NCBI RefSeq assembly: GCF_900185715.1 | Contig: NZ_FYAS01000007.1 | Coordinates: 124,001 to 188,000 of the forward strand | Source of the DNA: Allobosea sp. CS1GBMeth4 | GTDB lineage: Bacteria > Pseudomonadota > Alphaproteobacteria > Rhizobiales > Beijerinckiaceae | Length of the DNA stretch: 64,000 bases | Direction of reading: 5' to 3' | In this document: one piece after another, positions 1 through 64,000 of the stretch | How positions within the stretch are numbered: position 1 is the first letter of the stretch | How the letters are laid out: the number at the start of each line of letters is the position of its first letter | Made by a program: the position numbers and the translations under genes | Notes under the pieces: generated by a model | Seen by the model: only the letters and a program-made list of their open reading frames with translations | Databases searched by the model: none | Told to the model about the DNA's origin: nothing

Positions 1-323
1 ACGGCCTTGCCCTCGACGAGCGCGAGGGCGACCGCATCGCCGGCGCGATCGGCGAGGCCGACATCGTCTTCATGAAGCATCACGGCGTCATGGTGCTCGG
101 CCCGACCATCGCCGAGGCCTGGGACGATCTCTACTACCTCGAGCGTGCCTGCGAGGTGCAGACGCTCGCGCTCTCGACCGGCCGCGAGGTGCTGCCGGTG
201 AAGCCGGAGATCGCCGAGGCGGCCTATCGCCAGATGCGCGAGGGCGACCCGGAATCGGCGCGCCTGCACCTGGCTTCGATCCGCCGCCAGCTCGACGCCG
301 AGGAGCCGGTCTATCGCGATTGA
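1..323 (+). CDS. class II aldolase/adducin family protein, C-terminal part
   Basis: This gene enters from the left edge in frame with base 3 and ends at a TGA at 321-323, so only about the last 106 residues are seen. The visible part carries a KHHGVMVLG segment followed by a long helix with WDDLYYLERACE. That is the usual C-terminal part of zinc class II aldolase/adducin proteins, where the paired histidines belong to the metal site. The family cleaves or epimerises sugar phosphates or decarboxylates hydroxy acids; the substrate cannot be told from this fragment. The next gene converges on it. Confidence 0.8.
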   Translation, partial: GLALDEREGDRIAGAIGEADIVFMKHHGVMVLGPTIAEAWDDLYYLERACEVQTLALSTGREVLPVKPEIAEAAYRQMREGDPESARLHLASIRRQLDAEEPVYRD

Positions 324-420
324 GGCGGCCGCGGTCGAAGCTCTCGCCGTCTTTCCGGGACTGCGCGCAGCGGAGGGCCCGGAATAATCCACGACCACGG
401 CAATTCAGTAGAAGCGCAGC

Positions 421-447
421 CGCTTCGCCCTTCTGAAGGGCGAAGCG
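421..447. repeat. hairpin between convergent genes
   Basis: Perfect 10-base arms (CGCTTCGCCC and GGGCGAAGCG) flank a 7-base loop in the gap between two convergent genes. No T-tract follows on either strand, so it may be a weak bidirectional transcript end rather than a classical terminator. Confidence 0.5.
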
Positions 448-449
448 TT

Positions 450-496
450 CATGGGTTCCGGGTTCGCCGCATCGCGGCGCCCCGGAATGACGGCGG
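450..496. repeat. half of a dispersed palindromic element (type A)
   Basis: The stretch has the type A pattern: GGGTTCCGGG, then a small GC hairpin, then CCCCGGAATGACGG. It matches the right half of the complete elements at 5331-5480 and 24628-24785. The left half is not present, so this looks like a solo or decayed copy. Confidence 0.55.
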
Positions 497-515
497 AGCG
501 GATGGAAGCGCAGTC

Positions 516-1982
516 TTACGCACCGAGTTGCCGCAGCAGCCCATCCAGCCGCGCGATGCCCGCTTCGATCTCCGCCTCGTCGAGCGCCGCATAGCCGAGG
601 ACGAGGCCGGCGCGGCGTTCCGAATCGTCCGGCCGGTCATAGAGTCCGCTGACGCCGTAGAGGCCGAGCGAGACCGCCGCCGCGCGCTCCGTCAGCTCGG
701 CCTCGCGCGATTGCGGCAGCCCGTTGATCCAGGCGAGGACATGCAGTCCGGCATCGGTCCCGGCGATGGTGAGGCGCTCGCCCAGCCGCTCGCGCAAGGC
801 CTTCAGCAGCGCGGCGCGCCGCTCGCCATTGCGGCGCCGGGCGCGGCGCACATGCCGCTCATAGGTCCCGCTTTCGATCAGCTCGGCCAGGGCGGCCTGT
901 TCCAGCTCCGGCGTGTGCCGGTCGATCATGCGCTTGGCCCTGGCGAAGACCTCGCGCAGCGCCGGCGGCAGGACGAGATAGCCGAGCCGCAGGGTCGGCG
1001 AGAGCGTCTTCGAGACGGTGCCGAGATAGATCACGCTGCCGGCCTGGTCGAGCGAGCGCAGCGGCGGCACCGGGCCGACGCCATGGCGGTATTCGGCGTC
1101 GTAGTCATCCTCGATGACGAAGGCGCCGTGGCGGGCGGCCCAGGCGAGCAATTCGAGCCGGCGCGGCGCCGACAGGATGCTGCCGAGCGGAAGCTGATGC
1201 GAGGGCGTGACGAAGGCGAGCCGTGCCGGCGGCAGCGCGCTGGTCCGCATGCCCTCGCGGTCGACCGGCTGCGGCGCGAGCTCGGCGCCCGCCGTGAGGA
1301 AGGCCTGGCGGGCGAGGACATAGCCCGGGTCCTCGATCACGACGCGGTCGCCCGGGTCGATCAGCAGCCGGGTGCAGAGGTCGAAGCCCTGCTGCGAGCC
1401 GTTGACGACGAGGATGTCCTCAGCCTCGCAGCGCAGGCCGCGGGCGCGCCAGAGATAGCCTTGCAGCGCCGTGCGCAGCGCCGGCAGGCCGCGCGGATCG
1501 CCATAGCGCAGGCGCGCCGGCCGGCGCGTCGCCGCATGGGTCAAGGCCCGCCGCCAGGCGAGCGTCGGGAAGTCGCCGCCCGCGAGCTCGCCATAGCGGA
1601 AATCGAGCGTGCAGGGCTGCGGGGCCCACGGCACCGGCGACGCGGCCGCCAGCCGGCGGCCATAGGCGGAGAGCCCCGCCGGCTGCGGCGAGGGCATGTT
1701 GTCCGGTGTCGGCTCCGGCCGCGCCAGCCCGCCGGCGACCCGGGCCCGTGCGCCGGGCCGGGTCTCGATATAGCCTTCGGCCGCCAATTGCTCGAAGGCG
1801 GCGGTGACGGTGCTGCGCGACAGGCCCCACTCCGCCGCGAGCGCGCGGGTCGACGGCAGGAGGCTGCCAGGTGCGTGGAGCCCGGTCGCGATCTCGCCCC
1901 TGATCGCGGCGACGACCCGTCGTTGGTCGCCAGGATCATGCTGGACTGGACCAGTTGAAATGGTCGAAACTGGCCGTTTCAT
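516..1982 (-). CDS. MocR/PdxR-type transcriptional regulator (GntR HTH fused to aminotransferase)
   Basis: The 488-residue protein has a GntR-type winged helix at about residues 20-85 and a fold-type I aminotransferase domain from about 115 to the end. The PLP lysine is K325 in GTVSKTLSP, preceded by EDDYDAEYR near 291-299, which holds the cofactor aspartate. MocR proteins sense amino acids or vitamin B6 forms through PLP and usually control a neighbouring gene. Here the start lies only 50 bases from the divergent PaiB-like gene, its likely target. Candidate operator repeats lie just inside its own reading frame (1945-1973). The effector is not deducible. Confidence 0.88.
   Translation of the reverse strand: MKRPVSTISTGPVQHDPGDQRRVVAAIRGEIATGLHAPGSLLPSTRALAAEWGLSRSTVTAAFEQLAAEGYIETRPGARARVAGGLARPEPTPDNMPSPQPAGLSAYGRRLAAASPVPWAPQPCTLDFRYGELAGGDFPTLAWRRALTHAATRRPARLRYGDPRGLPALRTALQGYLWRARGLRCEAEDILVVNGSQQGFDLCTRLLIDPGDRVVIEDPGYVLARQAFLTAGAELAPQPVDREGMRTSALPPARLAFVTPSHQLPLGSILSAPRRLELLAWAARHGAFVIEDDYDAEYRHGVGPVPPLRSLDQAGSVIYLGTVSKTLSPTLRLGYLVLPPALREVFARAKRMIDRHTPELEQAALAELIESGTYERHVRRARRRNGERRAALLKALRERLGERLTIAGTDAGLHVLAWINGLPQSREAELTERAAAVSLGLYGVSGLYDRPDDSERRAGLVLGYAALDEAEIEAGIARLDGLLRQLGA
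1945..1973. promoter_or_regulatory. candidate MocR operator repeats
   Basis: Two overlapping palindromes are present: ACTGGACCAGT at 1945-1955, and CCAGTT (1951-1956) paired with AACTGG (1968-1973). CTGGACC-like repeats are typical of MocR-family sites. They overlap the first codons of the regulator gene and lie about 60 bases before the divergent gene. Function is inferred from position and sequence only. Confidence 0.4.
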
Positions 1983-2032
1983 GCAGGCCAGATTAAGGGC
2001 ATGACGGCGGCGACCGCAAGGAGACCCAGACG

Positions 2033-2662
2033 ATGTACACGCCTCCGGCCTTCCGCATCGACGACCGCGCCGAGATCCACGCGATGATGCGCGCCTGCCG
2101 GCTCGCCACCCTCGTCACCGCCACGGCCGACGGCCTGCTCGCCACGCCGCTGCCGCTGATCCTCGCGGCGGAGGAGGGCGAATGCGGCGTGCTCTACGGC
2201 CATCTCGCCCGCGCCAACCCGCAATGGCAGAGGGAGGCGATCGGCGAGGCCATGGTGCTGTTCAACGGCCCCGACGCCTATGTCACGCCGTCCTGGTACG
2301 AGACCAAGCGCGAGACCGGCAAGGTCGTGCCGACCTGGAACTATCAGGCGGTGCACGCCTACGGCCCGGCCGAGTTCTTCGAGGATCCGGAGCGCCTGCT
2401 CGACGCGGTAACCCGCCTCACCGATCTGCACGAGGGCGCGCGGGCGGAGCCCTGGGCGGTCGGCGACGCGCCTCCCGCCTTCGTGCAGGCGCAGCTGCGC
2501 GGCATCATCGGCCTGCGCATCCCGATCTCCCGGTTCGAAGGTAAGCGCAAGATGAGCCAGAACCGCCCGCTGGCCGACCGGATCGGCGTCGCCGGGGGAT
2601 TGGCCGCAAGCGAGCGCTTGAGCGACCGGATCGTCGCAGCGATGGTGCCGACCGAGGGCTGA
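2033..2662 (+). CDS. FMN-binding PaiB-like protein
   Basis: The 209-residue protein begins MYTPPAFRIDD and contains ATLVTATADGLLATPLPLIL and WNYQAVHAYGPAEFF, both typical of the PaiB/FMN-binding negative transcriptional regulator family with a split-barrel flavin fold. AAGGAG lies nine bases before the ATG. Family members were first described as repressors in Bacillus, but many are probably flavin-dependent enzymes with no DNA-binding part, and this one shows no helix-turn-helix. It is divergently transcribed from the MocR regulator, which suggests that MocR controls it. Confidence 0.85.
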   Translation: MYTPPAFRIDDRAEIHAMMRACRLATLVTATADGLLATPLPLILAAEEGECGVLYGHLARANPQWQREAIGEAMVLFNGPDAYVTPSWYETKRETGKVVPTWNYQAVHAYGPAEFFEDPERLLDAVTRLTDLHEGARAEPWAVGDAPPAFVQAQLRGIIGLRIPISRFEGKRKMSQNRPLADRIGVAGGLAASERLSDRIVAAMVPTEG

Positions 2663-2664
2663 GG

Positions 2665-2884
2665 CGCCGTCTTTCCGGGGCAGGCCGAAGGCCTGAGCCC
2701 GGAACCCATCAACACGACGTTACCCGTCATTGCGAGGAGCGTCAGCGACGAAGCAATCCAGGCAGGCGTAGAGCGAGCCCACCAGGATTGCTTCGCTACG
2801 CTCGCAATGACGCGGACGACCTTGGAAAGGTTGAGTTCATGGGTTCCGGGCCCTTCGCTGCGCGAAGTCCCGGAATGACGGCGT
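2665..2884. repeat. type A palindromic element interrupted by a type B element
   Basis: The outer arms are CGCCGTCTTTCCGGGG (2665-2680) and CCCGGAATGACGGCG (2870-2884). A second arm pair is GGAACCCAT with ATGGGTTCC. In the loop sits a complete type B element (2725-2812) with arms CGTCATTGCGAG and CTCGCAATGACG and inner arms AGCAATCC/GGATTGCT. It lies between two convergent genes and fills nearly the whole gap. Confidence 0.75.
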
Positions 2885-2905
2885 GTCGTAGCGTCAAACG
2901 GACGC

Positions 2906-3535
2906 TCAATCCTGCGTCTCGCCCTCATAGGGCGTGGCGCGCATGGACGGGCGTTGGCTGAAGCGGTCATACCAGCCGGCGAGCCTCGGCGCCCGCGCGC
3001 GAAAATCCGGCAGGCGACGGAAGCTGAGCCACGCCAAAGCCGTCGCCAGCCCGATCTGGCCGACCGTGACCGGCCCGTCGAGATCGGCCTGACTCTCGAG
3101 ATGATCATAGGCCTCGAGCAGCTTTGTCGTCTGGCCTGCGGCGAGCGGCGGATAGCGCAGGGCTTCGGGCCGGCGCTCGCTCTCCCAGCGCAGTGCGATG
3201 CCGGCATCGCACAGGCCCTGGGCCAGCGCCTGCAGGCGCAACGCCGAATAGCGCGCCGGCCCCTCGCGCGGGATCAGCGCGCCTGCGCCGGCGAGCCGGT
3301 CGAGATAGTCGCAGATCACCACCGAATCGAAGAGCGCGCCGGCATCCGGCGTCAGCAGCACCGGCACCTTGCCGAGCGGGTTCTGGGCGAAGACCGCGTC
3401 GTTTCGGTTGGTCGGGCTGGTCTCGTGGTGGACGACATCGAGGCGCCCGGCCAGGCCGAGCTCATGCGCGCAGACCAGGACCTTGCGGGCATAGGGCGAG
3501 TGGCTCTGGTAGAGCAGCGTCAGCCTGTCCGTCAT
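2906..3535 (-). CDS. glutathione S-transferase family protein
   Basis: About 209 residues. The N-terminal thioredoxin fold has SHSPYARKV as the glutathione-activating region and NPLGKVPVL with the cis-proline. An all-helical C-terminal domain follows. The ATG at 3535 overlaps the stop of the ammonia-lyase gene (TGATG arrangement); a GTG three bases earlier is also possible. The overlap implies translational coupling, so the protein is probably made together with the lyase. The substrate is unknown. Confidence 0.85.
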   Translation of the reverse strand: MTDRLTLLYQSHSPYARKVLVCAHELGLAGRLDVVHHETSPTNRNDAVFAQNPLGKVPVLLTPDAGALFDSVVICDYLDRLAGAGALIPREGPARYSALRLQALAQGLCDAGIALRWESERRPEALRYPPLAAGQTTKLLEAYDHLESQADLDGPVTVGQIGLATALAWLSFRRLPDFRARAPRLAGWYDRFSQRPSMRATPYEGETQD

Positions 3536-4731
3536 CACGCGGCCTTGCCCGCGACCTCGGCCGGCGTCAGCCCGACGAGCTCGGCATAGCGCTCCGAATC
3601 GGTGGCGCCCTCGGTCACGATGGCGAAGACGCGCGAGCCGGCGTCGAGCTTCAGCGCCGCCCGCGCCTGCGGATCGCGCAGCGCCGCGAGCAGCCCGGCG
3701 AAGCCGGCGGCGCCGCTCTCGCCGGCGACGATCGCCGGATCGCCGCCGACCGGGCGCGCCAGCCTGTTCATCGCCTCGACCGCGATATCGTCCTCGACCG
3801 TCATGAAGGCGTCGGCGACGCGCGACAGCACGCGCCAGGCGAGCGGCGAGGGGTCGTAGCAGTCGAGCATCGCCATCACCGTCGGCTCGCCATGCGCGGC
3901 CTTGGTCGGCCGTCCGGCACGGGCGCTCTCGAACAGACAGGCGGCGCGGGCCGGATCGACCACGGTGAAGATCGGCCTGGCCTCGCCGAGCGCCAGCGCC
4001 AGATGGGCCGCGCTCGCCGCGGCGATGCCGCCGACGCCGGCCTGGACGAAGACATGGGTCGGCGGCGCGGGCAGCTGGCGCAGGGCTTCGCGGATGATCG
4101 CGGTATAGCCCTGCATCACGAGCCCCGGAATGCGCTCATAGCCGTCCCAGGAGGTGTCGGAGACGACCGTCCAGCCACGTTCCGCCGAGACGCGGGCGGC
4201 CTCGACGACGGATTCGTCATAGGTGCCGTCGAAGCGGACGATCTCGGCGCCGAAGCGGGCGATCGCCGCGGCGCGCGGCTCGCTGACGCCGGCATGCACG
4301 AAGATCACCGACCTTGCGCCGACGAGACTGGCGCCCTGCGCGACCGAGCGGCCGTGATTGCCGTCGGTGGCGCAGGCGAAGGTCATCCCGGCGGCGATCG
4401 CGCGCACCTCGGGCGAGGTCAGCTCGGCTTCGTCGAGCGCACGCCCGAGGCGTTCGCTCGCGGCCTCAAGCACCAGCCGCGCCACGGCATAGGCGCCGCC
4501 AAGTGCCTTGAAGCTGCCGAGGCCGAGCCGCTGGCCCTCGTCCTTGAGATGCAGCGCGCCGAGGCCGAGCTCCGCGGCGAGGGCGGGCAGGGCCTGCACC
4601 GGCGTCGCCACATGCTCGGGCCGTCCGTCGAGATGCCGCTCGATCGCGTCGGCCCCGGCCGGGCCGAGCGTCTCCGCATCGACCGGATGGAGCGGCTGGC
4701 GAAAATCCGGGAGCTGGTTGAGCAGGAGCAT
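3535..4731 (-). CDS. dpaL: diaminopropionate ammonia-lyase
   Basis: This is a fold-type II PLP enzyme. The PLP lysine is K75 in GSFKALGGAYA, and TDGNHGRSVA is the substrate/cofactor asparagine loop. The order of motifs and the length (398 residues) match diaminopropionate ammonia-lyase, which splits 2,3-diaminopropionate (and serine/threonine weakly) to pyruvate or 2-oxobutyrate plus ammonia. I placed the start at 4731 because AGAGG lies six bases upstream and the protein then begins MLLLNQLPDF; a frame runs further upstream but would cover the promoter region. An Lrp-type regulator is divergent from it and a GST is coupled downstream. Confidence 0.83.
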   Translation of the reverse strand: MLLLNQLPDFRQPLHPVDAETLGPAGADAIERHLDGRPEHVATPVQALPALAAELGLGALHLKDEGQRLGLGSFKALGGAYAVARLVLEAASERLGRALDEAELTSPEVRAIAAGMTFACATDGNHGRSVAQGASLVGARSVIFVHAGVSEPRAAAIARFGAEIVRFDGTYDESVVEAARVSAERGWTVVSDTSWDGYERIPGLVMQGYTAIIREALRQLPAPPTHVFVQAGVGGIAAASAAHLALALGEARPIFTVVDPARAACLFESARAGRPTKAAHGEPTVMAMLDCYDPSPLAWRVLSRVADAFMTVEDDIAVEAMNRLARPVGGDPAIVAGESGAAGFAGLLAALRDPQARAALKLDAGSRVFAIVTEGATDSERYAELVGLTPAEVAGKAA

Positions 4732-4765
4732 GGCTTGCCTCTTTGGTGTCGGAGCGAAGGGATAT

Positions 4766-4812
4766 TGCAAGAGCCGCGAAAAAGGCGCTGCAATCGCCCC
4801 CCAGTGCTGCAA
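4766..4812. promoter_or_regulatory. divergent promoter region with three TGCAA repeats
   Basis: TGCAA occurs at 4766-4770, 4789-4793 and 4808-4812, spaced 23 and 19 bases, in the 113-base gap between dpaL and the Lrp-type gene. Repeated sites on roughly the same face of the helix would fit an octameric Lrp/AsnC protein, but this is only a suggestion from spacing. Confidence 0.25.
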
Positions 4813-4844
4813 GTTTGTTTCACGATCACTGTTGGAGCCCCGCC

Positions 4845-5324
4845 TTGAGCGAGTCGTCCGTCCCCACCCTCGATGCTTTCGACCGGGCCATCCTCGCCAT
4901 CCTGCAGCAGGACAACACCACCCCGCAGCGCGTGATCGGCGAGAGGGTCAACCTGTCGGCCCCGGCCGTGCAGCGCCGCATCCGCCGGATGGAGAGGGAC
5001 GGCGTCATCGCCGCCAATGTCGCGATCGTCGATCCGGCGGCGCTCGGCCATCCGATCACGCTCTTCGTCGAGGTCGAGCTCGTCAGCGAGACGGCGAAGG
5101 ACATCGACGCGGCCAAGCGCGCCTTCCTCGCCGCGCCCGAGGTGCAGCAATGCTACTACGTCACCGGCGAGGTCGACTTCATGCTGGTCGTGCTGGTGCC
5201 GAGCATGACGGCCTATGAGGCGCTGACCCGCCGCCTCTTCTTCGCCGACGCCAATATCCGCAAGTTCAGGACTTTCGTCGCGATGGACCGGGTCAAGGCG
5301 GGGCTCAGCGTGCCTGTCGATTAG
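4845..5324 (+). CDS. Lrp/AsnC family transcriptional regulator
   Basis: With the TTG start at 4845 the protein has 159 residues, the normal length for the family. GGAG lies seven bases upstream, and the first in-frame ATG further up would add 34 residues without family support. An N-terminal helix-turn-helix (LDAFDRAILAILQQDN to RIRRMERDGVI) is followed by the RAM ligand-binding domain (EVQQCYYVTGEVDFMLVV). It is divergent from the diaminopropionate ammonia-lyase gene and most likely controls that operon in response to an amino acid. Confidence 0.87.
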   Translation: MSESSVPTLDAFDRAILAILQQDNTTPQRVIGERVNLSAPAVQRRIRRMERDGVIAANVAIVDPAALGHPITLFVEVELVSETAKDIDAAKRAFLAAPEVQQCYYVTGEVDFMLVVLVPSMTAYEALTRRLFFADANIRKFRTFVAMDRVKAGLSVPVD

Positions 5325-5330
5325 CGCTCG

Positions 5331-5480
5331 CCGTCATTCCGGGGCGGCGCGTCAGCGCCGAGCCCGGAATCCAGAACCGATGCCGCTTCCGAAGAAGCCA
5401 GCCAGCTGCCGAGACTTCACAAGAGCCGCCATCGGTTCTGGATTCCGGGCTCAGGCCTTCGGCCCGCCCCGGAATGACGG
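5331..5480. repeat. complete type A palindromic element
   Basis: The outer arms (CCGTCATTCCGGGGCGG at 5331-5347, CCGCCCCGGAATGACGG at 5464-5480) are perfect. So is an inner 22-base pair of arms at 5361-5382 and 5430-5451. The element fills the gap between two convergent genes and could form a large cruciform or a strong RNA hairpin from either strand. Confidence 0.8.
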
Positions 5481-5501
5481 CGGTGGTTGCTGCGGCGAAC
5501 G

Positions 5502-6395
5502 TCAGGACGTCAGCGCGCCGGCCGTCATGCCCTGGACCATGAACTTCTGCAGGAAGATGAAGGCCATCACCAGCGGCAGGCTCGCCAGCACCGAGAACGC
5601 CATCATCGTGTTCCAGTCGGTGACGAACTCGGCCATCAGGCTGTAGATCGCCATGGTCAGCACCCGGTTTTCCCAGGATTCGATCAGCACCACCGCGAAC
5701 AGGAACTCGTTCCAGGCGAGCAGGAAGGTGTAGAGCCCGGCGCCGATGAAGGCGGGATAGGACATCGGCACCAGCGTCCTGAAGATCGCGCCGAGCCGCG
5801 AGCAGCCGTCCACCATAGCCGCCTCCTCGATGTCGCGCGGGATGTTGATGAAGTAGCTGCGCAGCATCAGGATGCAGAAGGGCAGGGTGAAGGTCAGGTA
5901 GACGATCACCAGCGAGGTGCGCGTGTCGTAGAGCCCGAGCGTGATGAAGATCCGGAAATAGGGGATGCAGAGCAGCACCAGCGGGAACATCTGCGTGGTG
6001 ATCAGGAACATCAGCACCGCCCGCTGGCCGGCGAACTTGAAGCGCGCCAGCGCATAGGCGGCCATCGCTCCGAGGACGAGCGAGAGCGCCGTCACCAGCA
6101 GCGAGATCAGCATCGTGTTGGCGAAGACGACGAGATAGCGCGGGCTGGCGAAGATCTTGCGATAGCCCTCCAGCGTGAACACCTGCGGCAGCCATTCCGG
6201 CGGCATCCGCATCACCTCGATGTTCGGCCTGACCGAGACCGTCAGCATCCAGGCGAGCGGGAAGAACACGATCGCGATCGCGATCAGCAGCAGCAGATAG
6301 GACGCGATATTGATCAGGCGCTCGCGTCCGCGAATGCCGATCTTGCCGAGATAGGGCCGTGGGTGCGCCACTGCGACGGGCTGGGCAACGGTCAT
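5502..6395 (-). CDS. carbohydrate ABC transporter permease (MalG type)
   Basis: The 297-residue inner-membrane protein has six predicted membrane segments and the EAAMVDGCSRLGAIFRTLVP coupling loop of sugar-type permeases, which contacts the ATPase. The start at 6395 overlaps the stop of the upstream permease by four bases (ATGA), so the two are translationally coupled. With the adjacent MalF-type permease and binding protein it forms a CUT1-type importer. No ATP-binding subunit gene is found in the window, so a shared ATPase encoded elsewhere is probably used. Confidence 0.9.
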   Translation of the reverse strand: MTVAQPVAVAHPRPYLGKIGIRGRERLINIASYLLLLIAIAIVFFPLAWMLTVSVRPNIEVMRMPPEWLPQVFTLEGYRKIFASPRYLVVFANTMLISLLVTALSLVLGAMAAYALARFKFAGQRAVLMFLITTQMFPLVLLCIPYFRIFITLGLYDTRTSLVIVYLTFTLPFCILMLRSYFINIPRDIEEAAMVDGCSRLGAIFRTLVPMSYPAFIGAGLYTFLLAWNEFLFAVVLIESWENRVLTMAIYSLMAEFVTDWNTMMAFSVLASLPLVMAFIFLQKFMVQGMTAGALTS

Positions 6396-7285
6396 TGCTG
6401 GTTGCTCATGGTTCGGCGGACATAGATGGCGCTGACGATGAACAGCACGATGAACATCACCACGGCCTCGGCCGAGGCGTAGCCGAATTTCAGCTTCTGG
6501 AAGCCGTCGAAATAGATCGCCGTTGCCAGCACTTCCGAGGCGTGCGCCGGCCCGCCGCCGGTCATGACATAGACCGGGTCGAAGGCGCGGAAGGTCCAGA
6601 TCGAGTCGAGCAGCACGATGGTGGTGATGACGCCGCGCAACTGCGGCAGGGTGATGTGCCAGAACTGCCGGAACAGCGAGGCGCCGTCGATCTCGGCCGC
6701 CTCGTAGAGCTGCTTGGGGATCGCCTGCAGGCCGGCGAGCAGCATCACCATGAAGAAGGGGAAGGCGCGCCAGACGTTCATCGCCGTCACCGAGCCGAGC
6801 GCCGTCGCGGGATCGCCGAGCCAGGAGATGGTGACGTTGGAGTCGATCAGGCCGAGCGAGACGAGCAGGCCGTTGAGCACGCCGAAGGGCTGCAGCATCA
6901 GCACCCAGATCATGCCGGCGACGGTCGGCGCCAGCAGCCAGGGCACGATCAGGAGGCCGCGGGCGATCGTCCGGAAGGCCGGATCGAGATGCATGTTGAG
7001 CAGCAGCGCCAGGCCGAGCCCGATCACCAGATGCAGCACCACGCTGAAGAAGGTGAAGATCACGGTCTGCCAGAAGGCGCGCCAGAACAGCGGGTCGTTC
7101 GCCAGCGCGATGTAGTTGCCGAGCCCGACCCAGACCTCGCGCTGAAGGTTGCTGTCGTGGAAGCTCAGGCGGACCACGTCGATCAGCGGGTAGATCAGCA
7201 GCGCGACGAGGATCGTCAGCGACGGCCACAGGAAGGACGCGGCCAGGAACTCCTCGCGGTATTTGCGTTTGAGCGTCAGCAGCAT
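6392..7285 (-). CDS. carbohydrate ABC transporter permease (MalF type)
   Basis: The 297-residue membrane protein begins MLLTLKRKYREEF at 7285. An upstream frame extension would run through a dispersed repeat and lacks family similarity. It has about six membrane segments and the coupling motif EAAEIDGASLFRQFWHITLP. It is the first of two coupled permease genes and lies about 200 bases after the binding-protein gene. A repeat element in that gap may lower read-through into the permeases. The sugar is unknown, but the downstream kinase and aldolase suggest that the substrate is phosphorylated and cleaved. Confidence 0.9.
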   Translation of the reverse strand: MLLTLKRKYREEFLAASFLWPSLTILVALLIYPLIDVVRLSFHDSNLQREVWVGLGNYIALANDPLFWRAFWQTVIFTFFSVVLHLVIGLGLALLLNMHLDPAFRTIARGLLIVPWLLAPTVAGMIWVLMLQPFGVLNGLLVSLGLIDSNVTISWLGDPATALGSVTAMNVWRAFPFFMVMLLAGLQAIPKQLYEAAEIDGASLFRQFWHITLPQLRGVITTIVLLDSIWTFRAFDPVYVMTGGGPAHASEVLATAIYFDGFQKLKFGYASAEAVVMFIVLFIVSAIYVRRTMSNQQ

Positions 7286-7340
7286 GACTCGCCGATCGTT
7301 GCGGGGCGGCGGCACATGACCGCCTCTCAGAATGATCCGA

Positions 7341-7452
7341 GTCATCCCGGACGAGCGGCGGTAGCCGCGCCGATCCGGGATCCATTCCGGAGCCTCGTCG
7401 ATGAAGGCTCGGGCATGGGTCCCGGGTCTCCCTTCGGGCGCCCCGGGACGAC
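7341..7452. repeat. palindromic element (type A variant) between binding protein and permease genes
   Basis: GTCATCCCGG at 7341-7350 pairs with CCGGGACGAC at 7443-7452 with one mismatch, and inner arms GATCCGGGATCCAT/ATGGGTCCCGGG are present. It lies inside an operon between the solute-binding gene and the first permease gene. Hairpins in this position often protect the upstream mRNA, giving more binding protein than permease. Confidence 0.6.
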
Positions 7453-7482
7453 TTGCGTGTTCAACCCCGAAAGGGGGAGGGA

Positions 7483-8763
7483 TCACTTCGCCGCGGCGAG
7501 GACCTTGTTCCATTCGGCCGCGGCGTCATCCAGCGCCTGCTTGGCGGTCTTCTTGCCCTGCACGGCGTTCTGGATCTCGGTGGTCATCACCTTGTTCATC
7601 TGCACGGCATTGGGCATCGACAGGAACGGCGACTGCGCGTTCGGCTGCGCCATCTGGGTGACGAAGGCCTGGAAGAGCTTGCGCTCCTTGAACCAGTCCT
7701 GGCTCGAGACGTCGGTGCGGGCCGGGAAGCCGCCGGTGCCCTTCGCCCACATCTCGATGCCTTTCGGCCCCGACAGCCAGCGCATGAAGGTCCAGGCCGC
7801 GTCCTTGTCCTGCGCCTGGCTGGTGATGGTGTTGAGCGAGCCGCGCACCATCGTGCCGGTGCTCTTGCCCTTGGGCAGCGGTGCGATGTCGTAGTTGAGG
7901 TTCGGGTTGAGCTGCTTCTGGATCGCGACGCCCCAGGGCCCCTCGAACATCATCGCGACATTGCCGGAGGCGAAATTGGCGCGCTTCTCCTTCTCGCCAT
8001 TGCTCAGCACGCCGGGCACCGAGATCTTGTCCTTGTTCATCCGCTCGATGTACCACTCGATCGCGGCGACGCCCTCCGGGCTGTTGAAGACCGCCTTGTT
8101 GGTGGCCGGATCCATGATCGTCGCGCCGTTCTGCAGCAGCAGCGGGTAGATGTCGTAGGTCATGTTGGTCGGCGGCTCGGCCTGGAGCGTGCCGGTGACC
8201 GCGAACTGGCGCTTGTCCGGATTGGTCAGCTTGCGCGAGTACTCGGCGAATTCGTCCCAGGTCTTCGGCGGGCCGGAGAGGCCGGCGGCCTTGAACAGGT
8301 CGGTGTTCCAGAACAGCGCGACCGCGCCGCTCTCGATCGGCAGATAGTACTGCTTGCCCTTCCATTTGGCGTGGAAGGTCTCGGGGATGTTCGCGAAGAA
8401 CTCCTTCGGCTCCTTGGCGATGCGCGCGTCGAGCGGCTCGATCATGCCGAGATCGGCGAACTCCGCCACCCAGTCGACCTGGACCAGCAGCACGTCCGGC
8501 AGCTTCCTGGCCTGGTGCAGAACGATGGCGCGGTCGTGGAAGCCGGTGAACGGCGAATCGACCGGCGTCAGCTTGATGTCGGGATGGTCCTTCTCGAAGG
8601 CGGCCTTGAGCTCGGCCATGAACTTCTCGCCGACCTCGGTGCCCTTCCACTGGCCCCAGCGCACTTCCTTCTGCTGGGCGAGCGCGAGGGTCGGCAGGCT
8701 GATCGCCGAGGCGAGCGCCATCGCCGCGAGTGTCAGCAAGGAAGACCTGCGATGCTGATCCAT
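7483..8763 (-). CDS. carbohydrate ABC transporter substrate-binding protein
   Basis: The 426-residue protein starts at 8763, eight bases after a strong GGAGG. A Sec signal peptide (MDQHRRSSLL to LALAQQ, about 29 residues) leads to a cluster B extracellular solute-binding domain with VRWGQWKGTE near the new N-terminus. It delivers a sugar or polyol to the two permeases encoded downstream. Upstream lie the aldolase and kinase genes on the same strand. Binding specificity cannot be read from sequence. Confidence 0.9.
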   Translation of the reverse strand: MDQHRRSSLLTLAAMALASAISLPTLALAQQKEVRWGQWKGTEVGEKFMAELKAAFEKDHPDIKLTPVDSPFTGFHDRAIVLHQARKLPDVLLVQVDWVAEFADLGMIEPLDARIAKEPKEFFANIPETFHAKWKGKQYYLPIESGAVALFWNTDLFKAAGLSGPPKTWDEFAEYSRKLTNPDKRQFAVTGTLQAEPPTNMTYDIYPLLLQNGATIMDPATNKAVFNSPEGVAAIEWYIERMNKDKISVPGVLSNGEKEKRANFASGNVAMMFEGPWGVAIQKQLNPNLNYDIAPLPKGKSTGTMVRGSLNTITSQAQDKDAAWTFMRWLSGPKGIEMWAKGTGGFPARTDVSSQDWFKERKLFQAFVTQMAQPNAQSPFLSMPNAVQMNKVMTTEIQNAVQGKKTAKQALDDAAAEWNKVLAAAK

Positions 8764-8849
8764 ATGCGTTTCCTCCCGGGTTGATCGTCTTTTGATCGTC
8801 TTCTTGGTCGGCGGCGCATCCGTCGTTGCGGGCGCCGGAACAGTCAGCG

Positions 8850-10256
8850 TCAGGCTGCGCGGGCCTTGCGCAGCGCCTCCGGCAGCGCTGGCGCGACCTT
8901 CACCGGCGTGGTGTTCTCGTCGACCAGCCGGCTCGTCCCGCTGACATTCATCCAGGTGAACATGTTGCGGAACATCTCCTGCAGCGAGGCCATGATCGCG
9001 CTCTCGGCCTCCTTCGGCATCTCCCAAAACGGCTTCTTCATCACCTTCCAGGACTTCTTGCGGGTATTGTAGAAGAACTGCGCGTCGGTCTCGCCGGCTC
9101 CCTTCTCGGAGAGGTGATTGGCGAAGGTGTATTCCCGGATCTGGTCCTTCAGCGCCTGCGGCAGTGCCGGGTGGTCGAAGATCAGGTTGTTGAAGCCGAG
9201 CGCGAGGTGAACTTCGACCGCCTCCGCCTGCGGCAGCCTGGCGAGCTGCGTTCCGGGCAGGGTCGAGGCGCCGTGCTGGACCGCGCCGGCCATGTTGTAC
9301 TCCCTGCGGCAGATGGTCGAGATCGTCTTCAGGAGATCGTAGTCGACATTGACCGGCGCCAGCGTGCCGTCCGGCAGCACCTTGCCGCCGTGATAGGTGC
9401 CGGAGTTGATCGAGATCTTGCTGACGATCGGCAGCTCCGGGCCGCGCCTGGCCATCTCGGCCAGATAGACCGTCATGAAGGCGCGCAGCTCTTCGGGCGT
9501 GGTGTTCTCGTGGCCGACTTCGCCGATCTCGGCGCCGAGCGAGATCGAGACCCCTTCGGGCTCGATGCCGCGCACGAACTGCGTGAAATGCGCGGTGAGC
9601 TCGGCGTTGAGCCGCTGCTGGTCCTGCACCGTCGGCAGCGACAGGTCGACCACCGTCGAGGCGTCGATGTCGATGCTGTAGAGCCCGGCCGCGACCTGCT
9701 CGCGCATGATCGCCTCGAGCTTGCGGATCTCAGCCTTCGGATCGGCGAGATAGGCCTTGGCGTTGATCTGGTCGTGGTCCGCCTGCAGGAAGACCGGGCC
9801 GACATGGCCCTCCCGCAGCGCCGCGGCGAGCACTCCGGCGGCATATTCGAGCGGCGGCTGCTGGGCATAGAGCGCCTCGCCCACTGCCTGCTCGAAGATG
9901 AAGAGCTTGGAATCGAGCTCCTTGCCGGCGCGGAAGACGCAGCGGCAGGTATGGTAGGTCCAGCCGCGCAGGTTCATCGCCGGTACGGTCTTGCCCGACC
10001 ATTTGCCGGCGGCGCAGGCGAGGTAGAGCTCCTGGATCGAGGCCGGCACGATGCCGGCCGCATGGGCGGCCTCCCTGATCGCCCAGATCGCCACCGCGCG
10101 CGCCTCCGGCTCGGCGAGCGCCGCCGTCTCGGCCCAGCGGTCGATCATCTCGTCGGAAGGGCGCCTGCTCCCGGTGAAGTCCGGCGACGGGCCGGCGAGA
10201 TCGACGCCGATCGTCCTGAGGTCGTCGATCAGCTCGGCGAGGGAGGCGCATGCCAT
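8850..10256 (-). CDS. long class II (zinc) aldolase, fructose-bisphosphate aldolase-like
   Basis: At 468 residues this is much longer than usual class II fructose- or tagatose-bisphosphate aldolases (about 285-360). The metal-site pattern is still visible: D160-H161 in LQADHDQ, E243 in GAEIGEVGHE, H289 in GTYHGG and H328 in GAVQHGAS. The first 90 residues and a C-terminal part from about 390 (KSWKVMKKPFWEMP) are extra. It probably cleaves a phosphorylated sugar made by the PfkB kinase encoded just upstream. The substrate is unknown, and fructose bisphosphate is not implied. Confidence 0.72.
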   Translation of the reverse strand: MACASLAELIDDLRTIGVDLAGPSPDFTGSRRPSDEMIDRWAETAALAEPEARAVAIWAIREAAHAAGIVPASIQELYLACAAGKWSGKTVPAMNLRGWTYHTCRCVFRAGKELDSKLFIFEQAVGEALYAQQPPLEYAAGVLAAALREGHVGPVFLQADHDQINAKAYLADPKAEIRKLEAIMREQVAAGLYSIDIDASTVVDLSLPTVQDQQRLNAELTAHFTQFVRGIEPEGVSISLGAEIGEVGHENTTPEELRAFMTVYLAEMARRGPELPIVSKISINSGTYHGGKVLPDGTLAPVNVDYDLLKTISTICRREYNMAGAVQHGASTLPGTQLARLPQAEAVEVHLALGFNNLIFDHPALPQALKDQIREYTFANHLSEKGAGETDAQFFYNTRKKSWKVMKKPFWEMPKEAESAIMASLQEMFRNMFTWMNVSGTSRLVDENTTPVKVAPALPEALRKARAA

Positions 10257-10320
10257 GGCTCATAACCTTCGAAAACGGCTTCGAGACCGGAGCGCCGCAG
10301 GGTCTTTCGGGCTTCCGGGA

Positions 10321-10340
10321 AGGCGGGCGCAGGCCCGCCT
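10321..10340. repeat. hairpin between kinase and aldolase genes
   Basis: Perfect arms AGGCGGGC and GCCCGCCT with a four-base loop lie downstream of the kinase gene and before the aldolase gene, both on the minus strand. There is no T-tract. It may end part of the kinase transcript. Confidence 0.4.
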
Positions 10341-10365
10341 CGTCACATTCGCAATCAATGCATGC

Positions 10366-10412
10366 CGTTTTCGTTTTCGCAAGCAATATTATCGTTTTCG
10401 CGCATCGCAGCA
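10366..10412. promoter_or_regulatory. candidate DeoR operator before the aldolase gene
   Basis: The gap holds repeated TTTTCG units: CGTTTTCGTTTTCGCAAG, then ATCGTTTTCGCGCATCGC. TTTCG-rich direct repeats are the usual site type for DeoR/GlpR proteins. Similar repeats lie at 11528-11566 beside the DeoR gene, which supports a shared regulator for the aldolase-transport genes. Confidence 0.5.
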
Positions 10413-10439
10413 TAATCCATGTTGCATCGCGCAATCGAG

Positions 10440-11360
10440 TCAGGCGCAGCTCGGATGCATCGCGCCGCTTGTCAGCAGGGCCTGAACGGCGGCCCGGTCG
10501 GGCATGCCGTCCCAGCCGTCTCCCCGTTCGGCCTTGAGCGCCGCCGCTGCGGCCGCGAAGCGCGCCGCCTCCACAGGGCTCCGGCCTTCGCAGAGCGCGA
10601 GCGCATAGGCGCCGTGGAAGACGTCGCCGCAGCCCGTCGTGTCCTTCACGGCGACCTTGAAGGCAGGGATGCCGACGAGTTCGCCGCCGATCAGCCACAG
10701 GCTGCCGGCGGTGCCGCGCGTCACGGCGAAGATCTTGTCCGGGGCGTCGGCACAGCGCCGCAGCAGGGTCTCGGCCGGGCCGTCGCCGGCAAAGTCGCGC
10801 AGGCCCTCTGCCGAGAACACGACGTGGTCGGCCTTGGCGATCAAACGGCGGTTATCCTCGGGCGTCCCGCCGTCGACGTCGAGCACGCTCGCGATGCCGG
10901 CGGCGCTGGCGCGCTCGAGCACAGCCCCGGCTCCGGCCGGCCAGCGCGTGTCCGCCAGCACCACGCCGGCCCCGGCAAGCCCGGCCGGCGGCAGCACGCC
11001 CGCATCGGGCGACAGGCTGCGCCGGTTCGAGACGATGCTGCGCTCGCCCCGCCGGTCGACGAGGACGATCGCCCGCAGCGTGCGCCCTTCCGGCAGGGTG
11101 GCGACGCCGTCGCAGTCGACGCCATGCCCGCGCAGCAGCCGCAGGCCGGTCTCTCCGGCGGCGTCGGCGCCGACCCGGCCCCAATAGGCCGCCGCGCCGC
11201 CGAGGCGGCAGATCGCCACCGCCGCCGTCGCCGCCGGCCCGCCGAATCGCTCGGCATAGGAGAGCACCCCGGTCTTGATGCCGGCCGAAGGCAGCGCCTC
11301 GACCTCGAAGACCTCGTCCTGGACGAGGTTGCCGACGCAGAGAATCCGGCGGCCCCTCAT
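10440..11360 (-). CDS. PfkB family carbohydrate kinase
   Basis: The 306-residue protein has the two ribokinase-family signatures: a glycine pair in ERFGGPAATAAV (G40-G41), and DTTGCGDVFHGAYA with the catalytic base D246 and the anion hole. It phosphorylates a sugar or sugar phosphate with ATP in the cytoplasm. It is divergent from the DeoR regulator and upstream of the class II aldolase, so kinase then aldolase is the likely order of reactions on the imported sugar. The exact sugar is not deducible. Confidence 0.88.
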   Translation of the reverse strand: MRGRRILCVGNLVQDEVFEVEALPSAGIKTGVLSYAERFGGPAATAAVAICRLGGAAAYWGRVGADAAGETGLRLLRGHGVDCDGVATLPEGRTLRAIVLVDRRGERSIVSNRRSLSPDAGVLPPAGLAGAGVVLADTRWPAGAGAVLERASAAGIASVLDVDGGTPEDNRRLIAKADHVVFSAEGLRDFAGDGPAETLLRRCADAPDKIFAVTRGTAGSLWLIGGELVGIPAFKVAVKDTTGCGDVFHGAYALALCEGRSPVEAARFAAAAAALKAERGDGWDGMPDRAAVQALLTSGAMHPSCA

Positions 11361-11527
11361 CTCCGGCTCCCTGGGCCGCGACGGTGGATGGTCCGGGTGA
11401 GGCGGGCATGGCGGCGTATCCGCCGGCCCCCTGGCCGCGTCCTGAGCATGTTTCGTCCCGCCGGATCGCGTTTCCGTCCTGCCGGCAGGATCCGGTTGCG
11501 CGGCGCGACGATGATGCCGTGCGTTTT

Positions 11528-11566
11528 CCCTTTCGCAAGACTATTTTCGCAATCGCGCATTGCGTA
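11528..11566. promoter_or_regulatory. candidate DeoR operator in the kinase/deoR divergent region
   Basis: CCCTTTCGCAAGACTATTTTCG followed by CAATCGCGCATTGCG repeats the pattern at 10366-10412 (shared TTTCGCAAG, TATTTTCG and CGCGCAT). It lies 30-70 bases before the DeoR start and would allow autoregulation and control of the divergent kinase gene. Confidence 0.5.
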
Positions 11567-11597
11567 TAGCGTGGTCTCGGTTGTAGGGCTGCGCCAT

Positions 11598-12368
11598 ATG
11601 GAACCGCTGAGCAAACGTCACGCCGACATCCTCGATATCCTGGGCAAGCGCGGCTATGTCGCGATCGAGGAGATGGTGGCCGCTTTCAACGTCACGCCGC
11701 AGACCGTGCGGCGCGATCTGCAGGACCTCGCCGATCGCGGCCTGCTGCGGCGCCATCACGGCGGCGCCAGCGCCAATCTCTCGACCGCGAACACCGATTA
11801 CGGCCTGCGCATCGTCGAGCACACCGCCGAGAAGGCAAAGATCGCCAGCGCCGCCGCCGAGCTCGTGACCCCCGGCACCTCGCTGTTCATCACGCCGGGC
11901 ACGACCATGGAGGCGCTTGCCACGGCGATCGCCGAGCGTCGTCCGCGCGGGCTGCGCGTCGTCACCAACAGCACCGCCGCGGCGGCGATCCTCGACAAGT
12001 GCCCGGAGATCTCGATCCTGATCACGGGAGGGCACTGGCTCGGGCCGAACCGGGCCTGCGGCGGCATGCACGCCGCCGCCTTCATCGAGAATTATCGCTG
12101 CGACCTGCACATGACCAGCATCGGCGGCATCGATGCGGCCGGGAACCTGCTCGAATACCGCGACGACGAGGCGGTCGTTGGGCGCACCATGCTGCGCAAT
12201 GCCCGCCGCTCGGTTCTGCTCGCCGACCACACCAAGTTCAGCCGCGTCGCCATGGCGCGCCTCGCCCATCTCAGCGAGATCTCGACTTTGGTGACCGACC
12301 GCCAGCCGCCGGCTGTGACCGAGCAGATGATCCGCGACGCACGCTGCGAACTCGTCGTCGCCGGCTGA
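11598..12368 (+). CDS. DeoR/GlpR family transcriptional regulator
   Basis: The 256-residue protein begins MEPLSKRHADILDILGKRGYVAIEEM. It has the DeoR helix-turn-helix at about residues 6-60 (VTPQTVRRDLQDLADRGLLRRHHGGA) and a DeoRC sugar-phosphate sensor domain after it. The ATG at 11598 gives the usual family length. It is divergent from the PfkB kinase gene, and related TTTCG repeats are found next to both the kinase and aldolase genes. The likely role is repression of the carbohydrate module until a phosphorylated intermediate binds. Confidence 0.9.
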   Translation: MEPLSKRHADILDILGKRGYVAIEEMVAAFNVTPQTVRRDLQDLADRGLLRRHHGGASANLSTANTDYGLRIVEHTAEKAKIASAAAELVTPGTSLFITPGTTMEALATAIAERRPRGLRVVTNSTAAAAILDKCPEISILITGGHWLGPNRACGGMHAAAFIENYRCDLHMTSIGGIDAAGNLLEYRDDEAVVGRTMLRNARRSVLLADHTKFSRVAMARLAHLSEISTLVTDRQPPAVTEQMIRDARCELVVAG

Positions 12369-12374
12369 AGCCGG

Positions 12375-12866
12375 TCAGAAGCGGTCGCTGGCTTCGAGGT
12401 AGAGCCTGGCCACCGCCTCGATGCCGACGCGGTCCTCGCTGTCGAAGCGGCCGGGTTCCGGGCTGTCGAGGTCGATCACGCCGATGACCTCGCCGTCGCG
12501 GATCAGCGGGACGACCAGCTCCGAACGGGAGGCGGCGTCGCAGGCGATATGGCCGGGAAAGGCATGGACATCCTCGACCAGCACCGTTTCGCGCCGGGCG
12601 GCGGCCGTGCCGCAGACGCCGCGCCCGACGGGGATGCGTACGCAGGCCGGCTTGCCCTGGAAGGGGCCGAGCACCAGCTCGCCGCCGCGCATCAGATAGA
12701 ACCCCGTCCAGTTGAGGGCGGGCATCGCCTCGTACAGGAGCGCGGACAGGTTGGCGGCGTTGGCGATCGCATCGCGCTCGCCATGCAGCAGGCCTTCGAG
12801 CTGCTGGACGAGCTCCCTGTAGAAGCCCGGCTTGTCGCCGGCCGAGATCGTCGCCGCCTGGAACAT
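12375..12866 (-). CDS. free methionine-(R)-sulfoxide reductase (GAF domain)
   Basis: The 163-residue protein is a single GAF domain. The three cysteines expected for fRMsr are present in family context: C75 in GKPACVRIP, C85 in GRGVCGTAA and C109 in HIACDAASRSE. The enzyme reduces free methionine-R-sulfoxide in the cytoplasm with thioredoxin. GGAGG lies five bases before the ATG. It converges with the DeoR gene with only six bases between stops and appears to be transcribed alone. Confidence 0.88.
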   Translation of the reverse strand: MFQAATISAGDKPGFYRELVQQLEGLLHGERDAIANAANLSALLYEAMPALNWTGFYLMRGGELVLGPFQGKPACVRIPVGRGVCGTAAARRETVLVEDVHAFPGHIACDAASRSELVVPLIRDGEVIGVIDLDSPEPGRFDSEDRVGIEAVARLYLEASDRF

Positions 12867-12924
12867 CGTCGCCTCCGGTCCTGTCGCGGGCTGGATATGC
12901 GCTGCCGGAGCGGATTTTGCGAGG

Positions 12925-13023
12925 CTAGGACCGGCCGGATGGCGGAGGGCAGCTGCGCGTCCAGTGCAGGAAGGCGGAGAGCCGCAGCAATTGCCGCCTG
13001 GCGAAATAGAGCATGTAGATCAT
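12925..13023 (-). CDS. possible 32-residue small protein
   Basis: A short frame beginning MIYMLYFARRQLLRLS has GGAGG six bases before its ATG at 13023 (an ATG directly before it is only three bases from the GGAGG). The N-terminal half is hydrophobic with basic residues, like many small membrane-associated peptides. No family is recognised. It lies in a 570-base gap upstream of the methionine sulfoxide reductase gene on the same strand. It could equally be a chance frame. Confidence 0.28.
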   Translation of the reverse strand: MIYMLYFARRQLLRLSAFLHWTRSCPPPSGRS

Positions 13024-13436
13024 CATGCGCCTCCGATTGGCGCCCACGATAGCATCGTGTGCCGCCGTCTTCGTTGACCCGGTGCAAACTGCTCCGGCAA
13101 ATCGAGCGGCCGGTCCGCATCGCTGCAGTTCGATCTTCAGAAGCTTTCGCAATCGCCGCTGCCGGGTCAATGAAACGGCGTTTCAAAGATCTGATGACGG
13201 CCGGAAGGATCGTCCCCGAATGGGCGTGGGAAACCCCCGGGAGGGGCCGGGGTGGGGGCGCAAAGTCGAAACTCGGCCTCCGGCGACCAGGCAAATCCGC
13301 TCCCAACAAGCAGCCAAGCACCCAGTCGTTCGCCCCCCGTCCCCATACCCTTCCCCACGAGGGGGAAGGGGAGGCGTTTGATCTGGCGCCGTAGTCGCAG
13401 CCCGACGCGGACGCCCTGTGCCGCACTCCGGCCGCC
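13024..13436. other. intergenic stretch with GC-rich repeat sequence
   Basis: No convincing gene is seen. The part from about 13220 to 13385 is a purine/pyrimidine-skewed sequence rich in CCCC and GGGG, including an inverted repeat with arms CCCTTCCCC (13348-13356) and GGGGAAGGG (13362-13370). It looks like another dispersed intergenic repeat rather than coding DNA. Confidence 0.4.
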
Positions 13437-14432
13437 TCAGACCGCGGCCTTCTTGATCGCGTCCAGCACCTCGCTGCCGTATTTTCCGACGAAGTCCTTC
13501 TCGACCTCGGCGGTGACGATCCTGGCGAAGGACTCCCGATCGGGGTTCTCGACCGCCTGCATGCCGGCCTTCTTCAGGGCATCGAGGCTCGAGCCTTCGG
13601 TGTCCTCGTTCATCTTGCGCTGGATGCCGGCGCATTCGATCGCGATGCCCTGCAGCATCTGCTGGATCTCGGCCGGCATCGCATCGAACTTGCCCTTGTT
13701 CATCACGACCGGGCCGGTGGTGAAGGCATGGCGGGTCAGCGAGAGATGCTTCTGAACCTCGTTGAACTTGGCGTTGAGGATCAGCGTGACCGGATTCTCC
13801 TGGCCGTCGACCGTGCCGGTCTCCAGCGCGGTGAAGAGCTCGGTGAAGGCCATCGGCGTCGGCACGGCGCCCAGCAGCTGGAAGGCCTTGATATGGGCCG
13901 GGTTCGGCGTGGTCCGGATCTTGAGGCCCTTGATGTCGGCAGCGTTGGCGACCGGGCGGCGATTATTGGTCAGGTTGCGCCAGCCGATCTCCCAGGTGGC
14001 GAGCGCCTTGAGGTTCGATCCTTCCAGCTCCTTGCGCAGCCCGTCGCCGATCGGGCCGTCCATCACGGCGGCGGCATGCTTGCGGCTCTGGATCAGGAAG
14101 GGCAGGTCGAGCACGTTGAGCTTGGGGGCGAGCCCGGTGAAGAACGGGTTGCCGGTCAGGCAGATGTCGAGCGAGCCGCCGCGCACCGCGCTGATCGTCT
14201 GGGCATCCGATCCGAGCGCGCCGTTCGGGAAGACCTGGACCTCGTAGCGGCCCTGGCTCCTGGCCTTGACCTGCTCGGCGAAGAGCAGCGCCGCCTTGTG
14301 CCAGCTGTCCGCCTCCGGATGCGGATGGGCGAAGCGCAGCTTGGTCGCCTGCGCCAGCGCCGGGCGGCCGATGGCGAAGAAGGCGATGCCGGCGCTCGCG
14401 CCGGCGAGGGCGGTCCTGCGGGTGATGGTCAT
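13437..14432 (-). CDS. dctP: TRAP transporter substrate-binding protein (DctP family)
   Basis: The 331-residue protein starts after GGGAGG. Its signal peptide, MTITRRTALAGASAGIAFF, has a paired arginine and may use the Tat route, with a likely cut after ALA. The rest matches the DctP fold: LRFAHPHPEADSWHKAA near the N-terminus and GLKIRTTPNPAHIKAFQLLGAVPTPM, which carries the carboxylate-binding arginine typical of the family. It captures an organic acid in the periplasm for the permease encoded upstream. It is the last gene of the amidohydrolase-dctQ-dctM-dctP operon. Confidence 0.92.
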   Translation of the reverse strand: MTITRRTALAGASAGIAFFAIGRPALAQATKLRFAHPHPEADSWHKAALLFAEQVKARSQGRYEVQVFPNGALGSDAQTISAVRGGSLDICLTGNPFFTGLAPKLNVLDLPFLIQSRKHAAAVMDGPIGDGLRKELEGSNLKALATWEIGWRNLTNNRRPVANAADIKGLKIRTTPNPAHIKAFQLLGAVPTPMAFTELFTALETGTVDGQENPVTLILNAKFNEVQKHLSLTRHAFTTGPVVMNKGKFDAMPAEIQQMLQGIAIECAGIQRKMNEDTEGSSLDALKKAGMQAVENPDRESFARIVTAEVEKDFVGKYGSEVLDAIKKAAV

Positions 14433-14471
14433 GAGCTTGTCCTCCCTGTGGTGTTGTTGTTCGAGGTGCCG

Positions 14472-15755
14472 TCAGCGCCCGTAGAGCCAGCGCGCCGGCA
14501 CGGTGACGATCTCGGGCACGAAGATCAGCAGGAGCAGGATGGCGAGCTGCGCCAGCAGGAAGGGCATCACGCCCCTGACGACGCGATCCATCGGGATGCG
14601 TCCGACGGCGCAGACGACGTTGAGCACGGTGCCGACCGGGGGCGTCAGCAGGCCGATCGCGTTGTTGATGATGAACATCACGCCGAAATAGACCGGGTCG
14701 ATGCCGGCCTGTTTCACGATCGGCATCAGCACCGGCGTCAGGATCAGCACCGTCGGGATGAAGTCGAGCGCGGTGCCGACGACGACGACGAGCAGCATCA
14801 TCGCCAGCATCAGCAGCGTCCTGGATTCGATCAGCGGGCCGAGCAGGGCCGAGACCTGGCCGGGAATGTCGGCGATGGTGATCAGCCAGGCCGAGACCAT
14901 CGCCGCCGCGACCAGGAACATCACCGCCGACGAGGTCTTCAGCGCCGCGAGCAAGGCGGGGCGCAGATGCTCGAGCTTCAATTCGCGATAGATGAAGAAG
15001 CCGACGACACCGGCATAGACCGCGGCGACCACAGCCGCTTCCGTCGGCGTGAACACGCCGGCTTTCATGCCGCCGATGATCAGCACCGGCAGACCGAGCG
15101 CCCAGAGCCCGTCGAGGATCGCGTGGCCGATCTCGCGCAGGGTTGCGCGCTCGACGCGCGCCGCCGGCTCGTCCCGGGCGACGACGGACCAGGTGAGCAG
15201 CAGCGCGAGGCCCATCAGGATGCCGGGCACCACGCCGGCGAGGAAGAGCCGCGTGATCGAGACGCCGGCGGCGACGCCGAAGACGACGAAGCCGATCGAG
15301 GGCGGGATCACCGGCGCGATGATGCCGCCGGCCGAGATCAGTCCGGCGGCGCGCGGCACGTCGTAGCCGGCCTGGCGCATCATCGGCAGCAGGATGGCGG
15401 CGAGGGCCGCGGTATCGGCGACCGCCGAGCCGGAGATGCTCGCCATCACCAGCGCCGCCAGCACCGCGACATAGCCGAGTCCGCCGCGGACATGGCCGAC
15501 CAGCGTCACCGCCAGCGCGATGATCCGCCGCGACAGGCCGCCGGCATTCATCAGCTCGCCGGCGAGCATGAAGAAGGGAACCGCCATCAGCGGGAAGGAA
15601 TCGGCGCCGCCGATCAGGTTCTGCGCCAGGATCTGCGAGTCGAACATGTCGAGCTGCAGCATCAGCGCGATGCCGCAGACGAGCAGCGCCGTCGCGATCG
15701 GCATGCCGAGCGCCATGGCGCCGATCAGCGCCCCCACGAAGACGAAGACGGTCAT
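14472..15755 (-). CDS. dctM: TRAP transporter large permease (DctM)
   Basis: The 427-residue, strongly hydrophobic protein has about 12 membrane segments and the DctM pattern (FFMLAGELMNAGGLSRRII and GVMPFLLAQLAILLLLIFVPEIV). It forms the sodium-driven transport channel. Its start overlaps the dctQ stop by four bases (ATGA), and dctP follows after 39 bases. The substrate is probably a carboxylate processed by the enzymes of this island. Confidence 0.93.
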   Translation of the reverse strand: MTVFVFVGALIGAMALGMPIATALLVCGIALMLQLDMFDSQILAQNLIGGADSFPLMAVPFFMLAGELMNAGGLSRRIIALAVTLVGHVRGGLGYVAVLAALVMASISGSAVADTAALAAILLPMMRQAGYDVPRAAGLISAGGIIAPVIPPSIGFVVFGVAAGVSITRLFLAGVVPGILMGLALLLTWSVVARDEPAARVERATLREIGHAILDGLWALGLPVLIIGGMKAGVFTPTEAAVVAAVYAGVVGFFIYRELKLEHLRPALLAALKTSSAVMFLVAAAMVSAWLITIADIPGQVSALLGPLIESRTLLMLAMMLLVVVVGTALDFIPTVLILTPVLMPIVKQAGIDPVYFGVMFIINNAIGLLTPPVGTVLNVVCAVGRIPMDRVVRGVMPFLLAQLAILLLLIFVPEIVTVPARWLYGR

Positions 15756-16297
15756 CGCCGCTTCTCCGCCGCCTGCTGGTTCTCGAAGGCGGCGAGCTCC
15801 TCCGATTCCGCCCCGACGACGAGTTCGCTTTCGGCCATGCGGCCGGTCAGCAGCCGTGCGAGCGCGGCCAGATTGAGTGCGCCGATGCCGACGCCGCCGG
15901 CGAGGCCGGCGAAATAGGTCACAGCGACCGGTACGCCGGTGACCGGCTGGTGGTTATCGAGATTGATCGCGGCCTGCTGCCAGCAGCCGGTGACCAGCAT
16001 TGCCATGCAGAGCAGCGACAGCGCCTCGACCGCGAGCCGGCACCACCAGCGGCCGTTGCGGCCGAGCATGGTGACGATCGTGGTCATGCCGAGATGCTGG
16101 CCGTCCTTGGCCACCAGGAAGGCCCCGCCGAAGGTCAGCCAGACAAAGATCAGCCGCGACAATTCCTCCGAGGAGGTGATGCCCGAATTGAAGCCGTAGC
16201 GCAGCACGACATTGCCGAAGACCATCGCGATCATGGTGACGAAGCCGGCGATCAGCAGGTCCTCGGCCAGACGCAGGAGCAGGGCGCGCAGCTTCAT
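15752..16297 (-). CDS. dctQ: TRAP transporter small permease (DctQ)
   Basis: The 181-residue protein has four membrane segments and the DctQ signature region SEELSRLIFVWLTFGGAFLVAKDGQHLGM. It pairs with the large permease. The C-terminal 30 residues are charged and probably cytoplasmic. It overlaps its neighbours by four bases on both sides, showing a tightly coupled operon with the amidohydrolase gene first. Confidence 0.92.
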   Translation of the reverse strand: MKLRALLLRLAEDLLIAGFVTMIAMVFGNVVLRYGFNSGITSSEELSRLIFVWLTFGGAFLVAKDGQHLGMTTIVTMLGRNGRWWCRLAVEALSLLCMAMLVTGCWQQAAINLDNHQPVTGVPVAVTYFAGLAGGVGIGALNLAALARLLTGRMAESELVVGAESEELAAFENQQAAEKRR

Positions 16298-17274
16298 CGG
16301 GCTGCTCCGTTCCCGGCCGGGGCGGGCGCGAGCCCGTACCAGCGCGCGGCGTTGTCATGGAACAGGGCGAGCCGCTCGTGCGCCGGCCGCCGGCGCGTCG
16401 CGGCCTTGAAGACGTCGAAGATCGTGGCGAACGTGGCGCACAGGCTGTCGACCGGGAAATTGCTGGCGAAGGCGCAGCGCTCGACGCCGAAGGCCGAGAT
16501 CACGCCCTCGATCACGGGCGCCTGCAGCTCCAGTGTCCAGGCCCGGCCCGGTACGCCGATGCCGGAGATCTTGGCGACGACGTTGGGCTCGCGCGCCAGC
16601 CGGTCGAGTGCCGCGCGCCAGGCGGCGAGCCCCTCGGTGCTGCGGTCGGCCGGCAGGCCGGCATGGTTGAGGATGATCGTGGTCGCCGGGAAATCGCGGG
16701 CGAGCTCGGCCGCCTCGTCGAGATGCCACCACGGCGTCTGCAGATCGAAGCTGAGGCCGGCCGGGGCGAGCCGGGCGTAGCCCTCGCGCCAGGTGCGGTC
16801 ACGCATCGAGCCGGGCGCGGCGAAATTCGCATGGTGGTCCTCGCGCGCAACGGCTTTGGGCTTGTGCCGGACGCTGCGCACCAGGGGCAGTTCGCGATAA
16901 GCCGCGACGACCTCGCCGACATCGGCGCGATCGAGCCAGATCTGGCCGATCGCCGCATTGGGCAGCCCGTGCTCTCGCGCGACGGCGCTGGCCCAGCGCA
17001 TCTCTCCGATCGGGTCGCGCGGATCCCATTCGCCTTCCATCAGCACGCTGCCGACGACGAGATGCCCTGCGCTGGCCCGGCGGTAATCGGCCGGCATGAA
17101 GTCGCGCCTGATCGCGCTGTAGTCGCCATAGCGGAAAGCGACCGGCCGGTCGCTCAGCCAGGGGTGATAATTGCGTGCGAGGTCGAAGAAATGGTGGTGG
17201 GCGTCGATGATCGGCAGGTCGTCGTCGGCCCCGGAGGCGAGGAAGCGGGCGCGCTGGTCGTGCCTGGCGGCCAT
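16294..17274 (-). CDS. amidohydrolase 2 family metal hydrolase
   Basis: The 326-residue TIM-barrel protein has DAHHHF (D24, H26, H28) as the N-terminal metal motif, NHAG near residue 210 and ASNFPVDSL near 280 with the C-terminal aspartate. This is the pattern of the Amidohydrolase_2 group, which includes lactonases such as 2-pyrone-4,6-dicarboxylate hydrolase and L-fuconolactonase, as well as decarboxylases. Being first in an operon with a carboxylate TRAP transporter, it may open a sugar-acid lactone or similar ring. The exact substrate is unknown. Confidence 0.8.
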   Translation of the reverse strand: MAARHDQRARFLASGADDDLPIIDAHHHFFDLARNYHPWLSDRPVAFRYGDYSAIRRDFMPADYRRASAGHLVVGSVLMEGEWDPRDPIGEMRWASAVAREHGLPNAAIGQIWLDRADVGEVVAAYRELPLVRSVRHKPKAVAREDHHANFAAPGSMRDRTWREGYARLAPAGLSFDLQTPWWHLDEAAELARDFPATTIILNHAGLPADRSTEGLAAWRAALDRLAREPNVVAKISGIGVPGRAWTLELQAPVIEGVISAFGVERCAFASNFPVDSLCATFATIFDVFKAATRRRPAHERLALFHDNAARWYGLAPAPAGNGAAR

Positions 17275-17398
17275 GGCCTAGCTCCGCCGCGGCGGAAGGC
17301 GGGTCTGCCTGTGGCCGTGCCCGGCCGGTCCGGTGCTCGCGCCCGCCATCCCTGCCTCCCGATCGTTCCCCGGCGGACGTCCGCCTTGGTTATCCCAT

Positions 17399-17420
17399 TA
17401 TTGTATGCTGCATACAGAAT
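17399..17420. promoter_or_regulatory. candidate GntR operator before the amidohydrolase-TRAP operon
   Basis: A perfect palindrome, TGTATGC-T-GCATACA, lies at 17402-17416 about 130 bases upstream of the amidohydrolase start. The flank ATTATTGTATGC matches the site at 19733-19750 beside the GntR gene (ATTCTTGTATGC). FadR/FCD-type GntR proteins commonly bind TTGTAT-like palindromes. Confidence 0.6.
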
Positions 17421-17432
17421 GTTGCCGCAAAG

Positions 17433-18830
17433 TCAAAGCGCGCCGGGGTTGAACAGCACGTCCTGCTCCCGGCGCAGGCGAACCAGCGTCGTCTCCTCGT
17501 CGAGCGCGATGTCGGCGCAGCTGATGACGGCGCCGCGCGCCACCTTGCGCACCACCGGCCGGCCGGCGGTGAGATAGTAGGGGACGGGCTCGTTCGACCC
17601 GAGCGGTCGGGCAGGGGTCAGTTGCGGCTCCAGCCCCGCGATGACATGGCGATAGCCCATGGTCAGCGTCTCGCCCGGCGCGAGGTCGCGGCTCGCCCGT
17701 GCCGTCAGATCGACGCGCGGCAGGACCTCGGCGCCACCGGTCGACTGGCCGAGCAGGGCGGCCGACAGCGCCGACATCGGCGCCTCCGCACCGAGCAGGT
17801 GGACGGGATTGTGCAGCAGGACGTAGCGGCCGTCCGGCGAACAGGGGATGCCCTTGCCGGCCAGGAGCTTGCCGGTCGTGAGGTCGGGCGTCTCGGCGAT
17901 GACGAACACGCCGCCGGCGAAGGAGAGCTCGTCCGGGCGCCGCAGGCAGTTGAACATGTCGACCCGCCCCGTGCCGGAGAGCAGGCCGCCCTCCGCGGCC
18001 GGCCGGAACAGGCTCGGCAACTCCGTCGTGCGGGCGATCGGTGCATGCATCGCCGCGATATCCGGCATCAGCCCGGTATGGTTGGCGACGATGCCCATCT
18101 CGCAGAGATCGGGCACGGTGGCGCGCGGGAAGGGCAGTCTGGCCCGCGCGTCGAGGAGCGCGAGCGGATCGCTCCCGAGCCTGCCGAAGGCCGCGGCGAA
18201 ATCGGCGGCGGGCGCGGCCTTCTCCCAGGCCGTGACCGTGCCGGCTTCGGGATCCCAGACGAAATCGGATTCGCTCGACTTGCCGGCGGCGACGATCGGC
18301 AGGCCGAGCATGCGGGCCCAGCCGATCAGCCCGATCAGCAGGCTCGGCTGGTCGCCGTCGACCGGGGTATGCACGACGCCGTTCTGCCGGGCGCGATGCG
18401 CCAGGACCGGGCCGATGATGCATTCGGCCTCCTTGGTCACCATCACGAGATGGCGGCCGGCCTCGATCGCGGCGAGCGCGGTCGTCGCCGCGCCTTCCGG
18501 GTCGCCGGTCGCCTCGACCACGACATCGACGGCAAGCCCGTCGAGATGGGCGGCATCGCCGACCAGCGCGACGAGCCCGCGCGCGAGCGCGGCCTTCGCC
18601 TCGGCAGCGCTGCGGCAGGCCATGATCTCGCCCTCGGCCAGCCCGCCGGCGAGCGCCGCCTTGCGGGCGCGGCCGATGTCGAGGTCGCAGACGACCCGCG
18701 GCTCGATATGCGGGGCGCGCCGGGCCTGGCCGATGAAGCTCGCGCCGAATTCGCCGGCGCCGACCAGGGCGGCGGAGATCACGCGATCGGAGGGGCCCGA
18801 TTTCAGGGCGAACAGGTTCTCGATGTTCAC
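17433..18830 (-). CDS. DRL-like NAD(P)-dependent oxidoreductase with C-terminal SAF domain
   Basis: The 465-residue protein has an N-terminal Rossmann domain (ALVGAGEFGASFIGQA), a homoserine-dehydrogenase-like middle with DVVVEATGDPEGAATTAL and VTKEAECIIGP, and a C-terminal SAF-type domain (from about 385, including LAPGETLTMG). This layout matches the DRL (DXR-like) family. In Brucella one DRL protein makes methylerythritol phosphate in place of DXR; other members may act on other branched polyols or sugar acids. Its place among catabolic genes favours a catabolic oxidoreductase here. It is separated from the upstream cyclase gene by a hairpin. Confidence 0.7.
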   Translation of the reverse strand: MNIENLFALKSGPSDRVISAALVGAGEFGASFIGQARRAPHIEPRVVCDLDIGRARKAALAGGLAEGEIMACRSAAEAKAALARGLVALVGDAAHLDGLAVDVVVEATGDPEGAATTALAAIEAGRHLVMVTKEAECIIGPVLAHRARQNGVVHTPVDGDQPSLLIGLIGWARMLGLPIVAAGKSSESDFVWDPEAGTVTAWEKAAPAADFAAAFGRLGSDPLALLDARARLPFPRATVPDLCEMGIVANHTGLMPDIAAMHAPIARTTELPSLFRPAAEGGLLSGTGRVDMFNCLRRPDELSFAGGVFVIAETPDLTTGKLLAGKGIPCSPDGRYVLLHNPVHLLGAEAPMSALSAALLGQSTGGAEVLPRVDLTARASRDLAPGETLTMGYRHVIAGLEPQLTPARPLGSNEPVPYYLTAGRPVVRKVARGAVISCADIALDEETTLVRLRREQDVLFNPGAL

Positions 18831-18884
18831 GGCAGGCAGGTCTTTCGCTTGAGGCTTTTCGTCACGACGGTCTGCGTCATTGGG

Positions 18885-18909
18885 GGAGGCTCCGGCCGAC
18901 GGAGCCTCC
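18885..18909. repeat. intercistronic hairpin between cyclase and DRL-like genes
   Basis: Perfect 10-base arms GGAGGCTCCG (18885-18894) and CGGAGCCTCC (18900-18909) with a five-base loop. Both flanking genes are on the minus strand. There is no T-tract, so it is more likely an mRNA-stabilising or attenuating hairpin than a terminator. Confidence 0.5.
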
Positions 18910-18998
18910 AGTGAGGGGAGAGGCCTACGGCTCCTGGGCTGCTTCGCTGCGCTCGTAATGAGTTCATTCCGGTCGACATCCGCTTCGGTCTGCCGGGC

Positions 18999-19670
18999 TC
19001 AGACGGCCAGGCCCTCGATGGCATAGATGCGGGCGGGAGCGCCGTCGGCGTTCGGGATTAGCAGCGGCGCCGCCGAGAACAGGTTGCGCGGCGCCGTGAG
19101 CCTGCTCGTGTTCACGACGTATTCGATCAGCGTGACGCCATGGCTGAGCAGGACGTGATGCGTCACATGCTCGGGCTTGGGCACCTCCTTGCCTTCGAGC
19201 AGGAGCCGGATCGGATAGTCCTGCGGGAAGTCGAAGGCGACGGCGCTCGGCTTGCGGTCCGCCAGCCACCGAGCCGCTTCCAGCGTCAGCCAGGGGGCCT
19301 CGGTCCAGAAGGTCTTGTCGTTGTAGTCGCGCCTGTCGCTCCACTGCGCGGCCAGCAGCAGGATTTCGCCCTCGGCCCCGCCTGGATCGGCGGCGGCGAG
19401 ATGCTCCGGGCCGATCGGCTCGTTCGCCGGCCGCCCGCTCAGGTCGAGCACGCGGCAGGGGCCGACGACCCGGTCGAGCGGCGTCGCCTCGATCGTCGGC
19501 GCGCCGGCGACGAAATGCGCGGCGGCGTCGACATGCGAGAAGCCATGGCACGGCCCGGCGATCTTCGAGACGCGGAACTGGTCGCCCGCCGCGATGTCGC
19601 CCTTGATCGAAAGCTCGACCGGCCAGCGGAAATGCGGCGCGATCGGCATGGAAAGGTCGACGATGTGCAT
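18999..19670 (-). CDS. cyclase family protein (kynurenine formamidase-like)
   Basis: The 223-residue protein has the metal-binding signature of the cyclase/KynB family in slightly altered form: H42-G-F-S-H46-V-D48-A-A-A-H52-F, where the usual threonine and proline are serine and alanine. All metal ligands are kept. Family members hydrolyse N-formylkynurenine or open or close rings of other acids. No tryptophan-pathway gene is nearby, so a different substrate within this catabolic island is more likely. It is divergent from the GntR regulator gene. Confidence 0.78.
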   Translation of the reverse strand: MHIVDLSMPIAPHFRWPVELSIKGDIAAGDQFRVSKIAGPCHGFSHVDAAAHFVAGAPTIEATPLDRVVGPCRVLDLSGRPANEPIGPEHLAAADPGGAEGEILLLAAQWSDRRDYNDKTFWTEAPWLTLEAARWLADRKPSAVAFDFPQDYPIRLLLEGKEVPKPEHVTHHVLLSHGVTLIEYVVNTSRLTAPRNLFSAAPLLIPNADGAPARIYAIEGLAV

Positions 19671-19732
19671 GGCGCAGTCCGGATTGCGGAGGAAGGTGCC
19701 GGCGACCCGGCCGTTCCGTTCTAGGTGTCCAT

Positions 19733-19750
19733 ATTCTTGTATGCAAGAAT
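19733..19750. promoter_or_regulatory. candidate GntR operator in the cyclase/gntR divergent region
   Basis: A perfect palindrome with arms ATTCTTG and CAAGAAT around TATG lies 40 bases before the GntR start and 63 before the divergent cyclase start. The core CTTGTATGCAAG resembles the palindromes at 17399-17420 and 23615-23626. Confidence 0.65.
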
Positions 19751-19789
19751 TTTTCGACAGCGAGCCGGCCGCGCGGTATACATGGCGTC

Positions 19790-20557
19790 ATGGACAGCCC
19801 GGCCGACACCACACCACTCGCAGCGCTTCTCGCCCAGCTGCCGCAACCCGAGCCGGGCCGGCGCAAGGGTGCCTTGCACGGCAGCACGGTGGCGCGATTG
19901 CGCAACCTGATCGTCACCGGGGCGCTGGCGCCTGGTGCCAAGCTGAACGAGCGCGAGCTCTGCCTGCAGCTCGGCGTCTCGCGCACGCCGGTGCGGGAGG
20001 CGATCAAGACGCTGACGCAGGACGGCCTGCTGCGGGCGATGCCGAACCATTCATCGGTGGTGTCGGAGCTCGATGTCGGAGAGATCGAGGCGTTGATCGA
20101 CGTCGTCTCGACGATCGAGGGCCTGGCCGGCGAGCTCGCCGCGGCGCGCGCCAGCGACGAGGCCGTCGCCGAGATCGGCATGCTGCACTACAAGATGATG
20201 CTGCACCACACCCGCGACGAGCTGCCGGGTTATTTCGAGGCCAACAAGGCCTTCCACCGCCGCATCGTCGAGCTTGCCGGCAATCCGGTCCTGCTCTGGG
20301 TCTGGGAGCTGCTGGCCCTCAGGGTCGACCGTGCGCGCTATTCGTCCAATCTCTGGCCCAAGCGCTGGAAGATGGCGATCCAGGAGCACGAGCAGATCCT
20401 GGCGGCCCTGGCCGCCGGCGATGCCGCGCTGGCGAGCCAGCGCCTGCGCGAGCATGTCCGCAATGGTCTGTCAGGGCTCGTCGCGGCGCTGAAGGAGCGG
20501 GGAGAGGCTGCGGCACGTACCGAAGCACCTACACCATCTTCGTCATTCCGGCCGTAG
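19790..20557 (+). CDS. GntR family transcriptional regulator (FCD/FadR type)
   Basis: The 255-residue protein has a GntR winged helix at about residues 30-95 (STVARLRNLIVTGALAPGAKLNE, SRTPVREAIKTLTQDGLL) and an all-helical FCD sensor domain after it. Candidate metal-ligand segments are FHRRIVELAGNP, QEHEQIL and REHVRNG. FCD domains usually bind small carboxylates. It is divergent from the cyclase gene across a perfect palindrome. Similar palindromes before the amidohydrolase-TRAP and CoA-transferase operons make it the likely regulator of the whole island. Confidence 0.9.
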   Translation: MDSPADTTPLAALLAQLPQPEPGRRKGALHGSTVARLRNLIVTGALAPGAKLNERELCLQLGVSRTPVREAIKTLTQDGLLRAMPNHSSVVSELDVGEIEALIDVVSTIEGLAGELAAARASDEAVAEIGMLHYKMMLHHTRDELPGYFEANKAFHRRIVELAGNPVLLWVWELLALRVDRARYSSNLWPKRWKMAIQEHEQILAALAAGDAALASQRLREHVRNGLSGLVAALKERGEAAARTEAPTPSSSFRP

Positions 20558-20645
20558 CAAGCGGAGCGCCGCAATCCATCGCAGAGCGCGACGCCCTTCG
20601 ATGGATTCCGGAGCTGCGTCGCTGCGCGGCTTGTCCGGAATGACG
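20541..20645. repeat. type A-like palindromic element
   Basis: Arms CGTCATTCCGG (20541-20551) and CCGGAATGACG (20635-20645) bound the element, with inner arms around AATCCATCG/CGATGGATT. It fills the gap between the convergent GntR and dehydrogenase genes and overlaps the last codons of the GntR gene. Confidence 0.7.
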
Positions 20646-20673
20646 CGCGACTTGGATGGAAAGCTTTGAATTC

Positions 20674-21558
20674 TCAATGCGCTCCGCTCTCTACCTCCGG
20701 CAGCACCTCGAGCACCGCGATCGCATCGAGCTCGCTGTGGCCCTGCGCCACCAGCATCCGGTAGAGCGTCGTCGCCTGCGCCACCATCGGCATGGCGAGG
20801 TGGTGCTCGCGCCCGGCCTCCATCAGCATCTCCAAGTCCTTCAGCACTTGCCTCGCATAGCCCTTCGGGGCGAAGTCGCGCGCGACCATGCGCGGCATCA
20901 TCGCCTGCAGCACCGCCGAATTGCCGAGGCCGGGCGCCAGCGCAGCCGGGATCTTGTCGGCATCGACGCCATAGGCCTCGGCCAGCCGCAGCGATTCCGC
21001 CACGACGACGTAGTTGGTCAGGCACAGCGCCTGGTTGACCAGCTTGGTCGCCTGGCCGGCGCCGACCACGCCCATATGCGTGAACAGGCCGAGGCTTTCG
21101 GCCAGCGGCCGCACCTGCGCGATCGTCTCCGGCGCGCCGCCGGCCATGATCGCGAGCTTGCCGGCCTCAGCCGCGGGCGGGCCGCCGGAGACAGGCGCAT
21201 CGATGAAGCCGATGCCGGCTTCCGCCAGCGCCGCGGCGAGCGCCTTGGTCACGCCAATCTCGGTCGTCGAGAAGTCGATGACGATGGCGCCGGGCCGTGG
21301 CTTCGCGGAGAGGATGCCAGCTTCGCCTGTTATCACCGCCTGCACCGCCTTGGTGGTGGTTACGGCGATGCAGACGGGATTGGCCCGCTCGGCGACCTCG
21401 GCCGGGGAGGCGGCGAGGGCGACGCCGAGCGCTTCGGCCTCGGCCCGCCGGGCCGGGTCGAGATCGTAGCCGACGACGCTGCGGCCGGTCGCGATCAGGC
21501 GCTTGCAGAAGCCAGCGCCCATCAGCCCGAGTCCGATGAAGCCGATGGTCTCGCTCAT
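20674..21558 (-). CDS. 3-hydroxyisobutyrate dehydrogenase-like NAD(P)-dependent oxidoreductase
   Basis: The 294-residue protein has the beta-hydroxyacid dehydrogenase signatures: GFIGLGLMGAG for NAD(P) at residues 6-16, DAPVSGGPPAAEAGKL at 120-135 for substrate, and the catalytic lysine K172 in GAGQATKLVNQ. It oxidises a 3-hydroxy acid or reduces the semialdehyde in the cytoplasm. Its ATG overlaps the enoyl-CoA hydratase stop by four bases, and the CoA-transferase gene is just before that. The three genes form one operon on the minus strand. Confidence 0.88.
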   Translation of the reverse strand: MSETIGFIGLGLMGAGFCKRLIATGRSVVGYDLDPARRAEAEALGVALAASPAEVAERANPVCIAVTTTKAVQAVITGEAGILSAKPRPGAIVIDFSTTEIGVTKALAAALAEAGIGFIDAPVSGGPPAAEAGKLAIMAGGAPETIAQVRPLAESLGLFTHMGVVGAGQATKLVNQALCLTNYVVVAESLRLAEAYGVDADKIPAALAPGLGNSAVLQAMMPRMVARDFAPKGYARQVLKDLEMLMEAGREHHLAMPMVAQATTLYRMLVAQGHSELDAIAVLEVLPEVESGAH

Positions 21559-22337
21559 TTGCCCTGCCAGTTCGGCGTGCGCTTGCCGAGGAAGGCCTCC
21601 ATGCCCTCGCGGAAATCGGCGCTGGTGTAGCAGAGGGCGACGAGGTCGTCGCCGTCGACATCGGCGCTCGCCGCCTGGGTCAGCCGGCGCAGCGCCTCCT
21701 TGGTGGCGCGCATGGTCAGCGGGGCGTGGCCGCGGATCGTTTCCGCCAGCTCCTTCACCCGTGTCATCAGCGCGGGATGGTCGGCGACGAGCTCGTTGTA
21801 GAGGCCGACGCGGTGGCCTTCCTCGGCCTCGACCAGCCTCGCGGTGAAGATGATGTCCTTGACGCGGGCCGGGCCGAGCAGGCTGGCGAGCCGGGCGTAG
21901 TTCGCCATCGACAGGCAATTGCCGAGCGTGCGCGCCACCGGGAAGCCGAAGCGGGCCGATCGGGTGGCGATGCGAAGGTCGCAGGCGCAGGCGATCGCCG
22001 CGCCGCCGCCGGTGACCGCTCCGGCGATCGCCGCGATGGTCGGGACCGTGCAGCTCTCGATCGCGGTGATCACCCGCTCGATCCGGTTCTCGTAGGCGAG
22101 GGCGTCCTCGGCGCTCCTGAAGGCGCGGAACTGGGCGATGTCGGTGCCGGCGGCGAAGGCCTTGTCGCCGGCGCCGGTGACGACGATCACCTTCGGCGCG
22201 CCGTGTTTCTCGGGATTGCCGAGGATCTCGGCCAATCCCTCGTACATGGCGAAGGTCAGGGCGTTGCGCGCCTGCGGCCGGTTGAGCGTCACCGTGCCGA
22301 CCCCGTCGGCGACGTCGTAGAGGATCTCGTCCGTCAT
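21555..22337 (-). CDS. enoyl-CoA hydratase/isomerase family protein
   Basis: The 260-residue crotonase-fold protein has the oxyanion-hole region AFAAGTDIAQF near 60-70 and IAGAVTGGGAAIACACDLRIA near 104-124. The two glutamates of classical hydratases are not both obvious (TGGGAAIA and GFPVART replace the usual segments), so the reaction could be hydration, isomerisation or C-C cleavage of a CoA ester. The gene sits between the CoA-transferase and dehydrogenase genes in a coupled operon, suggesting it works on the CoA ester made by the transferase. Confidence 0.85.
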   Translation of the reverse strand: MTDEILYDVADGVGTVTLNRPQARNALTFAMYEGLAEILGNPEKHGAPKVIVVTGAGDKAFAAGTDIAQFRAFRSAEDALAYENRIERVITAIESCTVPTIAAIAGAVTGGGAAIACACDLRIATRSARFGFPVARTLGNCLSMANYARLASLLGPARVKDIIFTARLVEAEEGHRVGLYNELVADHPALMTRVKELAETIRGHAPLTMRATKEALRRLTQAASADVDGDDLVALCYTSADFREGMEAFLGKRTPNWQGK

Positions 22338-22348
22338 CCCAAAACCTT

Positions 22349-23542
22349 TCAGATCGCGCCTTCGGCCCGGAGGCCGGCAATGGCCGTCTCGTCATAGCCG
22401 AGTTCGGCGAGGATTTCGTCGTTGTGATCGCCGGCGTCGGGCGTCGGCGTCGCGATGCCGGCAGGCGTGCGCGACAGGCTGACCGGCTCGCCGACGACAC
22501 GGATGTCGCCGAGCTTGGGATGTCGGACCGGCTGCGCGATGCCGAGGTGCTGCACCTGCGGATCCTCGAACACCGCGTCGACCGAGTAGATCGGCCCGGC
22601 CGGCACCGACGCCGCCTCGAACGCCGCGAGCCAATGGGCGCTGTCCTGCGTCGTCAGGATCTCCTCGAGCAGCACGCGCAGCTGCGGCCGCGCCGCGAAG
22701 CGCTTCTCCATGCTGTCGAAGCGCGGATCGCCGGCGAGCTCCGGACGGCCGATCGCGCCGCAGAAGGAGCGCCAGTGCCCCTCGGCGCCGACGCCGAGAT
22801 TGATATGGCCGTCGCGCGTCGCGTAGACGCCCATCGGCGTCGCATAGGGGTGGTCGTTGCCCGCCTGCGGCGGCACCTTGCCCTCGACCAGATAGCGCGC
22901 CACCTGGAAATCCATCATGCCGATCTGGGCCTCGAGCAGCGAGGTCTGCACCCATTGCCCCTTCCCCGAGACGGCACGCTCCTGCAGCGCGACCAGCGCG
23001 CCGATCGCGCCATAGAGCCCGGCGGCGGAATCGGCGACGGCGATGCCGGCGCGCACCGGCCCCTGGCCGGGCAGGCCGGTGACCGACATCATCCCGCCCA
23101 TGCCCTGGGCGATCTGGTCGAAGCCGGCGCGCAGGCGATAGGGCCCGCTCTGGCCGAAGCCCGAGATCGAGACCAGGATCAGGCGCGGGTTGAGGGCGTG
23201 CAGCGTCTCGAAATCGAGGCCGAGCCGCTCCTTCACATCGGGCCGGAAATTCTCGACCAGCAGGTCGGCGCCGGCGATGAGCCGGCGCAGGATCGCCCTG
23301 GCCGGCTCCTTCTTCAGGTTGAGCGTCAGGGAGCGCTTGTTCCGGTGCAGATTCTGCATGTCGTAGCCATGCCGCGGCCCGCTCATGTTCTCGTTCGGAT
23401 CGAGCCCCGGCGGGCTTTCGATCTTGATCACGTCGGCGCCGAAATCGGCGAAGATGCGGGCGCAGGTCGGCCCGGCCCGCACGCGCGTCAGATCGAGCAC
23501 GCGCAGGGTTTCGAGAGCGGTGGAGGGGGTCGGGCGAGGCAT
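22349..23542 (-). CDS. CaiB/BaiF family (class III) CoA-transferase
   Basis: The 397-residue protein matches the formyl-CoA transferase family. It begins with LRVLDLTRVRAGPTCARIFADFGADVIKIE, has ENFRPDVKERLGLD in the middle, and the catalytic aspartate is D171 in GIAVADSAAGLYGAI. These interlocked dimers move CoA between carboxylic acids. It is the first gene of an operon with enoyl-CoA hydratase and hydroxyacid dehydrogenase genes and probably activates the acid brought in or produced by this island. A palindrome lies about 75 bases before the start. Confidence 0.88.
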   Translation of the reverse strand: MPRPTPSTALETLRVLDLTRVRAGPTCARIFADFGADVIKIESPPGLDPNENMSGPRHGYDMQNLHRNKRSLTLNLKKEPARAILRRLIAGADLLVENFRPDVKERLGLDFETLHALNPRLILVSISGFGQSGPYRLRAGFDQIAQGMGGMMSVTGLPGQGPVRAGIAVADSAAGLYGAIGALVALQERAVSGKGQWVQTSLLEAQIGMMDFQVARYLVEGKVPPQAGNDHPYATPMGVYATRDGHINLGVGAEGHWRSFCGAIGRPELAGDPRFDSMEKRFAARPQLRVLLEEILTTQDSAHWLAAFEAASVPAGPIYSVDAVFEDPQVQHLGIAQPVRHPKLGDIRVVGEPVSLSRTPAGIATPTPDAGDHNDEILAELGYDETAIAGLRAEGAI

Positions 23543-23614
23543 GGCGTTCCGGCAGGCGTGTTCGGGGCGCCGACTATCCCGTCAACGTCCGGAAGCGTCA
23601 ATCATCAGCCTGGT

Positions 23615-23626
23615 CTTGCATGCAAG
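23615..23626. promoter_or_regulatory. candidate GntR operator in the CoA-transferase/ApnO-like divergent region
   Basis: The perfect 12-base palindrome CTTGCATGCAAG lies 73 bases before the CoA-transferase start and about 139 before the divergent dehydrogenase start. It differs by one base per strand from the core CTTGTATGCAAG at 19733-19750. Confidence 0.5.
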
Positions 23627-23764
23627 GTCGACGGGCGGGGCATGCGTCCGCCGGAGGGCGGGCAGACGCGGGCGAGGGGATCCGGCGTTGACGTCTGGCA
23701 GCAGGGCTTGCGAGCTTGTCGGGGACTGCGGCGCTGACCGGCGCGCGAACCCGGGAGGAAGACG

Positions 23765-24592
23765 ATGACGGTGGTCGCCCTGTTCGGCGCCGGCGGCAAG
23801 ATGGGCATGCGGCTCGGCCGCAACCTCGCCCGCTCGCGCTTCGAAACACGCCATGTCGAGGTGAGCCCGGCCGGCCGCGACCGGGTCCGCGAGGCCTTGG
23901 GCGTGGCCTGCGTCGAGCCGGAAGCGGCGATCGCCGGCGCCGCGGTCGTGATCCTGGCGGTGCCGGATACCGCTGTCGGCGCGGTCGCGCGCGAACTCGT
24001 GCCGAAGCTCGCCGCGGGGACGATCGTCGCCATCCTCGACGCCGCGGCGCCTCATGCCGGGCATCTGCCCGAGCGCGCCGACATCACCTATTTCGTCACC
24101 CATCCCTGCCACCCGCCGATCTTCAACGACGAGACCGACCCGGCGGCACGGGCCGATCATTTCGGCGGGATCGCGGCGAAGCAGCACATCGTCAACGCGC
24201 TGATGCAGGGGCCGGAGGCGCATTACGCCCTCGGCGAGGAGGTGGCGCGGGCGATCTGGGCGCCGGTGATGCGCTCGCATCGCGTCACCGTCGCGCAGAT
24301 GGCGATCCTCGAGCCCGGTCTCTCCGAGACTGTCTGCGCCACGCTGCTCGACGCGATGCGCGAGGCGATGGAGGAGGCGATCGCCCGCGGCGTGCCGCGC
24401 CAGGCCGCGCATGACTTCCTGCTCGGCCACATGAACATCCTGGCGGCCGTCACGTTCGGCGAGGTCCAGGGCGTCTTCTCCGACGCCTGCAACAAGGCGA
24501 TCGTCTTCGGCAAGGAGACGATCCTGAAGCCCGACTGGAAGCGCCTGTTCGAGCCGCAGGAGATCGCCGACAGCGTGCGGCGCATCACGTGA
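23765..24592 (+). CDS. ApnO-like (D-apionate oxidoisomerase family) dehydrogenase
   Basis: The 275-residue protein starts seven bases after GGAGG. It has an NAD-binding domain of the 6-phosphogluconate dehydrogenase type (VALFGAGGKMGMRLGRNLAR) and a C-terminal phosphogluconate dehydrogenase-like domain with MNILAAVTFGEVQGVFSDACNKAI. This layout is that of the D-apionate oxidoisomerase group, which oxidises and rearranges a branched sugar acid. The other known apionate genes (oxo-isoapionate kinase, decarboxylase) are not in this window, so the substrate may differ. It is divergent from the CoA-transferase operon. Confidence 0.72.
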   Translation: MTVVALFGAGGKMGMRLGRNLARSRFETRHVEVSPAGRDRVREALGVACVEPEAAIAGAAVVILAVPDTAVGAVARELVPKLAAGTIVAILDAAAPHAGHLPERADITYFVTHPCHPPIFNDETDPAARADHFGGIAAKQHIVNALMQGPEAHYALGEEVARAIWAPVMRSHRVTVAQMAILEPGLSETVCATLLDAMREAMEEAIARGVPRQAAHDFLLGHMNILAAVTFGEVQGVFSDACNKAIVFGKETILKPDWKRLFEPQEIADSVRRIT

Positions 24593-24627
24593 AATGCACT
24601 GGGCCGTCCCGGGCAACTGGAGGAACC

Positions 24628-24785
24628 CACACCGTCATTCCGGGGCGCCGCGAAGCGGCGAGCCCGGAACCCATGACCATTGTCGCTGGGGCAGGAGGGG
24701 TGTCGAATGCCGCGCTCCTGGAGGCGATCGTTGTGTTCGTGGGTTCCGGGCTCAGATCTGCCGCCTGACCCGGAATGACGGTGTG
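24628..24785. repeat. complete type A palindromic element
   Basis: Perfect 16-base outer arms (CACACCGTCATTCCGG at 24628-24643, its complement at 24770-24785) and inner arms GGAACCCA/TGGGTTCC. It occupies half of the 321-base gap between two tandem genes. The rest of the gap shows no further gene. Confidence 0.8.
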
Positions 24786-24913
24786 GTTCTGTCTGAAACC
24801 CGGGCGTGCTCAGGCATGGATCCGGCTCGTCGCTGCGCTTCGGCCCGGATGACTCGGAGCGATGACACCGGCTATCAAGGGGCGCCGGCTGCTGCCCGGG
24901 AATGGAGATTGTG

Positions 24914-25546
24914 ATGACGCTTGCCGAAAAGCCGCACGCGACGGTCGACGACGCGGCGCAGCTGCGTTCGTTTCTCGGCGAGGTGCACCCGCTCGCGGAG
25001 AAGAAGGTGCTCGACCGGCTCGACCGGTTCTGCCGCGATTTCATCGCGCTCTCGCCCTTCCTCGTCCTGGCGAGCGCCGACAGCGAGGGCCGGGCAGATG
25101 CCAGCCCGCGCGGCGACGGCCCCGGCTTCGTGCAGGTGCTCGACGACCGGACGCTGCTGATTCCCGACCGGCGCGGCAACAACCGGGTCGATTCCTACGG
25201 CAATGTCCTGGGCGCGCCCGGCGTCGGCCTGATCTTCTTCGTGCCGGGCATCAACGAGACGCTGCGCGTCAACGGCCGGGCGCGGCTGACCACCGACGCC
25301 ACGCTGCTGGCGCCCCTGGCCATGCAGGAGAAGGCGCCGAAGCTCGGCCTGATCGTCTCAGTCGAGGAAGCCTATTTCCATTGCGGCAAGGCGCTGATCC
25401 GCTCGAAGCTGTGGGCGCCGGAGTCGCAGGTCGAGCGCGGGAGCTTCCCCAGCCTCGGCCGCGTCGTTGCCGAGCAGACCAGGGCGATCGACCCTACCGA
25501 AGCCGACGCCAATGTCGAAGAGGGCTACCGCACGCGGCTCTACTGA
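24914..25546 (+). CDS. pyridoxamine 5'-phosphate oxidase-like flavin protein
   Basis: The 210-residue protein starts at the ATG six bases after GGAG. A split-barrel flavin-binding domain is recognised from FLVLASADSEGRADASPRGDGPGFVQVLDDRTLLIPDRRGNN, typical of the MSMEG_1061-like pyridoxamine-phosphate-oxidase-related family, together with EAYFHCGKALIRSKLW. Function in this group is poorly known; F420- or FMN-dependent reductions are possible. It is followed by the ModE-like gene after 27 bases and may share its transcript. Confidence 0.8.
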   Translation: MTLAEKPHATVDDAAQLRSFLGEVHPLAEKKVLDRLDRFCRDFIALSPFLVLASADSEGRADASPRGDGPGFVQVLDDRTLLIPDRRGNNRVDSYGNVLGAPGVGLIFFVPGINETLRVNGRARLTTDATLLAPLAMQEKAPKLGLIVSVEEAYFHCGKALIRSKLWAPESQVERGSFPSLGRVVAEQTRAIDPTEADANVEEGYRTRLY

Positions 25547-25573
25547 GCGTTGCGGGGCGACGGAGGACTGCCC

Positions 25574-25972
25574 TTGTCAAAGGCCGATCGGCCCCTGCCG
25601 GCCACGCGCTTCAGTTTCCGGCTCGACTTCTCGCCGGGCGGGCGTCTCGGCCCCGGCAAGGTGCAACTGCTGGAATCGATCTGCGAGACCGGCTCGATCT
25701 CGGCCGCCGGCCGCGCGATGAAGATGTCCTATCGTCGCGCCTGGCTGCTGGTCGACGATCTCAACCGCATTTTCCGGGTACCGCTGGTCGAGGCCCAGCC
25801 CGGCGGGGCCAAAGGCGGCGGCGCGCATCTCACCGCGCTCGGCCGCGAGGTCGTCGCCCATTACCGCGCGATCGAGGCGAAGGCGCTGGCGGCCGGTGCC
25901 GCCGAGATCGCGGAACTGCGCGCCGCGATTTCGCCGACCGCGCCCGAGCGCGAGCCCGGCAGGAAGGCCTGA
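25574..25972 (+). CDS. ModE-like winged-helix molybdate regulator without a sensor domain
   Basis: With a TTG start seven bases after GGAGG, the protein has 132 residues. It holds the ModE N-terminal winged helix (GPGKVQLLESICETGSISAAGRAMKMSYRRAWLLVDDLN) but lacks the two molybdate-binding Mop domains of full ModE (about 260 residues). Short ModE-like proteins of this kind are common in alphaproteobacteria. It converges on modC with four bases between stops, and a Mo-box lies before modA, so control of the modABC operon is likely. Confidence 0.85.
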   Translation: MSKADRPLPATRFSFRLDFSPGGRLGPGKVQLLESICETGSISAAGRAMKMSYRRAWLLVDDLNRIFRVPLVEAQPGGAKGGGAHLTALGREVVAHYRAIEAKALAAGAAEIAELRAAISPTAPEREPGRKA

Positions 25973-25976
25973 GCGC

Positions 25977-27068
25977 TCACGGCGTATCGATCGAGACGCT
26001 CTTGATCACGGCATAGACCGCGCTGCCGGGGGCGAGCCGCAATTGCTCCGCCGATTTCGCCGTCAGGCGGGCGAGCAGGCCGGCGCCGTTGCAATCGAGC
26101 CTCACCTCGAGCGCGGCGCCGTCGCCATGCCGGCCGCCGATCGCGGAGACGGTTCCCGGCAGGACGTTCAGGGCGCTGATCTCGTCGAGCGGCCTGAGGC
26201 TGAGCATCACGTCCCTGGCGAGGATGCGCACGCGCAGCTGCGCTCCTTCCGGCACGCTGCGCCGCGCGATCTGCAGCGGCCCCATCGGCGTCTGCAGGAT
26301 CGTCAACCCGTGTTCGGGCTCATGACGCAGGACGCGGGCCTCGATGATCGCGCCGGCTTCCGGGGCGCTCGAGAGGATCGGTATGTCGGGGCGGGACATG
26401 AGCTCGGCAGTCGGCCCGCTCATCGTCACCCGGCCCTGGTCGAGGATGACGAGATGCGTCGCGAGCCGTGCCACCTCGGCGATCGAGTGCGAGACATAGA
26501 CGATCGGAATGCCGAAGCCGTCGCGCAGGCGCTCGATATGGGGCAGGATCTCGGCCTTGCGCTGCTCGTCGAGCGAAGCGAGCGGCTCGTCCATCAGGAG
26601 CAGGCCCGGCTTCGCCAGCAAGGCACGGCCGATCGCGACGCGCTGCTTCTCGCCGCCGGAGAGCGTGCCGGGGGCTCTGTGCAGCAGATGGCCGATGCCG
26701 AGCAGGTCGAGCACGTCGTCGAGCCTACTGCCGCGATCCTCCGTCCTGGGAGCGAACCAGCGACCATAGAGCAGGTTCTGCCGCACCGTCAGATGCGGGA
26801 ACAGCCGCGCCTCCTGGAAAACATAGCCGATGCGACGCCGATGTTTCGGCACGAAGATGCCGGCCGCGCTGTCGACCATCACCCGCCCGTCGACGACGAC
26901 GCGGCCGGCCTGCGGCCGGATCAGGCCCGATATCACGTTGATGAGCGTGGTCTTGCCCGAGCCCGAGCGCCCGAACAGCGCCGTCAGGCGCCCGTTCGAG
27001 GCGAAGGCGGCGTCGAGCGCGAAGGCACCCAGCCGATGCCTCGCGGAGACCTCGACGACGGCGCTCAT
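25977..27068 (-). CDS. modC: molybdate ABC transporter ATP-binding protein
   Basis: The 363-residue ATPase has Walker A GRSGSGKTT, signature LSGGEKQRVAIGRAL, Walker B LLLMDEPLASLDE and switch histidine in YVSHS. A C-terminal Mop/TOBE domain (about 290-355, QLRVRILARDVMLSLRPLDEISALNVLPG) identifies it as ModC. It powers molybdate uptake through ModB. The ATG at 27068 overlaps the modB stop by four bases. Confidence 0.95.
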   Translation of the reverse strand: MSAVVEVSARHRLGAFALDAAFASNGRLTALFGRSGSGKTTLINVISGLIRPQAGRVVVDGRVMVDSAAGIFVPKHRRRIGYVFQEARLFPHLTVRQNLLYGRWFAPRTEDRGSRLDDVLDLLGIGHLLHRAPGTLSGGEKQRVAIGRALLAKPGLLLMDEPLASLDEQRKAEILPHIERLRDGFGIPIVYVSHSIAEVARLATHLVILDQGRVTMSGPTAELMSRPDIPILSSAPEAGAIIEARVLRHEPEHGLTILQTPMGPLQIARRSVPEGAQLRVRILARDVMLSLRPLDEISALNVLPGTVSAIGGRHGDGAALEVRLDCNGAGLLARLTAKSAEQLRLAPGSAVYAVIKSVSIDTP

Positions 27069-27763
27069 GCGACGGGTAGCCGGCGCCCGACCAGCCGCGC
27101 CAGCAGTTCCGACGCCAGCAGCGCCGCGACCGAGATCGCGATCGAGATCAGGGTGAGGCGCATCGCGCCGGCATCGCCGTCGGGGACCTGGGTGAGGGTG
27201 TAGATCGCCGAAGGCAGGGTCTGCGTCTCGCCAGGGATGTTGGAGACGAAGGTGATGGTCGCGCCGAATTCGCCCATCGCCTTGGCGAAGCAGAGGATCA
27301 TCCCTGCGAGGATGCCGGGCAAGGCGAGCGGCAGCGTTACCGTCAGGAACACCCAGAACGGGCCGGCGCCGAGCGTTCCCGCCGCATCCTCGAGCTTGCG
27401 GTCGATCGCCTCGATCGAGAGCCTGATCGCCCGGACCAGCAGCGGAAAGCCCATCACCGCGCAGGCGAGCGCGGCGCCCGTCCAGCGGAACGACAGGACG
27501 ATGCCGAACCAGTCGTCGAGGACCTGGCCGATCGGCCCGCGCCGGCCGAAGCCGATCAGCAGGAGGTAGCCGGTGACGACCGGCGGCATGATCAGCGGCA
27601 GATGGATGAGCGCGTCGAGCAGCGACTTGCCCCAGAAGCGTCCGCGCGCCAGCAGCCAGGCGACCGCGAGCCCGGGCAGCAGGCTCGCCAGCATGGCGGT
27701 GGTGGCGACGACCAGGCTGAGGCGGACAGCCGTCCATTCCTGCGGCGACAGCCAGTCGCTCAC
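27065..27763 (-). CDS. modB: molybdate ABC transporter permease
   Basis: The 232-residue membrane protein starts MSDWLSPQEWTAVRLSL and has about five membrane segments. It has the ModB patterns LIHLPLIMPPVVTGYLLLIGFGRRGPIG and the coupling loop EDAAGTLGAGPFWVFLTVTLPLALPG. It is the channel of the molybdate importer, coupled by a four-base overlap to modC and ten bases after modA. Confidence 0.95.
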   Translation of the reverse strand: MSDWLSPQEWTAVRLSLVVATTAMLASLLPGLAVAWLLARGRFWGKSLLDALIHLPLIMPPVVTGYLLLIGFGRRGPIGQVLDDWFGIVLSFRWTGAALACAVMGFPLLVRAIRLSIEAIDRKLEDAAGTLGAGPFWVFLTVTLPLALPGILAGMILCFAKAMGEFGATITFVSNIPGETQTLPSAIYTLTQVPDGDAGAMRLTLISIAISVAALLASELLARLVGRRLPVA

Positions 27764-27773
27764 GAGCGATCTC

Positions 27774-28580
27774 TCACGAGGACGAGGCCGGCTTGTTCAG
27801 CACCGTGAAGCCCTGCTTCTCGAAGCTGCCCTTGGCGCCGCTGCCACGCAGATAGGAGAGGAAGCCCTGCGCGTCCGGATTGCCCGACTCCCGGGTGATG
27901 GCGACGGGATAGACGATCGGCGGATGGCTCTCCTCCGGGAAGGTCGCGACCACCTTGACCTTCGGGTCGGCGGCCGCGTCGGTGGCGTAGACGATGCCGA
28001 GCGGCGCTTCGCCGCGCGAGACCAGCAGCAGCGCGGCGCGGACATTGTCGGCCTGGGCCAGCTTGTCCTTGACCTTGTCCCAGCCGCCGAGCTTCTCCAG
28101 CGCCGCCTTGCCGTATTTGCCGGCCGGCACCGACTCGACATTGGCCATGGCGAGCCGGCCGGAGCCTAGCACGGCGGCGAGGTCGACGCCGGGGGTGAGC
28201 GCCACCGCGGTCCTGGCGTCGGCGGGCGCGATCAGCACGATCCGGTTGGCGAGCAGGCTGACCCGGCTGTCGGGTCTGATCAGGTTCTTCCTCTGCGCGT
28301 AGTCCATCCAGTCCAGGTCGGCCGAGAGGAAAAGATCGGCCGGCGCGCCCTGTTCGAGCTGCTTCGCCAGCACATTGCTCGCCGCATAGGAGATCTTCGG
28401 CGCCGGCCTGCCGCTGTCCTTCGCCCAATTGCCCGCCGCCTCGTCGAGCGCGTTCTTCAGGCTCGCCGCGGCGAAGATCACCAGATCCTTGCCCTGGCCG
28501 AGGGCCGGGCCGGCCAAGGTGGCGCTGCCGATCAGCAGCACCGCAGTGAAACCCAGGAGGTGGCGGCGGTTCGATCGCAT
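27774..28580 (-). CDS. modA: molybdate ABC transporter substrate-binding protein
   Basis: The 268-residue protein begins at 28580 with a signal peptide (MRSNRRHLLGFTAVLLIGSA to LGQG). A longer frame would start inside the Mo-box. The ModA pattern is clear: VIFAAASLKNALDEAAGNW for oxyanion binding and ASNVLAKQLEQGAPADLFLSAD. It binds molybdate in the periplasm and heads the modABC operon. Several likely Mo enzymes exist in such bacteria, one of them encoded at 46179-48269. Confidence 0.95.
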   Translation of the reverse strand: MRSNRRHLLGFTAVLLIGSATLAGPALGQGKDLVIFAAASLKNALDEAAGNWAKDSGRPAPKISYAASNVLAKQLEQGAPADLFLSADLDWMDYAQRKNLIRPDSRVSLLANRIVLIAPADARTAVALTPGVDLAAVLGSGRLAMANVESVPAGKYGKAALEKLGGWDKVKDKLAQADNVRAALLLVSRGEAPLGIVYATDAAADPKVKVVATFPEESHPPIVYPVAITRESGNPDAQGFLSYLRGSGAKGSFEKQGFTVLNKPASSS

Positions 28581-28601
28581 GAGGCCCTCGCTGCGGCATT
28601 T

Positions 28602-28625
28602 CGCTATGTGCGAATGAATATAGCG
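28602..28625. promoter_or_regulatory. Mo-box (ModE operator) before modA
   Basis: The arms CGCTATGT (28602-28609) and ATATAGCG (28618-28625) form an inverted repeat with one mismatch and an eight-base spacer. This is close to the alphaproteobacterial Mo-box with TATA-rich arms. It ends 22 bases before the modA start, so a bound ModE-type protein would block transcription when molybdate is plentiful. Confidence 0.8.
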
Positions 28626-28820
28626 GCGGGCGACCAAAGGTCGAGTCCGATCGCCGCCGGCTGGGTAAGGTTGCCCAATGGGCGTGGCCGATCAAATGCC
28701 GCCCGCATCCGGTGCAACGGAACATCGCTGCGACGGTTGCGGGCGCGGCTGGGTTGCATGCGATGGGCAGCCCCGGCGCACTCCCATTGCCCACCGCCGG
28801 CTGCCACCGCCTGGGCCCGC

Positions 28821-28851
28821 AAAGAAAAAGGCCCACGCCGGAGCGCAGGCC
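28821..28851 (-). terminator. intrinsic terminator of the small RNA
   Basis: On the minus strand, GGCCTGCGC-TCCG-GCGTGGGCC forms a nine-pair stem with two wobble pairs and is followed by TTTTTCTTT. This is a standard Rho-independent terminator. Confidence 0.85.
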
Positions 28852-28906
28852 CAAGTCTAGGGAGGAAACGCCCAAGGAGGGCGCCACAGCATCGCTGCTG
28901 CGGTGC
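28821..28906 (-). ncRNA. alpha-r8/MmgR (suhB-type) family small RNA
   Basis: Read on the minus strand, a 5' hairpin (about 28880-28906) is followed by a second CCUCC-containing stretch. Next comes the core UUUCCUCCCU (complement of 28859-28868) with CUAGACUUGGGCC after it. It ends in a 9-pair stem with two G-U pairs (28830-28851) and a T-rich tail (28821-28829). The UUUCCUCCCU core is the conserved anti-ribosome-binding-site motif of the alpha-r8 family, whose MmgR member limits polyhydroxybutyrate storage in Sinorhizobium. Length is about 86 nt. A promoter lies directly upstream. Confidence 0.75.
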
Positions 28907-28911
28907 ACAGG

Positions 28912-28939
28912 ACATAGGATGCCCCCGATCGAGCCGCAA
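28912..28939 (-). promoter_or_regulatory. promoter of the small RNA
   Basis: On the minus strand TTGCGG (complement of 28934-28939) and CTATGT (complement of 28912-28917) are 16 bases apart. This gives a housekeeping-sigma promoter with an expected start near 28905. Confidence 0.5.
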
Positions 28940-29282
28940 GGGGGAAGGGACAGCAGGGCTGACCTTAATTTGGGCAAAGTGCGGTTTTTCGCGCCGATCT
29001 CGCGGAATCGCGCGAACCAAAAGGCGCGTGAGGCGAAACGCCGCGGGGAGAACGTTTGCCGAATCCGATTCTTCGCATGCGGGTGGCTTGCTGCCCGATG
29101 CGGGATTCTCTGCCGACCCGGGCGCCAGCCCATTTGCGACAGCACGCCTCGCGCCGGCATCCCGCGCTGCAACAAGCCGGCGGCCGGAGTTCCGGTCGAG
29201 GCGCAGAGGTTCGGCGGCGCCGGATCGCCGCGACCCGTGCGCTCGATAGGGCGATCGCCGAACCGGCCGGGTCGGTCAGCGA
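28940..29282. other. intergenic stretch without a recognised feature
   Basis: Between the small RNA promoter and the sulfurtransferase gene no gene with a family match, ribosome binding site or clear palindrome was seen. Sequence from 28965 to 29060 is less GC-rich than the surroundings and could hold a further promoter. Confidence 0.3.
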
Positions 29283-30137
29283 TCAGGGCCCCGCCGGTCC
29301 GGTCGCGACCGGGCGCTCGCTCGCGCCCCATTCGGCCCAGGAGCCGTCATAGATCGCGCGTGCCGGCTTGCCGATCGACTCGAGCGCCGTCGACAGGATG
29401 ACCGCCGACACGCCGGAGCCGCAGGTGGTCAGCACCGGGCGGTCGAGATCGACACCGGCGTCGCGGAAGGCGGCGACGATCGCCTCCGGCGCCTTGAGCT
29501 TGCCGTCCGCCACCAATGCGGAGGAGGGCAGGTTGAGCGCGCCCGGCATGTGGCCGGAGCGCAGGCCGGCGCGGGGCTCTGCCGCCTCGCCGCGGAAGCG
29601 GTCGGCCGGGCGGGCGTCGACCACCTGGATCGCGCCGCTCTCCAGCGCCCGCGCCACGTCGTCGATGTCTGCGACGGCGGAATGGTCGAGCCTCGCGGTG
29701 AAGCTGCGCGGCTTGCGCGGCTTCGGCGCTCCGTCCTCGACCGGCCGGCCTTCCGCCAGCCATTGCGGCATGCCGCCTTCCAGGATCACCACGTCCTTCG
29801 CGCCGAAGGTCTGGAAGGTCCAGCGCACCCGCGGCGCCGAGAACAGGCCGAGCCCGTCATAGACGACGATGCGCATGCCGTCGCCGATGCCCATGGCGCC
29901 GACCGCGGCGGCGAAGGCATCCGGCCGCGGCAGCATGTGCGGCAGATTGGAGCCCTCGTCCTTGATCACGTCGATGTCGAAGCGCACCGCGCCGGGAATG
30001 CGCTGCTGCGCGTATTCGGCGTTGGCGTCGCGCCCCTGCGCCGGCAGGTAGAACGAGCCGTCGAGGACGACGATGTCCGGCGCGTCGAGCCGCTCGGCCA
30101 GCCACTGGGTTGAGACGAAGATGTCGGGGCGGGTCAT
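29283..30137 (-). CDS. sseA: 3-mercaptopyruvate sulfurtransferase
   Basis: The 284-residue protein has two rhodanese domains: about 1-140, inactive, and 150-284, active. The catalytic cysteine is C239 in TTCGSGVSAV; the loop CGSGV(S/T)A marks mercaptopyruvate rather than thiosulfate specificity (CRKGV). It moves sulfur from 3-mercaptopyruvate to cyanide or thiols. The start at 30137 follows GAGGAA and gives the family length. The AlaX-type gene is 49 bases upstream on the same strand, so the two may be co-transcribed. Confidence 0.92.
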   Translation of the reverse strand: MTRPDIFVSTQWLAERLDAPDIVVLDGSFYLPAQGRDANAEYAQQRIPGAVRFDIDVIKDEGSNLPHMLPRPDAFAAAVGAMGIGDGMRIVVYDGLGLFSAPRVRWTFQTFGAKDVVILEGGMPQWLAEGRPVEDGAPKPRKPRSFTARLDHSAVADIDDVARALESGAIQVVDARPADRFRGEAAEPRAGLRSGHMPGALNLPSSALVADGKLKAPEAIVAAFRDAGVDLDRPVLTTCGSGVSAVILSTALESIGKPARAIYDGSWAEWGASERPVATGPAGP

Positions 30138-30186
30138 GCGCGGTTCCTCGGAAGTCAAGTCGTTACGGGATGTTCTGGCAGGAAAC

Positions 30187-30903
30187 TCAGGAGAGCGCGA
30201 TGCGCACGCGCCGGTTCTGCTTGCCCTTCTTCTCGACATCGGTGACCACGACCGCGCCGATCTCGGCGGTGTTGCGCACATGCGTGCCGCCGCAGGGCTG
30301 CAGGTCGATGCCCTCGATCGAGACCAGCCGGACCCGGCCCGAGCCCCGCGGCGGCTTGACCGACATGGTCTTGACCAGCCCGGGATTGGCGTCGAGCTCC
30401 GCGTCGGTGATCCAGCGCTCGGTGATCGCCGCGTTCTTTGCCACCAGCGCGTTGAGCTTCTCGGTCAGCTCGGCCTTGTCGAGCCCGCCTTCCGGAATGT
30501 CGAAATCGAGGCGACCGTCGCCGTCGCCGATCGCGCCGCCGGTGACGGGGTAGGGCAGCACGACGCTGAGCAGGTGCAGGGCCGTGTGGATGCGCATGCG
30601 CTTCAGCCGGCGCTCCCAGTCGAGCTTCGCCGTGACGCTTTCGCCGGCGGAGAGCGGAGCCTGCCCTTCGAGCGGGACGTGCAGGACGCGGCTCTTGTCC
30701 TCCGGGTCGTAGATCGCCGTGCCGATCGCGACCTGCGTGCCGTCGGCCCGGACCAGCACGCCGGCATCGCCCGGCTGGCCGCCGCCGGTGGCATAGAATA
30801 CGGTCCTGTCCAGCGCGATGCCGCCGCGCTCGTTGACGGCGACGACGGTCGCGGGCGTCTCGGTCAGGTAGGCGTCGGCCCGGAACAGCAATTCGGTCGG
30901 CAT
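30187..30903 (-). CDS. AlaX-type alanyl-tRNA editing protein
   Basis: The 238-residue protein resembles the editing domain of alanyl-tRNA synthetase. The zinc-site pairs are H106-x3-H110 in IHTALH and C204-x3-H208 in CGGTHVRN. GGQPGD near residue 41 is the usual start of the domain. Such free-standing proteins hydrolyse Ser-tRNA(Ala) or Gly-tRNA(Ala). AAGGAG lies six bases before the ATG at 30903; upstream extension has no support. Downstream is sseA on the same strand. Confidence 0.9.
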   Translation of the reverse strand: MPTELLFRADAYLTETPATVVAVNERGGIALDRTVFYATGGGQPGDAGVLVRADGTQVAIGTAIYDPEDKSRVLHVPLEGQAPLSAGESVTAKLDWERRLKRMRIHTALHLLSVVLPYPVTGGAIGDGDGRLDFDIPEGGLDKAELTEKLNALVAKNAAITERWITDAELDANPGLVKTMSVKPPRGSGRVRLVSIEGIDLQPCGGTHVRNTAEIGAVVVTDVEKKGKQNRRVRIALS

Positions 30904-31172
30904 CGCGATCTCCTTCGCCAGAGCCGGATTCGATCGGATTGCGCAATCCGACCGGGTGGATCCGTCTCTCACTTTCAGACAAGGCCGTTCCGATCCGCCT
31001 GCGATGCAAGCCGATCGGGTCAGGCCCCTGTGCTTATCGCAGGCCGGCGCGGGCCGGAAAAGCCGGTGGAGGGCGCGGCAGGGACGCGGCCGGCGGGGCT
31101 TCCGCCGCGGCGCCGGCCTGTCTAGGGTCCGGTGCAGACTGCCGAGGCGCCGGCCGGAGGATCGCCCGAGAC

Positions 31173-31979
31173 ATGACCATGCCGCGCAAACGGCCAGAAG
31201 GCGTCGCCTGGGTGACCGGCGCGAGCTCCGGCATCGGCGCGGCCGTGGCGCTGGAGCTGGCGCGCCGGGGCTGGACGGTCGCCGCCACCGCTCGTCGGCT
31301 CGATCGGCTGGAGGCGCTGGCGCTGGGAGCTGCCGGGCTGCCGGGGCGGATCGTCGCGCATGCCGGGGACGTCTCCGATGCCGCGGCGATGGCCGCCATC
31401 GTCGACGTCATCGAGAGCGTGCACGGGCCGATCGCGCTCGCCTTCCTCAATGCCGGCCTCGCGCCCCGGAGCGGGCCGGGCCTGATCGATGTCGCGGCTT
31501 TCGAGCAGGCCTTCGCGGTCAACCTGATGGGTATCGTCTGCGGCGCTGCCGCCGTCGCCGAGCGTATGGCGGCGCGCGGCGAGGGGCGGATCGCGGTCAA
31601 CGCCTCGCTGGCCGGCTCTCGCGGCCTGCCCGGGGCCGCGGCCTATGGCGCGTCGAAGGCGGCCGCGATCCATCTCTGCGAAGCGCTGAAATTCGATTGC
31701 GACCGGCTCGGCATCCGCCTGCAGCTGGTCAATCCCGGCTTCGTCGACACGCCGATGACGCAGGCCAACCGCTTCCCGATGCCGTTCCTGCTGCCGCTGG
31801 ACGAGGCCGCCTCGCGCATCGTCGACGGATTCGCCAGAGACCGCTTCGAGATCACCTTTCCGCGCCGCCTCGCCTGGCTGGTGAAGGCGATGCGGCTCCT
31901 GCCTTACCCGGTCTATTTCTGGGCGGTTCGCCGGATGGCCGGAGGCCATCGCGGCGGGCGCCGCGAGGAGGCGGCGTAG
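31173..31979 (+). CDS. short-chain dehydrogenase/reductase
   Basis: The 268-residue SDR has the cofactor motif TGASSGIG (residues 15-22), NAG at 93-95 and the catalytic residues S145, Y158 and K162 (YGASK). The start at 31173 is uncertain: GGAGG is 11 bases away, and the ATG two codons later is possible. A C-terminal segment (AWLVKAMRLLPYPVYFWAVRRM) is hydrophobic with basic residues and could bind the membrane, as in lipid-acting SDRs. It stands alone, convergent with the acetyltransferase gene. The substrate is unknown. Confidence 0.85.
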   Translation: MTMPRKRPEGVAWVTGASSGIGAAVALELARRGWTVAATARRLDRLEALALGAAGLPGRIVAHAGDVSDAAAMAAIVDVIESVHGPIALAFLNAGLAPRSGPGLIDVAAFEQAFAVNLMGIVCGAAAVAERMAARGEGRIAVNASLAGSRGLPGAAAYGASKAAAIHLCEALKFDCDRLGIRLQLVNPGFVDTPMTQANRFPMPFLLPLDEAASRIVDGFARDRFEITFPRRLAWLVKAMRLLPYPVYFWAVRRMAGGHRGGRREEAA

Positions 31980-32010
31980 CGACCCGGCGCCCGCGACGGC
32001 CGCGTGCGGA

Positions 32011-32859
32011 TCACGCGCCGGGCGCGCCGAAGCGGCGCTCGAGCCAGCTTACGCCGAAGTCCGTGATCGCCGCGGCCTCGACCAGCACGGAGCGGGCGGC
32101 GCCGACCAGGCCCTGACGGCCTTGGCCAGCCGCGAGGAAGTCGCTCACGACCGTCGCGAAATAATCCTCGGCGAGTCCCGCGACGATCGGATCGCCGGTG
32201 TCGAACTCTTCGATCGGGCACCAGAGCGCTCCCGCCGGCGTCGCCAGCGGCACCTCGATCCGCCTGATGCGCTTGCCGGGAATGCGGGCCAGATGCTCGG
32301 CATGGTGCAGCAGGGTCAGCGTGTCGAGCGGCGCGCCGAGCAGCAGCACCTTGCCGCCGGTCTCGACCAGCTTCGCGAAGGGCGAGCCTTCGCCATAGCC
32401 GTAGTCGAGCGGATGATCGGCGGTGAACCAGTCGGCCTTCGCGCCGAGCGCGACCACCGAGGCGCCGGGATTGCCGCTGCGCCGCGCCCCGGGCGTCGTC
32501 CGCAGGGATTCCGGCAGCACGCCATTGTCGCGGATCGCCCGCGAACGCTGTGGATCGAAGGGCGGGACATGGTCGCGCCATAGCGGCGGCACGCGTCCGT
32601 CCGCGTCCATCAGCTCTTCGTAGCGCGCCTCCCAATCCGCATAGGCGAGGACGGTACCGTTCGAGCCGACGGCATCGCGGAGCGCCGCGACGACCGTGTC
32701 GGGGCCGTCGAGGAGGCGGCCGACCTTGCTGACCGCGGCGTGGACCATCACCGCGTCGCCCGGATCGATGCCGAGGCTGGCGAGGTCGGCGGCGAGCGCC
32801 GCGCGGCTGACGAATGGCGCGCGAGGGGCTGAGGCGGAGGTCATGGAGGGCGTCGTCAT
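32011..32859 (-). CDS. AAC(3) family N-acetyltransferase
   Basis: The 282-residue protein fits the aminoglycoside 3-N-acetyltransferase family: DAVMVHAAVSKVGRLLDGPDTVVAALRDAVG near 35-65, LLLGAPLDTLTLLHHAEHLARIPGK near 170-195 and EEFDTGD near 217. Chromosomal members may acetylate substrates other than aminoglycosides, so resistance is not shown. The ATG at 32859 overlaps the photolyase stop by four bases (ATGA), implying translation from the same transcript. A second ATG lies five codons later. Confidence 0.82.
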   Translation of the reverse strand: MTTPSMTSASAPRAPFVSRAALAADLASLGIDPGDAVMVHAAVSKVGRLLDGPDTVVAALRDAVGSNGTVLAYADWEARYEELMDADGRVPPLWRDHVPPFDPQRSRAIRDNGVLPESLRTTPGARRSGNPGASVVALGAKADWFTADHPLDYGYGEGSPFAKLVETGGKVLLLGAPLDTLTLLHHAEHLARIPGKRIRRIEVPLATPAGALWCPIEEFDTGDPIVAGLAEDYFATVVSDFLAAGQGRQGLVGAARSVLVEAAAITDFGVSWLERRFGAPGA

Positions 32860-34313
32860 TCCGGCCTGAGTGTCGAGAAGGCGTCGAGCGCGCGCCGACG
32901 CCCGGCATCGAGCGCGACGATCGGCCTCGGATAATCCCGGCCGAGGACGATTCCCGCTCGCGCCAGGGCGTCGGCCGGCGCCTCCCAGGGACGATGGACG
33001 ACTCTGGCGTCGAGCCCCGTCAGTTCCGGCACGAAGCGCCGGACATAGGCGCCGTCGGGATCGAATTTCTCGCCCTGGATCACCGGGTTGAAGACCCGGA
33101 AATAGGGTGCCGCATCGGCGCCGCAGCCGGCGATCCATTGCCAGCTCGCCGGATTGCTCGCCGGGTCCGCATCGACCAGCGTATCCCAGAACCAGGCTTC
33201 TCCGGCGCGCCAGTCGCTCAGCAGATGCTTGATCAGAAAGGAGGCCGTGATCATCCGGACCCGATTGTGCATCCAGCCGGTCTGCCAGAGCTCGCGCATG
33301 CCGGCATCGACGATCGGATAGCCGGTCCGCCCCGCCCGCCAGGCGGCCAGCGCGGCCGCGTCGTTCAGCCACGGCATCGCGTCGAAGCGCCGGTCGAGAT
33401 TGTCCTCGGCGAGGTCGGGGTTGTGGAACAGCAGGTGATAAGAGAATTCGCGCCAGCCGAGCTCGGCGAGGAACTTCTCGACGTCGCCGGCCGAGCCCGG
33501 CGTCCGCCCCGCCGCCAGCGCCGCCTGGAGCGCATGCCAGATCTGGCGCGGGCCGATCTCCCCGAAGCGCAGATGCGGCGACAGCCGCGACGTCGAGGGC
33601 CGGTCGGGCCGGTCGCGTCCGTCGCGATAGCCGTCGAGCGCGCCGTCGAGGAAGCCGGCGAGACGCTTGCGCGCGCCGTCCTCGCCCGGCGACCAGGTTG
33701 CGCGCAAGCCGCCGGCCCAGTCCGGCGCGGTCGGTTCGAGCGCGAGATCCGCGACAGTGAGGGCCTGCTCGCGCAGCGCAGGCGGCAGCGCCGCCCTGGT
33801 CAGTGCTGCAGGCGCGGGGAGCGGAGCCGCCGGCTCGCCGCAATCGCGTGCGGCCCGCCAATAGGGCGTGAACATCCTGAAGGGCCCGCCGGCCTTCGTG
33901 GTCACCTGCCAGGGCTCGTTGAGCAGGCCGGCGTTGAAGCTTTCGACGCTGGCGCCCGCCGCAGCGAGCGTCGCCTTGAGCGACTTGTCGAGGGCGATCG
34001 CCGCGCCGTCATAGCGCCTGTTCCATAGGACATGACGGCAGCCGGCGAGTTCGACGAGAGCCGGCAACAGTTCGGCCGGACCGCCGCGCAGGATCAGCAA
34101 CTCGCCGCCCTTCGCCGCGATCGCCTCGGACAGCGCCGTCAGCGAGCGCGACAGCCACCAGCGCGCGGCGGCGCCGATCGGCCTGCGCTCGGCCGAGCTG
34201 TCGAGGATGTAGAGGCAGATGAGCGGGCCGTGGTCGAGCGCCGCTTGCAGGGCCGGATTGTCGGCAAGGCGCAGATCGTCGCGAAACCAGAGCAGGGCAG
34301 GGCGTGCGGTCAC
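32856..34313 (-). CDS. phr: deoxyribodipyrimidine photolyase (class I type)
   Basis: The 485-residue protein begins LLWFRDDLRLADNPAL, the antenna-binding alpha/beta domain. It has the FAD-binding helical domain with SRLSPHLRFGEIGPRQIW, WREFSYHLLFHNP, MRELWQTGWMHNRVRMITASFLIKHLLSDWRAGEAWFWDTLVDADPASNPASWQW. It repairs cyclobutane pyrimidine dimers using blue light. It is the first gene of a two-gene operon with an AAC(3)-like acetyltransferase. Confidence 0.95.
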   Translation of the reverse strand: MTARPALLWFRDDLRLADNPALQAALDHGPLICLYILDSSAERRPIGAAARWWLSRSLTALSEAIAAKGGELLILRGGPAELLPALVELAGCRHVLWNRRYDGAAIALDKSLKATLAAAGASVESFNAGLLNEPWQVTTKAGGPFRMFTPYWRAARDCGEPAAPLPAPAALTRAALPPALREQALTVADLALEPTAPDWAGGLRATWSPGEDGARKRLAGFLDGALDGYRDGRDRPDRPSTSRLSPHLRFGEIGPRQIWHALQAALAAGRTPGSAGDVEKFLAELGWREFSYHLLFHNPDLAEDNLDRRFDAMPWLNDAAALAAWRAGRTGYPIVDAGMRELWQTGWMHNRVRMITASFLIKHLLSDWRAGEAWFWDTLVDADPASNPASWQWIAGCGADAAPYFRVFNPVIQGEKFDPDGAYVRRFVPELTGLDARVVHRPWEAPADALARAGIVLGRDYPRPIVALDAGRRRALDAFSTLRPE

Positions 34314-34453
34314 TCGGGAAGCCTTGTCGATGCGATGCTCTCTGGATGTGACGCAGCGGACTCGGTGTCGCGACGCAAAGGGATAGCGGCACCGTGACGC
34401 GTCACGGTCGGTGTTAGATTGTGTCGGCCAGCCACAAAAGAAGGGGCACAGTC

Positions 34454-35044
34454 ATGGCGACGCCGGAGGTCGACGCGCTGAGCCGGCGGATCGCCGTGCT
34501 CGAGGCGCAGCTCGCCGCCTTGCTGCAGGCGGTCAATGTCGGGCGCGGCGGCGCCCTCGCCATCACCGCGCCGGCCGGGCTGTCGATCACCGCCGGCGGC
34601 AGCTGCACGATCAATGTCGGGGCCGAACTGGTGCTGACGGTCGGCAGCAATTTCCGCACGGCGGTCGGATCGGCCTATGTCGTCAATGTCGGCGCCGGCA
34701 TGCGGGCGAGCGCCGGCACCAGCATCGGCCTCAGCGCCGGCACGGCGCTCGGATTGAACGCCAATCGCGAGATCTCCCTGGCGACCCGCGCCTTCGAGGT
34801 CGCGGCGTCGGTCAGCATCGATCTCGACAGCAGCAGGGATTTCGCCATCGCCGCCGGCAAGGCGCTGGTGGCGAAGGCCGCCGACGGCGTCCTCCTCGAC
34901 GCCGGCTCGGCGGAGCTCGCCCTGAAGAAGGACGGCTCCGTCGATCTCAAGGGCAAGGACGTGACGATCCGGGCGAGCGGCAAGATCAGCGCGACCGCGA
35001 GTTCGGATGTCGTGATCAAGGGCGCGAAGATCCGGCAGAACTGA
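34454..35044 (+). CDS. orphan VgrG/gp5 tail-like coiled-coil and beta-helix protein
   Basis: The 196-residue protein has an N-terminal coiled coil (about 4-30, VDALSRRIAVLEAQLAALLQ). After it come short glycine-rich strands repeated about every eight residues, ending KKDGSVDLKGKDVTIRAS and SDVVIKGAKIRQN. This is the style of the triple-stranded beta-helix at the C-terminus of VgrG and phage T4 gp5 spikes. The gp27-like and OB-fold parts of VgrG are missing and no other secretion or phage gene is nearby. It is probably a trimeric spike or structural protein; the function is unknown. Confidence 0.6.
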   Translation: MATPEVDALSRRIAVLEAQLAALLQAVNVGRGGALAITAPAGLSITAGGSCTINVGAELVLTVGSNFRTAVGSAYVVNVGAGMRASAGTSIGLSAGTALGLNANREISLATRAFEVAASVSIDLDSSRDFAIAAGKALVAKAADGVLLDAGSAELALKKDGSVDLKGKDVTIRASGKISATASSDVVIKGAKIRQN

Positions 35045-35072
35045 GCCGCGCCGGCAGGCCGCGCCTGAAAGA

Positions 35073-35098
35073 AGCCCCGCCACGGCAGTGGCGGGGCT
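35073..35098 (-). terminator. terminator of the RND operon, possibly bidirectional
   Basis: Perfect 11-base arms AGCCCCGCCAC (35073-35083) and GTGGCGGGGCT (35088-35098) with a GGCA loop. On the minus strand the stem is followed by TCTTTC, so it should end the efflux operon. It also lies just after the plus-strand beta-helix gene. Confidence 0.75.
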
Positions 35099-35107
35099 GT
35101 GGCGCCG

Positions 35108-38100
35108 TCAGTGCGCCTGGGGCGCTGCGTGTTTCGGTTCCGCCGGCTTCTTCTGGCTGCCGAGCCCGGCGAGCCAGCGCACCACAACATAGAACACCGG
35201 GGTGAACAGCAGGCCGAAGGCAGTGACGCCGATCATGCCGGAGAACACCGCGACGCCGAGCACCTGACGCATCTCCGCGCCGGCGCCGATCGAGGTGGTC
35301 AGCGGCAGCACGCCGAGGATGAACGCGAGCGAGGTCATCAGGATCGGCCGCAGCCGGGTCCGCGCGGCGGCGATCGCGGCGTCGCGCCGGCTCATGCCCT
35401 CGTCCTCCGCCTGCTTGGCGAACTCCACGATCAGGATCGCGTTCTTCGCCGCGAGGCCGACGAGCACGACGAGGCCGATATCGACCAGCACGTTGCGGTC
35501 GAAATCCTTGTAGCCGACGCCGACCATCGCAGCGAGGATGCACATCGGCACGATCAGGATGACTGCGAGCGGCAGCGTCCAGCTCTCGTAGAGAGCGGCC
35601 AGCAGCAGGAAGACGAAGACGACGGCGAGGCCGAAGGCGATGATCGCGGTGTTGCCCGCGAGCTTCTCCTGCAGCGCGATCTCGGTCCATTCGAAGCCGA
35701 AGCCGGCCGGCAGAACCTTCTGCGCGATCTGCTCCACTGCCGCGATGCCCTGGCCGGTCGAATAGCCGCGCGCCATCGACAGCTGCACCTCGGCGGCCGG
35801 GTAGAGGTTATAGCGCGGCACGCGATAGGCGCCCGTGGTGTCGGAGAAGGTCGCGACCGAGCCGATCGGCACCATCTCGCCGTCGGCGTTGCGCGTCTTC
35901 AGATCGGCGACGTCGCGGATGTCGAGCCGGTTCGGATTGTCGGCCTGTGCCGTGACCCGGAAGGTGCGGCCGAGAATGTTGAAGTCGTTGACATAGGCGG
36001 AACCCATGTAGATCGACAGCGTCTCGAACACGCGCGTCACGGGGACGCCGAGCATCTCGGCCTTGGTGCGGTCGATGTCGGCGTAGATCTGCGGCGTCCT
36101 GGTCGAGAACAGGGTGAAGGGCTGCTGGATGCCGGGGGACTGGCCCGCCGTTCCGGCCACCGCCCAGGTCGCGCCTTCGAGCGCCTGCAGGCCCTTGCCG
36201 CCGCGATCCTGGACGTAGCCCTTGAGGCCGCCGCCGGTGCCGATGCCGGGAACCGCCGGAGGTTCGATGATCAGCGCGAAGGCCTCGCCGATCCCGAACA
36301 GCTGGGTGCGCAGGTCGTTGAGGATGCCCTGGGTGGTCAGACCCTGCTTGGCCCGCTCCTTGAAGTCGGTGAGCGTGACGAAAGCGACGCCGGCATTCGG
36401 CGCGAGCGTGAAAGTCGCGCCGTCGAGGCCGGCGAAGGCGACGGCGTGCGCCACGCCCGGGCGCGACAGCAGGACCTCGGTCGCCTTGCGGAGGACCGCG
36501 TCCGTCCGTGGCAGGGAGGAGCCGGGCGGCAACTGGAAGACGGCGATGAAATAGCCGCGGTCGAGCTGCGGCACGAGACCGGTCGGAATTGCCGCGAGCC
36601 GTTGGCCGGCGACCGCGATCAGGCCGGCATAGACCAGCAGCATCACCACGCCGATGCGGATCAGGCGCGAGGTCACCGCGCCATAGCCGCGCGAGAGCCA
36701 GTCGAAAGCCTTGTTGAAATACTTGAAGAACCAGCGCAGCGGCGCCGTGAGCGTCGCCAGGAAGCCGGTCGGCTCGGCATGGCTGTGCGGCTTCAGCAGG
36801 ATCGCCGACAGGGCCGGGGACAGCGTCAGCGAGACGAAGCACGAGATCGCCGTCGAGGCTGCGATCGTCACCGCGAACTGCTGGTAGAACGTCCCCTGCA
36901 GGCCGGTGATGAAGGCGGTCGGGATGAACACGGCGCAGAGCACGAGGGCGATCGCCAGCAGCGCGCCGCCGACCTCGTCCATGGTCTTGTGCGCGGCGTC
37001 CACGGCGCTCATGCCCTGCGCCAGATAGCGCTCGACGTTCTCGACCACGACGATCGCGTCGTCGACGACGATGCCGATCGCCAGCACGAGCGCCAGCAGC
37101 GAGATCGTGTTGAAGGAGATCCCGACCGCGCTCATGATCAGGAAGGTGCCGACCAGCGAGACCGGAATCGCGATGATCGGGATGATCGCGGCGCGCCAGG
37201 TCTGAAGGAACAGGATCACCACGATCACCACGAGCGCGATCGCCTCGAGCAGCGTCGTGACCACGGCCGAGACGGATTCCCTGATGAACTCCGTCGGGTT
37301 GTAGACGATGGTGTGCTCGACGCCGGCCGGGAAGCTCTTCGACAGCTCCTGCATCGTCTTGATGAGCGCGTCCGAGGCGGCGAGCGCATTGGTGCCGGGA
37401 CGCTGGAAGACGCCGATGGCGACGGCTTCCTTGTTGTCGAGATAGGAGTTCGACAGATAATCCTGCGCGCCGAGCTCGACGCGCGCGATGTCGCGCACGC
37501 GGATCGTGCCGCCATCGGCGTCCGAGCGGACGACGATGTTGTAGAACTCGTCGACGCTGGTCAGACGCCCGAGCGTGTTGACCGAAAGCTGGAAGGCGCC
37601 GTCCGAGGCTGCCGGCGGCTGGTTGATCGCGCCCGCCGCGACCTGGATGTTGGCGGCCCGGATCGCGGCGACGACGTCGCCGGCGGTCAGGTTGCGCGCC
37701 GCCACCTTGGCCGGGTCGAGCCAGACACGCATCGAATAGTCGCGTGCGCCGAAGACCTGGACGTTGCCGACGCCCTCGACGCGGGTCAGCACGTCCTTGA
37801 CGTTGAGAGTCGTGTAGTTCGAGACGTATTGCTGGTCGCGCGAGCCGTCCGGCGAGAGCATGTGGATGACCATCAGGAAGTCCGGCGAGGCCTTGCGCAC
37901 CTGCAGGCCGAGCGCGCGCACCTCCTGCGGCAGGCGCGGCTCGGCCGCCGAGACCCGGTTCTGTACGAGCACCTGGGCCTGGTCGACATCGGTGCCGGCC
38001 TTGAAGACGACGTTGATCGTGACGCGCCCGTCGCCGGTCGACTGCGACGAGATGTAGAGCATGTCGTCGACGCCGTTGACCTCCTGCTCGATCGGCGCCG

Positions 38101-38293
38101 CCACTGTCGAGGCGACGACCTCGGCCGAGGCGCCGGGATAGCTCGCCGAGATCGTGACGGTCGGCGGCGCGATCTCGGGATATTCGGCGATCGGCAGGGT
38201 GCGCAGCGTGATGGCGCCGGCGATCGTCAGCAGCACCGAGAGGACGGTCGCGAAGATCGGCCGGTCGATGAAGAAATGGGCGAAGCGGAACAT
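35108..38293 (-). CDS. RND efflux pump inner-membrane transporter (HAE1 family)
   Basis: The 1061-residue protein begins MFRFAHFFIDRPIFATVLS, standard for AcrB/MexF-type pumps. It has 12 membrane segments, two large periplasmic loops and the proton-relay aspartates in GIVVDDAIVVVENVERYLA in the fourth segment. It exports hydrophobic drugs or solvents using the proton gradient. The start follows the adaptor gene by 130 bases. No outer-membrane channel gene or dedicated regulator is adjacent, so a TolC-type protein encoded elsewhere is needed. Confidence 0.94.
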   Translation of the reverse strand: MFRFAHFFIDRPIFATVLSVLLTIAGAITLRTLPIAEYPEIAPPTVTISASYPGASAEVVASTVAAPIEQEVNGVDDMLYISSQSTGDGRVTINVVFKAGTDVDQAQVLVQNRVSAAEPRLPQEVRALGLQVRKASPDFLMVIHMLSPDGSRDQQYVSNYTTLNVKDVLTRVEGVGNVQVFGARDYSMRVWLDPAKVAARNLTAGDVVAAIRAANIQVAAGAINQPPAASDGAFQLSVNTLGRLTSVDEFYNIVVRSDADGGTIRVRDIARVELGAQDYLSNSYLDNKEAVAIGVFQRPGTNALAASDALIKTMQELSKSFPAGVEHTIVYNPTEFIRESVSAVVTTLLEAIALVVIVVILFLQTWRAAIIPIIAIPVSLVGTFLIMSAVGISFNTISLLALVLAIGIVVDDAIVVVENVERYLAQGMSAVDAAHKTMDEVGGALLAIALVLCAVFIPTAFITGLQGTFYQQFAVTIAASTAISCFVSLTLSPALSAILLKPHSHAEPTGFLATLTAPLRWFFKYFNKAFDWLSRGYGAVTSRLIRIGVVMLLVYAGLIAVAGQRLAAIPTGLVPQLDRGYFIAVFQLPPGSSLPRTDAVLRKATEVLLSRPGVAHAVAFAGLDGATFTLAPNAGVAFVTLTDFKERAKQGLTTQGILNDLRTQLFGIGEAFALIIEPPAVPGIGTGGGLKGYVQDRGGKGLQALEGATWAVAGTAGQSPGIQQPFTLFSTRTPQIYADIDRTKAEMLGVPVTRVFETLSIYMGSAYVNDFNILGRTFRVTAQADNPNRLDIRDVADLKTRNADGEMVPIGSVATFSDTTGAYRVPRYNLYPAAEVQLSMARGYSTGQGIAAVEQIAQKVLPAGFGFEWTEIALQEKLAGNTAIIAFGLAVVFVFLLLAALYESWTLPLAVILIVPMCILAAMVGVGYKDFDRNVLVDIGLVVLVGLAAKNAILIVEFAKQAEDEGMSRRDAAIAAARTRLRPILMTSLAFILGVLPLTTSIGAGAEMRQVLGVAVFSGMIGVTAFGLLFTPVFYVVVRWLAGLGSQKKPAEPKHAAPQAH

Positions 38294-38423
38294 GCGATGG
38301 TCCTGGCCGTAGGCAATTCCACGACGATGGAGACTTGGGTCTCCGTCCGGAATCGCGGCGAACACGAAGGCTTGGGCAGGGCGGACGGAGAGACCGTCCG
38401 CCCTCGACGCCGCCGTCAGGCGG

Positions 38424-39557
38424 TCACTTGGCGGCGGCCGCCTTGATCTCGGTCGGCTGCGGCGTCACCGCCACGCCGGGCCGCACCATCGGATTGGCGA
38501 TGCCGGTCACGATCACCTTGTCGCTCGGCGTGAGCCCCTTGGTGATCACGCGCAGGCCGTCGGTGATCTGGCCGAGCTGCACCGGCTTCGGCACCACCTT
38601 GTTCTCCGGCCCGACCGTCAGCACGATCTTGTTGGCCTGATCGGAGACGATGACCGAATCCGGCACCAGCAGGGCGTCGGCCTCGCCGGCGAAGAGTCGC
38701 AGCCGCCCGAAGGTTCCCGGAGTGAGCAGCCCGTCGGGATTGGGGAAGACGGCGCGGGTGCGGATCGTCGCGGTCCGGGCGTTCAGCGCATTGTCGACGA
38801 AGTCGATCTTGCCTTCGCGGTCCCATTTGGTTTCGCTCGAAAGCCGCACGCGCACCGGGGTCCCTGGCTTCCGCAGATCCTGCGACTGCGTATAGCGCAG
38901 ATAGTCGGCCTCCGAGGCGTCGAAGACGAACCTGATCGGATCGACCGCGACGATCGTCGTCAGCAGAGTCGCGCCCGACTGGCCGCCGGAGATCAGGTTG
39001 CCGGGATCGACGCGCCGGTTCGAGACCCGGCCGGCGAGCGGCGCGCGCACCTGAGTCCATTCCAGGTTGAGTTCGGCCGTCTTGAGATTGGCCTCGGCCG
39101 CCTGCTGGCTGGCGATCGCGCTGTTGAGGTTGGCGCGGCGCTGGTCGATGTCGCGGGCGGTGATGGTGCGGTTCTGCGTCAGCCCCTCGGCGCGCTCGAC
39201 CTCGTTCTGGGCGAGCTCGACCTGCGCCTTGGCGCGCGCCACCTCGGCCCGCGCCGCGTCGACAGCGAGCTTGTAGGGGCGCTGGTCGACGGTGAACAGC
39301 AGGTCACCGGATTTGACGAGGTCGCCGTCGCGGAAATGCACAGATTCGACGAAGCCCGAGACGCGGGCGCGCACGTCGACCTGCTCGCTCGCCTCGAAGC
39401 GGCCGGTGAATTCGTCCCAATTGGTGACGCGCTTCGCCAGCGGCGTCGCGACGGTGACGGGCGGGGCCGGCGGTGCGCCCTGCGCGAGCGCCTCGGCGGA
39501 CAGGACCGGGAGCAGGGCCGCCAGAGCGATGAAGGCCCGGCTGGAGCGGCGGATCAT
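38424..39557 (-). CDS. RND efflux pump periplasmic adaptor
   Basis: The 377-residue protein has a signal peptide (MIRRSSRAFIALAALLPVLSAEALA) with no lipobox cysteine, a barrel-sandwich lipoyl-like domain split around a coiled-coil hairpin (about 100-170), and a beta-barrel domain. FEASEQVDVRARVSGFVESVHFRDGDLVKSGDLLF is typical of MexE-like adaptors. GGAG lies six bases before the ATG at 39557. It links the transporter encoded downstream to an outer-membrane channel. Confidence 0.93.
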   Translation of the reverse strand: MIRRSSRAFIALAALLPVLSAEALAQGAPPAPPVTVATPLAKRVTNWDEFTGRFEASEQVDVRARVSGFVESVHFRDGDLVKSGDLLFTVDQRPYKLAVDAARAEVARAKAQVELAQNEVERAEGLTQNRTITARDIDQRRANLNSAIASQQAAEANLKTAELNLEWTQVRAPLAGRVSNRRVDPGNLISGGQSGATLLTTIVAVDPIRFVFDASEADYLRYTQSQDLRKPGTPVRVRLSSETKWDREGKIDFVDNALNARTATIRTRAVFPNPDGLLTPGTFGRLRLFAGEADALLVPDSVIVSDQANKIVLTVGPENKVVPKPVQLGQITDGLRVITKGLTPSDKVIVTGIANPMVRPGVAVTPQPTEIKAAAAK

Positions 39558-39808
39558 GTGAAACTCCGAAAATGCGGGCGCGGCGCAACCTTCACGGTTT
39601 CCGGCCGAATGCGCAACAACCCCATCCCGCTGACGATTGTCAAGTTTCTTCACTCGACATTTTGCGGCAATTTTCATCGGCGATCGGCCGCAACAGCCGC
39701 GCGGCGGCTCCGAACCGGGGCAACAGATGCTTGCTGGCGGCGGGCCGAAGTTCTACCTGAGGGACGCGCGCGACCGCGTCAGCAGCAACACCTGATGGAA
39801 GCCACCCG
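39558..39808. promoter_or_regulatory. divergent promoter region, efflux adaptor and gatB
   Basis: The 251-base gap contains a less GC-rich core at about 39630-39680 (GTCAAGTTTCTTCACTCGAC, then ATTTTGCGGCAATTTTC) that likely carries promoters for both directions. No regulator-binding palindrome could be assigned. Confidence 0.35.
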
Positions 39809-41287
39809 ATGAATGCGCATGTCCGCCCCGCCGATCCGAAGAAACTGATCAAGGGCGCGACCGGCGACTGGGAGGTCGTGATCGGCCTCGAGATCCACGC
39901 CCAGGTCACCTCCAACGCCAAGCTGTTCTCGGGGTCCTCGACGGCGTTCGGCGGCGAGCCGAATGCCCATGTCAGCCTGGTCGACGCGGCGATGCCGGGC
40001 ATGCTGCCGGTGATCAACGAGGAGTGCGTGCGCCAGGCGGTCCGCACCGGGCTCGGCCTCAACGCGAAGATCAACAAGCGCTCGGTCTTCGACCGCAAGA
40101 ATTATTTCTACCCCGACCTGCCCCAGGGCTACCAGATCAGCCAGTACAAGCATCCCGTCGTCGGCGAGGGCGAGATCGCGGTCGACCTGTCGCCGACCGA
40201 GCAGATCAGCGTCGGCATCGAGCGGCTGCATCTCGAGCAGGATGCCGGCAAGTCGATGCACGATCAGCATCCGACCATGAGCTTCGTCGACCTCAACCGC
40301 TCGGGCGTGGCGCTGATGGAGATCGTCTCCAAGCCCGACCTGCGCTCGGCCGAAGAGGCCAAGGCCTATGTCTCCAAGCTGCGCACCATCCTGCGCTATA
40401 TCGGCTCCTGCGATGGCGACATGGAGAAGGGCAATCTGCGCGCCGACGTCAACGTCTCCGTCCGCAAGCCGGGCGAGCCCTTCGGCACGCGCTGCGAGAT
40501 CAAGAACGTCAACTCGATCCGCTTCATCGGCCAGGCGATCGAGGTCGAGGCCCGCCGCCAGATCGGCATCCTCGAGGACGGCGGCGTGATCGACCAGGAG
40601 ACCCGGCTCTACGACCCCGCCAAGGGCGAGACGCGCTCCCTGCGCTCGAAGGAGGAGGCGCACGACTACCGCTATTTCCCCGATCCGGACCTGCTTCCGC
40701 TCGAATTCGACGATGCCTTCGTCGCCGATCTCAAGATGCACCTGCCCGAGCTGCCGGACGCCAAGAAGGCGCGCTTCATCGCCGAGTACGGGCTTTCGCC
40801 CTATGACGCCTCGGTGCTCGTCGCCGAACGCGACCAGGCCGACTATTTCGAGGCCGTGGCGAAGGGCCGCGACGGCAAGGCCGCGGCCAACTGGGTGATC
40901 AACGAATTGTTCGGCCGTCTCAACAAGGAAGGCAGGGAGGTCTCCAGCTCGCCGGTCTCGGCGGCCCAGCTCGGCGGCCTGGTCGACCTGATCGGCGAGG
41001 GCGTGATCTCCGGCAAGATCGCCAAGGACCTGTTCGAGATACTCTGGACCGAAGGTGGCGATCCGCGCGCGATCGTCGAGGCCCGCGGCATGAAGCAGGT
41101 CACCGACACCGGCGCGATCGAGAAGGCCGTCGACGAGATCATCGCCGCCAACCCGGACAAGGTCGAGCAGGTCAAGGCCAAGCCGACCATGCTGGGATGG
41201 TTCGTCGGCCAGGCGATGAAGGCCTCGGGCGGCAAGGCCAATCCGCAGGCGCTGAACGAGATCCTGAAAGCCAAACTGGGGATTTAA
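39809..41287 (+). CDS. gatB: aspartyl/glutamyl-tRNA amidotransferase subunit B
   Basis: The 492-residue protein has [12 protein letters not shown] near the N-terminus, [33 protein letters not shown] (the GatB signature) and the C-terminal tail domain ending [17 protein letters not shown]. GatB converts misacylated Glu-tRNA(Gln), or Asp-tRNA(Asn), with GatA and GatC to the correct amides. GGAAG lies before the ATG. gatA and gatC are not in the window, so the complex is encoded at separate loci. Confidence 0.97.
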
Positions 41288-41300
41288 CGCTGAACCACTC

Positions 41301-41406
41301 CGTCATCCCGGCCGCAGCGCAGCGGAGCGCCGGGATCCATCGTAGGGAACGGAGCTCTACGATGGATCCCGGAGCGGCGCGGCTTCGCCGCTTGTCCGGG
41401 ATGACG
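41301..41406. repeat. type A-like palindromic element after gatB
   Basis: Outer arms CGTCATCCCGG (41301-41311) and CCGGGATGACG (41396-41406) and perfect 16-base inner arms (41330-41345 with 41357-41372) give a long stem that begins about 14 bases after the gatB stop. It may form the 3' end of that mRNA. Confidence 0.8.
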
Positions 41407-41447
41407 TGGAGGCTGGGGCGCCGATCGCCCTGTGACCGAGCCGTGCG

Positions 41448-41954
41448 ATGACACCCGGCGGTCTGATCATCCGCGATGCCGTCGCCGCCGATCTGCCGGC
41501 CGTCCGCTCGCTCCTGGTCGAGACCTGGCACGACACCTATGACGGCATCTATGGCTGGCAGCGGGTCGCGCAGATCACCAATGCCTGGCACTCGCTCGAT
41601 GCGCTCGCGGCCCAGCTCGGCCGCGACAGCGGCGTCTTCCTGATCGCGCTGCTGGGCGAGGAGATCGTCGGCACCGCCTCGGCCCGGCGCGAGCCGGACC
41701 GCGCCATCATGCTGACGCGGCTCTACGTCGCGCCGGCGCGGCAGGGCGAGGGGATCGGGCGCACCCTGCTGCAGGTCGCGCTCGCCTGCTTTCCCGATGC
41801 GCCGGTGGCGCGGCTCGAGGTCGAAAGCCAGAACGAGCTCGCCATCGCCTTCTACGAGCGCATGGGCTTCTTCCTGCAGCGCCAGGCCCGCTTCGACGGC
41901 CGCGAGGACACGCCGAACACGCTGATCATGGCCAAGCGCCTGGTGACGATCTGA
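41448..41954 (+). CDS. GNAT family N-acetyltransferase
   Basis: The 168-residue protein has the GNAT fold: an N-terminal strand-helix with VRSLLVETWHDTYDGIYG, and the acetyl-CoA loop ARQGEGIGRTLLQVA (Q/R-x-x-G-x-G/A type) near 98-112. NELAIAFYERMGFF follows near the end. It transfers an acetyl group to an unknown amine. No clear ribosome binding site precedes the ATG. The next gene, 31 bases downstream, is another GNAT of different sequence. Confidence 0.88.
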   Translation: MTPGGLIIRDAVAADLPAVRSLLVETWHDTYDGIYGWQRVAQITNAWHSLDALAAQLGRDSGVFLIALLGEEIVGTASARREPDRAIMLTRLYVAPARQGEGIGRTLLQVALACFPDAPVARLEVESQNELAIAFYERMGFFLQRQARFDGREDTPNTLIMAKRLVTI

Positions 41955-41985
41955 GGCGCCTGGCGGATACCGAACGGAGACGACG

Positions 41986-42471
41986 ATGACCGAGGCGACC
42001 ATCCCTGCCGCCGTGACCCTGCGCGAGGCGCGCCGCGACGATGTCGCCAGGATCGCGGCCCTGATCATGCTCGGCGCCGCGAAGCAGACGCGCACGGCGG
42101 AGGAGATCGCGCAGGAGGCGGCGCATCCGGCCTATCTCGACGCCTTCGACGAGGTCGCTGCCAGCGCTCACGACACGCTCTTCGTCGCCGAGCTCGACGG
42201 CGCGGTGGTCGGCACCTTGCAGGTCACGCTGATCCCCGGCCTGATCAATCGCGGCCGCAAGCGCGCCAAGCTCGAGAGCGTCCACGTCGATCCGGCCCTG
42301 CGTGGCCGGCGCATCGGCGAGGCCATGGTCGCCCACGCCCTGGAGTTCGCCCGCCGGAACGGCGCCGGTCTGGTCGAGCTGACCTCGAACAAGTCGCGCG
42401 AGGCCGCGCATCGCTTCTATCGCCGCCTCGGCTTCGATCAGAGCCATGAGGGCTTCAAGCTGGAGCTGTGA
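41986..42471 (+). CDS. GNAT family N-acetyltransferase
   Basis: The 161-residue protein has the acetyl-CoA motif DPALRGRRIGEAMVAHALEFA at about 104-124 and SREAAHRFYRRLGFDQSHEGF near the end, a close match to small GNATs that act on amino acids or antibiotics-like amines. GGAG precedes the ATG. It is likely co-transcribed with the upstream GNAT gene but is not a close copy of it. The substrate is unknown. Confidence 0.88.
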   Translation: MTEATIPAAVTLREARRDDVARIAALIMLGAAKQTRTAEEIAQEAAHPAYLDAFDEVAASAHDTLFVAELDGAVVGTLQVTLIPGLINRGRKRAKLESVHVDPALRGRRIGEAMVAHALEFARRNGAGLVELTSNKSREAAHRFYRRLGFDQSHEGFKLEL

Positions 42472-42603
42472 CGCCCGCCAGCGGGAGCGCCAGCCTGTTC
42501 ACGGCATGGCGAACCTGCTCGCGGCGCGCGGCGGCGGTGCTTACGCCGGGGCCGCCGCGAGCCTAAATCTGCCGTCGACCCGCAACGACGCGAGGATTGG
42601 GAC

Positions 42604-43311
42604 ATGGCAGCAACGCAGGGCAAGCCGATCGACCTCTATTACTGGCCGACGCCGAACGGCTGGAAGATCACCATCATGCTCGAGGAGACCGGGCTGCCCT
42701 ACAAGGTGATCCCGGTGAACATCGGCAAGGGCGACCAGTTCAAGCCGGACTTCCTGGCGATCTCGCCCAATAACCGCATGCCGGCGATCGTCGATCCCGA
42801 GGGCCCGGGCGGAAAGCCGATCTCCGTCTTCGAATCCGGCGCGATCCTGCAATATCTCGGCCGCAAGACCGGCAAGTTCTATCCGAGCGACGAGCGCGCC
42901 CGCGTCGCGGTCGAGGAATGGCTGTTCTGGCAGATGGGCGGCTTCGGTCCGATGCTCGGCCAGACCCACCATTTCCGCATCTATGCGCCGGAGAAGGTGC
43001 CTTACGCGATCGAGCGCTACACCAACGAGGCGAACCGCCTCTACGGCGTGCTGAACCGCAGGCTCGAGGGCCGCGACTATATCTGCGGCGACTATTCGAT
43101 CGCCGACATGGCCTGCATCGGCTGGGCGCGCGGCTGGGAGCGCCAGGGCCAGGACATCGCCCAGTTCCCGAATGTCGGGCGCTGGATCGACACCATGCTC
43201 GCTCGCCCGGCGGTCCAGCGCGGGCTCAAGGTCGCCGAAGAGCTGCGCAACCCGGCCGGGATCAGCACGCCGGAGGAGAAGGCGATCCTGTTCGGCCAGA
43301 AGGCGCGCTGA
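42604..43311 (+). CDS. glutathione S-transferase, Nu-class (YfcG/YghU-like)
   Basis: The 235-residue protein starts after GAGG. It begins PIDLYYWPTPNGWKITIMLEETGLPYKVIPVNIGKGDQFKPDFLAISPNNRMPAIVDP, the pattern of Nu-class enzymes in which TPNGWK replaces a catalytic Cys/Ser region and two glutathiones are bound. FESGAILQYLG is the glutathione gamma-glutamyl site. These enzymes have disulfide reductase or peroxidase activity. It converges with a DUF2147 gene. Confidence 0.9.
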   Translation: MAATQGKPIDLYYWPTPNGWKITIMLEETGLPYKVIPVNIGKGDQFKPDFLAISPNNRMPAIVDPEGPGGKPISVFESGAILQYLGRKTGKFYPSDERARVAVEEWLFWQMGGFGPMLGQTHHFRIYAPEKVPYAIERYTNEANRLYGVLNRRLEGRDYICGDYSIADMACIGWARGWERQGQDIAQFPNVGRWIDTMLARPAVQRGLKVAEELRNPAGISTPEEKAILFGQKAR

Positions 43312-43330
43312 AGCGCCGACTGGGCATTGC

Positions 43331-43427
43331 CGTCATGCTCGCCCTTGTGGCGAGCATCCACGTCTCGAACACCGCATTTGCTCTTGAAGTGAAGACGTGG
43401 GTGGTCGGGACAAGCCCGACCATGACG
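43331..43427. repeat. palindromic element of a third type (type C)
   Basis: The ends CGTCATG (43331-43337) and CATGACG (43421-43427), with small hairpins GCTCGCCCTTGTGGCGAGC and GTCGGGACAAGCCCGAC and central CCACGTCT/AGACGTGG arms, differ in sequence from types A and B but share the CGTCAT...ATGACG ends. It fills the gap between two convergent genes. Confidence 0.65.
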
Positions 43428-43439
43428 CGGGGTGTGCGA

Positions 43440-43814
43440 TCAATTGCTGCGCGACCACTTCACCGAGCGGCAGATCAGCCCGCCGAGCACGCAGCCGGCC
43501 GTCGTCAGCGTGTCGCCCGAGAGCGACATCGTGCCGGAATAGGTCTTGCCGTCCTCCGGGTTGAAGGCGCTGCCGTTCCACTTGCCGCCGCCGGCCGGTT
43601 TCATGTCGTAGAAGATGCGCTGGCCGAGCTTGGCCGGCCCGCTCGTATCCTTGAGCCAGGAGATGGTGCCGCACATCGCGTCGCCGCATTTGGCGAAGCG
43701 CACCTTGGAGGCGCCGGTGTCGCGCAGCCAGGTGCCGGCGACGTCCTGCGCCGACGCCGGCAGGGCCCAGGCGAGCAGCAGGCCGGCGGCAATGATGGTC
43801 GGGCGAATGGTCAT
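43440..43814 (-). CDS. DUF2147 family secreted protein
   Basis: The 124-residue protein starts after GAGGAGGAACG with a Sec signal peptide (MTIRPTIIAAGLLLAWALPASAQD). The mature part has VAGTWLRDTGASKVRFAKCGDAMCGTISWLKD and GGKWNGSAFNPEDGKTYSGTMSLSGDTLTTAGCVLGGLICRSVKW, the DUF2147 pattern with conserved cysteines that may form disulfides. It is a small beta-rich periplasmic protein of unknown function. Confidence 0.88.
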   Translation of the reverse strand: MTIRPTIIAAGLLLAWALPASAQDVAGTWLRDTGASKVRFAKCGDAMCGTISWLKDTSGPAKLGQRIFYDMKPAGGGKWNGSAFNPEDGKTYSGTMSLSGDTLTTAGCVLGGLICRSVKWSRSN

Positions 43815-44176
43815 GGCGTTCCTCCTCGGTGGCGGCGATCTCTGTCGCCTGGATCGTTCAGATGTAAACCATATCCGAAGCCGCTTCGCCTTCCAAGAGA
43901 CCTCCCTGCAAGCCGCCGGCGGCCGGGATGACCCTGCGGCAGGGTGAACGGCCGGTTGACGCGCCTTCCGGCGTCGATTCTCGAATGGCTTGAAATCCTT
44001 GCGTAATTCGGCGTGCGAGGCTGAATCGAATCTTGCTTTAACCGCTCGTTTGCGACTCGTTGAGCTTCGATTCATCGCGAATTTTAGCGGGTTCTTTTAC
44101 CGCTGGGACCGACCTTCTCCTCACAAGCCGCGGCCTCCAGACGGGCCGGCATCGAAGGAAAACAGGGAGAGTTGTC
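43815..44176. promoter_or_regulatory. divergent promoter region, DUF2147 and Sel1-like genes
   Basis: A 362-base gap with no gene seen. The part from 43980 to 44105 is clearly less GC-rich than the genes around it and contains TTGCGACTCG and TTGAGC segments that could be -35 elements. No strong palindrome or terminator was found. Confidence 0.3.
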
Positions 44177-44446
44177 ATGGCACGCATGGAAATGAGCGCG
44201 ATCCCGGCCTCGCTGGCGATCCCGATGGAAGCCTCCGCCGACGCCTATTACGAGCTCGGCCTGATGCACGCCTCCGGCCGCTCCGGCCCGGTCGATCTGG
44301 TCGCGGCGCAGACCTGGTTCAACGTCGCCTTCGCCAAGGGCTGCGCCCGCGCCGCCTCGCATCGCAGCGAGCTGGCGCTCGAGATGAGCCGCGACGAGGC
44401 CGCCGAGGCGCTGCGCGAGGCGCGCCGGTTCCTGACCCGGCACTGA
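44177..44446 (+). CDS. small Sel1-like repeat protein
   Basis: The 89-residue protein starts after GGGAG. It carries a single Sel1-type repeat, ADAYYELGLMHASGRSGPVDLVAAQTWFNVAFAKGCARAASHRSELA, followed by a charged helix EMSRDEAAEALREARRFL. Sel1 repeats mediate protein contacts. No signal peptide is seen, so it is probably cytoplasmic. It is followed by ndk after 89 bases. A function cannot be assigned. Confidence 0.8.
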   Translation: MARMEMSAIPASLAIPMEASADAYYELGLMHASGRSGPVDLVAAQTWFNVAFAKGCARAASHRSELALEMSRDEAAEALREARRFLTRH

Positions 44447-44535
44447 GGTTCAGGCCGGCCATCCAGCCTTGTGGCACGGGGAGGGCGCCGCTATAAGCGC
44501 GCCGCATTCCCGATTTTCCCGCAAGGATGATAACG

Positions 44536-44958
44536 ATGGCTGTCCAGCGTACCTTCTCCATTCTCAAGCCCGACGCGACGAAGCGCAATCTCACCGGCGC
44601 GGTCAACGCGGTCATCGAGAAGGCCGGCCTGCGCATCGTCGCGCAGAAGCGCATCCAGATGACCAGGGGCCAGGCCGAGACCTTCTATGCCGTCCACAAG
44701 GAGCGGCCCTTCTTCGGTGAACTCGTCGAGTTCATGACCTCCGGGCCGGTCGTCGTGCAGGTCCTCGAGGGCGAGGACGCGATCGCCAGGTATCGCGAGG
44801 TGATGGGCGCGACCAACCCGGCCAATGCCGCCGACGGCACGATCCGCAAGCTCTTCGCCCAGTCGGTCGGCGAGAACACCGTGCATGGCTCGGATGCGCC
44901 GGAGACCGCCGCGATCGAGATCGCGCAGTTCTTCGCGGGCAACGAGATCGTCGGCTGA
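44536..44958 (+). CDS. ndk: nucleoside-diphosphate kinase
   Basis: The 140-residue protein begins [21 protein letters not shown] and has the active-site histidine H117 in [13 protein letters not shown], the universal NDK signature. It equilibrates nucleoside triphosphates using ATP. I chose the ATG at 44536, eight bases after AAGGAT and in agreement with family length; another ATG nine bases before it is less likely. A strong terminator follows. Confidence 0.98.
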
Positions 44959-44985
44959 GCCGGCGATCCGTTCCGGAAACAGGAA

Positions 44986-45013
44986 GGGCGGGTCCGCTGG
45001 ACCCGCCCTTTTT
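44986..45013 (+). terminator. Rho-independent terminator of ndk
   Basis: The perfect 10-base stem GGGCGGGTCC/GGACCCGCCC with loop GCT is followed directly by TTTTT. It begins 27 bases after the ndk stop. Confidence 0.95.
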
Positions 45014-45023
45014 CGTTGTGCTC

Positions 45024-45106
45024 CGTCATTGCGAGGATTGGAGCGACGAAGCGATCCAGGAGGGCGGAGAGCACGATCCTGGATTGCTTTGTCGTGCTCA
45101 ATGACG
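45024..45106. repeat. type B palindromic element
   Basis: CGTCATTGCGAGG at the left and CAATGACG at the right, with inner arms GCGATCCAGGA/TCCTGGATTGC, match the nested element at 2725-2812. It lies between convergent genes just after the ndk terminator. Confidence 0.7.
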
Positions 45107-45112
45107 GGGAGG

Positions 45113-45940
45113 TCAGAAGCCGAGATCGAAGGCGTAGCTGGCCGAGACGCCGACCGTGAACGTGTCGCGGTCGCCGAAGGCCCTGACGATCGGCGCCTTG
45201 GCGGCGTCGCCGACCAGATGCCGGTACTCGACATAGGCCGTCGTCTGGAATTTGTCGGACCAGTTGTAGGTCGCCTGGGCGACAGCCCCGACCGAATGAA
45301 CGCCGGCATTGTAGCGCTGCAGCAGGCCGCCATTCCCGGCGTTGGCGCTGCCGAAATAGGTGCGGATATAGTCGGCGCCGACGATCGTCATGCGCGGGCC
45401 GATGCCGAGCGACCAGGCGCCGATGCGCTGGAAGACGTCGACCTTGGCTTCCGCCACCATCGCGTCATGCGCGACGACGCCGCGGCGCAGGTCGATGCGG
45501 GTGCGCAGCCAGGAGGTCGGATAGAACTCGACGAAGGCGCCGGCCTCGGCGCCGAACTTGACGTCGGGCACGCCCATCGCGACCAGGGCCGGGTTCGTGC
45601 TGGCCTTGCGCTCCCAGAGCAGGTTGCCGGAGAAGCCGACGCGCCAGGCCTTGCCCGAGAAGAAGCCGATGCTGATGGCGTCGTCCTCCGAGGTCCACCA
45701 GGTGCTCTTGGTGCCGCGCGCCAGCGAGACGATCGGGCGCGGGCGGAAGACGTAATCGTTCGAGCCGGCATAGTCGGGCTGGTAGCGCAGGCCGGCGCCG
45801 AGCGTCAGGTGCCAGTTCTGCACCGGCTCGGGCGAGGTGTACTGCGCATATTGGGACGACTGTGCCCGGGCCGGGGTGCCCGGCACTGCGAGGGACAGAC
45901 AGACGGCCGCCAGACCGGCCAGGAACGCAACGCAACGCAT
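45113..45940 (-). CDS. MipA/OmpV family outer-membrane protein
   Basis: The 275-residue protein has a signal peptide (MRCVAFLAGLAAVCLSLAVPGTPARAQ) and then alternating beta-strand sequence, with WHLTLGAGLRYQPDYAGSNDYVFRPRPIVSLAR near the start. It ends in phenylalanine (YAFDLGF), the sorting signal of outer-membrane barrels. MipA/OmpV proteins are barrels linked to murein synthesis complexes or small-solute passage. The start at 45940 gives a clean signal peptide. Confidence 0.88.
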   Translation of the reverse strand: MRCVAFLAGLAAVCLSLAVPGTPARAQSSQYAQYTSPEPVQNWHLTLGAGLRYQPDYAGSNDYVFRPRPIVSLARGTKSTWWTSEDDAISIGFFSGKAWRVGFSGNLLWERKASTNPALVAMGVPDVKFGAEAGAFVEFYPTSWLRTRIDLRRGVVAHDAMVAEAKVDVFQRIGAWSLGIGPRMTIVGADYIRTYFGSANAGNGGLLQRYNAGVHSVGAVAQATYNWSDKFQTTAYVEYRHLVGDAAKAPIVRAFGDRDTFTVGVSASYAFDLGF

Positions 45941-46178
45941 CGTCAGAACTCCGGCGCGAAGGCGCCTTGGGCTACTCGGGTGCGTGCAAGCTGAATCATT
46001 AATCTTAACCCGGAGTTGACGAGCGGCCCGCCTCTGGCATTGCTGCTCTTTTGGGCTGCTCTCTTGGTTTGGCCGGTCGGCCGAATCCCTCCACCGGAGG
46101 CAGGCAGCTTCCCCGGCGCAGCCGGGCAATGCAACCGCCCGGCTTCCGCCGATCCTGGACCTGTTCTAGGAAGGGCGC

Positions 46179-48269
46179 ATGACAGAGCTTCCCCGCATCG
46201 CGCGCCTGCCCTCGGTCTGCCCGCATGACTGCCCCTCGGCCTGTTCGCTCGAGGTCGAGGTCATCGACGGCAAGACGATCGGCCGTGTCCGTGGCAACAA
46301 GCGCCAGAGCTACACCGACGGCGTGATCTGCGCGAAGGTGGCCCGTTACGCCGAGCGCATCCATCATCCCGACCGGCTGCTGCACCCGCTGCGGCGGGCC
46401 GGGCCGAAAGGCTCGGGCGCCTTCGAGCGCATCTCCTGGGACGAGGCGCTGGGCGAGATCGCCGAGCGCTTCCTCGCGATCGAGGCCGAGCACGGCAGCG
46501 AGGCGATCTGGCCCTATTACTACGCCGGCACCATGGGGCTGGTGATGCGCGACGGCATCAACCGCCTGCGCCATGCCAAGCGCTATTCCGGCCAGTTCTC
46601 GACGATCTGCACCACCACGGCCTGGACCGGCTTCATCGCGGGCACGGGCCGGCTCGCGGGGCCCGACCCGCGCGAGATGGCGAAGTCGGACTGCATCGTG
46701 ATCTGGGGCACCAACCCGGTGCACACCCAGGTCAACGTCATGCATCACGCGGTCAAGGCGCGGAAGGAACGCGGCGCCAGGATCGTCGCCATCGACATCT
46801 ACCGCAACGCCACGCTCGACCAGGCGGATCTTCCGCTGGTGCTGAAGCCCGGCACGGACGGCGCGCTCGCCTGCGCCGTCATGCACGTGCTCTTCCGCGA
46901 CGGCCATGCCGACCGCGACTATCTCGCCCGCTTCGCCGATGCCCCGGAGGAGCTCGAGGCGCATCTGGCGACCCGGACGCCGGAATGGGCGGCGGCGATC
47001 ACCGGCCTTTCCGTCGCCGAGATCGAGGAATTCGCCAGGCTCGTCGGGACGCGCAAGAGGAGCTTCTTCCGGCTCGGCTACGGCTTCGCGCGCCAGCGCA
47101 ATGGCGCGGTCAACATCCACGCCGCCGCCTGCGTGCCGACCGTGACCGGCGCCTGGCAGTATGAGGGCGGCGGCGCCTTCCATTCCAACAGCGGCATCTA
47201 CAAATGGCGCAAGGGGCTGATCGAAGGCCTCGACAAGGTCGACCGCGGCGTGCGGCAGCTCGACCAGTCGCAGATCGGCCGTGTCCTGACCGGCGATGCG
47301 CAGGCGCTGCGGCAGGGCGGCCCGGTCAAGGCGCTGTTCATCCAGAACACCAACCCCGTCACCGTCGCGCCCGAGCAGGAGCTGGTGAAGCGCGGCTTCG
47401 CCCGCGAGGATCTCTTCACCGTCGTGCACGAGCAGTTCATGACCGAGACCGCGCGGATGGCCGACATCGTGCTGCCGGCGACGCAGTTCATGGAACATGA
47501 CGACCTCTACCAGGGCGGCGGCCACCAGCACATCATGTGGGGCGGCAAGCTCGTCGAGCCGCCGGGCGAGTGCCGCTCGAACCATGAGGTGATCTGCGCC
47601 TTGGCGCAGCGCCTCGGCGCCGCGCATCGCGGCTTCGGCATGAGCCCGCGGGAGATCGTCGACTGGACCTTGCAGGAGACCGGCCGCGGCACGCTCGACG
47701 AGCTGATCGCCAATGATTTCATCGATATACAGCCGGATTTCGAGACGGCGCATTATCTGAACGGCTTCGGCTGGCCGGGCGGAAAATTCCGCTTCAAGCC
47801 GGACTGGACCAAGGTCCCCAACAGCAATGCCGGCCTGGTCGGCCCGCATCGGGACCTGCCGGTGCTGCCGGATCACTGGGGCGCGATCGAGGAGGCCGAT
47901 GCCGAGCATCCGTTCCGGCTCGCCACCAGCCCGGCGCGCAACTTCCTCAACTCGAGCTTCACCGAGACCCCGACCGCCCGCAAGAAGGAAGGGGCGCCGA
48001 CGCTGATGCTGCATCCCGAGGATGCGGCCGCGCTCGGCATCGCCGCGGGGGACCCCGTTCTCGTCGGGAACCGCCGCGGCACGGTCGAGCTCGACGCGGT
48101 GCTGTTCGAGGGGCTGGTGCGCGGCGTCGTCATCGCCGAATCGATCTGGCCGAACGGCGCCCATCGCGGCGGGCGTGGCATCAACACCCTCACCGGCGCG
48201 GATTCGCCGGCGCCCTATGGCGGCGCGGCCTTCCACGACAACAAGGTCTGGATTCGCAAGGCGGTGTGA
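46179..48269 (+). CDS. molybdopterin oxidoreductase, single subunit
   Basis: The 696-residue protein binds a 4Fe-4S cluster through C14, C18, C22 and C51 (CPHDCPSAC and GVICAK). It carries the bis-molybdopterin-guanine-dinucleotide fold, including WGTNPVHTQVN, IDIYRNATLDQAD and the C-terminal dinucleotide domain (LMLHPEDAAALGIAAGDPVLV). The metal ligand may be C144 in TICTTTAW, but that is a guess from position. It is of the DMSO reductase superfamily, but no beta subunit, membrane anchor or chaperone gene is adjacent, so the electron partner and substrate are unknown. AGGAAGG precedes the ATG. Confidence 0.88.
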   Translation: MTELPRIARLPSVCPHDCPSACSLEVEVIDGKTIGRVRGNKRQSYTDGVICAKVARYAERIHHPDRLLHPLRRAGPKGSGAFERISWDEALGEIAERFLAIEAEHGSEAIWPYYYAGTMGLVMRDGINRLRHAKRYSGQFSTICTTTAWTGFIAGTGRLAGPDPREMAKSDCIVIWGTNPVHTQVNVMHHAVKARKERGARIVAIDIYRNATLDQADLPLVLKPGTDGALACAVMHVLFRDGHADRDYLARFADAPEELEAHLATRTPEWAAAITGLSVAEIEEFARLVGTRKRSFFRLGYGFARQRNGAVNIHAAACVPTVTGAWQYEGGGAFHSNSGIYKWRKGLIEGLDKVDRGVRQLDQSQIGRVLTGDAQALRQGGPVKALFIQNTNPVTVAPEQELVKRGFAREDLFTVVHEQFMTETARMADIVLPATQFMEHDDLYQGGGHQHIMWGGKLVEPPGECRSNHEVICALAQRLGAAHRGFGMSPREIVDWTLQETGRGTLDELIANDFIDIQPDFETAHYLNGFGWPGGKFRFKPDWTKVPNSNAGLVGPHRDLPVLPDHWGAIEEADAEHPFRLATSPARNFLNSSFTETPTARKKEGAPTLMLHPEDAAALGIAAGDPVLVGNRRGTVELDAVLFEGLVRGVVIAESIWPNGAHRGGRGINTLTGADSPAPYGGAAFHDNKVWIRKAV

Positions 48270-48392
48270 CCTTTGCGTCATTGCTTTTTCGCCGGGCCTG
48301 TGGACCATCCGCGCCCGGCGGCGGCATGGCCTGAGAGAGGGGGGATTCGGGAGTCCCCCCGGGCTTCGCCGCGGAAACGGGCGAAGCGAACG

Positions 48393-48755
48393 ATGACGAA
48401 GCGGCGGGTTGGTGCGGTCTTTTGGGCCGCGGGAATGTCTTTGCTGGTTTCCGCAGGCGCGGTTCTGGCCGCCGGCAGCACCAGCACGCTGCCGCCGCCG
48501 GACCCGACGGCGAAGAATCTCACCCCCTACATGATCCAGCTGCGCGCCTTCGACGCCTGCCTGATCACCCAGTCTCGGCTGATGAACACGACCCGCGAGG
48601 CGGTGCACTCGCCGTGCAGCTGCTACGCCAAGGGCACGGTCAACGCCATGACCAAGGACGAGATCCAGGCCTTCCGCGACACCGGCTACTTCAACGATTC
48701 GGCCCGCGAGAAGGGCTACGAATTCATCGACCGCTGCAAGCTGAAGCGGCCTTGA
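48393..48755 (+). CDS. hypothetical secreted protein with four cysteines
   Basis: The 120-residue protein has a signal peptide (MTKRRVGAVFWAAGMSLLVSAGAVLAAG). The mature part has four cysteines (DACLIT, PCSCYA, DRCKLK), suggesting two disulfides in the periplasm. No family is recognised. The ribosome binding site is weak, and a start at the internal MSLLVS would spoil the signal peptide. It follows the molybdopterin gene by 123 bases and converges with a GST-like gene. Confidence 0.65.
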   Translation: MTKRRVGAVFWAAGMSLLVSAGAVLAAGSTSTLPPPDPTAKNLTPYMIQLRAFDACLITQSRLMNTTREAVHSPCSCYAKGTVNAMTKDEIQAFRDTGYFNDSAREKGYEFIDRCKLKRP

Positions 48756-48767
48756 TGCGCCGGCGGC

Positions 48768-49475
48768 TCACGCCGCCTGGTCCTTGAGATAGCGCTCGCC
48801 CATGCGCCCGGCGTAAGCCACGAGGTTGCCGTGCTCGCGCAGCGCGTCGCTGACCGGCGAATCGAAGATCTCGCACAGGCCGGAGACCAGGAAGGCTCCC
48901 ACCGTCGCGTCGCCGCCGCAGGGAGCTGCCCCGCCGAGATAGGGCTTGTCGCCGAGGATGGCGTCGAGCGCGTCGAGGTCCCGGCGCGCCAGCTCCAGCC
49001 GTTCCGCATCGTTGTGCCGGCCCACGCCCTGGCCGCGCAGGTCGCGGCGGACCTGTCGCTTGACCATGGCGACCATCAGCGGCCGCAGGGGCGCCGGCAC
49101 GGCGTCGAAGAAGCGGCGTGGTCCGCGGTCGAAATTGGCGGCGTCGAGCCAGCGCTCCTGCACCACCAGCCAGTAGAGGTGGTCCTCGACCATCTTCTCG
49201 ACGGCCCAGGCGACGCCGCGCTGCTCGGCGGACAGGCCCTCGTCGAAATCGATCCCGTATCCTTGCTCCAGATGCATGCGGATGAAGCTGCTGTCGGGGA
49301 TGAGCCGGTCGCCGTCGCGCAGCACCGGCAGTTTGCCCTTCGGCGCCTTCAGCAGGTTGCCTCGCACCCGGCGGTAGGGCAGGCCCGACATCTCCATCAG
49401 GATGATCGCCTTGATGCAGAAGGGGCTGGGGTCCGGCAGGCCGAAGCCCCGCCCGAATACATGCAGCTCCATCAT
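48768..49475 (-). CDS. glutathione S-transferase-like protein (metaxin/Fax1 type)
   Basis: The 235-residue protein starts after GGGGGGAAG. The N-terminal thioredoxin-like region FGRGFGLPDPSPFCIKAIILMEMSGLPYRRVRGNLLKAPKGKLPVLRDGDRLIPDSSFIRMHLE has the form of the failed-axon-connection/metaxin-like GSTs, and the C-terminal helical part ends GNLVAYAGRMGERYL. Catalysis is unproven for this branch. It is divergent from a WYL-domain regulator gene, its likely controller. Confidence 0.83.
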   Translation of the reverse strand: MMELHVFGRGFGLPDPSPFCIKAIILMEMSGLPYRRVRGNLLKAPKGKLPVLRDGDRLIPDSSFIRMHLEQGYGIDFDEGLSAEQRGVAWAVEKMVEDHLYWLVVQERWLDAANFDRGPRRFFDAVPAPLRPLMVAMVKRQVRRDLRGQGVGRHNDAERLELARRDLDALDAILGDKPYLGGAAPCGGDATVGAFLVSGLCEIFDSPVSDALREHGNLVAYAGRMGERYLKDQAA

Positions 49476-49606
49476 GGCTTCCCCCCTCGATCCTGGTCGC
49501 GCGGACGCGGCACGCCCCGTGCCTGCTGCCACGCTCCTGACTTTTTATGTCAGGACGTTTGCGGCAAGATCATCCTAAGCCATCTTCATTAAGCGGAACC
49601 AACGCC

Positions 49607-50338
49607 ATGCAGCGCGCTGAACGCTTGCTCGACCTGATCCAGGGGCTGCGCCGCCGCCGCCGTCCCGTCACCGCCGAGACGCTCGCCTCCGAGCTCGACG
49701 TCTCCGTTCGCACCGTCTATCGCGACATCGCCGCCCTGCTGCGCCAGGGCGTCCCCGTGCGCGGCGAGGCCGGCATCGGCTATGTCCTGGACGCCGGCTT
49801 CGATCTGCCGCCGCTGATGTTCTCGCCCGACGAGATCGAGGCGGTGCTCGTCGGCATGCGCTGGCTTTCCGAGCGCGCCGACCCGACCCTGGCGCGCGCC
49901 GCCGAGGACGTCGTCGCCAAGGTCGCGGCCGTGCTGCCGCCGCATCTGCGCCCGATCCTGCTCGACGGCGCGCTGTTCGCCCCGGCCTATTGCAAGGATG
50001 CGATCGTCGACCAGGTCGACGCCGCCGCCATCCGGGCCGCCATCCGCACTGGGCGCAAGCTCGAGATCACCTATCGCGACGAGGCGAGCAACGAATCGCA
50101 GCGCGTGATCTGGCCGATCGGCATGACCTTCTTCGATCGCGTCCGCGTCGTCATCGCCTGGTGCGAGCTCCGGCAGGCCTTCCGCCATTTCCGGACCGAT
50201 CGCATCGCCGTGCTGCTCGCCCGCGAGGAGCGCTATCCGGCCCGTCGCGCCGACCTGTTCCGGCGCTGGCAGAAGGAGGAGCAGGAGGCGGCCGCGCGGC
50301 GCGCGATGGAGCAGCGGACGCCGGCGACGGTGCAGTAG
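49607..50338 (+). CDS. HTH and WYL domain transcriptional regulator (YafY-like)
   Basis: The 243-residue protein has an N-terminal HTH (ERLLDLIQGLRRRRRPVTAETLASELDVSVRTVYRDIAALLRQGVPVRGEAGIGYVL) and a WYL-type domain (about 130-200, RKLEITYRDEASNESQRVIWPIGMTFFDRVRVVIAWCELRQAFRHFRTDRI). Regulators of this group respond to nucleotides or other small ligands and often control a neighbouring gene; the GST-like gene is divergent 131 bases away. The ATG at 49607 gives the usual length. Confidence 0.88.
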   Translation: MQRAERLLDLIQGLRRRRRPVTAETLASELDVSVRTVYRDIAALLRQGVPVRGEAGIGYVLDAGFDLPPLMFSPDEIEAVLVGMRWLSERADPTLARAAEDVVAKVAAVLPPHLRPILLDGALFAPAYCKDAIVDQVDAAAIRAAIRTGRKLEITYRDEASNESQRVIWPIGMTFFDRVRVVIAWCELRQAFRHFRTDRIAVLLAREERYPARRADLFRRWQKEEQEAAARRAMEQRTPATVQ

Positions 50339-50508
50339 CGGGACGTGGCCGCCATCACCAAGGGCCATGGCCGAACCGTCGCATGCGGAGCTGTTGGCTC
50401 GCAGGTCCGCGCGCCTCAGCCGGCTTTCGCGCGGTCGATTCTCGCCTGTTGACTTAGAGTGCGCTCCAGCACCTAGCCTCCCATGCGCCGTGGCGAGAGA
50501 AGGCGCTC

Positions 50509-50937
50509 ATGAAGATCGGTCAACTGGCGAGGCGGTCAGGACTGTCGGCTCACACCATTCGCTATTACGAGCGGATCGGGCTGCTTCCGCGCGCCGACAG
50601 GGATCGATCGGGCCAGCGTGACTATGACGCATCGATCCTGTCCTGGATCGAATTCCTCGATCGTCTGAAGACGACGGGGATGCCGATCCGGGACATGCTG
50701 CGCTATGCGGCCCTGCGGGAACGCGGCGCCGACACGGAGGCGGAGCGCTGCACGCTGCTCGAACAGCATCGCGAGCGCGTCCGAGCCCATGTGGCGGAGC
50801 TGCAAGCCTGTCTTCTCGTCCTCGACACGAAGATCGCCGGCTACGCCGGCGCGGAGCAGAGGACGAAGGACCATGACGCAGCACGATCGCAAAGACGGCG
50901 AGACTCGGCTCGAACGGGGCAGGCGGGCCCTCGCTGA
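50509..50937 (+). CDS. MerR family transcriptional regulator
   Basis: The 142-residue protein begins MKIGQLARRSGLSAHTIRYYERIGLLPRADR, the MerR winged helix, followed by a dimerising coiled coil (about 80-118). No metal-binding cysteine pattern is present at the end, which favours an organic or oxidative signal. Its last 65 bases overlap the start of the next gene in another frame. It probably controls the downstream carboxymuconolactone decarboxylase-like and beta-propeller genes. Confidence 0.9.
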   Translation: MKIGQLARRSGLSAHTIRYYERIGLLPRADRDRSGQRDYDASILSWIEFLDRLKTTGMPIRDMLRYAALRERGADTEAERCTLLEQHRERVRAHVAELQACLLVLDTKIAGYAGAEQRTKDHDAARSQRRRDSARTGQAGPR

Positions 50938-51292
50938 GATCGATGGCGAGGCCGGCGCCAATGTCGTGGCGGCTCTGGCGGATATCGCGCCGGATTTCGC
51001 ACGCTACATCTTCGAATTTCCGTTCGGCGACATCTACAGCCGTCCCGGCCTCGATCTGCGCGCCCGCGAGATCGCGACCATCGCCGCGCTGACGGCGATG
51101 GGGACTGCGACCCCGCAATTGAAGGTGCATATCGAGGCGGGCCTGAATGTCGGGCTGACGCGGGAGGAGATCACAGAGACGATCATCCAGATGGCCGTCT
51201 ATGCCGGCTTCCCGGCGGCCCTGAACGGCCTGTTCGCGGCCAAGGAGGTGTTCGCCGCACGGCCCTCCGGCCGAGAGGAGCAAGCGGCATGA
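50873..51292 (+). CDS. carboxymuconolactone decarboxylase family protein
   Basis: The 139-residue all-helical protein has the CMD pattern: YIFEFPFGDIYSRPGLDLRAREIATIAALTAMGTATPQLKVHIEAGLNVGLTREEITETIIQMAVYAGFPAALNGLFAAKEVF. It lacks the CxxC of AhpD-type peroxidases, so it resembles the 4-carboxymuconolactone decarboxylase branch. The start is inside the MerR gene, and its stop overlaps the next start by four bases. The true substrate is unknown; no protocatechuate genes are nearby. Confidence 0.86.
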   Translation: MTQHDRKDGETRLERGRRALAEIDGEAGANVVAALADIAPDFARYIFEFPFGDIYSRPGLDLRAREIATIAALTAMGTATPQLKVHIEAGLNVGLTREEITETIIQMAVYAGFPAALNGLFAAKEVFAARPSGREEQAA

Positions 51293-52122
51293 CCGGGCAG
51301 CTTCGCCCTCTCGTCGTCGCCACTGCGCTCGCTTTCGCGGTGACAGCCATATTCCCGGCTCTATCGCCCGCCGCCTACGCAAACCCGGCCGCGCCGGAGA
51401 GGCTGTGGACGGGCTTCAGCTCCCCGGTCGGGATGGCTTTCGATGCCGACGGACATCTGTTCGTCGCGGAATGGGGGGCGGGACAGGTCTCGCGCATCGA
51501 CCTCGCCGGCAAACGCGCCATTTTCGCCGATGGACTTGCCGGCCCGTCGGGATTGGCGGTCGGCCCGGATGGCGCGATCTACGTCGCGTCCTATTCCCTC
51601 GACGAAGTCTATCGCTTTACCCGGACCGGCGAGCGTCGGGTGCATGTGACCGGCCTCGCCACGCCGGCAGGGTTGAGCTTCGACAGAGCCGGCCGGCTGT
51701 TGATCGCCAACCGTCGCACCAACCAGATCCTGGCCGCCGACGACACAGGCCGGTTGGAGCCGGTCATCGAGGGCTTGCGGACGCCCGTCGCTGCTGTCCA
51801 GACCCCGGATGGCGGCTATGTCGTCTCCAATATCGGCGGTGGCGTCACGATCCTGCGTCCGGACGGTGCGCGGATCGAGGCCGGCGGCGCGTTCGCCACC
51901 CCCGGCCCAGGCGTGGCGGTCACGAAGGACGGCCGTGTCTTCGTGGTCGATTATGGCGGGACGACCGTGCGGGAAATCCTGCCGGATGGGCGATCCCGTG
52001 CGGTCGCGGAGGGATTGCGGAGCCCGGTCGGCCTCGTGGTCGCACCGGACGGCGCGTCGCTCCTGACCGCGACATGGGGCGACGGAGCGATCTATCGGAT
52101 TCCGATGTCCGGCCAAAGGTAG
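51289..52122 (+). CDS. secreted SMP-30/NHL-type beta-propeller protein
   Basis: The 277-residue protein has a signal peptide (MTGQLRPLVVATALAFAVTAIFPALSPAAYA). About six propeller blades follow with repeats such as SPVGMAFDADGHLFVAEWGAGQVSRID and PSGLAVGPDGAIYVASYSLDEVYRF. Gluconolactonase-like or protein-binding roles are both possible. The four-base overlap with the decarboxylase-like gene shows co-translation in a MerR-led operon. The combination of a lactone-type decarboxylase relative and a lactonase-like propeller suggests lactone chemistry, but this is inference. Confidence 0.8.
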   Translation: MTGQLRPLVVATALAFAVTAIFPALSPAAYANPAAPERLWTGFSSPVGMAFDADGHLFVAEWGAGQVSRIDLAGKRAIFADGLAGPSGLAVGPDGAIYVASYSLDEVYRFTRTGERRVHVTGLATPAGLSFDRAGRLLIANRRTNQILAADDTGRLEPVIEGLRTPVAAVQTPDGGYVVSNIGGGVTILRPDGARIEAGGAFATPGPGVAVTKDGRVFVVDYGGTTVREILPDGRSRAVAEGLRSPVGLVVAPDGASLLTATWGDGAIYRIPMSGQR

Positions 52123-52222
52123 CGGGCGCTCGCCGCGCCGGCTCGGCCGCCGACATGTCCCGGCCGTCGGCCCGGTAGGGAAGCGGAGCGCGAGGGGCGC
52201 GGCAGCGCGCCAATCCCGGCCT

Positions 52223-52846
52223 TTAGGCGCCGACCGCCGCTCCGTTCTCCAGCCGGGCGGCACCCGAGGCCACCAGCGCCAGCGCTTGCGGGTAGATCCT
52301 GTGCTCCTGTTCGAGCACGCGCGCCGACAGGCTCGCCTCATCGTCGCCGGGCAGGACAGGGACCCTGGCCTGCAGGATGGTCGGGCCGGCATCGAGCTCG
52401 GGCACGACGAAATGCACCGTGCAGCCATGCTCGGCGACGCCGGCTTCGAGCGCACGGGCGTGGGTATGCGTGCCGCGGAAATCGGGCAGCAGCGAGGGGT
52501 GGATATTGATCAGCCGGCCTTGCCAGCGCGTCACGAACCAGGGCGTCAGCACCCGCATGAAGCCGGCGAGCGCGACGAGCTCGATCCCGTGAGCACGCAG
52601 GGCCTCGTCGAGCGCCCGCTCGAAGCCTTCGCGATCCTTTCCGAAGGGCCGGTGGTCGACGCACACCGCCGCGATGCCGGCCGAGCGGGCGCGCTCCAGC
52701 CCGCCGGCATCGGGCAGGTTGGCCGCGACCAGCGCGATCTCGGCCGGAAAATCGGCAGCCCTGGCCGCCTCGATCAGCGCGACCATGTTGGAGCCGCGCC
52801 CGGAGATCAGGATGGCGGTCCGCACCCGCCCCGCCGCGGTGCTCAC
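52223..52846 (-). CDS. purN: phosphoribosylglycinamide formyltransferase
   Basis: The 207-residue enzyme has the catalytic trio N114, H116 and D152 in [12 protein letters not shown] and PELDAGPTI. It adds a formyl group from 10-formyltetrahydrofolate in purine synthesis. It uses a GTG start at 52846 that overlaps the purM stop (GTGA), so the two enzymes of consecutive pathway steps are co-translated. Its length matches the family. Confidence 0.96.
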
Positions 52847-53913
52847 AGGGCGAGCTTCCCGCGATAGGTGACGGCCTCGTCGGCGCCGCGCGCCGTGACC
52901 TCGCCCAGCCGCACCGGCGTCTGGCCGGCCTCGGTCAGCGCCTTCATGACGGCATCCGCCTGCGCCGCCTCGGCCACCACGATCATGCCGACGCCGCAGT
53001 TGAAGGTGCGCAGCATTTCGCGCTCGGCGACGCCGCCGACCTTGGCGAGCCAGCCGAACACTGGCGGAACGGCGATCGCCGGCAGCTCGATCGCGACACC
53101 GAGATCGTCCGGCAGAACGCGCGGGATGTTGTCGGGGAAGCCGCCCCCGGTGATGTGGGCGAGGGCCTTGATGCCGGGCGCCGCCTTCAGCGCCTGCAGC
53201 AGCGGCTTCACATAGATCCGGGTCGGCTCCAGCAGCGCCTCGGCCAATGTCCTGTCCGGCGCGAACGGGGCGGGGGCCTCCCAGGCGAGGCCCGACAGGG
53301 CGACGATGCGGCGGACCAGCGAATAGCCGTTCGAGTGCACGCCGGAGGAGGGCAGGCCGAGAACGACGTCGCCGGCGACCACGTCGGCGCGCGGCAGCAA
53401 GCTGCCGCGCTCGGCCGCGCCGACGGCGAAGCCGGCGAGATCGTAGTCGTTGCCGGCATACATGCCCGGCATCTCGGCCGTCTCGCCGCCGATCAGGGCG
53501 CAGCCGGCCTGGCGGCAACCCTCCGCGATGCCGCGGACGATCTCGACGCCGGCCTTCGGGTCGAGCTTGCCGGTGGCGTAGTAGTCGAGGAAGAGCAGCG
53601 GCTCGGCGCCCTGGACGACGAGGTCGTTGACGCACATGGCGACGAGGTCGATGCCGATGGTGGCGTGGCGGCCGCTCTCGATCGCGATCTTGACTTTGGT
53701 GCCGACGCCGTCATTGGCCGCGACCAGGATCGGGTCGCTGAAGCCGGCGGCCTTCAGGTCGAACAGCCCGCCGAAGCCGCCGATCTCGGCGTCGGCGCCG
53801 GGACGCCGCGTCGAGCGCACCAGCGGCTTGATCGCGTCGACCATCGCATTGCCGGCGTCGATGTCGACGCCCGCCTGCGCATAGGTCAGCCCGTTGGCGC
53901 CCGGTTTGGTCAT
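52843..53913 (-). CDS. purM: phosphoribosylformylglycinamidine cyclo-ligase
   Basis: The 356-residue enzyme begins [22 protein letters not shown] and contains [42 protein letters not shown] and [11 protein letters not shown], all AIR synthetase signatures. It closes the imidazole ring with ATP. It is the first gene of the purM-purN operon and is divergent from a phosphatidyltransferase gene across 196 bases, where no purine riboswitch or PurR-like site was evident. Confidence 0.97.
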
Positions 53914-54109
53914 CGGCTTCGCTTCTCTGCACCAGAACTGTGAGATGGATTCACCGATCGGGTCAATTCGGCCCGATCGGATCCGGCTCCTGCTGCGCGA
54001 GCGAATAGGCAAGGGCAGGGCTGCGGGCAAGCCCCTCCGCGAAAGCGTTTCGCAGTTCTCCCGCCCATGTTCTACCCTGAGGCGCGATTCCGCCGGCGGG
54101 TCTCTTTCG

Positions 54110-54640
54110 ATGACGCTTCCGAACCTGATCACCATCGCCCGGCTGATCCTGGTGCCGCTGGTGATCGTCATGATCGTCAACGCCCGCTGGGATGCGGCCT
54201 TCGTCCTCTTCGTCGCGGCCGGCGTCTCCGACGCGATCGACGGTTTCATCGCCAGGCGCTTCGACATGAGGAGCGAGCTCGGCGCCTATCTCGACCCCGT
54301 CGCCGACAAGGCGCTGATCGTCTCGCTCTACATCACGCTCGCCATCGTCGGCATCATCCCGGTCTGGCTGGTGATCGTCGTCGTGTCCCGCGACCTGATG
54401 ATCATCACCGCGGTGATCCTGTCTTGGCTGATGGCGAAGCCGGTCACGATCGCGCCGATCGTCGTCAGCAAGCTCAACACCGCCGCGCAGATCGTCTTCG
54501 CCGCGCTGGTGCTCGGCGCGAAATCCTTCGGGATCGAGGTCGGCGCCGCGATGCCGGCGGCCCAGATCGTCGTCGCGGCCTTGACGCTCGCCTCCATGGG
54601 CGCCTACCTCGCCCTCTGGCTGCGGCATATGGCGAGCTGA
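54110..54640 (+). CDS. CDP-alcohol phosphatidyltransferase family protein
   Basis: The 176-residue membrane protein has the complete CDP-alcohol signature D-G-x2-A-R-x8-G-x3-D-x3-D in [23 protein letters not shown] (about residues 43-65) and five to six membrane segments. It exchanges CMP for an alcohol such as glycerol 3-phosphate. This could be phosphatidylglycerophosphate synthase or a second enzyme of that kind, since the classical pgsA often lies elsewhere. The ribosome binding site is weak. The PerM-like gene follows after 151 bases. Confidence 0.88.
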
Positions 54641-54791
54641 GCCGGCAGCTTGGATGCTGCGGGGCGGATCACCCGGGGTCAGCGGCGCAGCGAGCCCGGC
54701 TCTGGACGATGCCGCATTCGGAACGACATCGTCACGAATGCAGATACGCGATCGTTTGTAATAGTTTAGAGCATGCTCTAGAGGCGGGCCC

Positions 54792-55886
54792 ATGAGTCTT
54801 CAGCGTCAACTGCTCTTCTGGGTGCTCGCTCTGGCCGCGCTGGTGCTGGCGTTGATGCTGTTCCGGGACGTGCTCCTGCCGTTCATCGCTGCCCTGGCGC
54901 TGGCCTATCTGCTCGATCCGCTGGCTGACCGGCTGGAACGCTGGGGGTTCAGCCGGCTGACTGCCACGATCGCCATCCTCTGCCTGTTCCTGCTCATCTT
55001 CATCGCCGGGCTGGTGCTGCTCGCCCCGCTGCTCAGCCAGCAGCTCGCCGGGCTGGTCGCGCGCCTGCCGGGCGACGCCGCCAAGCTGCAGGCGCTGATC
55101 ATGGAGCGCGGCGCGCCGCTGCTCGAACGCTTCGGCGGTGCCAAGCTCGCCCAGGACGCGCAGAGCTCGCTCGGCAATCTCGTCGGCGAAGCGACCAATT
55201 GGGTCGGCAAGCTGCTGGGGTCGCTCTGGTCGGGCGGCACGGCGATCGTCGGAGTGTTCTCGCTGCTGGTGCTGACCCCCGTGATCGCCTTCTACCTGCT
55301 CGCCGACTGGGACCGCATGGTCGCGACCGTCGACGGTTGGCTGCCGCTCGATCATCGCGACACGATCCGCGCGCTGCTGCGCGAGATGGACACTGCCATC
55401 GCCGGCTTCCTGCGCGGCCAGGCGCTGGTCTGCCTCCTGCTCGGCCTGTTCTATGCGGTCGGTCTGTCCCTGGTTGGCGTCAATTTCGGCGCGCTGATCG
55501 GCATCATCAGCGGCTTTCTCTCCTTCGTCCCCTATGTCGGCTCGCTGACCGGGCTCGTGCTCTCGGTCGGCGTGGCGACCGTGCAGTTCTGGCCGGACTG
55601 GACGATGCCTCTGTTGACGCTCGCCGTCTTCGCCGTCGGCCAGTTCATCGAAGGCAACATCCTGCAGCCCAAGCTCGTCGGCGATTCGATCGGCGTGCAC
55701 CCGGTCTGGCTGATGTTCGCGCTGCTCGCCTTCGGTTCGCTCTTCGGCTTCGTCGGCCTGCTGCTGGCGGTGCCCCTGGCGGCCATCATCGGGGTCCTCG
55801 CGCGTTTCGCGCTGCGGCAATATCTCGCCAGCCCGTATTATCGCGGCCATGGCGGTCCGCTCGCCGACGACCATGCCGAACCGTGA
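54792..55886 (+). CDS. AI-2E/PerM family membrane transporter
   Basis: The 364-residue protein has about eight membrane segments with the PerM pattern LPFIAALALAYLLDPLADRLERWGFSRL at the N-terminus and FGALIGIISGFLSFVPYVGSLTGL and QFIEGNILQPKLVGDSIGVHPVWLMFALLAFGSLFGFVGLLLAVPLAA near the C-terminus. Members export autoinducer or small cations; the substrate is not known here. GAGG precedes the ATG. The last codons overlap the hda gene. Confidence 0.9.
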   Translation: MSLQRQLLFWVLALAALVLALMLFRDVLLPFIAALALAYLLDPLADRLERWGFSRLTATIAILCLFLLIFIAGLVLLAPLLSQQLAGLVARLPGDAAKLQALIMERGAPLLERFGGAKLAQDAQSSLGNLVGEATNWVGKLLGSLWSGGTAIVGVFSLLVLTPVIAFYLLADWDRMVATVDGWLPLDHRDTIRALLREMDTAIAGFLRGQALVCLLLGLFYAVGLSLVGVNFGALIGIISGFLSFVPYVGSLTGLVLSVGVATVQFWPDWTMPLLTLAVFAVGQFIEGNILQPKLVGDSIGVHPVWLMFALLAFGSLFGFVGLLLAVPLAAIIGVLARFALRQYLASPYYRGHGGPLADDHAEP

Positions 55887-56571
55887 GTCCTTCGTGAAGC
55901 CGCGCCAGCTCGCCTTCGATCTGCCGGTCGACAGCCGGCACGGTGTCGAGGACTTCCTGGTCGGCCCCTCCAACGAGCAGGCCTATGGCCTGATCGAGAG
56001 CTGGCCGAACTGGCCGTCCGCCTGGCTGCGCCTCGTTGGTCCGGAGGGGGCGGGCAAGACCCATCTCGCCGCGATCTGGGCGGCCAGGGCGCACGCCTGG
56101 ACGGTTCGGGCCGCCGAGATCGACGAGGCGAAGGTGCCGCATCTGGCCTCCGGCGGCGCGCTGGTGATCGAGGATTGCGACCGCGCCCCGCTCGACGAAC
56201 CTGCGCTGTTCCATCTCCTCAACGCCACCAGGGCGCGCGGCGCCTCCGTCCTGCTGACGGCGCGGACCGAGCCGGGACAATGGGGGTTGAAGGTGCCGGA
56301 CCTGCTCTCGCGCCTGCGCCTGGCGCCGCAGGCCGAGATCGCGCCTCCTGACGACGCGCTGCTGCGCGCGCTGCTGGTCAAGCTCTTCGTCGACCGTCAG
56401 CTCATCGTCGATACCGGCACGATCGAGACCCTGGCGCTGCGGATGGAGCGGTCCTTCGCCGCGGCGCGCGACCTCGTCGACGCGCTCGACCGGCTTTCGC
56501 TCGAGCGCGGCCGGCGCGTCACCCGCGCCATGGCCAACGAGGTGGTCGCCTCGCTCTTCCCGGAGGAGTGA
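55873..56571 (+). CDS. hdaA: DnaA-related regulatory inactivator (Hda/HdaA)
   Basis: The 232-residue protein begins MPNRESFVKPRQLAFDLP; QLAFDL is the sliding-clamp-binding motif of Hda. An AAA+ domain follows with Walker A GPEGAGKTHLAAIW and Walker B LVIEDCD. It lacks the DNA-binding domain of DnaA. With the clamp it stimulates ATP hydrolysis by DnaA and prevents re-initiation. It overlaps the transporter gene by 14 bases, an arrangement seen in related alphaproteobacteria. Confidence 0.92.
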   Translation: MPNRESFVKPRQLAFDLPVDSRHGVEDFLVGPSNEQAYGLIESWPNWPSAWLRLVGPEGAGKTHLAAIWAARAHAWTVRAAEIDEAKVPHLASGGALVIEDCDRAPLDEPALFHLLNATRARGASVLLTARTEPGQWGLKVPDLLSRLRLAPQAEIAPPDDALLRALLVKLFVDRQLIVDTGTIETLALRMERSFAAARDLVDALDRLSLERGRRVTRAMANEVVASLFPEE

Positions 56572-56575
56572 GGCT

Positions 56576-57844
56576 TCAGGCCTTCGCCGCAGCCGCCCCG
56601 GTCAGGCGGGCATGGACCGTCTCGATCAGCAGCTCGTGCGCCCGCGCCGCGATCGCGTCGAGCGACGGCGTCCTGACGAACATGGCGGCGGCCTTTTCGG
56701 CCAGCTCCTCGCGGCTCGGCAGCACCGGCATGTGCCAGTGGGCGATCGCGTCCTGGGCCTGCACCTGCACGGCCTGCAGCCGCTCGCCGGCGCGGACCTG
56801 CATCGCGGCCAGCGCCTCGCGGAACTCGGGCAATGTCAGCGTCGGCAGATGCAGTTCGGGCAGATGCAGCGCCGGCAGGCCGGGAGCGCTCGCATAGGCG
56901 TCGCGGAAGGCCAGGACGATGCGCTCGACCGGCACGGAGGCGGCGAGCCGTTCGGCCGAGCGCTCGATCACGCGCGGCGGCAGCGCCTGCGAGCGGTCGA
57001 CCACCGCCTGCGGCGGCGCCTTCAGGTCCCAGACCAGACGCAGCTTCGACAGGCCGAGGATGAGGTAGTAGGTCGGATCCCACTGCCACCAGCGGAAGCC
57101 CTGGCGGACGCTGTACTGATAGGCGTGGTGGTTGTTGTGCCAGCCTTCGCCCATGGTGATGATCGCCAGCCACCAGTTGTTCCGGCTCTCGTCGCCGGTG
57201 ACGTAGTCCTTGTCGCCGTGCACATGCGCCAGCGAGTTGATGCAGAAGGTGGCGTGATAGACGGCGACCGTCGACCAGAAGAAGCCGACGAACAGCCCGC
57301 TCCAGCCGTCGACGGCAAAGCAGAGCAGCGCCAGCGCGGCGGCCGGCAGCAGTTCGAAGCGATGCAGGAAGCTCAGTTCCGGGAAGCGCGTCAGGTCGGC
57401 GACGGTCGAGCTGTCGCAGACCTCATGGCCGCGGCTGAAGATCCAGCCGACATGGGAATAGGCGAAGGAATTCTGCACCGGCGAATGCACGTCGTGCTCG
57501 GTGTCGGAGAAGCGGTGGTGATGCCGGTGCTTCGAGGCCCACCAGATCACGCTCTTCTGCGCCGTCGACTGGGCGAGGACGGCGAGCACGAACTGGCCGA
57601 TCCGGCTGGTCTTGTAGGAGCGGTGCGAGAAGTAGCGGTGGTAGCCCGCGGTCACCGCGAACATGCGCAGCCAGTACAGGCCGAAGGCGAGCCAGAGCGC
57701 GGTCGTGCTGACGCCGCTCCAGAGCGCGCCCAGGCAGGCGAGATGCACCAGCACGAACGGAATGGCCGCGGGGTAGACGATGTCGCCGTGATCGGCGTGC
57801 TGCTGCTCTGACAAGGTCGTTCTCTGGACTGCGTCTGAAGGCAT
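56576..57844 (-). CDS. membrane fatty-acid desaturase with C-terminal extension
   Basis: The 422-residue protein has the three histidine boxes of acyl desaturases: H69-H74 (HRYFSH), H106-H110 (HRHHH) and H236-H240 (HNNHH), with four membrane segments. It probably makes delta-9 unsaturated acyl chains using oxygen. From about 320 a 100-residue tail follows, with a repeated [19 protein letters not shown]-like run and amphipathic helices, not part of the usual family. It converges on hdaA with four bases between stops. The start at 57844 has only a weak ribosome binding site. Confidence 0.9.
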
Positions 57845-58059
57845 GCGGGATTCGCATGCCGACCAAACATCAGCGGCAGGGCCGGCGCAAGCGTCGCCGA
57901 CGTCGATCCAATGTGACGTTTGGCCTCGCTTGTCATCGAAATGTCGCGCTAGGGTGGCTTCAAGACCAAGGCGGCCGGACGGCTGCGGACATGACGATAC
58001 AGAGCAGAGTTGCAGGACCGGCAGTGGCACGAGCGGCGTCGACAGCGAGAGCGAAGCGA

Positions 58060-60276
58060 ATGACCCAGGATGTGGCGGAAGCGCCGGCCCCGAAGACGGT
58101 GGCTCCGGCGCCGGCGAATATGACCCTTCATGTCGACGAGGAGCTCCGGCAATCGCCCAAACGCTTCATGAACCGGGAGCTGTCCTGGCTTCAGTTCAAC
58201 CGGCGGGTGATGGAGGAGGCCTCGAACCGGAACCATCCGCTGCTCGAGCAGCTGCGCTTCCTCTCGATTTCGGCGAACAATCTCGACGAGTTCTTCATGG
58301 TGCGCGTCTCCGGCCTGCGCGAGCAGCTCAAGGCCGGCGTGGTGACGCCGAGCCAGGACGGGCTGAGCCCGGCCGAGCAGCTCGCGGCACTCGGCGAGGC
58401 CGTCTCGGCGCTGACCCGCGACCAGCAGATCCGCTGGACCGAGCTCAAGCAGGATCTGGAGGCGGAGCGGATCCACCTGCTGCGGCCGGCCGATATCGGC
58501 GCGCAGGACCGCATCTGGCTCGAGGACCGCTTCCTGCATTACGTCTTCCCGGTGCTGACGCCGCTGGCGATCGACCCGGCTCATCCCTTTCCGTTCATCC
58601 CCAATCTCGGCTTCACCATCGCGCTGGCGCTGGAGCGGGTCGGCGACGGCCGGGCCCTCGACGCGCTGATCCGCGTCCCGGTGAAGATGGACCGCTTCAT
58701 CGAATTGCCCGATCTCGCCCGCGAGGGCGTCCAGCGCTTCATCATGCTGGAGGACCTGGTCGCGCTCTTCATCGGCAAGCTCTTCCCGGGCTACGAGGTC
58801 AAGGGCACCGGATCGTTCCGCATCATCCGCGACTCCGATCTCGACATCGAGGAGGAGGCGGAGGACCTGGTCCGCGTCTTCGAGACCATGCTGAAGCAGC
58901 GCCGCCGCGGCGTTGTCATCCGGCTCGAACTCCACGCCGACATGCCGGCGCATCTGCGCGACCTGATCGTGCGCGAGCTCAAGGTCGATCCCGACGAGGT
59001 CGTGATCGTCGACGGCATGATCGGCCTCAACGAGCTCTCTCAGCTCGTCGGGGTCGACCGGCCGGATCTCAAGTTCAAGCCCTACAACGCCCGCTTCCCG
59101 GAGCGCATCCGCGAGCATGGCGGCGACTGCTTCGCCGCCATCCGCCAGAAGGACCTGATCGTCCACCATCCCTATGAGAGCTTCGACGTCGTCGTGCAGT
59201 TCCTGCAGCAGGCGGCGCGCGACCCCAATGTCGTCGCGATCAAGCAGACGCTCTACCGCACCTCCTCGAACTCGCCGATCGTCCAGGCGCTTGCGGAAGC
59301 GGCCGAGGCCGGCAAGTCGGTGACCGCGCTGGTCGAGCTCAAGGCCCGCTTCGACGAGGAGGCCAACATCCGCTGGGCCAAGGATCTGGAGCGCGCCGGC
59401 GTCCAGGTCGTCTACGGCTTCATCGAGCTCAAGACCCACGCCAAGCTCTCGATGGTGGTACGCCGCGAGGCCGGGCAGTTCGTGACCTATTGCCATATCG
59501 CCACCGGCAACTACCACCCGATCACGGCGCGCATCTACACCGACGTCTCCTTCTTCACCGCCGACCCGGTGATGGCGCAGGACGTCGCCCGCATCTTCAA
59601 CTTCATCACCGGCTATGCCGAGCCGGCCGAGCTGGAGCGCATGGCGGTCTCGCCGGTGAACCTGAAGAAGCGCTTGCTCGCCGACATCGCCGAGGAGGTC
59701 GCGCATGTGAAGGCAGGCCGGATCGGCGCGATCTGGGGCAAGTGCAACTCGCTGGTCGATCCCGAGATCATCGACGCGCTCTACGATGCCAGCCAGGCCG
59801 GCGTGCAGATCGACTTCGTGGTGCGCGGCATCTGCTGCCTCCGGCCGGGCGTGCCGGGCCTCTCCGACAATATCCGCGTCAAGTCGATCGTCGGGCGTTT
59901 CCTGGAGCATACCCGCGTCTACGCCTTCGGCGCCGGCTACGGCCTGCCTTCCGCCAAGGCCAAGGCCTACATCTCCTCGGCCGATCTGATGCCGCGCAAT
60001 CTCGACCGCCGGGTCGAGGCGCTGACGCCGATCCAGAACGCCACGGTCCACCAGCAGCTGCTCGAGCAGATCATGCTGGCGAACTTTCTCGACAACGAAC
60101 AGAGCTGGACCATCTTGCCCGATGGCGGCTCGCGACGCATTGTCCCGCCGTCGGCCGAAGAGTCGTTCAACGCCCATAATTACTTCATGACGAATCCGAG
60201 CCTGTCTGGTCGTGGAAAATCTCTCTCGAGCTCGAGTCCGCGCAGCCTCGCCCGCCGCACCGGCAAGAAGGTCTGA
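58060..60276 (+). CDS. ppk: polyphosphate kinase 1
   Basis: The enzyme has [36 protein letters not shown] at the start of the conserved part. The catalytic histidine region [33 protein letters not shown] sits in the phospholipase-D-like half. It makes polyphosphate from ATP. I placed the start at the ATG at 58060 (738 residues); an in-frame ATG at 57991 is also possible, and the usual family length is about 690-730. The ppx gene begins within its 3' end. Confidence 0.95.
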
Positions 60277-61774
60277 GCAGGCGTCGGGCCGGCTGAGCGT
60301 CGGCGACACGGTCGCGATCATCGACATCGGCTCGAATTCCGTCCGCCTCGTCGTCTACGAGAGCCTGTCGCGGGCTCCCGCGCAGGTCTTCAACGAGAAG
60401 GAGATGGCGGGGCTCGGCCGACAGGTCGCCTCGACCGGAATGCTGGCGCAGGACGCGATCCAGAAGGCGCTCTCGGCGCTGGTGCGCTTCCGCATCCTGT
60501 GCGAGGCGATGCATGTCGGGCAGCTCAGGGTCATTGCCACGGCGGCGGCCCGCTACGCCTCGAACGGTCCCGACTTCATCGCGCGCGCCGAGGCCGCCGT
60601 CGGCCGGCCGATCGAGCTGATCTCCGGCGACCGCGAGGCCTATCTCTCCGCCCTCGGCGTGATCTCCGGCTTCGACCAGCCGCATGGCGTCGTCGGCGAC
60701 CTCGGCGGCGGCTCCCTCGAACTGATTTCCGTCGATGGCGACCGGGTCGGGGAGGGGATCAGCCTGCCGCTCGGCGGCCTCGCGCTGATCGACCGCTCGA
60801 AGAATTCGATGAAGGCGGCGGAGAAGATCGTCCGCGACGATCTCGACCATCACCCGCAGCTCGCCGCCATGCGGGGACGCGACTTCTACGCCGTCGGCGG
60901 CACCTGGCGCGCGCTCGCCACGCTGCATCAGCACCAATCGGGCTACCCGCTCAACGTCATGCACGGCTACACCGTGCCGGCCCGCGAGGCGAGCGACTTC
61001 GTCCGCCTGGTCGAGCGGGCCGATGCCTCGATGCTGGAAGCGATCGAGGCGATCTCCTCTGCCCGGCGCCCGCTGCTCGCCTATGGAGCGCTGGTGCTCG
61101 ACCAGATCATCAAGCGCGGCCGGCCCCGCAATGTCGTGATCTCCGCGAACGGCGTGCGCGAGGGCCTGCTGCACGAGCAGCTCGATCCGGGCGAGCGCTC
61201 GGCCGATGCGCTCCTGCGCGGCGCCGAGGACTACAACCAGCTGCGCGCCCGCGATCCGCGCCACGCCGACGATCTCGTCGCCTGGACCGACAGGCTCGTC
61301 GCCAGTGCCTATCCGCACGACGACCCGGCGTTGCAGCGCCTGCAGCGTGCCGCCTGCCTGCTCTCCGATATCGGCTGGCGCGCCCATCCCGACTATCGCG
61401 GCGAGCAGACGCTCAACGTCATCGCCCACGCGTCCTTCAGCGGCGTCGACCATGCCGGCCGCGCCTTCCTGGCGCTGACGGCGTTCTATCGCTATGCCGG
61501 CCTGAAGGCCTCGGCGCCGGCGGCGGAGGGTTTGCGGCGATTGCTGGCGACGCGCACGCTCGAGCGTGTCCACATCCTCGCTGCGGCGTTCCGGGTCGCC
61601 TATCTGGTCTCGGCCGGCATGCCCGGCATCCTGCCGCGCGCGCCGCTCGCCTGCGTCGACAGCCGGCTCGTCCTGCGCCTGCCCGACGACATGAAATCGC
61701 TGGCGAGCGAGCGCGTCACGGGGCGGCTGAAGCAGCTCGCCAAGCTGCTCGGCCGCGAGGTCGACATCCGGTAG
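60212..61774 (+). CDS. ppx: exopolyphosphatase / Ppx-GppA phosphatase
   Basis: The 520-residue protein has the ASKHA phosphate loops [17 protein letters not shown] and [18 protein letters not shown], catalytic glutamate in the loop near 130-140, and a C-terminal HD-like region ([18 protein letters not shown]). It removes end phosphates from polyphosphate and may also act on pppGpp. It starts with GTG at 60212, 65 bases inside ppk in another frame, so synthesis and breakdown enzymes are coupled. The first 26 residues are basic and may not be essential. Confidence 0.93.
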
Positions 61775-61779
61775 GGCGC

Positions 61780-62919
61780 TCAGCCCACGGTGACCCGCCC
61801 GCGCACGATCCTGAGCGCCAGCGAACCGTTCTTCAGCGCCAGGGCCTTTTCGCCGAAGAGCTCGCGGCGCCAGCCCTTGAGGGCCGGCACGTCGGCCTCG
61901 TCATTGGCGGCGATCTCCTCGAGATCGTCGCTGGAGGCGATGATCTTCGGCGCGACGCGCTCGGCGTCGGCAGTCGCCTTGAGCAGCACCTTGAGCAGGT
62001 CGAGCACGGCGCCGTTGCCGGGGCGCCCGCGCTCGCGCTCGATCCGGGGCAGGCTGCGCGGGTCGAGCGCCAGGGCGCGCTCGACCGCGGCCAGGACCTC
62101 GCCGCCCGCGCGCGAGCGCTCGAAGCCGTTCGGCACCGAACGCAGCTCGCCGAGCGCCTCGGCCGAGCGTGGCGCGCGCTGGACGATGTCCATCAGCGCG
62201 TCGTCCTTGAGCACCCGCTGGCGCGGCACGTCGCGCTGCTGCGCCTCGCGCTCGCGCCAGGCGGCGAGCTCCATCAGCACCGCCAGCTCCTTCGGCTTGC
62301 GCAGGCGCCCCTTGAGCCGCTGCCAGGCGTTCTCCGGCTTGACCTCGTAGGTCGCGGGCGAGTTCAGCACCGCCATCTCCTCGGCGACCCAGCTCGCGCG
62401 GCCGCTCCGCTCGAGGTCGGCCTTCAGAGCCAGGTAGATATCGCGCAGATGGGTGACGTCGGATTCGGCATAGACCAGCTGCGCCTCGCTGAGCGGGCGG
62501 CGCGACCAGTCGGTGAAGCGCGAGGACTTGTCGATGCGCGCCTTGGCGAGATCGTTCACCAGCTGCTCGTAGCCGACCGAATCGCCGAAGCCGCAGACCA
62601 TCGCCGCGACCTGGGTGTCGAACAGCGGCGTCGGCAGGATGCGGCCCAGCATCCAGACGATCTCGAGATCCTGCCGCGCGGCATGGAAGACCTTGACCAC
62701 GTTCTGGTCGCCCATCAGCGCCATGAACGGGGCGATGTCGAGTCCCTCGGCCAGCGGGTCGACCATCACGGCCTCGTCGGGAGAGGCGATCTGGATCAGG
62801 CAGAGCTTCGGGTAATAGGTCGTCTCGCGCAGGAACTCGGTGTCGACGGTGACGAAGGGATGCGCGGCGAGGCGGGAGCAGGTGGCGGCCAGCTCTTCGG
62901 TCGTGGTGATCAGGTCCAT
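61780..62919 (-). CDS. rnd: ribonuclease D
   Basis: The 379-residue protein has the DEDD exonuclease motifs: D and E in [37 protein letters not shown], and [20 protein letters not shown] domains follow (about 205-370, [27 protein letters not shown]). It trims the 3' ends of tRNA precursors. The ATG at 62919 removes a 19-residue extension without family match. It converges with ppx and is divergent from aspS. Confidence 0.94.
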
Positions 62920-63054
62920 GAGGCGCGCTCTTAGCAGATGAACGAGCGCCATGTCGCGGGTGTTCTTGACAAGCAAGCCCTGCGCGTGTGGTTACGGCGC
63001 GACATCGCCTGCGTGCCCGACCGCGGCCGCATCGACGCCCGGAAAGCTGGACCC

Positions 63055-64000
63055 GTGACCTTGCATCGCTACCGTTCCCACACCTGCGGCGCGCTCCGCG
63101 AGAGCGACATCGGCGCCTCCGTGCGCCTCTCCGGCTGGTGCCATCGCATCCGCGACCATGGCGGCGTGCTGTTCATCGACCTGCGCGATCATTACGGCCT
63201 GACCCAGGTCGTGGTCGACCCGGATTCGCCCGCTTTCGCCGATGCCGAGAAGGCCCGCTCGGAATGGGTCATCCGCATCGACGGCAAGGTGAAGCCGCGC
63301 CTCGCCGGCACGGAGAACGCCAACCTCGCCACCGGCGCGGTCGAAGTCTTCGCCACCGCGCTGGAGGTGCTGGGCCCGGCGGCGGAGCTGCCGCTGCCGG
63401 TGTTCGGTGATCTCGAATATCCCGAGGACACCCGCCTCAAATATCGCTTCCTCGACCTGCGCCGCGACAAGCTGCACAGCAACATCATGCTGCGCACCAA
63501 GGTGATCGACTCGCTGCGCCAGCGCATGAAGGCGTCCGGCTTCTCCGAATTCCAGACGCCGATCCTGACGGCGTCCTCGCCCGAGGGCGCGCGCGACTTC
63601 CTGGTGCCGAGCCGCCTGCATCCGGGCAAGTTCTACGCCCTGCCGCAGGCGCCGCAGCAGTACAAGCAGCTCCTGATGATGGCGGGCTTCGACCGCTATT
63701 TCCAGATCGCGCCCTGCTTCCGCGACGAGGATCCGCGCGCCGACCGGCTGCCGGGCGAGTTCTACCAGCTCGACGTCGAGATGAGCTTCGTCGAGCAGGA
63801 GGACGTCTTCGCCACCATGGAGCCGGTGATCGCCGGCGTGTTCGAGGAGTTCGCCGGCGAGCGCAAGGTCGCGCGCGACTGGCCGCGCATCCCCTATGCG
63901 GAGGCGCTTCGCAAATACGGGTCCGACAAGCCGGACCTGCGCAATCCTCTCATCATGCAGGACGTCTCCGAGCATTTCCGCGGCTCGGGCTTCAAGGTCT
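63055..64000 (+). CDS. aspS: aspartyl-tRNA synthetase, N-terminal part
   Basis: The reading frame runs off the right edge after 315 residues. It begins [53 protein letters not shown], the anticodon-binding OB fold of bacterial-type AspRS. Then come class II motif 2 [34 protein letters not shown] and [18 protein letters not shown]. The start is either GTG at 63055 or TTG at 63061; related proteins often begin MHRYR, which fits TTG. In bacteria using GatCAB it may be nondiscriminating, charging tRNA(Asn) as well. Confidence 0.93.

Follow-up and report, generated by a model that had tools for sequence, protein, structure and literature searches.

Described pathways closest to the locus

The D-apionate pathway uses ApnO, OiaK and OiaX, and an ApnO-like gene neighbours the catabolic island analysed here, whereas none of the genes of that pathway lies inside the TRAP/DLO or CaiB operons of the island. 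The aldolase-DUF1537 tetronate pathway is made up of LtnD/DenD, OtnI, OtnK and OtnC (PMC10580937, PMC12540250), and in this four-step route LtnD and OtnI act before OtnK (PMC12540250). The island resembles the DUF1537 pathway in the C4 sugar-acid end products that it would imply, in the presence of an OtnK in the genome, and in the orthologues of its DRL-like oxidoreductase (DLO) that stand beside OtnK/OtnC elsewhere. It differs in that it holds no LtnD-grade enzyme (the cut-off for L-threonate dehydrogenase, LtnD, was missed with 155 bits against 350, at 28% identity), OtnI, OtnK or OtnC; DLO is found instead of the enzymes of the first one or two steps, a TRAP transporter, lactonase-like genes and a CoA arm are present, and the regulator is of the GntR rather than the DeoR type. 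Nothing in the tetronate pathways accounts for the CoA-transferase of the window. The names that we use for DUF1537 and apionate enzymes and for TRAP ligands are based on NCBIfam, on open papers and on general knowledge. DXR type II and DRL belong to the same fold family as DLO, whose paralogues stand in catabolic operons. A 2013 study described the DLO families as relatives, then uncharacterised, of this isoprenoid enzyme, and the representatives that it tested did not complement DXR (PMC3847144).

Our best reading of the gene set is C4 sugar-acid catabolism in a variant form that centres on an uncharacterised oxidoreductase family. We give a probability of about one half to the proposal that positions 13437-23542 of the window (the whole 64,000-nucleotide stretch of DNA that was analysed) form a GntR-controlled regulon of two operons, which would import and oxidize a C4 polyhydroxy acid (a tetronate, meaning a stereoisomer of threonate or erythronate or something closely analogous) and its lactone. 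The gene content, its conservation, the shared operator and the linkage of DLO with OtnK/OtnC and PdxA, on which this proposal is built, are observations.

Gene content and organization of the island

Strong matches in a Pfam profile search confirmed all nine families that a preliminary description had named at 13437-24592 in the Bosea window, together with their coordinates (Table 1); no other convincing genes were seen among them in this interval, in line with the few intervening genes mentioned there. Gene spacing divides the genes into three transcription units plus gntR, not a single operon: operon (a) on the minus strand (Cyc-DLO-AmH-DctQ-DctM-DctP), from which gntR diverges, operon (b) on the minus strand (caiB-crotonase-beta-hydroxyacid dehydrogenase), and unit (c), ApnO alone, divergent from operon (b). 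With these three units, and with ApnO untied to the rest, the single pathway that had been drawn across the whole island was not borne out.

Table 1. Genes and operator sites of the island (positions in the window)
Feature	Position	Strand	Evidence
dctP, TRAP solute-binding protein	13437..14432	-	DctP 1.7e-90; D76, R152, R173, F196, N213 kept
dctM, TRAP large permease	14472..15755	-	TIGR00786, 9e-141, 469 bits
dctQ, TRAP small permease	15752..16297	-	PF04290, 1.2e-25
AmH, amidohydrolase_2, lactonase-like	16294..17274	-	Amidohydro_2 9e-35
DLO, DRL-like oxidoreductase, sister to DXR-II	17433..18830	-	DRL_cat 2e-24
Cyc, cyclase-family metal hydrolase, first gene of operon (a)	18999..19670	-	Cyclase 8e-21; HxxxHxDxxxH motif
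Operator 1, CTTGTATGCAAG palindrome	19736..19747	.	66 bp before cyc, 43 bp before gntR
gntR, FCD-type regulator, divergent from operon (a)	19790..20557	+	GntR/FCD match
Beta-hydroxyacid dehydrogenase, GarR/HIBADH superfamily	20674..21555	-	NAD_binding_2/11
Crotonase-fold protein, PRK06144	21555..22337	-	ECH_1
Class III CoA-transferase, CaiB/SUGCT-like, first gene of operon (b)	22349..23542	-	CoA_transf_3 2e-120
Operator 2, CTTGCATGCAAG palindrome	23615..23626	.	73 bp before caiB
ApnO-like PGDH_C dehydrogenase	23765..24592	+	PGDH_C 9e-72

The order Cyc-DLO-AmH-DctQMP-GntR is maintained down to ~70% identity, both among nine named relatives and among Bosea further removed, and thus the arrangement of operon (a) is not due to chance. 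Cyc is present in 10/10 Bosea with the window-type DLO (DLO-A) and in 5/27 without it (p = 9e-6; this and the other p values are descriptive, because the sampled genomes are related and Fisher tests overstate their independence). A related Rhizobiales genome carries Cyc-DLO-crotonase-DctQ-DctM-DctP beside a cluster of PdxA, a tripartite tricarboxylate transporter (TTT) and an amidohydrolase, and in another genome Cyc adjoins a second TRAP system and hibdh-ech-caiB, with DLO not nearby. For operon (b), caiB-ech(-hibdh) lies 4.4-7.6 kb from the window-type DLO in all eight sampled genomes that hold both, and caiB is 6 kb from the paralogous DLO-B in one genome; the presence of caiB does not track that of DLO-A (p = 0.26). 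The preliminary description had made its reading depend on the genes occurring together: they rarely do so in the case of ApnO, and caiB is on a different contig or at least 98 kb from DLO in 14 of 23 Bosea, whereas the core operon does stay together. The earlier view of a catabolic set, in a combination without an assigned substrate, gains support from the operator that links both operons, and we regard the gene set at 13437-23542 as real, conserved, catabolic and probably co-regulated.

An operator shared by the two operons

Because caiB-ech is unlinked to DLO in 14 Bosea, we suspected at first that two unrelated units stand side by side, one an operon for tetronate uptake and the other a caiB-ech pair with a housekeeping role, and it was the shared operator that changed this reading. 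The palindrome TCTTGYATRCAAG is located in front of both operon (a) and operon (b); as a 13-mer it occurs at four places in the whole 5.07-Mb genome, with 0 matches for the reversed control, and in close relatives the promoter palindromes of (a) and (b) are TTCTTGCATACAAGAA and ATCTTGCATGCAAGAT. Across 61 genomes, the operator lies within ~10 kb of gntR in 14/14 that have a gntR orthologue, compared with any operator site in 10/47 that have none (p = 9e-8). Where caiB is adjacent to operon (a), the operator is perfect in seven of eight genomes and degenerate in the eighth (G017), and none was found near caiB in genomes where caiB sits elsewhere. The operator is thus common to both operons only where they are linked, and this makes two unrelated operons quite unlikely in spite of the 14 Bosea in which caiB-ech is away from DLO. 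Moreover, three genomes carry the operator directly upstream of DLO-B genes, twice before DLO-B itself and once before an amidohydrolase-DLO-B pair, with a gntR orthologue close by in all three. Judged from sequence, operons (a) and (b) probably form one regulon by virtue of a shared rare operator tied to gntR, and the simplest reading is that one regulator would target (a), (b) and both DLO types. The operator makes of a loose 'island' a defined regulon that is open to checking.

DLO and its neighbours in other genomes

DLO aligns with 3UPL (Brucella DXR type II) over both domains. In this alignment R320 of the Brucella enzyme, a residue tied to dimerisation of DXR-II (PMC3847144), is replaced by N341, and on the replacement of this key residue we rejected DLO as a DXR-II; T229 of DXR-II lies one residue ahead of the aligned block and corresponds to D241 of the window DLO when the alignment is extended. 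By its sequence, the window DLO is best placed among the uncharacterised DLO proteins, sister to DXR-II.

Orthologues of DLO stand beside OtnK and OtnC in Paracoccus, Alloyangia, Palleronia, a comamonad and Klebsiella, where NCBIfam cut-offs were passed by OtnK in four and by OtnC in two of the neighbourhoods (the plasmid neighbourhoods of DLO were hand-picked from the match list, and their proportions are no survey). Neither LtnD nor OtnI is annotated within the DLO-OtnK-OtnC operons read, and the OtnK/OtnC context is found on four separate branches of the DLO tree, which requires at least four changes. The order in P. ferrooxidans is GntR, DLO, DctP, Cyc, DctQ, DctM, OtnK, OtnC; compared with the proteins of the window, DctP shows 62% identity and Cyc 67%. 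A second recurrent context of DLO consists of a PdxA-like gene and TTT, sometimes with a gene of the dihydroxyacetone-kinase family, and in Agrobacterium a separate LtnD-OtnK-OtnI set is located several kb away from DLO. Most Bosea hold GntR, DLO-B, PdxA and TTT in one cluster. DLO-B is present in 1/10 Bosea with the window-type DLO and in 23/27 without it (p = 5e-5), and PdxA-TTT without DLO-B is retained in all five window-type-DLO genomes read; subject to a caveat on clade sampling, it looks as if DLO-A functionally replaces DLO-B.

We propose that DLO is a C4 sugar-acid dehydrogenase or oxidoisomerase. A bolder version, which we hold to be a long shot, is that DLO proteins are C4 sugar-acid oxidoisomerases that would run DXR-type chemistry backwards, oxidizing a C4 acid, perhaps a branched one like 2-(hydroxymethyl)glycerate, and rearranging it to 3-oxo-tetronate in one step and so replacing LtnD/DenD and OtnI. 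If true, it would explain operons of DLO, OtnK and OtnC without an isomerase, and the sister families of DXR-II, so far uncharacterised, would gain a function. The position of DLO beside a 3-oxo-tetronate kinase and decarboxylase in alpha-, beta- and gammaproteobacteria offers a concrete and cheap test of DLO function.

Uptake, lactone opening and the proposed route

Among solved structures, DctP is closest to 4P47, 4P9K/4PAK, 4PDD, 4PDH and 4NQ8. According to a survey of homologues, in whose text ligands are not assigned entry by entry, 4P47 is unliganded and the closed structures of solute-binding proteins hold pantoate or erythronate, except for three that bind sugar acids and one that binds orotate; the same survey warns that such ligands in the PDB are often co-purified (PMC11668362). 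The ligand residues of the erythronate/pantoate-type proteins, D76, R152, R173, aromatic 196 (F196) and N213 (4P47 numbering), are all kept in DctP, and these five are common in other TRAP solute-binding proteins too and not decisive for the ligand. The AlphaFold model of DctP is poor (pLDDT 44). Among models for the two lactonase-like hydrolases, L-fucono-1,5-lactonase (NF052480) gave 77 bits, below its cut-off of 400, and kynurenine formamidase (arylformamidase, TIGR03035) gave 46 bits against a cut-off of 223; the HxxxHxDxxxH metal motif of the arylformamidase fold is found in Cyc. Relatives of AmH, 54% and 50% identical, stand beside PdxA, TTT, TRAP and Cyc genes in Chelatococcus and Ponticoccus. 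An acid or lactone as substrate, one part of the earlier substrate guess, agrees with the TRAP binding protein and with both hydrolases.

The pantoate found in solved relatives of DctP besides erythronate (PMC11668362) raises another reading, in which a regulon for pantoate and pantolactone, or for some other branched hydroxy acid, would use the lactonase-like enzymes to open pantolactone, TRAP to import pantoate and DLO as a dehydrogenase of the pantoate type. Degradation of a branched C4-C5 acid as its CoA ester would fall to CaiB, crotonase and the HIBADH-like enzyme. The probable co-regulation of operon (b) through the shared operator speaks for this reading, and its CoA-transferase, crotonase and HIBADH-like set may be seen to resemble valine-type branched-acid catabolism. 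However, the same DctP, Cyc and DLO family stands with OtnK/OtnC, enzymes of C4 sugar acids, in Paracoccus, and the dehydrogenase misses the HIBADH family cut-offs (it is below all equivalog cut-offs). We regard a pantoate regulon as unlikely.

For the C4 polyhydroxy acid that we prefer, we infer the substrate class, the enzyme order and all of the chemistry as follows. The TRAP transporter DctPQM would import the tetronate acid, Cyc and/or the amidohydrolase would open the lactone, and DLO would use NAD(P)+ to oxidize the acid at C3, or in that direction, with 3-oxo-tetronate as the product. An unlinked OtnK and/or a PdxA-like enzyme may then convert 3-oxo-tetronate to DHAP or dihydroxyacetone and CO2. 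The genome does contain a true OtnK (3-oxo-tetronate kinase), which scored 598.6 bits against a cut-off of 350 and whose gene is not linked to the island. Because the source genome gave no NF043034 match for OtnC at E<=1e-40, and there is no kinase gene in the island, the proposed route has gaps downstream of 3-oxo-tetronate.

A proposed CoA arm

CaiB, crotonase and the hydroxyacid dehydrogenase may constitute a co-regulated second arm, in which an acid, perhaps a deoxy acid or a side product, would be converted to its CoA thioester. The CaiB of the window is a class III enzyme like the succinate-glutarate and L-carnitine CoA-transferases, but it scored 322 bits to the succinate-glutarate model and is below every equivalog cut-off. 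The crotonase is without the canonical catalytic glutamate (FGQPEV of 5z7r is FGFPVA here, with Asp at the second site); an enoyl-CoA hydratase of the normal kind is hence not supported, and the hydration step that had been assigned to it becomes doubtful.

The pairing of CaiB with crotonase, which is maintained across most Bosea loci read, would be expected if the locus served a deoxytetronate (3,4- or 2,4-dihydroxybutanoate and its hydroxy-gamma-butyrolactone), with a C4 beta-hydroxy acid handled by CaiB and crotonase in the manner of the carnitine pair CaiB/CaiD, and the non-deoxy analogue by DLO. Such a route would account at once for the CoA arm and the two lactonase-like enzymes, yet it calls on a crotonase that has lost its usual glutamate and on a CaiB that reaches 128 of the 413 bits of the L-carnitine CoA-transferase equivalog, and we consider it distinctly unlikely.

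ApnO and a probable apionate route

ApnO scored 394 bits to 5T57. OiaK-like (299/700 bits) and OiaX-like (441/700) proteins, both under the NCBIfam equivalog cut-offs, are encoded on another contig (C32, L095), and neither OiaK nor OiaX was seen near ApnO in the window. The preliminary description had placed ApnO in a single linear pathway whose substrate would be a branched sugar acid. In favour of this, ApnO and caiB are divergent neighbours in seven sampled Bosea, with the shared operator region between them; ApnO is located elsewhere in the other 15 ApnO-positive Bosea, shows no linkage to caiB and DLO in most Bosea, and is further from operator 2 (139 bp) than caiB is (73 bp). The linear pathway is therefore very improbable, and the branched part of the substrate guess, which had been suggested by ApnO, is unsupported. 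An OiaX-like RuBisCO-like protein is present in 24/24 genomes with ApnO and in 9/37 without it (p = 7e-10), and in six other genomes the two genes are 0.9-5.9 kb apart. Because of this co-occurrence and linkage, we rejected ApnO as a member of the island's pathway, and it probably belongs to a separate apionate route rather than to the regulon of operons (a) and (b).

A probable apionate-type locus and further operator-linked genes

The cluster of OiaX-like and OiaK-like genes on contig C32 lies in the same genome (G000) as the ApnO dehydrogenase of the window, and it is likely an apionate-type locus that would accept the product of this ApnO.

The operator, the palindrome that precedes both operons of the island and is the putative GntR target, was also found before genes at other loci. 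An orphan TctC (Bug) binding-protein gene is preceded by it (L116:10255; L119:9258), and this gene with its operator is retained in another Bosea at 91% identity, which may make it an extra member of the GntR regulon. A conserved cluster encoding a QRPTase-like protein, two AA_synth-like proteins and two further proteins that had no Pfam match is likewise preceded by the operator (L117:9789; L118:9650; L120:9453; L124:9299). In G013, the gntR orthologue is distant from Cyc and caiB, and is followed by another TRAP system and an SDR gene.

The DLO copy in G025 contains one internal TAA and is possibly a pseudogene.

Features at the flanks of the island and at other loci
Locus	Position	Content
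Window	6392-12368	ABC permease, sugar-type binding protein, 468-aa protein, PfkB-type kinase, DeoR regulator
Window	24902-28637	PNPOx-like protein, short LysR-type HTH protein, molybdate-type ABC transporter genes (partly by eye)
L095 (G000:C32:150001-164780)	4220-10412	TRAP transporter, VOC-like protein, OiaX-like RuBisCO-like protein, OiaK-like kinase
L122 (G013)	9860-10690	gntR orthologue flanked by operator on either side
L035 (G025:C5:243716-245068)		DLO copy adjoining TTT transporter, another Bosea

Flanks of the island

The left-hand gene set adjoins the island and is separate from it; its 468-aa protein (window 8850-10256) had no Pfam match and is unclassified. The right side is bordered by the PNPOx-like, LysR-type HTH and molybdate-type ABC genes.

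Follow-up and report, generated by a model that had tools for sequence, protein, structure and literature searches.

Organisation of the locus

The window analysed here, a stretch of 64,000 nucleotides from Allobosea sp. CS1GBMeth4 (the Bosea source genome below), carries on its minus strand a small RNA unit that lies between a sulfurtransferase frame and modA (Table 1). When the whole window was compared with 4227 Rfam families, a single match was found, to RF00519 (suhB/mmgR, alpha-r8), which spans model positions 1-77 and thus the full length of the model. The initial annotation had called this an alpha-r8/MmgR-type RNA and had named the covariance search beforehand as the check, and the claim was borne out at 60 bits against a gathering threshold of 41. 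Matches at the same place to SorY, a Betaproteobacteria toxic sRNA and anti-hemB were rejected as lying far under their thresholds, and alpha-r15 (AbcR, RF02345) gave no match to the window RNA even with a relaxed threshold. The promoter, 5' hairpin, conserved core and terminator described in the initial annotation were all found where it had proposed them, on the minus strand.

Judged by its sequence, the element is a genuine alpha-r8 (suhB/MmgR) sRNA gene, the second copy in this Bosea genome. It joins a known family of small regulatory RNAs, which mask the ribosome-binding sites of mRNAs, and has a sister copy and a conserved promoter of its own, so it is a real find but for the most part an expected one; the family and the kind of mechanism were already known, and what is new is one more well-supported copy.

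Table 1 Features of the sRNA unit and its neighbours in the window
Feature	Position	Strand	Remarks
modA, downstream neighbour, outside the sRNA unit	27777..28580	-	Pfam SBP_bac_11
ModE-type box of modA, CGCTATATTCATTCGCACATAGCG	28602..28625	-	13/14 consensus positions; best of shuffles 10
RF00519 match	28815..28889	-	60 bits, gathering 41, E 7.6e-10
Predicted sRNA transcript	28821..28905	-	Start inferred from -10 position, end from terminator tail
Intrinsic terminator	28821..28852	-	Stem 28852-28829, then a U-rich tail; C-G replaced by G-C in the stem, a compensatory change
Seed UUUCCUCCCU, unpaired	28859..28868	-	Invariant in 32 orthologues; same core proven to pair in Caulobacter SisA
Hairpin 2 (CGCCC/GGGCG), the consensus hairpin of the family	28869..28883	-	Invariant in 32 orthologues; within RF00519
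5' hairpin, peculiar to window copy	28884..28903	-	7 to 8 pairs retained in orthologues, outermost pair variable
TGCACCGCA, core of PhaR/AniA-type candidate site over predicted start	28899..28907	-	YGCRNYGCR in 30/32 orthologues
-10 element CTATGT, 16-base spacer	28912..28917	-	YTAYNT and 16-base spacer in 32/32 orthologues
-35 element TTGCGG	28934..28939	-	CTTG[CT] at same place in 32/32 orthologues
Imperfect dyad AAGGTCAGCCCTGCTGTCCCTT, putative operator	28945..28966	-	Just upstream of -35; position kept among orthologues
sseA-like sulfurtransferase frame, upstream neighbour	29283..30281	-	Pfam Rhodanese

Fold, promoter and conservation

Counted from the predicted start, the transcript would be about 83-85 nt long, close to the earlier estimate of about 86 nt. 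It is predicted to fold into three hairpins (z = -4.3), and none of 200 shuffled sequences folded as stably. As had been proposed, the conserved core lies between the 5' hairpin and the intrinsic terminator (28868-28859, minus strand), where this 10-mer is left unpaired. The relatives found via ModA are Bosea, and for comparison we used a set of 32 orthologues: the window copy and those of 31 other Bosea genomes. Across these, pairing was kept in 96.9% of cells, compared with 30-55% in shifted registers, and four pairs, located in the terminator and at the outermost position of the 5' hairpin, had changes on both sides. The hairpin 2 stem is identical in all 32 orthologues and is therefore uninformative on covariation. 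A second CCUCC, also noted in the initial annotation, is indeed present but is only partly exposed, UCCUU alone being in a loop and the rest in the stem of hairpin 2; since the Rfam consensus reads CCUUC at that place, the motif is not a family-wide feature.

Both the promoter and the terminator of the unit were kept among the Bosea orthologues, in agreement with the earlier view that the RNA has its own of each. A generic sigma-70 scan missed the promoter at 28939-28912, and the call therefore rests on conservation: TTGCGG and CTATGT, 16 bases apart as first described, have counterparts in 32/32 orthologues, so that the suggested comparison of the locus in related genomes yielded an orthologue with the same promoter spacing in each of the 31 other Bosea genomes. 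The upstream dyad, with its centre 39 bases before the -10 element, is likewise conserved in Bosea. Its exact form occurs at one place in the genome, upstream of the window sRNA, and at two mismatches the genome search added one further place and the same place on the opposite strand; as the genome holds no other mismatch-free site, the dyad was rejected as a regulon marker.

Predicted action and likely targets

The housekeeping-type promoter at 28939-28912 would yield an RNA of about 84 nt, with its 3' end set by the terminator of the unit. This alpha-r8 RNA would act in trans, probably together with Hfq, the gene for which is present in the source genome, and its unpaired seed would pair with Shine-Dalgarno sequences of the GGGAGGA type, the complement of the seed. 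Such pairing would block the translation of several mRNAs, and on statistical grounds the most likely target class is that of nutrient-uptake proteins. We put the probability that the window RNA is a trans-acting alpha-r8 RNA of this kind, made as an ~84-nt transcript from its own housekeeping-type promoter, probably Hfq-dependent and blocking translation of several mRNAs through its seed, at about 0.85. Transcription and Hfq dependence are inferred here, while pairing and repression are expected by analogy with Caulobacter SisA, which represses an mRNA by pairing of the same 10-mer with the 5' UTR, as proven by compensating mutations (PMC12559287). The likeness extends further: the alpha-r8 RNAs SisA-D of Caulobacter crescentus are sibling copies that have one common 10-mer and different promoters, as in Bosea (PMC12559287). 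For them, pairing of the seed with 5' UTRs of mRNAs has been proven (PMC12559287), whereas pairing in Bosea is predicted; their proven targets include a TonB-dependent receptor, and a further RNA, CrfA, serves as a sponge for these siblings (PMC12559287).

Outside both sRNA genes, the source genome has five exact AGGGAGGAAA sites, and four of these are found shortly before a start codon. To look at the target class more broadly, we compared genes preceded by GGGAGGA-N4-10-ATG (n=59) with those preceded by AGGAGGA-N4-10-ATG (n=48) in the same genome, both samples being taken in contig order save for the last eight GGGAGGA sites, which were picked mainly for the A that follows, with their products unseen. 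Substrate-binding protein families in Pfam accounted for about 24 of the 59 GGGAGGA genes, a count summed by hand from Pfam family summaries with overlapping families merged, and for 1 of the 48 AGGAGGA genes. The p value was 1.2e-6, or 1.2e-4 when only 30 controls were taken as real genes, the AGGAGGA set including some spurious reading frames. Duplexes of the seed with GGGAGGA target sites were predicted at -16 to -18 kcal/mol. In one genome from another family of the order the corresponding counts, classed by eye, were 4/28 and 0/23, a comparison that is only suggestive. The GGGAGGA variant recurred at genes for substrate-binding proteins that belong to several unrelated families, for example at L216 (DctP), L219 (TAXI), L271, L281, L287, L333, L340 and L362. 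One candidate, the livJ gene beside the orthologues, was rejected as a target, its leaders being without GGGAGGA.

It is a serious possibility, if somewhat short of even odds, that alpha-r8 is active but that the GGGAGGA enrichment reflects another anti-Shine-Dalgarno sRNA (alpha-r15 AbcR or alpha-r14 NfeR1) or translation strength. AbcR1/2 and NfeR1 of S. meliloti use anti-Shine-Dalgarno motifs to silence mRNAs for substrate-binding proteins (PMC8844928); one of these motifs, aSD1 of AbcR1/2, reads CUCCUCCC (PMC8844928). The window RNA resembles them in having such a motif, and their validated targets, transporter-component mRNAs including those of substrate-binding proteins (PMC8844928), are of the class predicted for Bosea alpha-r8. 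They constitute RNA families separate from alpha-r8, and carry two distinct (AbcR1/2) or three identical (NfeR1) anti-Shine-Dalgarno motifs, compared with one exposed 10-mer in the window RNA. Against this rival, the source genome has no alpha-r15 (RF02345) match, in a search that was also empty in all control genomes, and AGGAGGA, which is also a strong Shine-Dalgarno sequence, was found without such enrichment.

A possible link to PhaR/AniA and carbon stores

The window RNA shares its covariance model, its UUUCCUCCCU core, hairpin 2 and terminator with MmgR of S. meliloti, where MmgR is single-copy, in contrast to the two alpha-r8 genes of the Bosea source genome. In S. meliloti, the PHB-sensing repressor PhaR/AniA binds mmgR at CAATTGTGCACCGCAGCATTA, as found by EMSA (PMC12542648). 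Over the predicted start of the window copy lie 14 nt, TGTGCACCGCAGCA, identical to part of this proven site near the start of MmgR (PMC12542648), with weaker flanks in the window copy. Orthologues of the other copy in the source genome have the YGCRNYGCR core as well, in the promoter spacer (35/35) and a second time at the start (32/35), so that both Bosea copies carry a PhaR/AniA-type core, whereas the Caulobacter siblings are without a common promoter motif. As the core alone is common, with 74 occurrences in the window, only its fixed place counts, and part of its conservation in the window copy may be attributable to the 5' hairpin that it overlaps.

When scored with a matrix derived from the proven sites other than mmgR, the full site of the window copy, which has weak flanks, reached 5.1 and ranked 18 in the window; other copies of the window type scored mostly 6 to 15. 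Two phasin loci of the source genome reached 25-28, which shows that such a matrix is effective here. Repression of alpha-r8 by PhaR/AniA would thus be suggested by motif conservation, and for the window copy it is plausible but, because the score is only 5.1 though the core is fixed in 30/32 orthologues, weakly supported.

Other observations touch on the same regulator. At 10395-10437 two PhaR/AniA-type sites with 22-base spacing scored 17.9 and 11.9, which ranks them first and third in the window; they precede a 468-aa frame on the minus strand, resembling a tagatose-bisphosphate aldolase subunit and adjacent to a pfkB-like kinase, an arrangement that recalls the paired sites of phasin promoters. 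Phasin genes are present in the source genome, and the one phasin leader that was tested (L232) paired with the seed no better than shuffled sequences and was rejected as a seed target.

We consider it a tentative and rather doubtful idea that both Bosea siblings are under PhaR/AniA and form a general brake on nutrient uptake, substrate-binding genes having kept GGGAGGA to match the seed and the state of the carbon store setting uptake. If true, alpha-r8 would take in Bosea the role that AbcR plays in rhizobia. If the GGGAGGA variant is tuned to alpha-r8, this would offer a predictable target class for a family whose direct targets have seldom been proven except in Caulobacter, and would open the way to probing, with a few reporters, whether PHB stores are linked to nutrient uptake. 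The association of GGGAGGA with substrate-binding proteins is the part of this work that deserves follow-up.

Copies and genomic context

The other alpha-r8 copy of the source genome (contig C30, 27447-27522, 64.8 bits) is flanked by genes for an N-formylglutamate amidohydrolase and a suhB/hisN-type phosphatase. This is the usual place of alpha-r8 (PMC12559287), and most of the loci we read in other families of this order have it there too. The window copy lies elsewhere; a place beside the amidohydrolase gene is usual in single-copy species but does not define the family. Additional copies elsewhere in a genome are normal (PMC12559287, PMC1273637), and genomes of the same genus gave mostly two to five alpha-r8 matches. 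The two Bosea copies have an identical seed and differ in their 5' hairpins and promoters. It is very unlikely that the window copy is a degenerate, silent extra: a second copy does exist and the window copy scores slightly lower (60 vs 64.8 bits), but 31 other genomes retain its seed and hairpins, the spacing of its promoter and its terminator, with compensatory changes.

The position beside the molybdate operon had been described as an unusual place to look for this RNA. This did not hold, as the family is multi-copy and has no association with specific neighbouring genes (Corbino et al. 2005, PMC1273637), and most Bosea loci that were read have this sRNA 5-23 kb from modABC, beside tonB-exbD-exbB. 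Where Bosea flanks were read more widely, the common order runs alaX-sseA-modABC, with the sRNA 5-23 kb beyond and tonB-exbD-exbB after it; the sub-clade of the window has alaX-sseA, mostly followed by glutaminase and two more genes, before the sRNA and modABC; and in a third arrangement the sRNA adjoins an ABC exporter. Since the RNA and some 110 bases of its upstream sequence remain recognisable in all three gene contexts, the cassette appears to be an autonomous transcription unit, and its contact with modA a lineage-specific rearrangement within one sub-clade.

Nearly all relatives have, at 43-60 bases before modA, a ModE-type box similar to that of the window, and a modE-like gene lies at the opposite end of modABC (25550-25972, plus strand). 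The idea that the RNA is a cis-acting leader, attenuator or riboswitch of the molybdate operon that resembles suhB by chance, to which its same-strand position ahead of modA might lend itself, was rejected as extremely improbable, given the terminator between the two, the separate ModE-type box of modA and a shifting synteny, the promoter and RNA being unchanged at 5-23 kb from modABC in most Bosea loci read.

Further alpha-r8-like copies were seen in some Bosea genomes (L047, L088, L089, L094), which have other promoters and a common 5' part, CCTCGCCCTCGTAAGGGG..., and fall outside both conserved groups. In two other families of the order, tandem alpha-r8 copies stand by the amidohydrolase gene, at L117 (cores at 4419 and 4732) and L128 (4494 and 4696).
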